DNA of 64,000 bases from Daucus carota subsp. sativus (Eukaryota > Streptophyta > Magnoliopsida > Apiales > Apiaceae). Position 1 is the stretch's first letter, and each line of letters opens with the position of its first letter. Where the stretch lies: contig NC_030385.2 of the NCBI RefSeq assembly GCF_001625215.2, forward strand, positions 45,471,598 through 45,535,597, read 5' to 3'. This document shows positions 1 to 64,000 of this stretch, piece after piece. A model generated the notes under the pieces. It was not told the DNA's origin. It did not search any database and worked only from the letters and a program-made list of their open reading frames with translations. Both the position numbers and the translations under genes were made by a program.

Positions 1-119
1 AGTGGATGCAACAATGTTCAACAAAGTAATACAGAGAACAAAATTCTGCAGACAGAAGTTTAAAGAAGCAGTATAGGAATATGTGACAAACCGACACACT
101 AGAGTGTAGAGAAATTAAC

Positions 120-2570
120 CTTCCATATGCCATCGCTTGCTAAGATAAGAAAATCTGTACTCTCACTTATGGTTTCTACTGACACGTCTGGTTCTGAGCT
201 AAGGTGTTTCTTCAAGCTCTTGTCACCGAAGGCTCTGGCTACTGCTAGTTGTCCATCAACACGAGGAACATCACCTGCAGTCAACATACTTATAAGAAGA
301 GACGAATATAAAAAGAAGTTGTAACAGGCTCTCCGCTTGGGAATCAGTCATGTATAGAAAGTTCCCATCTGCACTGTAATCGTAATTGATAGTTTATAAA
401 TCTTCGGTTTATTAAAGACTTTGACACAAAATATATGCGACTAGCACTAAAAAATATAGACAATTTCATTATTCTTAATTTTACTATGTGCCAAAAAAGT
501 TCACAAACTTTATCTAGTTCACATTTACCAGGACACATATAATGTTGAAACCAATTACAGACATCTCCTTCTTTCACTTTACTGTGATAACAATGAGAAG
601 CAAAAATTCTCAAAGAGCGAATGCTTTACATAATCAAAGCACCAATCACTAACAGATTCCAAAATAGAAACTCAAGATGAATGAAAATATAATGTAAGAG
701 CATCTCCAACCATATAAAACCCTTGGCTAAAAATTGAGTTGTCATACCAAATATAAAAAATATAATCAACATGTTGAAAAAATCACACTCCAACCACGTG
801 AACCTGTTGTCTATAATTTTAGCCAACCTCCTATGGATGGCTATATTTGTCGAAAACAGATACCAAAACAGAAAATCAAGATTAATGAAAATGTGATGTA
901 AAATCATAATAGTAGTTAAAATCTTATGCATAAAGATAAATCACAACATTACAAATTTCATTACATTCCATCCAATTTCATTCTCTAACTACAAATTCAA
1001 TAATATAACAATAGAGAGTTGCATATTAGTATGAATGTTTAGTCACCTGGAAAGTTAGATACGAAGCCACCTCTGTCCTCTATACTACTCCGTTCCTTAC
1101 TAGGCTCATGATCTATTGATAATTGTTTCGCCACTCCATTTTTGCTAATGACAGCTCTAGAGTCCCCGACATTAGCCACAACCAGCCTTTTACAATTTAT
1201 TAATATTGCTGTAACTGCAGTTGAACCCCCTCTACCTAGATCACTTGCTTTATCCAATATAGTTTTATCAGTTATGTGATATGCTCGTCTGACTGCCTTC
1301 TCTGTCTCGGTCCAGAAGTCGGGCTGGCAACAACAATAAGAAGATTAAGAACTGCCGGATTCAGCAGTTATTGCCATACTATATGAAAAGGAGTGAACAG
1401 TAGAGATGATGTGACCAAATTATCTCTTTGCTTAAACATTTCACAGTAACTGGTTTGATAAATAAATAGTACCTCATTGATTATGTTCTCAAACAGATGA
1501 GTCTTCAGGTAATCAGGAATATCATGGCTCAAATGACCATCATATATTGCAAACAGGCCAAGCTCATTGTCGTCAACTTGCTTAAATTGTGCAAAAACAT
1601 AATCTTCCATGTCATGATATGATTTTCCCTTTACCAGATGATATCCATGTGTTACATGCTTTGACAGTTTACTCTTTCCTTTTCCACTTTCAGCTGATGA
1701 TGAGCCAAAACGAACCTTTTCCTGCAAATCGAAAACATATATATGAACAAAAGGCCAATGAGAACAATTTCCTGTTTAAATACAAAAGAAAAAAAGATCT
1801 ACAGAGTGGCTGAATCCTACTCTAGAAACAATGCGAATCATGCTACCATGTACATAAATAAAACCACTGGTATCTTGCAGTATCACCCGAACAATTACAA
1901 AGCTCGTGCAAATATGGAACTCTATTCAGGTTTAAAGCCAAATTAAGCAAAAAGGCCATGTCAGCACCACACCAAGACTAAAAGCATGACTAAATGGCAC
2001 TTAATAAGGTAAATGCTGGAATTCACAAGGTTTAACTACCATCAAGTGCCAACTATATCTTTGTGAAAGAGCCCATCGCCTAGAAAATAAAAAATCATAC
2101 TCAAAGTTGAAACTATACGACAAATTGCCAATCACATTTGGTAATTTATCAGTTGAACAATATTAAGTACCAAGTGCTAGGCAAGAAGTTAGTTACAACT
2201 TGCAAGCACAAAGGCTGCAGGATAATTGACTAAATATAGCACAGATATGACGGTTACATAACACGAGGGTTTCCTTAATCATAATGAGGCATTGTTTAGG
2301 ATTTCGAATTCTGGCCTTAGATATTTCAACAAAAAGAATATATTGATCATTAACAAATAATCCTAAAATTAAGAAATCAGAATACAAATCTCATTAATCT
2401 AATGTAGTGAGCTTAATTTAAGAAGATAATTCAAGCATACATCTAAGTAAAAAAAAAAAACCATCCAAGTCAATTTTGAGTATATGTGAAGTCAATGAAC
2501 ATGTGAAACAGACTAAACAAAGGAGAGAGAGAGAGACCTTCATCTTGTGGAGGATATCTCTTCCATTCAT
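120..2570 (-). CDS. PP2C-family protein phosphatase (3' end off window)
   Basis: Metal-dependent Ser/Thr protein phosphatase, which removes phosphate from protein kinases and other targets. Exons read on the minus strand are 2570-2538, 1721-1473, 1323-1047 and 274-120. All joins have GT-AG borders and keep frame, giving 238 residues so far; the final exon lies left of position 1. The start ATG at 2570 begins MNGRDILHKMK, matching the usual start of the plant group with the HGYHLVKGKSYHDMEDY stretch. Metal-binding motif DGH is at about residues 72-74, GDSRAV is in exon 3, and the ASDG motif is at about residues 232-235, before the window edge. Plant homologues are about 280-290 residues, so about 45 are missing here. 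A Stowaway MITE sits about 80 bp upstream of the ATG and may form part of the promoter or leader. The subfamily call is from memory of Arabidopsis homologues; the PP2C call itself is firm. Confidence 0.9.
661..910. repeat. MITE-like repeat in PP2C intron 3
   Basis: The intron between 1046 and 275 holds a GAGCATCTCCAACC terminus at 698, preceded by TAA, as in many plant PIF/Harbinger-type MITEs. A matching right end was not seen. A roughly 45-bp stretch (661-700) recurs about 200 bp later (862-905) as a diverged direct copy, so this is probably an eroded or truncated element. A minus-strand open frame here, with two similar hydrophobic stretches, is a by-product of that duplication. Confidence 0.35.
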
Positions 2571-2648
2571 GGCTGCTGATGCTGCTTAAGTAGAAGACTT
2601 TGTAATAATTCAGAAACACCAAGTCATGTAAGAGATGTAGTTTATATA

Positions 2649-2960
2649 CTCCCTCCGTCCCGATAGGTTATATACATTTGGTGTGGACACGGAGATTAAA
2701 AAAATGTAAAAAATGAGTAAAGTTGCATGAAAAATGAATAAAGTGACAGGATTCATTTGTATTTAATTATAGATTTGTGATAGTGGAGTAAAAATAATGG
2801 GTGTAATAGTGTTTATATTATAATAACATGAAGATAGTGGAAGAAAGCAGTTGGTGTAAGTAGTGTTTTATATTATTAAAAGTTGCTATTTTAAGAATGT
2901 ATAGAAATGATGGAAAATCTTAAAGAAGAAACTGTATAAAAATGATTGAGACGGAGGGAG
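2649..2960. mobile_element. Stowaway-type MITE upstream of PP2C gene
   Basis: Left end CTCCCTCCGTCCCGATAG at 2649 is preceded by TA. The right end, read in reverse complement, is CTCCCTCCGTCTCAATCA. These are classic Tc1/mariner-derived Stowaway termini. The right-hand TA is no longer present. The element begins about 80 bp upstream of the PP2C ATG. Confidence 0.8.
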
Positions 2961-3983
2961 CCCTGCTGGTCCCATACCTTGTATTAGTCCGCGTTGTTGT
3001 GCAGTGTCAGTTGTCATGACGCGTTCGCGCCATATTAAATACTCCTAATCTTCTTTTCCCTTCTTTTCTACCCCTGCATGAACGGCCCAAAGACCCATCA
3101 TATGGACGAATTTACCATCTTATCTTAAATTTATAAAAGGTGAAGTCAGATGGTTGCAAGTAATTTAAATTGCAAAAAAAAAAAATATTTCTAAAATTTA
3201 TTTTTATATTTTTTTCTGGATAAAAATATAAATGTTAAACATTTATTCAGAAAAATTTTTAAAAATAATATGTAGTAATATATTATTTTACACCTCAAAT
3301 TACGTGAAAAAAAATCAAAAGACGCTTATGAGATAGAAGAAGTATATCTTGCGAATTCAAAAGTTGATGCCGAGACCTTTTAAATACCTTACGAAAATGC
3401 TTGGAATTGAAATTATCATGTTGAAAATGAAATAAAATAAAAAACATATTTTTAGTGAGTCAATAACGTATTTTTTATGTATAATATTTGATAGGCTTGT
3501 ATCCAACAACCACTATGACAAAATTTAGAGGATCTTAGAAAACTTTTCATTTAATAATAACTCTGCGGATTTCATCTAATCTCAGTTCCTGTTGCTTAGC
3601 AGAGTTGCAAATATACAGTATCATTTACAATCACACTATAAAATCATGGTTCAAATCAAATAATACACTTTGAAGTATTTTATTGGAGATGTGACTACTA
3701 CCTGATTAGGGCCATTAGGCTACCATTTATGTGATTATTGAATACGGAAAAATTGGACGTGTATGTTTGTAGGAACAGAGTTTCATAAAGCAAGCCAGAC
3801 ACTGAACTAATATATGTTATTGTATCTGAATTCTAAAGTTTGGATTCACTAGATACTCCAAAAACATAGCCAAAACCACAAGTTAATACAGAACTATAAC
3901 TATAGTTCAAGATCTTGTCGTGCTAAAGCAAGATTTCATTTGGCTTTAGCCGGTGAGACACCCGAAAATATTCTGAATTTTGT
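2961..3983. other. AT-rich intergenic stretch
   Basis: Between the PP2C upstream region and the Mutator-type MITE. Low-complexity AT-rich sequence with no coding frame, RNA gene or clear paired termini that I could recognise. Confidence 0.5.
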
Positions 3984-3992
3984 TTTTAATAA

Positions 3993-4194
3993 CGGTTTTT
4001 CTAATGTTCATTTATATGCACATTCTAAGCGCGAAATTTGATAAGTTTGAGAGATTTTGATTGGTTTTCATATTTTAATAATGGTGGACCCTCTGCAAAT
4101 ATATCAACCACACCAATCAAAATCTTCAAAACATATCAAATTTCGCGCTTAGCATGTGCCCATGAGCACACATTAGACAAACCCTTTTAATATT
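3993..4194. mobile_element. Mutator-like MITE with long terminal inverted repeats
   Basis: The two ends form an inverted repeat of about 70 bp sharing TCTAATGT and CTAAGCGCGAAATTTGAT. The flanks are TTTTAATAA (3984-3992) and TTTTAATAT (4195-4203), a 9-bp target duplication with one mismatch. A 9-bp duplication and long TIRs are typical of Mutator-like elements. It lies about 325 bp upstream of the ATG at 4519. Confidence 0.7.
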
Positions 4195-4518
4195 AAGTGA
4201 TATAATTTAAAATGCCATTCATATTTATTTTTAAAAAGCATATGACTTGTAACATATGTTACTGATTAATCGATTACACTTCGATTTGAATAAAAAATTC
4301 TGATTTATAAAAAAAATTTCACGAAAAATTTGAATGAATAAATCACTTAATTAGTTATGATTTCCGATTTTTAAAACTTTTTGATACATGCTTTTCTTTC
4401 CGGCTAAAAGCCATTCTCCATGCCACTAAACTTATTTGACTTGTATAAATACATGTGATCACCCCATCCTCTAGAGCACCCACCTTACAATTCTGTGCCA
4501 CATTTTAGAAACCAAAAC

Positions 4519-5148
4519 ATGTCTTTCGAAGATTTTTCTCTCCCAGAAACCTCGATTTCTCAGGATGATCATAACCTGGATTTCAATTTTTGTCGTATGA
4601 TCGAACCAGGCGAATCACCTGATTCCCCAGCTGATCATCTGTTTTCGAATGGCCGGCTCGTGCCACACGATTTCCCTCGTTCATCTTCAAAGACTCTGAG
4701 CCTTTCATCACGATCAACAAGCTGGGGAAGCAGCAGAGATGGCTTCGAGTCCTCATCGTCGTCTAGGAGCAATAGCTGCAGCTCGAGCCAGAGTAGAAGC
4801 AGCTCCATCAGTAGTTCAACGACAAGCATAAGTCACGCAGGTACTGAAAAAAGAATATCGATTCGAGCCAGAAGACCGAGGAGTGGTGCGATTAAATCTG
4901 CACCCGAAACTTATAAAATGCATAAGAATTCTCCGAATTTTTCGCATGGATCCCGAAAGTGGCAATTTATAGCAGCAGCGCCCGTCTTGAATGGCAATGT
5001 TACGGAAAGAAACAAAGCGAAATCTGCGGAGAAGTCGAAAGCTAAGAAAGAGGGGAAGAGCAAGGGGCGTTGGGGGAGATTTTTGTGTTTGTTTGTAGCA
5101 TGCAGTGAATTTCATGCTATAGAATCATCGTCAAGCCGAGAGTGTTAG
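4519..5148 (+). CDS. Ser-rich MAKR/DUF1645-like protein, tandem copy 1
   Basis: Intronless frame of 209 residues. The first ATG is at 4519 (MSFEDFSLPE); an upstream GTG at 4495 is in frame but is not a plausible plant start. Three blocks are shared with the gene at 7271: N-terminal FxFCR plus SPADHLFSNGRLVPHDFP (residues about 24-52), central KWQFIA..VLNGNV, and C-terminal RFLCLFV followed by EFHAIE. Between the first two lies a long Ser-rich stretch and a basic segment, with no catalytic motif. The ADxLFxxGxLxP motif resembles plant MAKR or DUF1645 proteins, which are membrane-associated or regulatory; that link is tentative and I cannot assign a function. A plausible TATA (TTGTATAAATACA) lies at about 4441-4453. 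Confidence 0.75.
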   Translation: MSFEDFSLPETSISQDDHNLDFNFCRMIEPGESPDSPADHLFSNGRLVPHDFPRSSSKTLSLSSRSTSWGSSRDGFESSSSSRSNSCSSSQSRSSSISSSTTSISHAGTEKRISIRARRPRSGAIKSAPETYKMHKNSPNFSHGSRKWQFIAAAPVLNGNVTERNKAKSAEKSKAKKEGKSKGRWGRFLCLFVACSEFHAIESSSSREC

Positions 5149-7270
5149 ATCTTGGAGCAGGCAAATTGTACATACTCTGACTGTCAGGCGTGCTGTTTGA
5201 TTTAAAATGATGTAATATCTTGAAATTTGAAGTGATTTTTGAGTTCGAGAGTTCGAAAAACATAACTTCCCGGAACTATGATTACCGGTTCGAAATATTC
5301 AGTCTCGTAGGATGATAATTATTTTGGTCATAATTTAACTTGGAAGAAGAAGATGGGGGTAATCCAGTCGTGAACGTCAATAGAAAAAATATATGCGATT
5401 TTTACCTTCGAATTGATAATGTGTGTAAATTGATGCGAGGAAAATAGTAATTCAAAATTGAGCACAAATTAATTCGTTTAAAATCAAATATTCTCTCTGT
5501 TTTGTTGTTTTGTTTTATAGGTAGTTCGATTTTCACTCATGTTTCTAAGTGCTTTGAATTATATAGTCAAAATTATTTTTATAAACAAATGTTATTTTCT
5601 AAATAAAAATATATAATAATTATTATATTTACAGAAAAGAAAATTTTAAATTTTATCATGTAACAAAAATATTTAAAATTTGGTGATAAAAAATAAAACA
5701 ACCTATAAAACAGGACACATGGAATAATAGAATTGGAGAAGAATGAATTTAATTTATAATATAGTGAAATTAAAGAGTAGAAGAAATGATCCTGAAAGAA
5801 AAAAACGAAGAAATGATATGAAACGGATCTATAATAAATTGGATGCGTGCTGCGTAGATATCCAATAAAAGAGTTTGGAAAATTGCTGGTGGAGTCCCAA
5901 AGTTATGGGATTGATCTCTGGTTATTAAATCGGAATGCAAATCCGTCCATATTAAGGCAAATTTTTAACAAATTTATTTTAACATTTTATATTCGTACAT
6001 TTACTTTTAAGTTAAAAAAAATAAACTATCGTAGCTCAATGCTCGTACTTGGGTGATCCTGAATCAGGTTAGGTCTTTTTAAAATCGAAAATAAATAAGA
6101 GAGTCATATTGTGAGCAGATAATTAAATTTGAAATCTTTTTAAAACGAGCACTAATATCATTTAAGTTATTTTACTTCTTTTTCTGAAACAAATATGATT
6201 TAAGTTATTAATCCTCAAATTATGTTTCTTTTATATCGGGAAGTAAATCACGCTATTCATATAGATAGCAGCAAAGAATCATAGTCGAGATTTCAGTTAA
6301 TATGAACTGAGAATATCACGTTAAATTATTAATTCTTCCCAAAAGCTGAAATTTTAAAAATATTATAACCTAAGTGAATTATATACTTGTTCGGACATAT
6401 TAGTCTCTTAATTATTTTACACATAGAAATTTGATCAAATATTTAAAAATAGCAACTTCAAATTTTTGTTTCTGTGACTAAAGATATTAGTATCATATTT
6501 TCATACATAAACGAAAATTTTAAAAGTAATATTTTTAAATATGATCAAAATTATGAAATATACATGAAAAATGGTTAAGAAACTAAGATATCGGATACAT
6601 GTACCTTGCCACTCGACCAGCATATAATTTGTGTCGAAGTATGCAGCAATGAGCAATCTTACAGAGTGCACTCTTGCTCCTTGAGTGCGCATGTAGCTTT
6701 AAGCTTTAACAACAGCAAATATTCAATGATTTAATACTTGGTTAAATCTTAATCCTTACATTTTAATATTCGAAAGCTTTAATAAAGCTAAACCAAGTAA
6801 GCCCACAATTTGACATGTAAAGAGTAAATTTCGTCCGATCTCCCTGCTTTAGCGCAGTGGATTTGCGATACTCAGAATATAATTTTTAACACCAGAAAAT
6901 CTTTTCCTCGAATTAGATTAAATTAATTCAGATCTCGCTCCTTTTCCGCCAAGAACTAGCAATATAAAGAGTACCAGAAGATAGTTATTGGCCATGAAGT
7001 GTCACAATAGAAAATATTATTTGCAGTACTTGACATATTAAAGTTCAGATTCATCTCTGCACAGTTCATCCAGAACCGCACGCTATGATTATAAATCTAT
7101 GATCTTCATTATTGTATTATTAAAAAGATTGATTTGGTAAATCAAAAGAATTTAAGGGGATTTAGACCGCACAGAATTTCTGGTATAAATACTGTGATAT
7201 GCTACATAATTGAATTAAGCTTGAAACTTTTATTTCCATAACTCTTTCAAAGATTTCGCTCTCCTAGAAC
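5149..7270. other. Spacer between the two tandem paralogues
   Basis: About 2.1 kb of AT-rich DNA with a degenerate Stowaway-like element near 5491-5726 and no other recognisable gene. TATA-like GGTATAAATACT at 7181-7192 lies about 80 bp upstream of the second paralogue's ATG and may serve as its core promoter. Confidence 0.5.
5491..5726. mobile_element. Degenerate Stowaway-like MITE
   Basis: Imperfect inverted ends: left TTTTATAGGTAGTT near 5512, and right AACCTATAAAACAG near 5700 as its complement. The length, about 236 bp, matches the intact Stowaways elsewhere in the window. The outermost CTCCCTCCG-like bases have eroded, so the boundaries are approximate. Confidence 0.45.
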
Positions 7271-7939
7271 ATGTCAAATGATCATGGTTTCGAGATCGAG
7301 TTCGAGTTCTGTAGAGTCGCGGAACCTGGTGCATCGCCAAATGCCCCAGCTGATCATTTGTTTTCCAATGGTCGGCTTGTGCCTCATGATTTCCCTTGTT
7401 CACCTAAGAATATTTTTAAGTCTCTGTCGCGATCAGAGAACCAGAGGTCTAGTAGTTTTGGCTCATTCTCTTCGTGTTCTCATTCTCTGTCGAGATCAGG
7501 GAGCCAGAGGAGTAGCAGTTTTGGCTCGAGCTCATCGTCTGGGAGCGATAGTTGTAGCTGGAGCCAGAGGAGTAGCTCTTCTATTAGTAGTTGCAGAACA
7601 AGCATAAGTGATGCCTCTGCAGAGAAACCCGAGTTTTTTCATGCCATAAGAGCAGAACAAACACGAAAGCCATACAAGGCACGGAAGCATGATCTAACAC
7701 GCGATAATGGATCTCAGAAATGGCAATTTATTGCACCAGTGTCAGTCCTGAATGGGAATGTTCGGCACAGGAGTAAAAAAAGTTCTCAGAGAAAAAAATC
7801 TGAAGTTGCGGATCATCAGAAGGTTTTGAAATCCAAGAATGAAGAAAAGAGTAAAGGGCTTTGGCGGAGATTTTTGTGTTTGTTTGTGTCAACATGCAAT
7901 GAATTTCATGCTATAGAGCCATCAGTAAGAGAGTACTAA
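7271..7939 (+). CDS. Ser-rich MAKR/DUF1645-like protein, tandem copy 2
   Basis: Intronless frame of 222 residues starting at ATG 7271 (MSNDHGFEIEFEFCRV) and ending TAA at 7937-7939. It aligns along its whole length with the protein at 4519: PADHLFSNGRLVPHDFP near residues 36-52, a Ser-rich middle containing two copies of SxSGSQRSSSFGSSS-like sequence, KWQFIAPVSVLNGNV, and the C-terminal RFLCLFV..NEFHAIE block. The pair is clearly a tandem duplication. Between the Ser-rich and C-terminal blocks it carries extra Lys-rich sequence that copy 1 lacks. No signal peptide or membrane span is seen; the short hydrophobic FLCLFV near the end is the most conserved piece and may anchor or bind a partner. 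Family assignment is tentative as for copy 1. Confidence 0.78.
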   Translation: MSNDHGFEIEFEFCRVAEPGASPNAPADHLFSNGRLVPHDFPCSPKNIFKSLSRSENQRSSSFGSFSSCSHSLSRSGSQRSSSFGSSSSSGSDSCSWSQRSSSSISSCRTSISDASAEKPEFFHAIRAEQTRKPYKARKHDLTRDNGSQKWQFIAPVSVLNGNVRHRSKKSSQRKKSEVADHQKVLKSKNEEKSKGLWRRFLCLFVSTCNEFHAIEPSVREY

Positions 7940-8070
7940 ACTTTGCGCTGATGCAGAAGAATTGCTCAGAAGCACAGAACTATGATTTGTACTATTAGTC
8001 TAATTCCGAACTAATTTAACTGATGAGTTTATTCTTAAAATAATAATAAACTTTCATGTTTTTCGCAATC

Positions 8071-8122
8071 TAAAACCTCGAGGTGTTACGAGAAGTGCTT
8101 ACAAGAATTATATATTCTAACA
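8071..8122 (-). repeat. Truncated TRIM solo-LTR fragment
   Basis: About 52 bp matching most of the 70-bp LTR of the TRIM at 46821-46991: the order AAAACCTC, AGGNGTTA, GAGAAGTG, ATTCTAACA is kept with scattered changes. Only the distal part of the LTR is present and no internal region follows. Confidence 0.5.
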
Positions 8123-8139
8123 GGCTGATAGTTCCGCTA

Positions 8140-8230
8140 GTAGTGAAAACAAGCTCCGGCGGTTCAATTTCGTGTAGAAGAGTGTTAAGCATTCAATGAA
8201 CTTCAAGCAATAGAACCATAAACCCCGAGA
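8140..8230 (+). pseudogene. Decayed C-terminal remnant of a third Ser-rich paralogue
   Basis: The sequence from about 8158 to 8215 follows the end of the gene at 7271 (about 7860-7918) with roughly two thirds identity and one or two single-base gaps. The shared order is GGCGG, ATTT.GTGT, CAATGAA, TTCA.GC.ATAGA.CCAT, which encodes the conserved NEFHAIEP in the intact copies. No open frame survives. It sits about 200 bp downstream of copy 2, as expected for a further tandem copy that has decayed. Confidence 0.5.
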
Positions 8231-8847
8231 TGGAGAACAATAGATTTTGAGTTAGGTTTATAAAAATCACCCAGAAACACAGAAATATATTCTGTATCCA
8301 TATCCAAGGAACTCAGATACTCGAACTTTGTAACTCATCATACCTGCAGTCTCAAGAACAGGGGAGGGTTCCGTCCGCGGGTTCAGCTACACTGTCTGTT
8401 CACCGCTGCCCGGGTTCAGTCACAGTCTGTACTACTACTGCCGACTATTTTAGAGGACAAGCTAGCAAAACATCCTATATATATGCTAGATCAAACCATC
8501 AAAATCTGCAGAGATTGACTTCAAGTAGCAATATGATCTAATACTGTACGAATCATGCTCATGTTTTAAATAGTTCACAGAAATAAACATAAATTCCTTG
8601 CTTTCAAATTTCCACCATTAGGCTACCTATGAAATTAACGGCAGTATGTTCAGAAGATTGTACTTTAAAAACTATCTGATCTACTGCTTCTACATAGACT
8701 AAGAAACCAAATATGGGAAAGTTCACGATCAGATCATAGAGAATGATTAAAAAGAGGACAAGAACATCGAACCGGAAAAGAAAGGTAAAGTTTTTTCCTA
8801 CATACACCTTCTTGACTTCCATCATCTAATACAAGCTTTTGGTGTGT

Positions 8848-10782
8848 TCACTCCAAAAAGTTCTCCATGACATCCGAGTACATTCCAGCTTCAGGATTTC
8901 GGTACTCCCCGGGGTTGTGTTGATGATGATCCATTGAAGTTGAAGAAGATGAAGAAGTCATCCTGGTGGGCAAAGTATAGCTCCTCTTGTACTTGTTTTC
9001 CATCTTCCTTGCTCCGTCAGAATGGCTATCTAAGCTCAGGAACTCGTTGGGATTTGCACTTAAATCGTCGTTTGGATTTTGATGGTGACTTTGCTCGGAT
9101 TTGCCTCCCATGCCCTCGGGATTAAACAAGAGCTTGGCATCATCAGTTCTTCCAGTAAGGGCGCCGAAGAAAGTCAAACCATTGGGCCATTTGATGTCAT
9201 TATCATGATCACCCATCATATCTTCCATTTGTGGTTCTGCTGAATGCGGGTGGAGAAACATGTGAGTTTCGTCTTTGGACTGAGGAAAACCAAGTCTCGC
9301 CGAGTTCTGAAAATTTGGGGATTGCATTACTGAAGCTGTTGACGCCATAGGCCTCGGTCCCCAGTTGAAAAGGGGAGGAGGGCGGGTCGGCATGTGGGGT
9401 TGCTTTATAGGTACTGCAGAAGAAGCCGAAGCATTTCCACGGGTGGAAGAGAATAGCTGGGATAGATAGAATCCAGATTGGTAGCCCAGTGATTCAAAGG
9501 TATGCCTCATTCTCAGCACAAAATGCAAATCTTCAGGTATCTAAATATACGCAACAAATTATATTCGCTCTCTTAGTACACATGATTAATCAGGCGAATC
9601 ATATATTATTACACAATGAGTCTAAGTTGGCAACATTTTCCTCGTTTTCAGTTTCATAATTAGTGTGTAAAGACAATCAAAAACTCACAATCTTGCAAGA
9701 ACCTAGTTGCAGAAGACCATGGCCAGCTTGAATAACCGCAATGGTCTAAATAAAATTATTCAAAAACAACTTAGTTATAAGTAACAAGTAAACATAAGAC
9801 AAAACAAAAAGTTAAAATCAAGAATCTCACCTGGATCCCTGACTCAAACTGATCAGTCCATTCAGGAGGAACCTGCAGTTAATACACAATAGATTAGAAC
9901 AAAACAAACTAGATTCTTAATTAGGTCAAATCAAACATATGTAACTAGAGAGGAGGTTTTAATAAGAATATCATACAGCATCAAATGAACTCTGCCAGTA
10001 GTTAGATATGTTTGTTTCACTTTCAGAAGGCTCTTTGAACACCCATTTATGGCACTTATCAGAAGCAACTTTACCCATCAACCTGTTCCAAACAAATCCC
10101 ACTAAAATAAAAAGCAGATTCTACTACACAAGTACTATCAAAATCTAAAGTATTCTCTTCTGATTTGCCTCAAGATTTTACTACTTGTCATTAACACATG
10201 CAACAGTCTTTAAAATTCCATATATTTTAAAAAGACCTACCCAGTACCCACCCTTCTCCATAGTTGTATAACTGGATAGACATTTTGCTGAAGGCTTTTC
10301 TCACAGGATCTTCTCCATCCATCTCTTCCATACACTCTGCAACTCTTCCTCTGCAAAACCCATCTTCCCACATCAGCATCCTGCACACAAACACAAGATA
10401 AGTCAATTTTATGTCATTTTCAGCCATGAAAACTCCATCTTTTACTACAAAACAAGACCATGTTGTATTGTTTTGTATTTTTTGTTTTGTTACTTACAAG
10501 CTTCCATTGTCATCTCCTACTTTGCAACCATTTCCACCTCTGACCCTCCTGCAAAAAATCAAGAATAAAATTATAGGGGGGGGAGGGAGAGAGGGAGAGA
10601 GTGAGGGAGAGAGGGAGAGAGAGAGAGAGAGAGGGAGAGAGAGCATACGGGCGGGGACGGATGGTCCAGAAGACAGAGTAAGTCCAGTCTGAGTTAAGAC
10701 AGACTGTTCTAAGGGCCTCGTGAAGGGCCATCATCCCTACAGCTTCTTTGCTTCTATCTGATCCTCCTCCTGAGCCCACCAT
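8848..10782 (-). CDS. RSS3: RSS3-like bHLH-MYC_N domain transcriptional adaptor
   Basis: Seven exons on the minus strand: 10782-10649, 10548-10498, 10380-10252, 10082-9977, 9872-9831, 9745-9689 and 9540-8848. All have GT-AG borders and the frame stays open throughout, giving 403 residues. The protein opens MVGSGGGSDRSKEAVGMM and carries the bHLH-MYC_N fold through about residue 190, with signatures DWTYSVFWTIRPRP, LMWEDGFC, KMSIQLYNYGEGLMGKV and QAGHGLLQLGSCKI. The C-terminal part is Ser/Pro/Asn-rich and there is no bHLH DNA-binding region. This is the architecture of rice RICE SALT SENSITIVE 3, known to bridge JAZ repressors and bHLH factors in the nucleus and tune jasmonate-responsive root growth. 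The N-terminal half is extremely conserved in the versions I recall. Intron 1 is only 100 bp and mostly a GA/CT repeat. Confidence 0.92.
10576..10643. repeat. GA/CT microsatellite in RSS3-like intron 1
   Basis: Nearly pure (G)n then GAGGGAGA/GAGA sequence filling about two thirds of a 100-bp intron and ending 5 bases from the splice donor of exon 1 at 10648. On the transcribed minus strand it is a C/T run. Confidence 0.85.
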
Positions 10783-12107
10783 CTCACTCCCTTCAAATCT
10801 TGGAATAAAGGGTGCTTGAAATTTATAAATATATGCACTCTCAATATTCTTTCTTCCTTTCTTTCTTGCCCAGAGAGAGAGCTTACCTTAGCTTGGCTTG
10901 CTTAAATTATTTATCTTGTTGCCAAAACAAAACAAAACAAACCAGCTACAAGAGGAGAATCTTTCTCCTTGAGTTCTCCTGTTGTGTTTGTTTCTTTTTT
11001 ATCTGTTTTTCTCTTTACTTTTATCATCAATTTTTTTACCTTGCTAGTTACATAAACCAAGCCTTGGTTGATTTACTTGGGAGAAAACAAAAGGGAATAG
11101 TCAAGTGTAAGTTTGTGTGGAGGCTTTGATGTCTGTGTGTTTTGTTTTGTATTTTACTACTACTATGCTACAGCACAGGAAAAAGCAGTGGGGACTACAG
11201 CCCAACAGTGAGGAGGACCAAAGGAAGCAAAAAGGAGAGACCGTTTCTGCTTTTGCTTCCTTCCACGGTCCGTTTACGTTCACGTTTTGCACGTATATTG
11301 ATATTTTTATAAATAATTTTATAATATTTATTTAAAATTTGTTTTTCAAATGAAAATTTGACATTTAAGTTTTTATTTAAAAATTTAATTAAAAGAATAA
11401 GTTATGAAATTATAATTTATAGAAGTCACAAAATACATGTAAACAGTAAACGTAAACAACCTATCGGGCGAGTACCAATATCTGTATCGTATCAGTTCGG
11501 ATCAAGTCGAAAACAGACGTGTCTTGTAATATTAATATATAATATATTAACTAATATTATAAATTATAAACTAACACAATATAAATTTCCAAACATCTGA
11601 AACTTATAACTTCGATTGATGGATTATATCAATATTGCAAACATAAATTTATAATGAACCTGAAATTTTATTTATAGTTTCGATTATATACTGAAACATA
11701 AATTTGTCATGACACGAAAGTCTATCTATATCTATGTATCTCTTGCTTTATTTGCTTGGCCCTTTTGTTTTTCTTTTATACCAAACAGCTTGAATGCCTG
11801 GATAATGCACCTGCCACAGCCAACCATTCCCTTCCCCATATAATCACTTTACTGTTCTTTCAAATACTGCCTAACTAAATTTCTGCTCACTCTTGCATTT
11901 TGCACACATCATCTAAATCTGTCATTTTTGAATTTGCTATTTTAATAGGTTTTGATCTTTTAGGTTCAATGAAGTAACTGTATATATAATATGATTTGTC
12001 TTAATATTAACAAAAAGATGTCATGAATCGGTTCTTTGTAGTTGTCATGATATCATGTTTGATGCAAGTCTGCAAGTTCTTCTCCTTTGCCATGATATTC
12101 TCGCTGT

Positions 12108-12287
12108 TTTAAAAATATAAGTCAGTTTGATTTTTTAACACACACTTTTATGTTTTATTGACTTTATTATTAAAATGATTATTTTTGAAAAAATTCTTTT
12201 TAAAATTAATAATTTTAACTAAGCAGTCAAACAATTTTGAAATGTGTGACAAAAAGTCAAATGACCTATATTTTAAAGGAAGTAGTT
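12108..12287. mobile_element. Degenerate Stowaway-like MITE
   Basis: Left end TTTTAAAAATATAAGTCA at 12110 pairs with right end TGACCTATATTTTAAAGG near 12262-12279. The inner ACACACACTTTT also pairs with AAATGTGTG. Terminal bases are eroded; the internal layout matches the 235-bp Stowaways in this window. Confidence 0.5.
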
Positions 12288-13084
12288 TTTAAGATTTACG
12301 TTGCGACAAAGAGAGTTTGTTTATCTAATTGTAAATATTTTAGAATCTATAAAATATTAATTATATACAATTTGCTGAATCCAGTTGTAATTAGATAACA
12401 TTGATGATTATATTTAAGATAATATATTATTATTTTTTAATTTATTATGAATACATTATATTATTTTATTATAATAATACATATGTTGGATTATCTTATA
12501 AGTGAAGAAGTTCGACAAATTAGGGTCGTTTGGTTGTGGGTAATTAAGAAAGGGAAAGAAAATCAGTAACCTCATTCATTTATTGGTGTTTGTTTCATTA
12601 AAATCGTAAACTTGTTTTCATTAAAATCATAAACTTATTTATTAAAGTAAAAAAATAAGCAGAAATTAGAAGTAAGTCCAAATTTATAAGTGATTAAAAT
12701 TTTTGAGAAAAAAGTAAAAGTTTGGAGAGAAAAAAGTGGTATTTATAATTTCTATATTGTATTTTTGATTTTTCACACATACGAGTCAAGAAAATCAGAA
12801 GCAACTACAAATCCAATACTTGACCCGTTTAACCATGTGTACAAAGTAGACAATATCGGAAATTCGGTATGTTAAACATGAATTTGTGAAATTATTGTAC
12901 AATGTGCAATTTGAAGTATCATGCCAAATTGCCAACCACAAAAGGGCGATTGCTGCACCAATGTCAATTGACTGATTTCAAGTGAGAAAACAAAGAGAAT
13001 ATACGATTACTGCAACAAGTATAGAATTAAATTATAATAAACCTGAACTAAAAATAATACGAGTATATAGATTAAGAAGGGAGT

Positions 13085-13098
13085 CACGTGAGCACGTG
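13085..13098. promoter_or_regulatory. Paired G-boxes (two CACGTG in an imperfect palindrome)
   Basis: CACGTG at 13085-13090 and again at 13093-13098, inside GTCACGTGAGCACGTGAC, which is palindromic apart from the central two bases. G-boxes bind bHLH and bZIP factors. The site is about 2.3 kb upstream of the RSS3-like start and 2.8 kb upstream of the kinase start, so which gene it serves, if any, is unknown. Confidence 0.5.
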
Positions 13099-13631
13099 AC
13101 GGGACAGAGAGTCGGTGCATCGATTTTCATAAAGAAAAGAGATGCGCACGAATTGCGGTACACTGCTTCCTCTCACTTCTACATCCTACCTACTTCTCAC
13201 GCGCCCCCGTCTCAAGTGATTGCAGATTGACATTTGTTTCTTGAATATCATCTGCTCGATTTCGAGCCGATTTTTATATCAATCATCTTCAAAAAATTAT
13301 GAATAACTAATAAAAGATATGACACAAAAATCAAAAATTAGAAATAATCGATTCAAAATTTATCAGGATTTTTTTATTAATCGGAATATAATTGAAAGAT
13401 TGATAAAATGTTTTTTAAAAATAAGTAATTTTCATATCTTTAGAACATTAGTAGTATGTGAATGATTTTAAAGAACATCCCTTAGAGTTTTGTGACATGA
13501 GACGAAAATATCATTTAATTAGTGATAAAACAAATTCACTTTTAAACCAAATAAAAATATGTCTTGATAACTAGTTTGATTTAGATAAAATTGTCAATAA
13601 GCTCGATTTGAATTTTAATATTTCCATGTAA

Positions 13632-13986
13632 GAGCATTCACATTGGGTACCTCATTTCTATCCCTATATTCTTACTAAATTTAGTAATTCCCAAAATTAT
13701 CTTCATAAATTTAAAAATCTTCTACATCTCATTCCCCATCCCCATATTCTACTTCTTTCTCTCTCTTTCATTTATCGTCTAATCACCTACACTTAAAACT
13801 AAAACTAAAAAAATGAAAGAAAAGAGAATGAGACATGTATAGTGAGCCCCCAAATATGGGGTTTGAGTTTTTGTCCCTAAAACTAAACCCCGTTTTAGGG
13901 TTTCGGATGGAGCTTCAGTTTTGATAAAAAATTAAGAAATTTCCTAAATTATGAGGAAACGTATGGGGAAGCCAACGGGAATGCTC
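13632..13986. mobile_element. PIF/Harbinger (Tourist-like) MITE, 355 bp
   Basis: Starts GAGCATTCACATTGGG and ends with the complement of GAGCATTCCCGTTGGC. It is flanked on both sides by TAA (13629-13631 and 13987-13989), the 3-bp TWA target duplication of PIF/Harbinger elements. No coding capacity. Confidence 0.75.
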
Positions 13987-14940
13987 TAATTCGGATGAAA
14001 TAATCAATCTACTTATTCATTCAAAATTTATGAGAAAGTTTTCCAATAAATATGACACTTTTAATCAAATTAATATATAATCAAATCAATAAATTAATAA
14101 AATATATTTTAAAAATTAATCAAAAATTTTAAAATAAATCAGAAATCTCCGAAATACCACTCATTATTAAATTGAACTCGAAAACTCAAATACTTTGTCC
14201 CGACTCGGGTCGCGTGACAAGGGAGAGTTAGAAAGGACGGCGCGTGGGGATTAAATGAACAGCAGAAGGGGAAGAAACAAAGGTGTGCGTCAATCTAATC
14301 TGAATGTCTAATCTCACTCTTATACTATATGTCCGCATTGACCGCCCCAAGGCTCGCCCCACGACCGTATCTTTAACTGGCCCCACCTCTCCCTGCCTAA
14401 CCACCAACCTTGACCCAATCGCAACCTTTTTTAATTAATCTCTCTTAATACCATTATCTTTTTTTATGTGAATTTTGTGGTCAGGTTATTTTGTCTAAAA
14501 TCAAACCCAATGTTGCACGTGTTGACAAATCATTGCCGTGACGGAGGTTGCGTTACTTAAGACGGTGCGAGCTAAGAAAAACTTGAATGGATAAATAATA
14601 TTTTAAATTATTCTCTAGATTTTGGTGGTATTAATTTTTTTTTAAATGAAAATAATTCAATAATATAAATCATACAATATAATCAAAATTGAACAAACAC
14701 ATAATTATATCTCGTTGAATCCTTTTTTTCTCACAAAAAAATTAAACAATTTTTGAAGATATGCGTACATATTGAATCAACACCAACACAGATGCCTCAT
14801 CATAAATATTTATTATTAAATCAACACCATCATCAAAATCCTTCGACTAAAATTTGGAGTTTATAATTAGTAACAAAAATAAAAAAATTTCTTCACTTCA
14901 AAAGTAAAAAAAATAAATATATAAAAAATCTGTACAAAGT

Positions 14941-15340
14941 TTTTTTTTTTTTTGACAAATGCAATTTTTTTTATTAACTTGAATATAATACGGGACAAAC
15001 CCCAATACAACCATGTAGTAAAACAAATAACAAATTAAAAATACACAGAGTTATTTATTTGGTGACCGGAGTCATATTTGGATCTGAGTAAGGGTTCTAA
15101 ATATATCCCATTTATAAAATGAAAGACAAAATGGTATTGGGCTCACATAGGTTTGCTCTCATTCTCAAATCTCCACACATATCCAACATACACAAAAGCC
15201 CATCACATCTTATAAACAGCCCACATCCCTCTAGGTCCATCTCAGACACTAGCCATTTATCCCGGCCCAAAAATACCTGTAAATACAAAATTCTAAACGA
15301 AAGAGTAAATAAACCAAAAAAAAAAGTCGAAACCAAAAAA
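14941..15340 (-). mobile_element. Possible 3' end of a truncated LINE
   Basis: A run of T followed by GACAAATGCAATTTTTTTTATTAA reads on the minus strand as an AT-rich 3' tail ending in poly(A). This is the usual look of a 5'-truncated LINE or other poly(A) retroposed sequence. No reverse transcriptase frame is present and no target duplication was found, so the call is weak and the right boundary is a guess. Confidence 0.25.
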
Positions 15341-15862
15341 TAATTAAATTACAATATTTAAACACAATACTATTACTCGCTTATGATCCCCGGCGAAGCT
15401 CCAACGGTATGAACAAATTCACAAGATTGAGCTAAGAGAAGAAGATTTAATACGATTATTCAAAAGTATTGTTTTTAACTCGCAGGTAATTAATCTCGTT
15501 AATCTCATTGATGTTAATATCATTTAATTGTTTCTCTTAGATTGTGCTTGGCGATTTTTTCGCATCTGAATTTCACGAAACCCTACATGTAATTGTATGT
15601 ATGTGTGTATGTAATGTATGAATTGTGAGTTCATTATGTATTGCGTTGGTTTTAAGCTGTTTTGCTTTCGACATTATCTCGTAAATTACGAATTGATTTT
15701 TGGCGTTGAATTTGGATTTTAATTCGTGTTTTTATGCAGAAGTTGTCAATTAGTGATTTGTCTGCGAAGACTGGTTTTATGTGTCGATAATTTAGTGAAA
15801 TTGGTGACTGCGTATTTGTGATCGTCTGTTTGGTGTATTGTTCGATTGAAGGGGATTGGTAT

Positions 15863-29566
<13,704 letters not shown>

Positions 29567-30088
29567 GATCAATTTAGAATAGCCCTGTAGTATTTGCATC
29601 TTCCAGCTCGGCGGGTGATATATTTTTATTCAGTGTACATAACATTTACAGATCAATTGTTATAGTTGTCTTGTGCAGTTCTGCCTCCTCTTTTGTTTAC
29701 ATATTCTTCAGAAGTCCTTTCATAGTGTAAAATTTGATGTATTCGTCTCACCTTTTAATATACCACTATACCAGCGTAACCAGCCTATACCAAGATGGTC
29801 TCTTTTCAGACATATTTTTCTGTTTTCTGTCCTGATTTGCCATGGAGTATGAACGAACAATCTTTCGAAAAACTAAATACATTACAATTTTCAGTATTTT
29901 TCGGGACGGATATGTACAGAAACATTCCAACGAATGCAAATCCCACCACTTTTCTTGATTTCACAAAATGGGTATCTTCTTGGAACTTATCAACCCGGAT
30001 AATATGTGGAGCATTTGAAAAGCTCAAACACACAGGGCAAGCAAATACAAACTTCTAAAAGTCCGGCTCCTTCGCGGTCTAGACAATC
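29567..30088. other. Kinase 3' UTR and spacer
   Basis: Probable 3' untranslated region of the kinase, then AT-rich spacer up to the nested MITEs. No DYW-domain remnant for the neighbouring PPR gene is recognisable on the minus strand here. Confidence 0.5.
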
Positions 30089-30522
30089 CTCCTTCTGTCC
30101 TATTTTACATATCTCTTCTGGAATCCCGCGCACAATTTTCAATATTTGACTAATATACATATATTCACAATATAATTTAATTTAGTTCAATTATCAAGGA
30201 TAGACAAGATAATTATATACTCCCTCCGTCCCACCAGGTTCTTTACGTTACTTTTTGGCACGCATTTTAATGCTCCTATAAAGTATACTTACATTATATA
30301 TTTATTTTTGAAAAAAATTCCGAAAAAAAGTTTGACGTTTAAACTTTTATTCAAAAAATGAAAAAATTAAAAATACATTATAGAACTATACTTTACGAGA
30401 GCCTCAAAATGCGTGCAAACAGTGTACGTAAGCTTCCTGCTGGGACGGAGGGAGTACTTAGCTAATATTTTTTAAGATGCATAATTTTTCTAAAAGAGAT
30501 ATGTAAAATGGGATGGAGAGAG
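30089..30522. mobile_element. Outer Stowaway-like MITE, split by a second MITE
   Basis: Left end CTCCTTCTGTCCTATTTTAC and right-end complement CTCTCTCCATCCCATTTTAC, both followed by ATATCTCTT, form a 29-bp-plus inverted repeat. The middle of the element is occupied by the 235-bp MITE at 30220-30454. TA follows the right end; the left TA has mutated. Confidence 0.65.
30220..30454. mobile_element. Stowaway MITE, 235 bp, nested
   Basis: Ends CTCCCTCCGTCCCACCAGG and complement CTCCCTCCGTCCCAGCAGG, flanked by TA on both sides (30218-30219 and 30455-30456). This is an intact non-autonomous Tc1/mariner-type element without coding capacity. Confidence 0.88.
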
Positions 30523-30535
30523 TATAATGACGGGC

Positions 30536-32167
30536 CTAAGTTTGTTGCGCGTCATTGCCATAATCCCTGAGACATCTATTCAGTTCCTCCAGCATCAAAT
30601 AGATTTCTTTCCTCTTGGGGTGTTTTGCATCTCCGGCAAGGAATTCATGCACAGTGTTATTCACTTCAATTGAGCTACAACCAGGTTCCTTTTGTATCCC
30701 CGTGTCTTTCATCATTGTTCTCACCCTTTTCGCACCATTCCAATTGCGTTTCGCGGCATAAATATTTGAAAGAAGTATGAACGCGCCTGAACTTGCAGGA
30801 TTCTGATCAGTGTAGAATTTTATGATATCCTCTCCCAGATCACTGTCTCCGTGGAGTCTACAAGCGTCGAGTAATGTTCTCCAAATGATCTGATCCGGCC
30901 TGGTAGCGATACTCATGGTCATGGCCTTGACAAGCTTAAACGCTTCATTAAGGTGCCCAAGCCGACCTAAAAGATTGATCATACATCCATAATGCTCGAT
31001 TCTAGGTTCAATTCCATATTCCTTCCTCATTGACCGGAAAATTTCAGATCCTTCGCGTACCAAACCAGCATGGGCACAAACACTTAAAAGTCCGATGAAG
31101 GTAATCTCTGTAGGATGCACACTCAGCTGACGCATTTCACTAAAAAGCTGCAACGCTTCTCTGCTCAACCCATTCATCGCGTATCCAGAAATCATCGCGT
31201 TCCACACAACTATATCTTTCGACTTGATCTCATCAAAAACCAATCGAGCGTCCTCCCAACTACCACATTTGCTATACATATCTACCAAAGCCGCCCCAAC
31301 ATGAACATTCATCCGAACACGTCTATTCTTCATATAACCATGAACCCACCTCCCCGATTCCAGAGCTCCAAGCTGCCCGCAAGCAGAAAAAACCGCCACC
31401 AAAGTAACTCCATCAGGACAAACATCACCAGACAACATTTCCCTGAACAGAACCAAAGCCTCATTAGCCCTCCCATGTTGAACATACGCGTCAATCATCA
31501 CATTCCAACACACCACATCCCTTTCCCCCATTCCCTCAAACACCGCCCTCGCGCCATCAACATCCCCATTCTTTGCTAAACCAGTCATCATCGTAGTTAA
31601 TGAAACCAAACTCCTCTCAGGCATTTTATCAAACAGTTGGCCCGCAAGCTCCACCTCGCCTCCCCTCGCGTAAACATCAATCAAACCAGTTCTGACGTAA
31701 GAATTCATCTCACACCCCATCTTAATTGCTTGCCCGTGTAGCCCTCTTGCAGTTACAATTGGCGAATTCTTCAGCATTGCGGAGAATGTGAAGGCATTGG
31801 GCTCAATTTTTTTCGACAACATTTCGACATACAAACCCATTGCTTGCCAATGCAAATTCTCATTGTTGTGGGAAAGAATAATACTAGTGTAGAAAAATAC
31901 ATCACGATCAAGAGTGCGATGAAACAATGTGCTCGAGTAATCGAGGCGCCCGAGTAAAGAGTAAGAGCGCTGAAGCTTCAAGTTTAAAATTGGATGAGTT
32001 TCGAGGCTGTTTCGGAGTAGATAAGCGTGGATTTGGAAGAGCTGTTTTATCGTTTTCGAGTTGTCGATTAATGTGGCAAGTCTGGCCGGAGATAAATGAT
32101 TGTGGTGGTGCTTTACGGTGGATGATTGCGGTGGTGGAGCGGTGCAGAATGTAGCAAGTGAAGACAT
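30536..32167 (-). CDS. PLS-class PPR protein, ELI1-like, lacking DYW domain
   Basis: Intronless frame of 543 residues, ATG at 32167 (MSSLATFCTAPPP), stop TAG at 30536-30538. Tandem P, L and S pentatricopeptide motifs run through most of the protein, for example the FDKMPERSLVSLTTMMTGLAK and GERDVVCWNVMIDAYVQHGR types of unit. They are followed by an E-type region with ACRLHGDSDLG, LLSNIYAAKRNW and EPGCSSIEVNNTVHEFLAGD. The order and wording resemble ELI1, an Arabidopsis chloroplast RNA-editing factor, which continues into E+ and DYW deaminase domains to about 630 residues. Here the frame ends right after KEIYLMLEEL..CLRDYG, so the deaminase is absent. A plastid targeting role is likely but not proven; the N-terminus is not a textbook transit peptide. 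A MITE nest begins 13 bp beyond the stop. Confidence 0.85.
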   Translation of the reverse strand: MSSLATFCTAPPPQSSTVKHHHNHLSPARLATLIDNSKTIKQLFQIHAYLLRNSLETHPILNLKLQRSYSLLGRLDYSSTLFHRTLDRDVFFYTSIILSHNNENLHWQAMGLYVEMLSKKIEPNAFTFSAMLKNSPIVTARGLHGQAIKMGCEMNSYVRTGLIDVYARGGEVELAGQLFDKMPERSLVSLTTMMTGLAKNGDVDGARAVFEGMGERDVVCWNVMIDAYVQHGRANEALVLFREMLSGDVCPDGVTLVAVFSACGQLGALESGRWVHGYMKNRRVRMNVHVGAALVDMYSKCGSWEDARLVFDEIKSKDIVVWNAMISGYAMNGLSREALQLFSEMRQLSVHPTEITFIGLLSVCAHAGLVREGSEIFRSMRKEYGIEPRIEHYGCMINLLGRLGHLNEAFKLVKAMTMSIATRPDQIIWRTLLDACRLHGDSDLGEDIIKFYTDQNPASSGAFILLSNIYAAKRNWNGAKRVRTMMKDTGIQKEPGCSSIEVNNTVHEFLAGDAKHPKRKEIYLMLEELNRCLRDYGNDAQQT

Positions 32168-32199
32168 GGTTTGGCGCCCTTTTGGCTTTCACTTGCTTA

Positions 32200-32574
32200 G
32201 AGCAAGTCCAACGGTGAGCTATATCTTGTGCTATATCTATATTATAGCTCTAAATCAAAAAATTTCAACTTCAATGGTGTGCTAAACTTGGTGCTAAAAT
32301 AGCATATTGCTATAGTTGGTGCTATATTTAGCACAAACTATAGCAATAGCTATAATTGCCACTTCATCAAAAAGTAAAAAAGTGGAGGGAAATGAATAAA
32401 AAATAGATTTATATCTCAACTTATTCAAGTACATGAATGCACATATATTCATTTGGCACAAGATATAGCACCAACCATTAGAGATGTGATATTATTTTAG
32501 CACTAAAAACCACTTTTTGGTGCTATATTATAGCAATAGCTACACCTATTTTTAGCTCACCATTGGACTTGCTC
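32200..32574. mobile_element. PIF/Harbinger (Tourist-like) MITE, 375 bp
   Basis: Ends GAGCAAGTCCAACGGTGAGC and complement GAGCAAGTCCAATGGTGAGC, flanked by TTA at 32197-32199 and 32575-32577. It starts only 32 bp upstream of the PPR start codon, so it must contribute to that gene's leader or core promoter. Confidence 0.85.
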
Positions 32575-32577
32575 TTA

Positions 32578-33766
32578 TAAATTATGTAAATAACTTTTAA
32601 CTGACTTTTAAGTTTTTCTTACTTTTTGCCGCCATTGGAGGTGGATTACTATTTTGGGACATTTCTATATTAATGTTTTTTGACAAGGTTTCTATTGAAA
32701 TTATTAAATTTGATGCATGAGTCAATTTCATTAATCTTTTTTTTATTTTCAACAAATCACAATATTTCATGTAAGATTTGGGATGAAAATTAATTATTAT
32801 TTTTTGATTTATATATCATTTTTATGGTACTCCCTCCATCTCATTCGATATTATCAGATTTTCATTATCTAACACATATTTTAAACTTTTTATTAAATAT
32901 AGTTTTAAATTTTATTTTTATAATTTTTTTCTAGATAAAAATTTAAACATTATTGTTTTAATCAAGTAAAAAAAATTAAATAAATTATAAAATTATATTT
33001 TATGAAAGTCTTAATATAAGAGTACTCGTGCCCAATAGTGTCATCAAACCACCAGCCACGTACTTATTGTGGTTGAAAGAGCTTCACCAAATCATTTGTC
33101 ACTGATGCAGATGTTTGCTAGATCCTTCAAGTAACAATATAACACCTACTGCAGATGTTTGATAAAAGATACATCCATATAAAACCTACATGCCATATGC
33201 TACATGCTGTTAAAATTGCTTAACAAAGAATTCTATACTAGAGGGTTACTTCGTATAGCATAATATCCAACTGCGGCTCAAGTTAACAACATTGAAATGG
33301 AGCAAAACAACTGCTTGGGGAATGGGTAAGCAAAATTGTATATTGTATTTCCCGAATAATCTTAATACATTTTATTATTTGCAAAGCAAGAGCCGCGTAT
33401 TTTTCCATTTTCTCCATGTTTTTGACATACCCTACTTCAGAACTTCCCTACGAGCAGCTTTCAGTTTGTACAGATAGATTTATCTATCTTCATGGGGACA
33501 GCAAAAGGCCAATGACAGCTTCTGTCCTGTCTATACTGGGATAGAATCACATGTATACAAAAATGGTGCCCGTTACCACCAGAAGCATATTAGTCATCGC
33601 TGGAGTTTCCTTCTAGCTAGAGCAGGGGCTTTATTTGGAATGTAGACCTTGTAGCTCACCTGATCAAAAGAAGCAGATAAAGTCAATTTATTAAACAATT
33701 GCAGATTAAAACCAGTTTTAGCTTAGTATTCACAACTGTAAAATTTTATATCCTCCACAATGTATA
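32578..33766. other. Spacer with a one-ended Stowaway relic
   Basis: AT-rich. At 32829 a CTCCCTCCATCTCATTC terminus preceded by a TA-like base begins a probable Stowaway relic running to about 33030, without a clean right end. The last part (from about 33600) is likely the 3' UTR of the RS-rich gene. Confidence 0.45.
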
Positions 33767-35698
33767 TTAAATAGCCGTCACCTGCACCATTTCACCACCT
33801 CTCATCACAGACATAGTTTTCTGTTCAAATGAGTTGCCTTTGGATTCTTCTTGGCATTGTTTAGAGTTATGTTCATCAGATATTGGTTTACTACAAGAAG
33901 ATTCTGGAACCACATGAGAGGCATCATTAGCTCCTACATTCTCATTATTAACAATACTCCCGGCTACAGTTTCAGCCTTTTCAGCGGCACTCTTGTGTAT
34001 AACAGACGTTCCCCGTACATTTGCAGACACAGGTGATTGTGGCAGTTTCTCCAGGCTACTTTCTGGCGGTTGTTCCATCGGTTTGGCTGTGCTAATTTCA
34101 ATTTCAATTTCTCTTCCATCCACCTTCATATCCTCAGTCTGCACAAAACGAGACGAATTTGTCCTCAGTGTCTGCCTATTCTGCTGATTCTTTCCTCCAG
34201 TTTCACCAACTCCAATCGTGGGATCCTGCTTAGATGACTTGTTTTGAACATCATCAGCCTTTGCAGCGAATGATTTAACATTTCTCTCGGTCTCATATTC
34301 GTGATAAGATGTCGGTTTTGCATTTTTCTGAGGACCTCGAAACCTCATAAGATTCTCTAGAGCCTTTTGCCTCAAGATTGTCTCTAGATCCTCACTGCCA
34401 AATCCTCCAATGGGAGTAGATGTATCAATCTCATTTTTATTACCGGGATGTTCTATTGACGCTCTATAAGATTGATCAATCCTATCTATGCTACTTAATT
34501 TAGACTCATTTGCTACAAGTTCATAAGAAAAATCTTCTTGTCCCACCATATCTTCAGCTCTTTCCTTCTCAGATCCATCGTAAGATTTGTGTGCCAAGTC
34601 CCTCTTACCCCCATCGTTACTGTCATTGCTTCTGCAGGAAGGGTAATCATCCTGATCGTAAAAAATCTCTTCTTTGTTTTCATCCTTATCCTGTCCACTT
34701 GCTTCTTCTTCATATTGTGGTCGTACAACAGTAATAATTGATTTTAAACGCCTTGGCAAAATCTCACTCGCAACTATTTCCCTGTTCTGATCAATCTCAC
34801 TTGCCACATTATCCTTAATCACATCATCACTGTTATTACTATAACGGCTGCCTGAAGAATAACTCCTAGACCTCAATCTACTCTTTTTAGATCCAAGTTT
34901 ACCTGAACTTGTTCTGTCGCTTTTCCTCTTCCTAGACCTTCCCCTCTTCCTCTCATGTTCACTCTCCTCCGTACCACTAGAACTGTCATGACGACGAGTC
35001 CTCACAATTCCCGAATCACTGCTCGAAGAACTAACACTGACTTTTCTCCTAATCTTCTTCTTCTTCTTCTTATGTGTTCTCTTCCTAACCTTAGAATCCC
35101 CAATTCTTTTTGAATGTTTCCTCACCTTAACATCTACACTGCTATCATCACTAGAAGAGCTTCTTCGAACCCTCTTCTTACTACCCTTCACCTTACCTCT
35201 CGCGCGAGACCGTCCCTTTCTGCCAATATCACCATCCTCACTATCAGACAACGATACAGACACAGACCTCAACGACTCATCAGAATCCGAAGAAACAGAA
35301 TCATCGCTATAAACCCTCTTCGATTTATTTCTTTTACTCGTCTTCTTCCTTCGGGTCTAACCACAAAACCCATACATTAAAAATTAGTTTGACACAAAAC
35401 CCATTAGTACTTCATCAATCTATCATACACTATAATCAAGAACATTGAAACTTGTTGAGTACTGGTATAAAAATTGAATCTTGATCCTAATATTTGCCCC
35501 AATTAGTATAATTTCAATATGAACCTTACATTAAAGAGATTCAATCATTAAAACAATAAAATAAAGCAGCAAGAATGATGAAACAATCAAATTGAACTAA
35601 ATTGATGAAATAGAGAGAGTAATTAAGAGTACCTGAGAGGAAAGTTTGGATTTTTTCTTGTTTGAAGATTTGTGTTTTGAAGAAGCAGTTCGACCCAT
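33767..35698 (-). CDS. RS-rich nuclear-type protein with conserved LRQKALENL motif
   Basis: Two exons, 35698-35633 and 35356-33767, giving 551 residues. The start MGRTASSKHKSSNKKK is on exon 1, the splice is phase 0, and the stop is TAA. The N-terminal 170 residues are dense in Arg, Lys and Ser with many SDS and RSRS dipeptides and a poly-Lys run (HKKKKKKIRRK), suggesting nuclear localisation and SR-protein-like phosphorylation. Near residue 350 lies ETILRQKALENLMRFRG, a motif I recall from plant Arg/Ser-rich proteins of unknown function; it is flanked by acidic and low-complexity sequence. There is no RNA-recognition motif, zinc finger or helicase signature. A role around splicing or transcription is inference from composition only. 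The 276-bp intron is AT-rich. Confidence 0.8.
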
Positions 35699-37125
35699 TT
35701 GATCTTCTATTTCTTTAACCTAATTCACCTGCAGAGAGAGACAGAGAGAGAGGGAGAGGGGAGAGAAAGGTTGCTCACCAAATACAATCCAAACTTCTAC
35801 AAGAGCCAACAGAGTAATCCACTATATTTATAGTGCGTGTACATATGTGTGCTCGATAAATTTTGAGATTTGGATTTTGGGGGAAAGTATGGATCTGTGA
35901 CCCGATTATATATTTTAAAGGGAAATTTGTAAAAGTATTTGTTTGTAAAAATACCGGGTAATTGAAGTTAGCAGTATAGTCTGTGTTCTAAAATAATAAA
36001 TATAAATATATTTGTTAATAAATAATCAATACAATAATAACTAAATAATAAATAATATTTTAAGATTTTAAATACATCTGATTTTCATTCCAATTAATTT
36101 CCGATTTTTCATTAATCCTAAATCGGTAGCTCAACGGATTAACGCCGATTCCCGATTTCTATAACACCGAATATAGGTAATTTATGGTTAGTTTTCATGT
36201 TATTGTGTTTGTTGCAAATTAAATTGTATCGTATTTTTTGTAATAACTTTTATAATTTCGATATTTTAAAGAAAAAACCTATTTATAATCAACATATATG
36301 AAGATATTAATGTTTTCCATGTTATAATTGATATTCTAATTTATGTGAAAACAACAAGTGCTTGTTGAATTATCTGGTATCGGTTGTGAAAACGACAAAG
36401 TGCTGATTAACAAGTGCGGGTAAGTTTAGCCCCTGGTTGTAAAATGCTTGAAGTGCAATCATGTTTCATGGTCTTTTTGACAAGGGAAAGACAGAAGGAT
36501 GCACTGCATATACAACGGGAAGAAAGGTAGTGTTTCTGCCTTTCTGTGGCTTACAAAGCAAGAACATTCAAAACACTATATTACTGTAAGATACTGAAAC
36601 AGTGGCCAACACAAGCTACTCCAGTGCAATTTACAGACCTGAAGAGATGAAGTTTTATTTGTTCATAATCACGTCAACTTCTTTTATTCTCGTCCATATT
36701 GGAGCTAACCAACAAAGAACCATTGATTTATTGATCAAAAGCATGTCAGTTTTCCTCAGGTCATGCCCTATTCGTGCTAACCAGATAACAAAACATAAGG
36801 GCTTTATATCATGTTAACTTCTTCTCAGATCAAGCCCGTCGCCTGAAAACTACACAACTAAATAAACATTAAATGCCCAGAAATTTCTTTTCTGGCAAAA
36901 AAACACAGAGAAGAAGAATATGCCATAACAAAAATTATGTTTCTCACAACTGAATTTAACAGTCATTTCATGGAAATAACCGGCTTTACAAGGACATTGT
37001 TGATAATAAGCCACCAATAATTAAATAGATTAGGACCACACTAGCTGGGTAAGGAAATTCGGGAGTAATATGCTGGAAACATCTCTAAAACAATTACAAA
37101 AAGACATATTTAAAATCAAGTTCAT
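35699..37125. other. Spacer upstream of RS-rich gene, downstream of S20 gene
   Basis: A GA-rich run (35731-35768) lies just upstream of the RS-rich gene start, probably in its 5' leader. The rest is AT-rich with no gene, paired termini or RNA gene that I can recognise; the end nearest 37126 should be the S20 3' UTR. Confidence 0.5.
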
Positions 37126-39274
37126 TTAGGCAGTAAGCTCTGGAGATGGTGTATACCAACCATGGTGTATTTCAACAGCTTTCTTTCTTCTCGCAAGCCT
37201 AGACTTCCTTCTTGCTCCAGTGTTCCTGTGCAAGGTACCAACTTTCACTGCTTTATCGATCACTGAATAAGCTTCTGCAATCAACTTCTCAATGGTGATA
37301 ACTTCCTCCGCTTGTGCATCAGTTTTCTTTCTGAGCACCTCAAGAGATTCCAGAACCTGAACAAAAGAAATTGCAAATCAAAAATCAAAAAACTTACTTA
37401 TTTGTTAATTACTTGTTCATCCTTGCATACATCTACTTCAAGTGTATGTTCTTCCAGCAATTGGTCCCAGCGAGAAACTAACGTCAGATGAGAAGAAATC
37501 CCCCAAAGTTATTGCAGTACATACCAACCACAAATATAAGCTTGCAATGAAATATTAGCCTAAAGTATGTTAAGGAAAAATGTGTTTCTCTTACTCACTG
37601 AAATTAAATTTTGCCAAAAAAAAAAACATGTGGCTGCATCAGGAGCAAGTGAGCAAGGTATAATATCATATAAAATGATATTTGACCTCAAGTCCTCAAC
37701 AATACTGCAACACTTTATTTATAATAACATTTCAAGATGGGCATTTACGGAAAGCAACCAAGAAGCTCGTCGTTCCTTACTTCCTTAGCATAGACCAAAA
37801 TCAACATCACTTTTACCAGTGGCAGAACATCAAAAAAGGCGACCACTGGTTTTGTAACTACATCAATAAAGGCAAGTGTTGGTTTTGGAATATACTTTAC
37901 TCTCATTTATCTGGCCAGTGGAAGATGGAACAGATCATCTTTCAGCTTCTTGCGAATTTGTTTCACTCAATGACAAATCAACACGATGAAACCGAATGAG
38001 GGCGAAATTCAGATGAAAAGTTGTTTTTTATTTAGCTAAAAAAAGAAAAAGAAAGAACTAATTGTTCAAAGGGACAAATCAAAGGTGCATATTCTTCATG
38101 AGCTGTGTACTCCATTCAATTGAATTGAACATCGGCACCTTTCCTTTCAAATTTATTGGCATTTATCCTATACATGTGACCGACAAGTGAAAATACCTTT
38201 AAGTCTTTTACCAAGCAACATTATGAAAACAATAGTGCAGCAACACAAGTAGTTGTACTGAAACGCTGTAACTTCACACATAGCATAGATTTACTCTAAA
38301 CTAAGATACCAAAAGTAACAGTGATAGTTTAGGTTCTTTCAGTGAAATAACCCTCTTATCCAATTTCCATCAAGGTGTTTTTAAATGAACTCAATGCCAT
38401 GCACAAATATGTATCAAGACAGATATAAGTGAGTATACAACCAATCAAATGATCTAACAGTGTCAATTTTAAATTTGGTGGTACTTGAAAACTCTATGAT
38501 GGAAAAATGCATAAGAACTGAGACAACATCCCACAATTTTAACAACTATAAATAACAATACAAATTAATATACGAGAAACCAATAAGGCCTAATGTCAAT
38601 AACATATCAAACTCGAGATTACGAGAACATTGAGCTAAACCTAAACCTCCACACAATATTTATCCTAACAAACATTTAGCGAAGTTTGTTAACCATAAAG
38701 CAATCACATTAGCCGGAAACACTTCAACTCTAAACATCCACAACTTAATCATACACAAACACACCAAATTGCAATGAAATTTTCAAGAATTAAGCTAATT
38801 CAAGGAATACAAAAACACATTACTTGCAAACAAAATTTAATTTAGGCAAAATCAAGAAAAAACCACCTTCTTCATTCGGGTTCGAACTTCTGACTTGTGG
38901 GCTTTATGATAAATCCTCCTCTTCTCAGACTGCCTCGCTCTCTTAGCAGCTGAATCAGCCTTCTTGGTAGGCCCAGCAGCTTCACACACAATCAGCTGCC
39001 CAGTTTGCCTCTTAACAGGCCTTATAGACACAAAACCTGCACAAATTCAAAAACCCAAATGCTAAAATACTTATAAGTAAAATGGGTCAGCAAAAAATGA
39101 GATTTTTCAAGTACCTGTGGAGAAAGCATTGAAAGAAGTGTTGGATGAAAACCCAAGAGGCCTAAATGAAGCACAAGAATTGGGGTGAGTTTTGGTGGTG
39201 TTGAGTGATAAAGATTGAATCTTTGAGGAAATGGTCCAGCAAGAAGATGAGAGGCACTGTGCTGCTACTGCCAT
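37126..39274 (-). CDS. RPS20: Chloroplast 30S ribosomal protein S20 (bS20c)
   Basis: Three exons, 39274-39115, 39036-38867 and 37356-37126, all GT-AG and in frame, giving 186 residues. It begins [20 protein letters not shown], a Ser/Thr-rich, acid-poor sequence of about 70-75 residues that fits a chloroplast transit peptide. The mature part starts near [20 protein letters not shown] and follows the bacterial S20 pattern: basic helix [20 protein letters not shown], then [19 protein letters not shown] and [19 protein letters not shown]20 is a three-helix protein that binds 16S rRNA in the small plastid subunit. The 1.5-kb intron 2 has no obvious element. A Stowaway MITE lies about 205 bp upstream of the start codon. 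Confidence 0.95.
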
Positions 39275-39392
39275 TTTTGAGTTGAACCCTTTGATTGGTG
39301 CTGTTTCTTGGTGTTATATTGTGTTCATTGCCTCATCTTATCTACATTTTACAGTAGATGATGGAGTTGTGTTTCGGGTCGGATGTGGCGCC

Positions 39393-39412
39393 CGGATCCG
39401 GATCCGGATCCG
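39393..39412. repeat. Short GGATCC tandem repeat
   Basis: Three to four consecutive CGGATC units within about 120 bp upstream of the S20 start codon. It is GC-rich in an AT-rich surrounding and similar in motif to the GGATCC-rich stretch near 43937. Confidence 0.7.
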
Positions 39413-39480
39413 GACCTGGTTAGACGAGAATATGTTTTTTTTAGGAAATCGAGATAGTAATTCTTTTTATTAATTTGATA

Positions 39481-39717
39481 CTGCGTGCGTCCTAGTCAAC
39501 GGTATACATTGGGTGGGGGGCGACACACATTTTAATACTTTGATATAATATAATTTTATAAATTATTTTTAAGATTTTTTTAATAAAAATATAATATTTA
39601 TATTTTATAAAAAAAATTAAAAAAAATAAGTTGTAGAACCTGTTTTATAAGAGTTTTAAAAAGCGTGCGTGCCGAGTAGTGAAAAAGAAACGTATACAAT
39701 TGAGTAGGACAGAGAGA
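39481..39717. mobile_element. Stowaway-like MITE upstream of S20 gene, 237 bp
   Basis: Left end GTCCTAGTCAACGGTATACA and right-end complement GTCCTACTCAATTGTATACG. TA flanks both sides (39479-39480 and 39718-39719). Length and internal pattern match the other Stowaways here. The outer bases diverge from CTCCCTCC, so this is an older copy. Confidence 0.7.
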
Positions 39718-39719
39718 TA

Positions 39720-41043
39720 ATTAATTATTGTAATATTCTTTTAGGTGTAATATATAATATAATTTTAGATGTTTATTTTCTCAAGATTTTATGTTTAATT
39801 TTCACTTGTTTTTGAATTTTTTAAAATAAAAATATTAAATTTATAAAAATATAAGTCTATTGAGAAAAACTTTTTAGATATATCGATATGGATGAAAGAA
39901 TTATTGTGCGTGTTTGATATGTCTTTGATGATATTAACATAATACTTTTTAGTATATAATATTTCATAAATTTTATATATAGAAATAAATTATTTATTTT
40001 TAAAAATTAAATGTTTGTAAAGATAAAAAATTAGTATTCTCAATTTTTCTATCTATCTCTTCAAATATTCTCTAAAATTATTTTAATTATTTTGACACGA
40101 TAGATTATTAAAAATATTTTAATTTCTTCAAAGAAACGACACAACAAGCATATGCCCATTTTTTAACCACGGGAGAAAAATTCCAACTTCCTAGTAACAT
40201 TTATGCACATGATAAACTGCACAAAGAACATCCACTCAAGGGAATGTCATTACATCGTTAAGCTCATGACTTGGGTCCGAATTATCTTTCTTTTTCGTTT
40301 CTTGCGCTTAGCATACACACCACAAATGTTTCAAATGGTTTGAAATTACAAGTAGTTTATACTCAATTGCTTGTTCTCTTCTTCATGGCACAAGTTGTTT
40401 GAGTTTTTTTAGCAAGAATAATGTTATCTATCTCATAAAATTATTTATATGCATACAAAGGTCTATGAATAAAACTAAGCAAATATTATCAAATAAGATT
40501 TGAGAAAAAGAATTGAGAATAATTTTTGAATATCTTAACATTTTCCTTTAATTAAACTCGTTATGAATAGCTAGCATTTAAGTTAAAGTTTATAGTTGTG
40601 AATGCCATAGTTTATAGTTGGGCAAAATATAAAGCCCGTACATTACATACACAATCAGACAATTGGGATATGTTTTGCTCTGAATCCCGATGATAAGAGA
40701 ATGTAAATAAACCTGCAACCGACAAAATCATGAAATAATGAATACAACTCAGAAACATTAACTTCAAATCCTCATACCATATAGCCATCGCGTCTAACTC
40801 TTATCATACATGCATGCAAATCGTACAACTCTGTGCCCTGCACACTGCACTTACTCATCTTACATTTATAACGAACGGTTATAACCGGTTAATACATTTG
40901 TCCGAAGGACAATTTGATTAAAAACATGATCATAATCTTAGTACTTACCTAATACATGCATGCATATCTTAAAGTACTGACAGACTAACAGAGCCACAGT
41001 CTTTTTTAAAGTAATCAGAGAAAGATGATTATTAATTAATTAA
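39720..41043. other. Spacer between S20 and NAC genes
   Basis: AT-rich sequence without a convincing frame or paired repeat. The part adjoining 41044 should include the NAC 3' UTR, next to a TTAA-repeat run at 41034-41052 that overlaps the stop codon. Confidence 0.5.
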
Positions 41044-42728
41044 TTAATTAAACGAGGGTCTCCAAATGCAGTCGAGTTCAGTGAGTCCCGGCTTCGGTGT
41101 CTCCATCGCCGGGAAGTTGTCGTAGTTGACCGGCGGGAAGAAGAAGCTGGGCTGGTGGAGATTCTCTTCTAGTGATCTGAGGCTGGGGAAGGTGGAGGAG
41201 GGCGGCATTGGGGTGGGGTCCATTAGCGGCGGAGGGAGGCCGCCGTCGAAGAGGGTGTGGTAAGTGCTGAAGCCGCCGGGGGCGGCGGAACTGGAGAAAC
41301 AGGGCACGTGCTCGTAGGTGATCACGTGATCAGTTGTTGTTGCTGGTGGTGGAGGTGGTGTGAAAGGGATGGAGGAAGATGAGCTGATTTCTGAGTGAAA
41401 GTGGCTGCTCATGCTGGAGCTTGGTCTTTTTTCTCCGGCGGTGGCGCCGCCGGTTTTTTTGAAGAGCCGGGAGATGACCCACTCGTCCTGAAAAATGTGA
41501 TTAATGTTAGTTGAGTGGCGAGGATTGTTAAAAAGATTTGTGAGTGGCTCTAGGAAAAAGTAGGTTTGTGGATGTGTAGATATGTTGAGTTGACATGACT
41601 ATGTAAAGATGAATTTACAAGTAGTGTAGGTGTGTAGAGTGCTAAAAAAAAACATGATATTTTCTCTTTAGATTTGATTTAGGTCAGATTCTAGCTTACA
41701 TGCACATTTTAGATATGTTAATAGTAACATAAAACCTGAAACAACATTACCCTAGTTCCTAGCTAAGAACTGTAACAAATACTGTCCCTAGCCCTTGCTT
41801 GTGCAGTAACTCTGAAGATCTCTCTCCCTCTCCCCCATCTCTCTCTCTCTCTCCTTCTCCCTCCCCCCATCTCTCTCTCTCTCTCTCCTTCTCCCTCTCC
41901 CCCATCTCTCTCTCTCTCTCTCTCACTATCTCCCTCTCCCTCTCCCCCCATCTCTCCCTCTCCCTCTCCCCCATTTCTCTCTGTGTGCGCTAGTGACATA
42001 TGATGAGGCATTTTATACAGAGATAGCTTGAGTAATAATATATGGATGTGTACCTTAGAGGTAGTAGAGAGGTAGTGGTAAGCAAGCTTGCCATCAAGGC
42101 GAAACTCATGCATGACCCAGTTGGTCTTCTCTCCTTTAGGAGCACGGCCTCTGTAGAACACTAGGGTTTTCTTCATCCCCACCAGAGACGAAGTCTTCGA
42201 GCTGTAAATCTCCCTGTCTTTCCCTGTGGCCTTCCAGTACCCCGCTTCTGTCGCCCTGTTTGTCCTCAACCCTGTTGGGTACTTCCTGTCCCTCAAGCTG
42301 TAAAAGTACCACTCTTTCTCCCCCATCTTTGCTTTCTCTACATTCACAAAAAACAAACTCAACTGTAAATAATTCAACAATAAAGAGAAAAACTGAACAA
42401 AAGATGCTGACAACGTGTTGGTGCGGTGGTTGAGCTCTCGTACCCCTTACGGGAGGTCAGGAGTTCGACTCTCAGATGTGCGTGTCTAACCAATTAAAAA
42501 AACTGAATAAGTGAACTTCACTATGTTAGTTAGTAAGTTACCAGGAAGGTGCCATGGTTCACATTTGTTGAGGTCAACTTGGGCAATGGCTCTGCTACTG
42601 AAGTTGTGATCAAGGACTTTCTTGAGGAGGTAGTAAGTGATGAGTTCCTCATCTGTTGGGTGAAATCTGAAGCCTGGAGGCAGCTGAGCATCCCCATTGT
42701 TCTCCATACTTTGGTAGAAATGGTCCAT
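41044..42728 (-). CDS. NAC-domain transcription factor
   Basis: Three exons, 42728-42542, 42337-42054 and 41487-41044, in frame with GT-AG borders, giving 304 residues. The start used is [12 protein letters not shown]; Met8 is an alternative. The NAC DNA-binding domain spans about residues 16-170 with all five subdomains: [19 protein letters not shown], the [16 protein letters not shown] stretch, [18 protein letters not shown] with [40 protein letters not shown] with WVMHEFRL, then [11 protein letters not shown]. The exon structure (splits after LP and after SK) is the canonical NAC one. The C-terminal activation region is Ser/Pro-rich with PPPPP and an aromatic end DCIWRPSFN. It falls within the NAM/CUC-like branch, near NAC058/NAC100-type proteins, but exact orthology is not resolved. 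Confidence 0.94.
41821..41983. repeat. CT-rich minisatellite in NAC intron 2
   Basis: About four irregular units of CTCTCTCTCCTTCTCCCTC plus CCCCCATCT, roughly 35-45 bp each. The purine-rich minus strand reads through as a spurious long frame. Confidence 0.85.
42398..42497 (+). mobile_element. tRNA-derived SINE in NAC intron 1
   Basis: About 100 bp with an A-box-like GGTGCGGTGGTTGAG (42420-42434) and a B-box-like GGAGTTCGACTCTC (42460-42473), then a short unique part and A-rich tail. AAAAACTGAA repeats at both borders (42388-42397 and 42498-42507), a target duplication of 10 bp (13 with one mismatch). It is inserted opposite to the NAC gene. Confidence 0.75.
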
Positions 42729-44744
42729 CTCCTAGACAACTCCAAGAACTTTGTTTAAAAAGCTAGAGCTCTTGCTTATCACTTGTGCATAAGAAAAGAG
42801 TGGTGAATGCATGTATATATAATGGCCTGAAAATTGAGAGGGGTGTGTGAGTAGGAAAGAGAAGAGTGAAGTGTGTGGACTGTGGAGTGTAATGTGGGAA
42901 AAGAGGGTAAATAAAAAGTAGAGAAACTAGAAAAAAACAGCTAGCTGGAAAAATTTGTGCTTTCTGGCTTGTCCTCTTCTGATCTCTCTCTCATTCTCCA
43001 TCTCTCTCTTATCTCTCTCCCTGTCTATCTCTCTGAGTACTGCGGCCCTTTATGATAGCATCCATCCATATGGGTAGCTAGGTAGGTATAGGGTAGAGAT
43101 AATTAGAGAGGGTGACATACGTGTGTGAATATTTTATGATTAAGTGTACAAGTACTGATATGAGTGTGTCTGAGGAGTGGGCTCTGCCTCTGTTTTGAGT
43201 ATGCGTGCGTGTGCGAACAAATTGGCAGGGATCCCACCTGTCAGTACTCGAAGAAAATCAACGGGAGGGAACAAAATGTAACTAAGATTTTTATTCAATT
43301 TTAACATTTTCGGTTGAATTATTAGCTACCTTTCTTGCCCATTCCGATCAATGATCCCTTTACATGGCTCGGGGGTGTTGTATAACCGGGAACTAGGGAT
43401 CAATATAATTATCTGAAACCATTCAATTCGGTCAATCCAATTTTTTAAATTGAAATTTTCGATTTTATTAAAGTTTAGTTCAATTTCTGGCTCGAGAATT
43501 AGAAAATCGAGAATTTTTGTTTTCCATTCGATTTTCATTTCAGATTGAAATAACCAAAGCGCTTATAAATATATCTTATAAATAATACGTTTTTTTTTCA
43601 GTTAGATATTTAAATGTTTTCTCTTCTGAAATGAGTAACTTGTTTTCTTACAATTAAAGAGTTATTTATTTTCATAACAACAAACAATGGTAATACCTAT
43701 AAATTAACTATCAATTAACTAACATGAATGAGTTGTAAAGTTATACTAATAGTATTGGTATATTGAAAATTCTATCATTTTGTGTATTTTGCTTCTTAAT
43801 TTGTGATTTTTAATAGAATAAAAATGTAAGAAGCTACTTTGATCACGTTGTCTCATTTCATCCCGTCTTTCCTTTAAGAATCACTGACATGATTTTTTTT
43901 TAAAATATTTTTAAATCTAATTAAAAAAAACTAAATGGATCCGGATATCCGATTCGTGATCCGTGATCCTAATGGATCCGGATATGGATCGGCTTGTAAA
44001 AAATCGGGTCCCGATCCGATCCAAATCCGAATCCGATAAAATAAATGGATATGGATATGGATTTATGCTGATCCGATACGAACCCGATCCATTGACAGGC
44101 CTAATCAAGCATAGTCGGAGCTGAAATTATACATTATTATTTGCTAGACGAACGGAGCCCTAAAAAGCTTTATTTTTCTAAAATAATTGAATTATAGCGG
44201 TATTCCCCCTCTTCTCGCAGGGCCAACAATAGGAATGTTTATTTTAATTTACGGAGAGGGTAAGTTGGAGAAATAATGATGCAAAAATCAAGAAAGCTGG
44301 AAAAAATCTCAAATGTCAGCAGAGTACAAAGATTAGATAATCCCACGGACAAAGACAGGGTGTCCATTTCAAAATGCATCTATTTTTACTCGTTCCTCTT
44401 GCATGCCCCTCTCTCCATATCGCTGTACTATTTGATTCACCTATCATTACCGCCTGATTCACTTCTTTTGTTTTTCTTCGTTTTTTATTTTTTCTTGTTT
44501 GTCAGCTAATCAGAGTTTCAGAACGTTCATCTTTGTGATTTTGCGTAATCGATCACACAAACAAAAATAGGAGTAATTAGACTCGCTAGTAGAATTAGAA
44601 GCGCCGTTCTGTCGCAGAACCGCAACAAATGAGAGTTTTTACGACGAAATAGCTACTGATTCCGTCTTATTAAATTATATAGTACGAAATAGAAGGCGAG
44701 ATAGAAGGTTCGACATGTATTCTAAGATATTTATAAAAGAGTAG
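42729..44744. other. NAC upstream region and spacer
   Basis: Holds the NAC promoter and leader, including a CT/GA-rich stretch at about 42978-43035, and a GGATCC-rich relic at 43937-44102. No other gene recognised. Confidence 0.5.
43937..44102. repeat. GGATCC/GATATGG-rich transposon relic
   Basis: Repeated GGATCCGGATATGGATC-type motifs ending in ATTGACAGGCCTA, whose complement TAGGCCTGTCAAT resembles hAT-type MITE ends. The opposite terminus is missing, so this is probably a truncated non-autonomous element. Confidence 0.4.
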
Positions 44745-44900
44745 TGCTAGATGCACATAATTGTGCACAGAAAATTTGTACATAATGATGTGGTGGTTTT
44801 TAATTGGGGTGATTGGTGTAAATGCAGGGGGGCCATCCAATTAAAATCCGCCAAATGTCATTATGTACATGTTTTTGTACACAATTATGTGCATCAAGCA
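44745..44900. mobile_element. Foldback MITE with about 45-bp inverted repeats
   Basis: Left GATGCACATAATTGTGCAC and GTACATAATGA are mirrored on the right as TCATTATGTAC and GTACACAATTATGTGCATC. The spacer between the arms is about 60 bp. No convincing target duplication, so the superfamily is open. Confidence 0.65.
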
Positions 44901-46815
44901 TTTTCCTTTATAAAATATCATTATAAAATAGTTTTAATTTTTGCCATTTGAATAAAAATTTAATATCTAATATTTATTTAAAAATAGAAAAAATTTAAAA
45001 CAAATTATAAAACTGTATTTCATAAAACTTTTAAAACACGTGTAAAGTAATGGAAAAAAGTCGGTACGAAGATGAGGGAAATGAGATAGACGAGGAAGTA
45101 TAATTCTGCACGTGTAATTATTTACATATTTACTTTCAAGATTAAATTTCCTCACTAGTTTTGAGCTTATAAATTACTCGAGCCAAAATGGCATATATTT
45201 TTTCATCATAACTAGTGTAACACAAAATTCTTTACAAATGGATCTTATTATTATAATATTAAAATTATGCACAGACCATCATATTGTTATGGATCATGTG
45301 GACCCCATATATATCAGAAACACAACCTGTTTTATATATAATAATAATTTTTTATAATATTTTGTTTGTTGAGCATAAACTGTTTCCCAAATTTTCAGTA
45401 TAGAAATATAATCTTCATGAAACTCAACCTTTCGACAAAAAAGCCAGTAGGAAGAAAATGTTTTCGTTAAATTTTCGGGCTGACAATAAAAAGTGACTAG
45501 ATACCTTCGAGGATTATAAATACAGATGTCTGAGAACAGAAAGAAAGAAATCAACAATCATCTAGTTAGAAAGTTCCTCGAAATGTTTACTAAAATTATG
45601 ATTTTCGCATGATAACACTAAAAAAACATTGCCGAAAATACAATATCTTAAAGAAACAGAATGACAAGTCGTTAGCCGAAGACTTTGATTTGATACAGTA
45701 GAAAGCAGTATTTGCATTTAAGAGGGCAGCAGATAAATTTACTGAAACTCGGCTGCTCAACCTCTTTAGTCTTTACGTTACCACTGCATTATTTACTGCA
45801 AGTTTTTCACTGTAGACAAAGACAAACAGATTTGAAATGGGCAGTTCACCAAAACAGTGAGGAAAAGATGTGAGAAAAGGAACAAGAAATGGGAGCCAGA
45901 GGAGTACTAAACCTAGTAATACGTGTTTCTCAAGGAACATGCATGTCATGATCTTGAAGCTTCAAATGAACAAGGGCCTGCTGGCTATTTTGATGGATTT
46001 TTGGTTTTTTATGTAGTGACTTGGTATCATTTACCCAGCGTGGTAGTCGCGCACATACTCAAAAGTACCCTATGTGTTTTCATCTCTAGTACCGTAACCA
46101 AATTGTTGACGGAGGAACTTGGTAATCAAAGATGAGGTCCGTGACCGGAATCAAAATCTCGATACCCTAGTGTTGTAAGCATAGATCCGCCTCTAAGAGT
46201 AAGATGTGGGCCGAAAAAAATGTACAAAGATCATGTCACTATTCTAATTATTTTCTGTGAAGACTCCCAACTCAATACAAAATAAAATGTTACGTGATAT
46301 ATATGTAAATAATGCTTTGACCGATAATTTTCTGTATACAAGACTCACCTGTGTCGTAAAAATGCCCTGAACCTTTTCATCAAATCAGCGTATCAACCCT
46401 CAAAATGGGAGCTGATAAGCCAAGAGTTACAGGCTCCCGAAATATCTAACAAGCTTTAAGAAGCATAAGCTTTCTTGCTCATTTTACGAACAATTAACTT
46501 TTTTTATTTGAATCGATTACACTTTTGAATTTATATATCCTAATGGCCTAAAGTGCAAAAGCAGCAATATTCGTTTTCTTTCGTGTTGTTACTGCGCGAG
46601 AGTTGAATAACTGAATAAAAGATTCGGTCTGAATTTATTTCAATTTTGTAGATACACTTTTTCAATAGGACGTCGGTGATCTTGTTTCAAGATCTTGTTT
46701 CACACTTGTGCATATTACCTGCATGTACGGACCTTCCCACATATTTCAAAATACTAATTCAGTAATTTTATTTCATAAATATAAATTACTTATTCGATTC
46801 TCGATCACTCGAATA
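44901..46815. other. Gene-poor AT-rich stretch
   Basis: No plausible coding frame, RNA gene or paired termini recognised. Confidence 0.5.
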
Positions 46816-46820
46816 TTTGG

Positions 46821-46991
46821 TGTTGAGTGACCAACTCTCTTTAGAACTTCAAGGTGTTAGGAGGAAGTTTATCAGGATCATATTCTAACATTTTCTTCCG
46901 CGAGCTTAAGCTCTGATATCATGTTAAGTGAACAACTCTCTTAAAACCTCAAGGAGTTAGGAGAAGTGATTATCAGAATCGTATTCTAACA
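46821..46991 (-). mobile_element. Complete TRIM retrotransposon, 171 bp
   Basis: Read on the minus strand: a 70-bp LTR (46991-46922) beginning TGTTAG and ending TTAACA; a 31-bp internal region (46921-46891) that opens with TGATATCAGAGC, one base off the initiator-Met tRNA primer site, and ends in the purine run GGAAGAAAA; then a second 70-bp LTR (46890-46821), about 80% identical to the first. TTTGG flanks both sides (46816-46820 and 46992-46996), a 5-bp target duplication. This is a full terminal-repeat retrotransposon in miniature, with no coding capacity. Confidence 0.88.
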
Positions 46992-46996
46992 TTTGG

Positions 46997-48789
46997 AACC
47001 GAGAAACACATAAATGATGAGTTCAGAACCGAAACTGACCACACCAGGACAAGCAGACACATTCTTAATCACATTAACTAACACTCACGTCTTGTAATAA
47101 TCAGATGCTTAACGAATTACAAAAGGAAGATGCAATTAATTAATTAATCGTACAATTAATCAAAGAAGGAAACAGATGATGCATGCATGTATCAATTCAG
47201 CAATCACATCCATCCGTCACGATCGAAGCAAAGGAAGAAGCTGGTAAAAATAAGACAGACGGCTCATGCATTTTCGCAAAGATGATGGACAAGCAAGCAA
47301 GAGCTCAAAATTAACTATCTCTTCGACCAGTCCCTTTCTCTCTTTCACTGCCTCCCTGTCTTGTGCATCTTTTCAAGTTTGCCAAAGCCTTCTTCCAAGT
47401 GTACGAGTACCTTTTCCCAGTTTCATTGCCCCCAAACAACTTATACTCCTTTCCATATAGGTCTCCAGGAGCGTATTTGCATGGGCTTGTATCTCTGGAA
47501 TTTAAGTCATTTTCGATTATAAACTGAAGATATGTGTTTATATAATAAATCAAAGTCAATTTAAATTTAAAAATAATTAAAGTTAGAAGTCAATAGAATT
47601 TATATTTTTAGTTAATTTTCTTTTTTAGTAATGATCAATTCCAAAGTAAAATAAATAATCCATCAAATTTATTTTTTTAATAATTTATAAATTATCAGTA
47701 ACATAAATACTTAAATAAATAATTTAAAATGAGCCAGCCTGACTTGTTTTGAAAAAATCCGGATTTTTTTCCCGATCTGGATCCGGCTCGAACAGATGTT
47801 TTGTGCATCTCTAAATCACTATCCAGTCTGGTCTGTTGTGTAATTCTTAAATAATATTTATTTATATTTAAACAAGATTATTATTATAATCGCACACGAA
47901 GTTTGAGTTTGGATTCACAATTTTCTAAAGAATCAAACTGGAGCATACAAGGATTTTGACCTAAAAATGGATTTAATTATCTCTGTTATTTTTAGGGATT
48001 TCGATTCTCATTCTCTAAATTATAAGATGGACACTGATATCTTATTTCTCCAATATCATTCACGATCCACTTAGCAGGGCCCGTTTCTAAATACTTTAGC
48101 TAATGGCCCAAACCGTACTATTGGGTTAACTTTCATGAAGTTATTTTCATGTCCTCTTGGTTTGTGTTCTATGTTTTGGTTATTAACAGTTTAGCCCTTA
48201 AATTTGTTGAAATGGACACATATCTTCTCAAACAAAAAATATCTTACATTTGTACAAATTGACCCATTTCCGTTGAGCTCAGACTGAATTTTGTCAGCAA
48301 AATACTGAAAAGAGGCCCTTTGAATTATAAATATTAATAATATGATCCCATAATATTTTTTTTAAATGGTGCATATGAATATCATAAAAAATCAATTATA
48401 CTAGTTAAAACAGGCTGTAATATAGAAAATATTTATATTTCAACGAAAGTTAAATGAATAATGTATATATTGATAACAAAGTGTTTGTTTGACAGCACTG
48501 CTCAACGCTGGATAGTAAAAAGGTGGGGCTCAAAACTATTTTACTGTATGGGTACTACGGCAGTATTTCGATTTTTTCATATTTTGAGTTATAATATAAA
48601 AAATAATAATTTTGGGCAGATTTGTTATAAAATCTGTGATAGGTTCTTACAAACACTGAATACTAATTTTTAACATATTTTTTCAAAAAAGAAAAAATAT
48701 TTTCAAATTTATCAAATACTTTTTATATGTTTTTCAATGAACCTTACTACTTAGGAACTTGCATATATGATCAGATGATGGTAACTAAA
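46997..48789. other. Gene-poor stretch with one candidate exon
   Basis: AT-rich sequence apart from the weak candidate exon at 47311-47510. A GGATCCGG-like motif occurs near 47775. Nothing else recognised. Confidence 0.4.
47311..47510 (-). CDS. Orphan candidate terminal exon, unrecognised
   Basis: On the minus strand the acceptor TTCCAG ends near 47499, followed by an open frame that includes SPCKYAPGDLYGKEYKLFGG and, later, RYSYTWKKALANLKRC, then TAG. The composition is protein-like and the GC content is above its surroundings. No upstream exons were found on the minus strand before the transposon nest and I do not recognise the family. It could be a gene fragment, the end of a gene broken by insertions, or chance. 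Confidence 0.22.
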
Positions 48790-49159
48790 TACTCCCTCCG
48801 TTTCAATTTACATGTCCACTTCGAAGAAATTTTTTTGTTTCAAATTACTTGTCCACTTCAACTTTCAATGCAAAATCATATTTCCAAAGTTAATTCTACT
48901 CCACATATCTCTTATTTATATTTCCTAGATCAATCCCACTCCACATATTTTGATCATTTAATGCAATTAATTTATGAACAACAACTTTTCTTAAACTGTG
49001 TGATTTTTTTAAGGGCTTGGCTAACCTGTGCCCTCAGGGCACAGGTTAAGAGCATTTATTACTTCTAGTTTTTTGTATATCATGCATTACAACTGGATAC
49101 ACATTAACTACTCATCAATAAATTCAAATGCTCATATTTATAAAAGTATATTTGATATT

Positions 49160-52100
49160 TGTAACGACCTCAAATTTCAAGTACGTAATTACGCAATTAT
49201 TTATTTAATTATTCAATTTTGCTCAAGTCAATGATTTAAGATATTAAATATTTGTTTCAGATTATTTTAAGAGCGAAAAATAATAGTCAAGATGGTATGA
49301 TAATTTTTTAAGGGCGCGAATTTATTCTGACGACTAGATATTAGTTAATAAGCGTCCGATAAATATAGATCGATAGTTAGTAGCGACGCGGGATTAACGC
49401 GAAAAGTTGTATATAATATATGTATATATATATATATATATATAAAGAAAAAAAAAATCAATAGGACTTGGATTTATAAATAAATAAGATTTATGTCCTT
49501 GTTAGTAAATATGGTAGACTTTTTCTTATAAAAAGCTTAAAGAAATACCAAATTAAGCATAATGAATAACTTAGAGAGAGAAAGCTCAAGAGAGAGAAGT
49601 GATAGCTAAGAAGGAAAGCAGGAAATTGAGAATGAAATCATGAGGAATTAATAAAAGTTTCAAGCCTAATTAAGGTATAAATTCATCACGCTCCATCTAA
49701 ATTTACTACAAGATATATTAAGTGTTTTGTGTCTGCACCATATTCACAAGACCACACACAGGACTGTAACTTTCTTTTTACTGCTATATTCACTAATTTA
49801 GTAGGAGATGTGGATGTGTTTTTGCTCAAATTGTATATTTACATATATAAGTATGATTTACCCCAAAACTCTCAAAAATTAGGGTTAGGGTTCTTAGGAT
49901 AAATTGGGGCTTTTGTTGATTTGATTGTTGTTTGATGAGATTGGATGAGGGATTAAGTTGGGAAGGCTGAGTAGAGCAAATCGGAGGAGGGATCTCAAGT
50001 AAAGGAGGTCGGCGCCCCGCTGCGGCCACCCGCCAGCGGCGGCCTCCGGCGTCGGCGGAAGGGCACAATGAAGAACGGTGAGGAGTGGATTGTGCACGTA
50101 TGGGATGAAAGAGGTTTGTACGGGTGAGGAATGGGTAGAGCTCCTCTGCCATGTCGGTGGTGGCGGCGGAGCGCAATGGAGCAGAAGAGAATGTGAGAGA
50201 GAGAGAGGAGGGAGAGGGTCGTGCAGTGGTGAAACCGCCGGAGAGATTCCGGCCGGCGGTGGGTGAGGGAGGAGAAGGTAGGATGAGGGAGATGAAGGAG
50301 GGGCAGTTTGGTAATTTGATTGTTAATGGGTTCTGATAGTTAGTCTGCTGGGTAAGAATTTGTTTCCGGATTGTAAATTAAATTACGTATTTGGATTCCT
50401 TGCGAAAAAATGGATGGAATAGACTTTTGAAGCGTTGAAAACGGATTAGGAATGAGGGAGATATTAGCGGTCAAAGTTTCACCATTAGAGTTGACTTCGG
50501 GGAGAGAGAAAGTGTTGGTGGGTGTGAGGAAGATGATGATGATGTGGCAGTTTCTGATTGGGTAGAATATTAAAAATTAGTATTTAATTAATTTGAGGGA
50601 TTAAATAATAGAATGAGTAAAAGTGTAAAATATGAGAGTTTAAGTAAATGATTTTGCGGATTTAATGGTGTAGTCTAATTTTGGATTCGAGAAATATTAA
50701 ATAAAATTCTACATTGTGTGATTTAGTAAATAATTAATGAATTTATGGATATGGTTAATGAATTGGTTGAGGCAATTTAGAGTAAGTGAGATTTTGGGAA
50801 ATCGATATAATAATAAGAATGGAACAAGTTAGAGAAATTTATGTGGATTATTGTCGCGAATAAATAAATTATAAGTAGGGATTTATAATACAACATTTAA
50901 AGATTTTGATTAACAAATGATTCAAGTGGATTACTTAGATTAATAATAGGGATGTCATTATTTAATTGAAGTCAATTATTCGAGGATTTAAGGGATAATC
51001 GATAGAAAAGAGGGATAAGATAAAAATAATCTAAATATTATCAAAAAGGGGAGCTATAAATTATGAATTTATAATAGATTAATCGAGATTATTATTTAAA
51101 GTGGAAATTACTAAATTTGTTATTTCATGTGGTATAGAATATTTATTATCCGGAAGGCGAGCTCAATTATCCAAATTGAGACAGGAATATTTTTATTTAC
51201 CAAAGGAAGCCAGGCAAGTTCACTTAATTCCTTCTCTTGATGTGCCAAAGTTGTGTTATTGATTTATCAAATGTGATTATGTCTGATAATTGATTCTATG
51301 CTTGAAACCCGATACTTTAATATATTTGAATATTTCGAGAAGATCGGGGAGAGACGGACACTAGAAGATTTGACATTTGTTCATATTATTATTAAAACAA
51401 ACTTTCTTAGTTATCCAAGTCCACTCATTGTTCTGGGTTGACTCAGTATTTTGGAAAACCAGAAATACCATTAATTTTCAAATGTTTAACCTATCATACT
51501 TTTTGAAATGATTATTCTATTATGAAATCTTTGCCTCGTTACAGAATTCATATTCAATATTTGAATACAACCTTGCTCGCAATTGAGAAGTCTAGTTCAT
51601 ATCTTTGAGTTATTGTTTCAATACGAACATAATTCAATTGAATTGTTCCAACCCTTGATTATTCGCTAATATTGCTACTTTGGTTGTCGAGATCCCTATC
51701 TTTTGATTCGCTCTTTCTTATGAAGTTTGATGAACCCGATGTTCTCTTCAAATAGCTTATTATTCCTTCTATACACCTTAAGGTGGATAAACTGCTTGAT
51801 TATTGATTTCCTCTTATGTTTCCTTATTCTCGTTCAATCTGTTAAACTTCTATTCTTTAATTAGAACAATGATTAATCGATTTTATACAAGGCTCGTTAA
51901 CCATGTTCGGTTCTATGTTATTGTTATGGGATGTTATGATCGGATTACTTGTCTTCATAATCCGAGAGGTATTAAATTCTGAATTGTGAGGATGCATTTG
52001 TTCGCATTCTTGTGAGAAAGGGGAAGATTTATTCAATATGAAGTGTGCCAATTTGTACTCGAGGGATGAATTTAATAAACTGGTCAACACGAATGATTTG

Positions 52101-52717
52101 CATTCGTGGAAGTGGTGGAAAATGTAAATTCTCTATGTGGGGTAAATTTGAGGGTTGAAAATGATAACCCTTATGCTAGCAAAGTGTGGAATTTGTGGGT
52201 GGCGCCATTCGACAGTCGCGATCAGGCTGCGAGGGCGACACAGGGTGGTACTCGCTCAATGGCGGTGATCGAGCCTTGTGTGAGACCACTGGGATGGAGA
52301 CCAGTAATTGATATTTTATTCTTTCTTGAACTCTGTATGTGTGTTTGATTGCAGCATTTCCTTTGAATCTGCTTTATTGACCTGTGTAAATCCTTTTGTG
52401 ATTTATCTTGTGATGATTTGTGTCATAGTGGACTTGCTGAGCATTCAATTGCTCATACTTGCAATTCTTTATTTTCTCTAAACAGTAAAGACAGAATAAT
52501 GCACGATTGAGAAGAATAATCCGGAAGCGCACAATAGCACGAACAAGGACAAGGCGTGAGGCTGTGGCAAGACGAAGGGTGGGAAGACTTGTTCCCGTGA
52601 CGAGGATAAGTTTAATATCGACCTTGGACTTGTGGGGCAAGGTATGCAATGTAAAACAGGTATGTTGAAGGGGTGTGACGGTCTAGATCTGAGGGATACG
52701 GATCTGGGGGCGTTACA
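49160..52717 (+). repeat. 5' LTR of the gypsy element, 3,558 bp
   Basis: TG...CA ended. Contains a TATAAAA box at 49527-49533, a (TA)n run near 49422-49442, a telobox-like TTAGGGTTAGGGTT near 49880, and a GC-rich island (about 50000-50290) in otherwise AT-rich sequence. Differences from the 3' LTR that I could see are G/A at 51156, T/G at 51758, A/G at 52283 and a 4-bp shift in the (TA)n run. Confidence 0.92.
49527..49533 (+). promoter_or_regulatory. Putative TATA box of the 5' LTR
   Basis: TATAAAA in the 5' part of the LTR, with pyrimidine-rich sequence before it and a GA-rich tract about 40 bp after. The same site in the 3' LTR is at 59151-59157, where a MITE follows within 40 bp. Confidence 0.4.
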
Positions 52718-52721
52718 GATT

Positions 52722-52733
52722 TGGTATCAGAGC
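52722..52733 (+). other. Primer-binding site (initiator Met tRNA)
   Basis: TGGTATCAGAGC, complementary to the 3' end of plant initiator Met tRNA, begins 4 bases after the 5' LTR, as in many plant gypsy and copia elements. Confidence 0.9.
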
Positions 52734-54733
52734 TGTGTTATATTCTTAGGACACAGGAAACCTAGGAATATAACGAGAGAGTGAGACAATAATACAAGAG
52801 ATAAGATATACGTATATGATAGTTATACATCTACGAGAGCAGGCTAGGGTATACATGAAACCCAGAAATCTTTAGTGGGACATCAAACCCCATAGTTATG
52901 ATTACACATATGTGTATACAAGTATCTTTAAGATAAGAAACTTAAGGTGGCATTGCTTAATTATCCGTAAAGATGTTAATATCCAGTTTTCTTCGAGGAC
53001 ACCCTTTTACACCCTATCCTTATGAATAATATTGGTAGTGTCGCATCAGAAGAAATTATGATTACTGATGGTAATTCAGGGAACACGAATCATTGAGCCT
53101 TCACCATTTGAGATTATTGGTTACCTAACCTATTAGTTACCTAGTATTTATTGCTATGCCAGATGGATAGGCATCAATTCTACCTCATAAATTTTTGTCA
53201 GAAATAACCTCTACAATATCATTGACTACCCAGATATTTACCTCCATATCTTGTTCTTTTATTACCTATATCATAGGGTAGATATGATCAAGTGATTGTT
53301 GGATATACTTAGACACTATCAGCTGACTTTTCCAAAGGCTACATCATTCTCTTTTGATTCCACTAAGATGTTGACTCCTGATCGGTACCAATTCGAGTTC
53401 CATACCTTTATCAACTCCACCTCTATTGTCGAGATTCTTTTCTCATATTTTGCAATTTTCCGCCCATACATATATATTCATATACCAAGCCATGAGCTCG
53501 AATGTTACAACCAGAGATTTCTACCCCCAAAGACTTCTGCTCCCATCTCATGTTATATTAAGATAACGATCTTTCTATTACAAGGTTCCTTGTTTTCTAC
53601 TTTGAAACTGTTTTATCAATTTCTGTTCCAATTTCCACATCAATCTCAACACCAAATTTTTATTCTAACACCAATCAGTTCAAGTTCTTTTTATGCTCCA
53701 TATGTTGGGAGCGAGACAGTACCATTCTCGGCACACTTCACATTGTATGATAGTATGAGATGTTATCGAACTATTACTTTGAGTTTTAGTTTTTAATGAC
53801 GTATTGTTGGGGATACGAGAATTATATATTTGTTCAGGAGAGCTCGGATTCCTGGCTCGGGTAATTATGATAAAGGAATCTATCAAATAGTTATTTATGT
53901 ATTCGAGAGACTTCGGATAGATATTCAACAGACTTTGTCGACGAGCTTCGGACACATTGGAGCCATTGTTGTTTATTGAAAATTACAAGAATTTTGGTAT
54001 AAAGTTACAAAGATATTCAAACATCGACGGTTCGGATTTCTTTGGTATAATTTGATCTTTTGTAAGATAAAATGTATAATTTATGAGCATCTCAAGTTCT
54101 ATTTATGTTGTATATGATTCATGACTATTGACATTGTACGGTAACGAGCATGAGAGCCTTGCATTTCCTTATTATTACAATGCAGATTCGTACATAAGAT
54201 CTTTCGAGCAAATAGGGATGTAGCTAGACATCTTATTACCCATGATTAAATTAATACCTTAGTGCTTATTAGGACAGTTGTGTCTTCGGATAATGACAAA
54301 ATGGTCCTCGAACTTTGTGTGCATATGATGAAGACCAGCGGAAATGGACAGTTTTATTTTTGAGATGACTTATGCATGATCTTTTGTACTTAAAAATTGT
54401 TCAATCCTTGAGCGCGATATCTTGTATCACCTTTTTATTAAAAAGCTTTCACATACCTACCTCTTTTCAAAACCGCTTTTATTTCTAAAACCACATATCT
54501 TTTGCTAATAAATGTGAAACTTTGGGCATGTTGATATACTTCCTTGAACAATTATTAAACCTTAACTGTTTTTACCATCTACCCTTTGTTTCATAGACAA
54601 AACCCTTGTTAAACATCTATTAAACAATTTTACACCATTATAAACAGTTGCTATATTTTGCATTCTTGCATTTCAAATAAACCTCTACACCATGTGATAG
54701 TAACCTATTTTGTTCCTCTCTTATAGAAACAAT
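52734..54733 (+). other. Long untranslated leader of the gypsy element
   Basis: About 2 kb between the primer site and the first gag-like ATG at 54734. AT-rich and without a recognisable protein domain; the 166-codon frame at 53296 starts at TTG and has no domain signature. Confidence 0.5.
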
Positions 54734-57700
54734 ATGGACTCTGAAATTGGTCAACACCAAAAAAAAAAAAAAAAAAAAAAAAAAAACCACCAGAGAATAT
54801 TCCAGCCAATCCTGATCTGATTAAAACGCTCCTTGATCTCTTACAACAACATGCTCCAAACCTATCAACCCATACTAACGAAGCATCAATCGACCAACCA
54901 CCTAAATCATTTGTTATATTTTAAAAAAAAAAAAAACTTTTAAGTTTATACACCCCATGAGTTGAAAGAAACCATGGATCCTATTGAGGCTAGGACCTGG
55001 TTGAAAGAAATTTAAAAAGGGATTTTGAGATTGTGGGAGTTGAGGATGATAAGGAAAACTCTATTTGGCAATATATGTGTTAAACATGTAAGCTAACTAT
55101 TGGACGCTAAAATGGGTCTAGAAGGGACTAGTTTTATGACGTGGGAATGCTTTACGAAATTGTTCCTATAGAAACATTTTCCTAAATACTATGAGAATCA
55201 TGTAACTTAGATTCTGATTATGAAGCTAAATTTACATAACTTGCGAGGTTCGTACAACACTATGTTGATACTAATGAAAAGAGAGCCCGACGTTTTCAAC
55301 AAGTATTGAAACCCTGGATCCTGAGCAGCGTAGCTATTTTGAACTTAACAATTATACGACTCTCGTTCAGAAGACTGCTATCGTAGAAAGCGAGAGTGAG
55401 CTATGCAACCGTGAAAAGAATGGCAAGAAATGGAGGGCACCATAACCTGATCATATCCTAGGAAAGAAGATATGTGACTAGAATATTTAGAAACTTTTTA
55501 TTAAAAGGCTATTCAACAAGTATGGAACACTTCAAATCAGAAATCGAGTAAGCCGCGGAGGGAATCAAAGGTTCAGGCCTCCACAAATTTCAAATCTACT
55601 TCAAGGAGGAACACTATTACCAGAATGCAAAACATATGGGAAGAGGCATTCATTTCCATGCTATCAGGAATCTACATTTGTTTTATCCGCGATCAGAAAA
55701 GACATTATGATTCAAAATGCAAATAGAAAGCTGTTACTCGATTCAACTCTCAAAAGATGGGCCACGTGGCCAGGGATTGTCGAGCGCGACGTAAAGAAAA
55801 CGCTATTCTGAGATTATCAATACCTATAGAAAGAAGCAAGCCAATATCGTGCACCTTTAATGTGACAATGAAAGACGCTATAGTCGATGACGACATTATT
55901 TCATGTACGCTTATAATAAATCCTTAAGATGCTTGTGTGTTGATTGCTTCCGGCGCTATCAAATATTGTATTTTGTAAATTTTATGCAAAAAGTTGGGAA
56001 TTGTTCCGATACCTCTAGAAGAATCTACGAATGTGGAAATAGCGAATCAGGATGTGAATTATGTGGATCAAGTGTATCCTAGTTGTCAAGTAACGATTCA
56101 AAATAAATTTTCAAAGTAGATTTAATTCATTTTAATTTAGGGGAGTTTGACGTGATATTTAGAATGGAATGGTTAACGAGTTATGACGCTCAAATTTATT
56201 GTAGACGAAAATGTATACGTGATAATAGTGGAAAGAGAGTGATTGTAAAAAGTGAAAAGCAAGATAAGAAAATTTTGATCATGATATAATCCGATGTCAG
56301 GCCTATTTGGCGCACGTGATAGATACAAAGATATAAAGTACTAAAATGGAAGAAACCTCAATGGTAAATGAGTATATGAATGTGTTTTTTAAGAGTTACC
56401 GAGATTACCCCAAATAGGGAGATTGAGTCCACTAGAGTCCTTGTGCCAAGTACTGAACCTATATCAAGAGCTCCCTATAGAATGGTACCAACATAAATGA
56501 AAGAGTCAGCAACAAGAATTATTAGAAAAGGAGTTATTAGGCCAAGTGTATCCTCGTGAGGATTTGCGGTGTGGTTGTTAAGATTAAAGATGGAAGTATA
56601 AGGTTGTGTATTGAATTTAGGAAATTGATTAAGGGTGACAATTAAGAATAAGTATAATTTTCCAAGGATTGATGATTTGTTTGACCAATTGCAAGGAGCA
56701 ACTCACTTCTCTAAGATTGATATAAGATCTGGATACCATCGACTTAAATAATTAAGCCTGAAGATGTGCCTAGGACAACTTTAGAACCAGATATGAACAT
56801 TATGAGTTCTTAGTAATGCCTTTTGGATTAACCACTGCACATGTAGCCTTTATGGATCTTATGAATAGTGTATTCAAGAAATATTTGGATAAATTTGTGA
56901 TTATTTTTCTTGATGACATTCTGATTTACACTAAAACACGAAAAGAGGATGCAGAGCATCTAAGAAGCACATTGAAAAAAATTGAGGAAGGAAAACTTGT
57001 ATGTGAAAGTTTTAAAATGCGAGTTTTGGTTGGGGCATTACAATTTCATAGACATGTAGTTTCAAAGGATGGTATATCGGTAGACCCTGCAAAGATTGCA
57101 ACTCATTAACACGATTGGCCAGAAAGGGACAAAAGTTTGAATGGACGCCAAAGTGCGAGGAAATCTTTCGAAGAATTAAGAAAAGACTTACAACGACTAA
57201 TGTATTGGCGTTACCTGATGAAAGTGGCAACTTCTTGATTTATAGTGATGCGTCTCACAAAGGCTTACGATATGTATTGATGCAGCACGAGAAAGTAATT
57301 GCTTACGCCTTTAGACAACTAAAAGACTATGAGCTCGGGTATCCTACCCATGATTTAGAGTTAGCGGTGATTGTATTCGCATTAAAGACTTGGCAATATT
57401 GTCTATATGGTGAGAAATGTGAGATATAATTGACCGTAAGAGTTTGAAGTATTTGTTCACAAAAAAAAAATATATATATATATATATATTGAATATGAGG
57501 CAGAGAAGATGGTTAGAATTGATCAAATGTTACGATGTACCATTAGTTATTGACCTGGCAAAAGGAAATGTAGTGACGGATGCGCTAAGTCGAAAAGAAA
57601 GATCAAATATGCTAACCCTACCTTTAGAATTAAGAAAGGAAATAGAAAGTCTAAAGTTGGAAATAAAAATTTGAGTTTAGAAGGAGAAAGACTTTACGAG

Positions 57701-58770
57701 ATGTTGTTACAACCTGGAAAACTAGGGGAAAAAAAAAATTAAGAGATGTCAAGAGAAAGTGATGGAGAAGCAAATGAAGGAATTGACATAAGAAAAGATA
57801 CTATGTCTAGAGGATGAGAAAGGAATTCAGAGATTTGCTAATAGAATTTGGATTACTAGAGTATTGGAGTTGAAAGGGGAGATTCTGAGTGAAGCACATG
57901 ATTCAAAATATTATGTACCCCGAGAAGTATGAAAATGTATCAAGATCTTAAGAAACACAATTAGTGACCAAACATGAATAGGGAGATTGCAGATTGAGTA
58001 AGAGTTTGACTTGTCAAAGGATGAAAGAAGAGCACTAAAGATCAAGCGGATTAATACAATCTTTAGAGATTTCGGACTAAAAATACGAATGTAATATAAT
58101 GAATTATATTGTGGAGTTACTGTGAATCCGATCAATTATGATGCCATTTGGGTTATTATAGACAGACTCCCAAAATTAGTTCATTTCTACCAATTAGTAA
58201 AAAGTACACCATCGAATGACTGGTAAGTGTGTATCTAAAAAAATGGCGACTCGACATGGAGTCCCAGTAGCAATAATGAGATGTAGATGCAAGATTCACT
58301 TCGAGGTTCTACCGAACTTTTCAAGAATTGTATATGGATTAAGTTGGACCTAAGTACTGCTTATTATCCACAAATTGATGACATAGAGAAGGAACGATTC
58401 AAACAGTTGAGGAGATGTTAAAAGTTTGTTCGTTAGATTTCAAAGGGAAGTTGGGATTATCATTTGCTCTTAAGTGGAATTCGCTAGTAAAAACAGTTAT
58501 CATTCTAGGAGTGGGATACCTTCTGAAACCATATATGGTAGAAAATGTAGATCGCCACTTTGTTGGGATGAAGTTGAAAATAAGAATATTCTGGAACCAG
58601 TACAGACCATAGATTAAAAGTTTCAGGAGCTAAGGAATAAGAAAGTAAAGTTAGTTAAAGTGATATGGCAAAATCAAGCTGTAGATGAAGCAACATGAGA
58701 ATTAGAATACGAAATGAGGAGGAACCATCCTAAATTGTTAAGCGCTAGTCATGATTCCGAGGTCGGAATC
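54734..58770 (+). pseudogene. Broken gag-pol of the gypsy element
   Basis: Signs in order: a gag-like start at 54734 followed at once by a run of about 27 A; the second half of a CCHC zinc knuckle (GHVARDC) at 55760-55780; a protease active-site region at 55940-55957 where the catalytic Asp codon reads Ala (LIASGA); reverse transcriptase from about 56440 with the catalytic FLDD at 56906-56917 inside an open segment 56816-57109; RNase H at 57115-57429 (YSDASHKG); integrase pieces including HGVP near 58257 and YGRKCRSPLCWDE near 58531-58570; and a Tekay-like C-terminus near 58640-58740. Stops and frameshifts separate nearly all of these, so no functional polyprotein can be made. Confidence 0.88.
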
Positions 58771-58773
58771 CTT

Positions 58774-58787
58774 TAAGGAGGAGAGAC
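58774..58787 (+). other. Polypurine tract
   Basis: Purine-rich AAGGAGGAGAGA directly before the 3' LTR, the expected second-strand primer. Confidence 0.8.
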
Positions 58788-61700
58788 TGTAACGACCTCA
58801 AATTTCAAGTACGTAATTACGCAATTATTTATTTAATTATTCAATTTTGCTCAAGTCAATGATTTAAGATATTAAATATTTGTTTCAGATTATTTTAAGA
58901 GCGAAAAATAATAGTCAAGATGGTATGATAATTTTTTAAGGGCGCGAATTTATTCTGACGACTAGATATTAGTTAATAAGCGTCCGATAAATATAGATCG
59001 ATAGTTAGTAGCGACGCGGGATTAACGCGAAAAGTTGTATATAATATATGTATATATATATATATATAAAGAAAAAAAAAATCAATAGGACTTGGATTTA
59101 TAAATAAATAAGATTTATGTCCTTGTTAGTAAATATGGTAGACTTTTTCTTATAAAAAGCTTAAAGAAATACCAAATTAAGCATAATGAATACTCCCTCT
59201 GTTTTTTAATATATGACGTTTGACTTTTTGGCACACACTTTTAAGTGCTTTGACCGGGTAGTTAAAAGCATTATTTTTGAATTTTTTTTTTTCTGAATAA
59301 AAATATGCGATCAAAACTTTAATTCACAAAAAAAATCAATTAAAAATAATAATGTTTACTATGTGGTCAACTCACCTAAAGGTACGTGCCCAAGTCAAAA
59401 GTGTCATATAAAAAAAAACAGAGGGAGTAACTTAGAGAGAGAAAGCTCAAGAGAGAGAAGTGATAGCTAAGAAGGAAAGCAGGAAATTGAGAATGAAATC
59501 ATGAGGAATTAATAAAAGTTTCAAGCCTAATTAAGGTATAAATTCATCACGCTCCATCTAAATTTACTACAAGATATATTAAGTGTTTTGTGTCTGCACC
59601 ATATTCACAAGACCACACACAGGACTGTAACTTTCTTTTTACTGCTATATTCACTAATTTAGTAGGAGATGTGGATGTGTTTTTGCTCAAATTGTATATT
59701 TACATATATAAGTATGATTTACCCCAAAACTCTCAAAAATTAGGGTTAGGGTTCTTAGGATAAATTGGGGCTTTTGTTGATTTGATTGTTGTTTGATGAG
59801 ATTGGATGAGGGATTAAGTTGGGAAGGCTGAGTAGAGCAAATCGGAGGAGGGATCTCAAGTAAAGGAGGTCGGCGCCCCGCTGCGGCCACCCGCCAGCGG
59901 CGGCCTCCGGCGTCGGCGGAAGGGCACAATGAAGAACGGTGAGGAGTGGATTGTGCACGTATGGGATGAAAGAGGTTTGTACGGGTGAGGAATGGGTAGA
60001 GCTCCTCTGCCATGTCGGTGGTGGCGGCGGAGCGCAATGGAGCAGAAGAGAATGTGAGAGAGAGAGAGGAGGGAGAGGGTCGTGCAGTGGTGAAACCGCC
60101 GGAGAGATTCCGGCCGGCGGTGGGTGAGGGAGGAGAAGGTAGGATGAGGGAGATGAAGGAGGGGCAGTTTGGTAATTTGATTGTTAATGGGTTCTGATAG
60201 TTAGTCTGCTGGGTAAGAATTTGTTTCCGGATTGTAAATTAAATTACGTATTTGGATTCCTTGCGAAAAAATGGATGGAATAGACTTTTGAAGCGTTGAA
60301 AACGGATTAGGAATGAGGGAGATATTAGCGGTCAAAGTTTCACCATTAGAGTTGACTTCGGGGAGAGAGAAAGTGTTGGTGGGTGTGAGGAAGATGATGA
60401 TGATGTGGCAGTTTCTGATTGGGTAGAATATTAAAAATTAGTATTTAATTAATTTGAGGGATTAAATAATAGAATGAGTAAAAGTGTAAAATATGAGAGT
60501 TTAAGTAAATGATTTTGCGGATTTAATGGTGTAGTCTAATTTTGGATTCGAGAAATATTAAATAAAATTCTACATTGTGTGATTTAGTAAATAATTAATG
60601 AATTTATGGATATGGTTAATGAATTGGTTGAGGCAATTTAGAGTAAGTGAGATTTTGGGAAATCGATATAATAATAAGAATGGAACAAGTTAGAGAAATT
60701 TATGTGGATTATTGTCGCGAATAAATAAATTATAAGTAGGGATTTATAATACAACATTTAAAGATTTTGATTAACAAATGATTCAAGTGGATTACTTAGA
60801 TTAATAATAGGGATGTCATTATTTAATTGAAGTCAATTATTCGAGGATTTAAGGGATAATCGATAGAAAAGAGGGATAAGATAAAAATAATCTAAATATT
60901 ATCAAAAAGGGGAGCTATAAATTATGAATTTATAATAGATTAATCGAGATTATTATTTAAAGTGGAAATTACTAAATTTGTTATTTCATGTGGTATAGAA
61001 TATTTATTATCCGGAAAGCGAGCTCAATTATCCAAATTGAGACAGGAATATTTTTATTTACCAAAGGAAGCCAGGCAAGTTCACTTAATTCCTTCTCTTG
61101 ATGTGCCAAAGTTGTGTTATTGATTTATCAAATGTGATTATGTCTGATAATTGATTCTATGCTTGAAACCCGATACTTTAATATATTTGAATATTTCGAG
61201 AAGATCGGGGAGAGACGGACACTAGAAGATTTGACATTTGTTCATATTATTATTAAAACAAACTTTCTTAGTTATCCAAGTCCACTCATTGTTCTGGGTT
61301 GACTCAGTATTTTGGAAAACCAGAAATACCATTAATTTTCAAATGTTTAACCTATCATACTTTTTGAAATGATTATTCTATTATGAAATCTTTGCCTCGT
61401 TACAGAATTCATATTCAATATTTGAATACAACCTTGCTCGCAATTGAGAAGTCTAGTTCATATCTTTGAGTTATTGTTTCAATACGAACATAATTCAATT
61501 GAATTGTTCCAACCCTTGATTATTCGCTAATATTGCTACTTTGGTTGTCGAGATCCCTATCTTTTGATTCGCTCTTTCTTATGAAGTTTGATGAACCCGA
61601 TGTTCTCTTCAAATAGCTGATTATTCCTTCTATACACCTTAAGGTGGATAAACTGCTTGATTATTGATTTCCTCTTATGTTTCCTTATTCTCGTTCAATC

Positions 61701-62578
61701 TGTTAAACTTCTATTCTTTAATTAGAACAATGATTAATCGATTTTATACAAGGCTCGTTAACCATGTTCGGTTCTATGTTATTGTTATGGGATGTTATGA
61801 TCGGATTACTTGTCTTCATAATCCGAGAGGTATTAAATTCTGAATTGTGAGGATGCATTTGTTCGCATTCTTGTGAGAAAGGGGAAGATTTATTCAATAT
61901 GAAGTGTGCCAATTTGTACTCGAGGGATGAATTTAATAAACTGGTCAACACGAATGATTTGCATTCGTGGAAGTGGTGGAAAATGTAAATTCTCTATGTG
62001 GGGTAAATTTGAGGGTTGAAAATGATAACCCTTATGCTAGCAAAGTGTGGAATTTGTGGGTGGCGCCATTCGACAGTCGCGATCAGGCTGCGAGGGCGAC
62101 ACAGGGTGGTACTCGCTCAATGGCGGTGATCGAGCCTTGTGTGGGACCACTGGGATGGAGACCAGTAATTGATATTTTATTCTTTCTTGAACTCTGTATG
62201 TGTGTTTGATTGCAGCATTTCCTTTGAATCTGCTTTATTGACCTGTGTAAATCCTTTTGTGATTTATCTTGTGATGATTTGTGTCATAGTGGACTTGCTG
62301 AGCATTCAATTGCTCATACTTGCAATTCTTTATTTTCTCTAAACAGTAAAGACAGAATAATGCACGATTGAGAAGAATAATCCGGAAGCGCACAATAGCA
62401 CGAACAAGGACAAGGCGTGAGGCTGTGGCAAGACGAAGGGTGGGAAGACTTGTTCCCGTGACGAGGATAAGTTTAATATCGACCTTGGACTTGTGGGGCA
62501 AGGTATGCAATGTAAAACAGGTATGTTGAAGGGGTGTGACGGTCTAGATCTGAGGGATACGGATCTGGGGGCGTTACA
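58788..62578 (+). repeat. 3' LTR of the gypsy element, 3,791 bp with MITE insertion
   Basis: Identical to the 5' LTR apart from the differences listed there and a 237-bp MITE-plus-TA insertion. Without the insertion it is 3,554 bp. Confidence 0.92.
59193..59427. mobile_element. Stowaway MITE, 235 bp, inside the 3' LTR
   Basis: Ends CTCCCTCTGTTTTTTAATAT and complement CTCCCTCTGTTTTTTTTTAT; TA on both sides (59191-59192 and 59428-59429). The 5' LTR has the empty site GAATAACTTAG at 49564-49574 with a single TA, proving the insertion and its exact target. Confidence 0.95.
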
Positions 62579-63034
62579 ATATTTGTTTGTTCATGTATTG
62601 TATTATAATTCTAATCATTTATATCTTTTTAATAATATTTAAATAATAAAAAATTATAAATTTATTATTAATTATCAAAGTGGCTGTTTTTAGTTCGAAT
62701 ATTAGTGTATATGCAGGGGGGCCTCATTATTATTTGTGGATGAAATCAATTAAAAATTGTCATATAAAATATGACAAAAATATTATTCTATATTCTCACA
62801 ATTTTTTTGAAATAAAATAATATTTTATTATAAATATAAACTTGAAAGATAAATCAATAGTAGATAAGAGTTAATATTTTAATAAAATTTAAATGTTTTA
62901 CGTACATACACAGATAATCATGCAAGTTCAATGATAGTCAATGACATTTATTATGACTTATCCTATGCCCTGAGGGCACAGGTTAGCCACTCCGTTTTTT
63001 TAAAGAAGACATCTAATTTGAAACGGAGGGAGTA

Positions 63035-64000
63035 ACAAAATTATAAAATTCTACAAAGTACTACCGGCAACAAAATTGCACGAGATTTTGTCAGTAGAAT
63101 TAATTATAATTCAAGAATATAATCAACTGTAATCTTGACTTCATGTCTGCGTTCGAAGCAACTACTATACTAGAAGACAGGAGTATTACTAAAAATAAAT
63201 AACAATAATTAGGAATTATTCAACACTTGCTAATTCGTAACCCTACAATATCTGCATGACTGTTGATGTGGAGCCGAGATCTCTATCACCCAGTTGATCG
63301 AGTGAACGGATATAAAGGGCAGTGTATAATCAGCTGGACCTGCAGCCATCAAAATGTAGCTAGACTTGGTAATTGGTATATGTATCCAGCTTAATTAATC
63401 CATCCAGAGAATGTCCAAGTCTAGATGTCTAATTTGGTGTGTATAAAACTTGGTCCATCATTATATTTGTCTGCTTCGGACTAATCTAGAACCGATTGAA
63501 ATTCACTTGGAATCTAGCTCAGATATATTCTTTTGTAGTTTAATTATAAGCCAAGCAATTTCAATCATGAAAAAAAATTAGTTAAAAAATAAATTGACAT
63601 ATTAAAATTAAAAAATATATAATTTGTTTAAAAATTTCATACCTCAGAACAGATTAATGTTTCCTAAGAATCTGCTCAAATATCATTTTTTTCTAGTTTA
63701 ATTATGAGTTACAGCAACTCGGACCATCAAAAACTCCTATGAATGTCTATAACCGTCGAAATTCTACATAGATGTAACCGATTTGTAAAAATATTACATA
63801 TCATTTATTATCATATTAAAGTGATTAAAGTGATATATTCTATTTATAATAATTTAAAATATAAATAATATATTATTTTTAAATTATGTACAACCAATAT
63901 AATCAATATTATTTCTGGCAAAAAAAAATAAAAAAATATAACCAATAATATCAGAAGCAAAATGTCTCACAATGTCTCACAAGCTTCAGCAAATTTTATA
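63035..64000. other. AT-rich end of window
   Basis: No gene, RNA or paired repeat recognised. A short AATGTCTCACA unit is doubled at 63961-63982. Confidence 0.5.

Follow-up and report, generated by a model that had tools for sequence, protein, structure and literature searches.

Structure of the element

The window, which is the whole stretch of 64,000 nucleotides analysed, contains a complete LTR retrotransposon at 49160-62578 that is flanked by a perfect 5-bp target-site duplication. Paired LTRs with TG...CA ends, the 5-bp duplication, a primer site and a polypurine tract mark it as a single, intact insertion. The features are as follows:

49155..49159 (no strand): left target-site duplication ATATT, the same 5 bp at both flanks
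49160..52717 (+): 5' LTR, 3558 bp, TGTAACGACC...GGGCGTTACA, direct repeat with the 3' LTR
49567..49568 (no strand): empty TA site in the 5' LTR, counterpart of the MITE site in the 3' LTR, position read from the LTR alignment
52718..54958 (+): non-coding leader, with a 166-aa frame at 53296-53793
52722..52733 (+): primer binding site TGGTATCAGAGC, 4 bases past the 5' LTR, read from the sequence
54959..58773 (+): decayed gag-pol (gag, protease, RT, RNase H, integrase, chromodomain-like end), from comparison with relatives
55946..55948 (+): protease active-site codon, now Ala (ASG for DSG), read from the sequence
56774..57106 (+): RT fragment, Pfam RVT_1 E 7.3e-12, FLDD motif retained
57052..57426 (+): RNase H fragment, Pfam RT_RNaseH_2 E 8e-25
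58618..58773 (+): integrase C-terminal chromodomain-like remnant, 1 internal stop, from resemblance to open-family locus L045
58753..58770 (+): short palindrome, read from the sequence
58775..58786 (+): polypurine tract AAGGAGGAGAGA, read from the sequence, with a close match in C1, C3 and L045
58788..62578 (+): 3' LTR, 3791 bp including the MITE, direct repeat with the 5' LTR
59193..59427 (no strand): Stowaway-like MITE, CTCCCTCTG...CAGAGGGAG, 235 bp, 3' LTR only
62579..62583 (no strand): right target-site duplication ATATT, matching the left flank

Judging from the order protease-RT-RNase H-integrase, which we read from the Pfam matches of an open relative and the collinear remnants in the window, the element is most likely a Ty3/gypsy chromovirus. 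The style of the LTRs and primer site presumably places it in the Tekay/Del-like lineage, and we take the primer binding site to be of the initiator-Met tRNA type. A chromodomain at the integrase C-terminus is reported in PMC6317226 for 94% of chromoviruses and, as stated there, for no other group. The chromodomain-like remnant was recognised by eye and the piece tested gave no Pfam match; the open-family locus L045 shows a Pfam Chromo match with E 0.0042, which is under the curated cut-off. The short palindrome also occurs in the sister copy C1, in copy C3 and in L045, differing by no more than a single central base. A structured RNA was not found: there was no Rfam match at gathering thresholds in 48000-64000, and the palindrome stretch folds no better than shuffles (z -0.45).

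The initial annotation had counted only three substitutions between the LTRs (~0.08%), and our alignment gave the same number: 3 over 3554 aligned bases, at 51156/61017, 51758/61619 and 52283/62144 (BLAST reports a fourth mismatch, at the edge of the 237-bp block described below). The pair also differs by a 4-bp gap within a TA microsatellite. A 237-bp block private to the 3' LTR, which had gone unmentioned, consists of the 235-bp MITE and its TA duplication (TA at 59191-59192 and 59428-59429). The MITE is presumably a Stowaway; it has relatives at 91-98% identity in at least 39 other places (best 40 of 2750 candidates scored). As it is found in the 3' LTR and not in the 5' LTR, it was most simply inserted after the element itself.

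Near-identity of this kind could in principle be produced by assembly or polishing, and several LTR pairs of the family do show 0 differences over 1.5-3.2 kb. We regard such an artefact as extremely improbable: the window pair keeps its three substitutions, the 4-bp gap and the private MITE, and ten copies have their own target-site duplications. Furthermore, four reference LTRs (taken from three copies, one with a poor context match) agree at two of the three substitution sites, with the derived base once in each LTR, and at the third site three of the four match the 3' LTR.

A G+C-rich patch at about 49900-50300 was considered as a captured host gene and found no support. Apart from the LTR pairs of the window element and of C1, a query with the initial 1031 bases of the LTR recovered only the beginnings of LTRs (their first 120-211 bases), an AT microsatellite and short stretches of ~70-100 bases (best 40 of 85 candidates).

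Decay of the coding region

With the frame of an open relative as reference, two stretches of gag-pol show 23 stops in frame and some 36 frameshifting indels, counts that vary with the alignment used. The longest stop-to-stop frame in the 6070-bp interior is 166 aa, and Pfam recovered RT and RNase H as fragments only. About 95 bp appear to be absent at the RT/RNase H junction relative to most relatives, as estimated from match coordinates; sister C1 aligns unbroken across the junction and so would also lack them. The replacement of the protease DSG by ASG is likewise present in C1. The stops, frameshifts and lost protease Asp reported at first reading are thus all there. LARDs and TRIMs are defined by an interior without recognisable coding sequence; the outline of gag-pol is still detectable here, which sets the element apart from both classes.

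The 166-aa frame in the leader was rejected as a conserved small protein. No other of the 15 copies described below keeps it whole, the longest stretch elsewhere (159 aa) lies in another frame, and the codon positions are flat.

Lesions shared with relatives

We compared lesions across 15 copies, the window element and 14 relatives from the same genome, with L019 and L022 contributing the first stretch only and L017 and L021 part of the second. Each of the 15 carries 13-33 in-frame stops and 18-40 frameshifting indels, compared to 0-2 and 0-2 in four copies of the open family. The initial annotation had named sister copies with intact frames as evidence against a dead travelling family; none of the 15 copies has them, and in L023-L026 and L028, dead-family loci left out of the lesion comparison, no stop-to-stop frame exceeds 162 aa. 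All copy numbers are lower bounds, since scoring covered the best candidates of the genome search: 33 of 1350 with the interior as query and 40 of 439 with the LTR.

Many of the lesions recur in the relatives. Sixteen of the window element's 23 stops are also found in sister C1, 11 in C3 and 11 in C6; 15 turn up somewhere among the 11 more distant copies, and two somewhere among three other open-family copies. A single stop and a single 2-bp deletion are found in every one of the 14 relatives. Constraint on the coding sequence has been lost as well: third positions account for 0.337 of the differences between the window element and C1 (60/178) and for 0.35 within the distant group, compared to 0.683 within the open family (six open copies). 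Differences spread almost evenly over codon positions in this way indicate that the genes were dead while the family diversified. A point on the other side is that the share between groups is slightly above one third (0.369-0.395).

Conserved ends and mosaic copies

Over the stretch that begins with the final 20 bases of the LTR and ends at leader base 60, four near and nine distant copies diverge by 2.5-7% per 20-bp window. Across leader positions 161-2100 it is 17%, and one of 97 windows comes down to 5%. The polypurine region was compared by eye in four sequences. Conserved cis sequences (LTR end, primer site, leader start) combined with near-flat codon positions are what characterises a non-autonomous family.

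The compared copies are mosaics of one another. L012 and L018, for instance, differ at 32 of 1274 positions over leader 1-1250 and at 492 of 3000 over 1251-4300 (p 6e-46).

LTR pairs and target-site duplications across the family

We measured 13 LTR pairs (all copies but L017 and L019), nine of them over roughly the final 1.0-1.5 kb. Partners were presumed from position in L022 and in L016, whose presumed 3' LTR is interrupted. The pairs differ at 8/3554 bases in C1 (six of them inside one 7-bp patch), at 1/3400 in C3 and at 0/3171 in C6, which lacks the first 350 bp or so. Eight further copies range from 0 to 0.8% and L022 reaches 4.5%, so that 12 of the 13 pairs are at most 0.8% divergent. 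Perfect 5-bp target-site duplications surround all ten copies with both flanks read, which do not include L014, L016 and L022. The initial annotation had proposed looking for young sister copies with the same stops, and such sisters exist, with near-identical LTR pairs, duplications of their own and many of the same stops and frameshifts.

Every measured pair is closer than the split of its copy from the nearest relative, by 9-462 fold in 12 copies and 2-fold in L022, with zero differences counted as one. Recent transposition yields this excess closeness only with a fast turnover of copies or if most of them are rare polymorphisms, and gene conversion between LTRs predicts it as well. A near-identical parent or sibling of the window element did not turn up: the best interior match has 92% identity (best 33 of 1350 scored) and the best foreign LTR 93% over the matched stretch (best 40 of 439 scored). 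L001-L008, the eight loci obtained with an initial RT search, had no DNA match to the element. We also rejected solo LTRs as remnants of a parent. Among the matches listed, partnerless LTRs are at most 91% identical to the window element's LTR and thus none is a recent parent; one at C4:35231600-35235900 (87% identical) has matching TTTTT flanks and another at C3:44626000-44630560 has mismatched flanks.

Gene conversion between the LTRs was offered as the alternative from the start; in its full form the insertions are old, their interiors decayed further in place and conversion within each copy misleads the LTR clock. The closeness of all 13 pairs and the missing near-identical relative fit it. 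According to Jedlicka et al. 2020 (PMC7251063), 25% of LTR pairs may have undergone conversion; the authors describe it as common in plants and more so in smaller genomes, and find longer LTRs to be more similar. In addition, the partner presumed for the one clearly diverged pair, L022, lies about 53 kb off, where conversion may be rarer. Against this, ten perfect duplications out of ten have p of about 0.007 if copy age equals the split from the nearest relative, a value that treats the copies as independent and takes no account of mosaicism. Continuing replication is suggested by a primer-site region that has stayed conserved as the remainder drifts. Most stops are shared, so the decay is not specific to individual copies. 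The MITE has neither spread to the 5' LTR nor disappeared from the 3' LTR, and the copies are mosaic, though ectopic conversion could yield mosaics too. The conversion alternative is therefore weakened, and we consider it quite unlikely.

An open family as candidate helper

A related family in the same genome has gag, protease, RT, RNase H and integrase domains in one frame (its integrase core match is under the curated Pfam cut-off). Its gag-pol has about 72% DNA identity to the dead family (25-27% diverged), and its LTR-end/primer-site and polypurine regions are close to those of the window element. L045 has the same primer-site motif at the same spacing; a copy on C4 shows 0/912 differences between its LTR ends and a one-base variant of the primer site. 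The LTRs of the open family and of the window element are for the most part unalignable. An intact partner with matching LTR ends, primer site and integrase had been suggested: the open frames, integrase domains and similar ends agree with it, whereas most of the LTR and the one variant primer site do not. On sequence grounds the open family is the best candidate helper.

It is also conceivable that the RNA was packaged by a recently intact member of the element's own subfamily, since lost or unsampled. The divergence of the open family in gag-pol and its largely unalignable LTR would favour such a helper. However, stops and frameshifts affect all 15 copies, some common to all, and there is little codon-position constraint, so the sampled branches show no sign of a coding member; moreover, the ends of the open family have stayed similar. 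We judge this source unlikely.

Discussion

We interpret the window element as a recently inserted member of an old, non-autonomous family of Ty3/gypsy chromoviruses mobilised in trans, with a probability of about 0.83. That a dead copy was transposed in trans had been proposed from the single element; the shared lesions, the young LTR pairs with target-site duplications and the related open family support it. Gag-pol would already have been broken in the common ancestor of the compared copies, while the family RNA would have retained its cis needs, chiefly the LTR end together with the primer site and the leader start. Packaging, reverse transcription and integration would be carried out by another element's proteins. 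The dead lineages may recombine during reverse transcription, perhaps also with helper-type elements, and exchange the 5' (U3) part of the LTR in this way. Since much of this damage is shared by the relatives, the family is most likely still moving, on the enzymes of an intact cousin.

A more far-reaching picture, to which we give slightly less than even odds, is that of a coding-dead chromovirus lineage that has for ~ten million years been obligately parasitic on a distantly related helper (a figure from tree depth and an assumed mutation rate, as for all our ages). It would persist at low copy number by constant turnover rather than bursts. The surviving copies would mostly be young mosaic orphans with parents absent from the genome, the 5' LTR block would be swapped between lineages, and only the ends would be under selection.

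Life on borrowed enzymes is already known in other species, with wheat Angela and mouse VL30 as precedents. Angela is a Ty1/copia family, whereas the window family is Ty3/gypsy. The non-autonomous sub-families of wheat RLC_Angela are described in PMC9744471 as having autonomous-like size and highly degenerated coding sequence, and as spreading beside autonomous partners. They resemble the window family in their many frameshifts and stops, and the Angela LTR tree conflicts with the interior tree (PMC9744471). Unlike the window family, with few, very divergent copies and a partner at about 72% in gag-pol, Angela is given as >85% identical to its partners (PMC9744471). The barley RLG_Derami, Sabrina and Surya are likewise non-autonomous Gypsy families; their homology to proposed partners peaks at the primer site, and the gag-like region of Derami is broken by stops, as in the window family (PMC5738225). 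Full-length mouse VL30 copies have multiple stops in gag and pol, 42/86 have identical LTRs with target-site duplications, and one member is reported to be retrotransposition-competent; VL30 is mammalian and retrovirus-like, of another lineage and host (PMC4859993). Arabidopsis Athila is similar in its wholly non-autonomous families, its between-family recombination and some very recent insertions, but many of its non-autonomous copies are reported to keep selected frames (PMC2410132), and none was found in the window family.

The family amounts to a natural experiment in which the cis needs of an LTR retrotransposon are set apart from functions supplied in trans: the LTR end, primer site and leader start have remained conserved through long drift, and gag-pol drifts almost freely. 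LTR age and family age are different clocks, 9-462 fold apart in 12 of the 13 measured copies, and with this gap the choice between rapid turnover and LTR gene conversion can be tested in the same genome.

Structure and age of the element

The genome searched comprised 441 Mb in 11 contigs, and the window occupies C5:45471598-45535597. Two features are central to the analysis:

49160-62578, complete element: 5' LTR of 3558 bp, interior of 6070 bp and 3' LTR of 3791 bp
59193-59427, MITE of 235 bp, near-palindromic, with a TA duplication, in the 3' LTR only

The element is flanked on either side by ATATT. The initial annotation had described three substitutions between LTRs of ~3.55 kb and an insertion within roughly the last hundred thousand years. 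We indeed counted 3 substitutions over 3554 aligned bases, plus a 4-bp microsatellite gap, and at a rate of 1.3e-8 substitutions per site and year the insertion would date to about 30 thousand years ago, with a wide error. The polarity of the substitutions was judged from four reference LTRs of three copies, with one poor context match. At two sites the references gave one agreed ancestral base, with the change lying in the 3' LTR at one of them and in the 5' LTR at the other. For the remaining site, 3 of the 4 references match the 3' LTR.

A 237-bp block is found in the 3' LTR only and not in the 5' LTR. It comprises the MITE, which we take to be Stowaway-like, plus the duplicated TA; the 5' LTR retains the corresponding empty site. 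Among the 40 matches scored of 2750 candidates the MITE has relatives in 39 other places at 91-98% identity, the closest (98%) at C2:43599905-43600140. Within the LTR, a patch at 49900-50300 reaches 62% G+C compared to about 30% regionally and carries long antisense frames; a search for a host-gene match to this patch found none among the best 40 of 85 candidates scored. Elsewhere in the window there are imperfect direct and inverted repeats, 70-84% identical (27851-28097; 41823-41982; 4603-7923; 32872-39661).

Decay of the coding region

The longest stop-to-stop frame in the interior is 166 aa. Fragments match the Pfam models for RT, RNase H and protease; a zinc-knuckle match falls below its cut-off. 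Lesions were counted codon by codon over two stretches against L033, a copy of a related family in the same genome with open gag-pol frames (the open family). The many stops and frameshifts reported before were confirmed (23 stops and about 36 frameshifting indels), as was the lost protease Asp: DSG is now ASG, both here and in the closest sister, C1. In six other dead copies this Asp is changed or the motif otherwise lost, and some dead copies keep DSG. From the match coordinates, ~95 bp at the RT-RNase H junction appear to be absent from this copy and C1 and present in most relatives.

To find sister copies sharing these stops we searched the genome with the element interior (best 33 of 1350 candidates scored). 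The matches listed include one full-length sister at 92% (C1:19757662-19770884 including LTRs), at least 14 further copies at 77-84% and at least four duplicated C9 loci at 78%. On C9 a similar copy recurs on both strands at ~59.8-kb spacing (L023-L026 and L019; 16.60-16.67, 19.68-19.75 and 21.72 Mb), which suggests a large segmental duplication, both inverted and tandem.

The lesion comparison covered 15 copies including this one, but neither L028 nor the C9 duplicates (L023-L026). For L019 and L022 it took in the first stretch only, for L017 and L021 only part of the second. Each dead copy has 13-33 stops and 18-40 frameshifting indels, compared to 0-2 of either in the four open-family copies. 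The stops of this copy recur in C1 (16/23) and in the other near copies C3 and C6 (11/23 each); 15/23 recur in one or more of the 11 distant copies and 2/23 in an open-family copy. Exact counterparts of its 36 frameshifting indels were found in C1 for 23, in C3 for 8, in C6 for 12 and somewhere among the distant copies for 12. All 14 relatives share one stop and one 2-bp deletion in gag, so gag at least was broken in the common ancestor of the dead copies.

With codon positions assigned in the open relative's frame, 60 of the 178 differences that separate this copy from C1 (33.7%) fall at third positions. The share is 35.0% among the distant copies, 39.1% for C3 versus C6 and 36.9-39.5% between the dead-family groups, compared to 68.3% among open-family copies. 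That the between-group values are slightly raised could mean that the genes stayed coding for a short time before they died, or could stem from the alignment. In a gag-RT tree rooted on the open family and read without its support values, a long branch parts the two families.

Copies with young LTR pairs and missing parents

The LTR pairs differ at 8/3554 positions in C1 (6 within one 7-bp patch), 1/3400 in C3 and 0/3171 in C6. For the other copies only about the last 1.0-1.5 kb were compared: L012, L015 and L018 show 0/1500 each, L014 and L013 show 11 and 12 over the last ~1.5 kb, L021 6/1499, and L027 3/1109 with about 210 bases more in one LTR; L016 (5/1039) and L022 (68/1500) have partners presumed from position. 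The difference is at most 0.8% in 12 of the 13 measured copies, and perfect 5-bp duplications were found in all ten copies with both flanks read (this copy, C1, C3, C6, L012, L013, L015, L018, L021 and L027). By LTR comparison the dead-family copies thus appear young.

The nearest relative of each compared copy is 4.9-16.2% off in the dead coding region. This distance exceeds the LTR difference of the copy itself 9-462-fold in 12 of the 13 copies (counting zero as one difference) and 2-fold in L022. No LTR more than 93% identical over the matched stretch was found outside the element among the matches listed (40 of 439 candidates scored), and with relatives so far beyond the LTR differences the parents are missing from the listed assembly matches. 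Either copy turnover is fast, with mostly rare population polymorphisms, or gene conversion has homogenised the LTR pairs and the copies are older than their LTRs say. Conversion is a serious alternative: Jedlicka et al. 2020 (PMC7251063) report signs of it in 25% of LTR pairs and find longer LTRs to be more similar. Against it, the chance that all ten duplications are perfect would be about 0.007 were each copy as old as the split from its nearest relative (assuming independence and ignoring mosaicism).

Conserved ends and a candidate helper

We scanned 20-bp windows for divergence of 4 near copies from 9 distant ones. It is 2.5-7.1% in the windows that run from the final 20 bases of the LTR to base 60 of the leader, the non-coding stretch after the 5' LTR, and 4.6% in leader window 101-120. 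The LTR windows 20-79 bases before the LTR end diverge by 21-34%; leader 161-2100 averages 17%, with 1 of 97 windows as low as 5%. Such conservation is the pattern that would be expected of RNAs still needing priming and integration.

The open family matches the element interior at 72% from gag onward. In L033 a single frame, 1316 aa or longer, matches gag, protease, RT, RNase H and integrase, with the integrase core scoring under the curated cut-off. The C-terminus, taken from the neighbouring unit L045, matches an SH3-like integrase domain strongly and a chromodomain weakly. The copies L033, L034, L035 and L045 (C3:25040712-25078700) lie head to tail in steps of about 10.7-11 kb, and at L045 a single LTR stands between two adjoining interiors, as if LTRs were common to neighbouring units.

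Around the LTR end with its primer site and in the polypurine region, L045 is nearly identical to the element (for the polypurine region a comparison by eye, which also took in C1 and C3). The LTR ends of an open-family copy on C4 show 0/912 differences, which marks the family as recently active. As a candidate partner the open family has open frames, an integrase match and the L045 ends in its favour, but most of its LTR does not align to this element's LTR and the C4 primer site differs by one base. The proposal that the dead copy moved in trans agrees with the young LTR pairs and shared lesions; that the open family supplies the proteins is what we infer.

Several copies are mosaic. L012 and L018 differ at 32/1274 positions at the leader start and 492/3000 beyond, and L016 follows L012 as far as leader base ~1200 but resembles L018 from base ~900 onward. 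From LTR position 2100 on, this copy is modestly nearer C3 (56/1458 differences) than C1 (82/1431), whereas its interior is clearly nearer C1. Its first 1 kb of LTR is unrelated to C3 or C6, and the first 123 bp match open-family LTR starts on C2 and C4 at 80-82%. In C3 the two LTRs match each other over their full length, and in C6 over the part compared. Mosaics like these would arise by template switching between RNAs packaged together; ectopic conversion could also make them.

Relation to known families

LTR families that are non-autonomous, degenerate in their coding regions and moved by partners have been described in wheat (RLC_Angela; PMC9744471), barley (Gypsy families; PMC5738225), mouse (VL30; PMC4859993) and Arabidopsis (Athila; PMC2410132). 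A limited literature search found no earlier description of the present element family. Like these systems it is non-autonomous, with a degenerate coding region and, by our inference, partner-moved. The dead family, probably a chromovirus, is a further member of the known non-autonomous LTR families, and an unusual one in its low copy number, deep divergence and young copies without close relatives.
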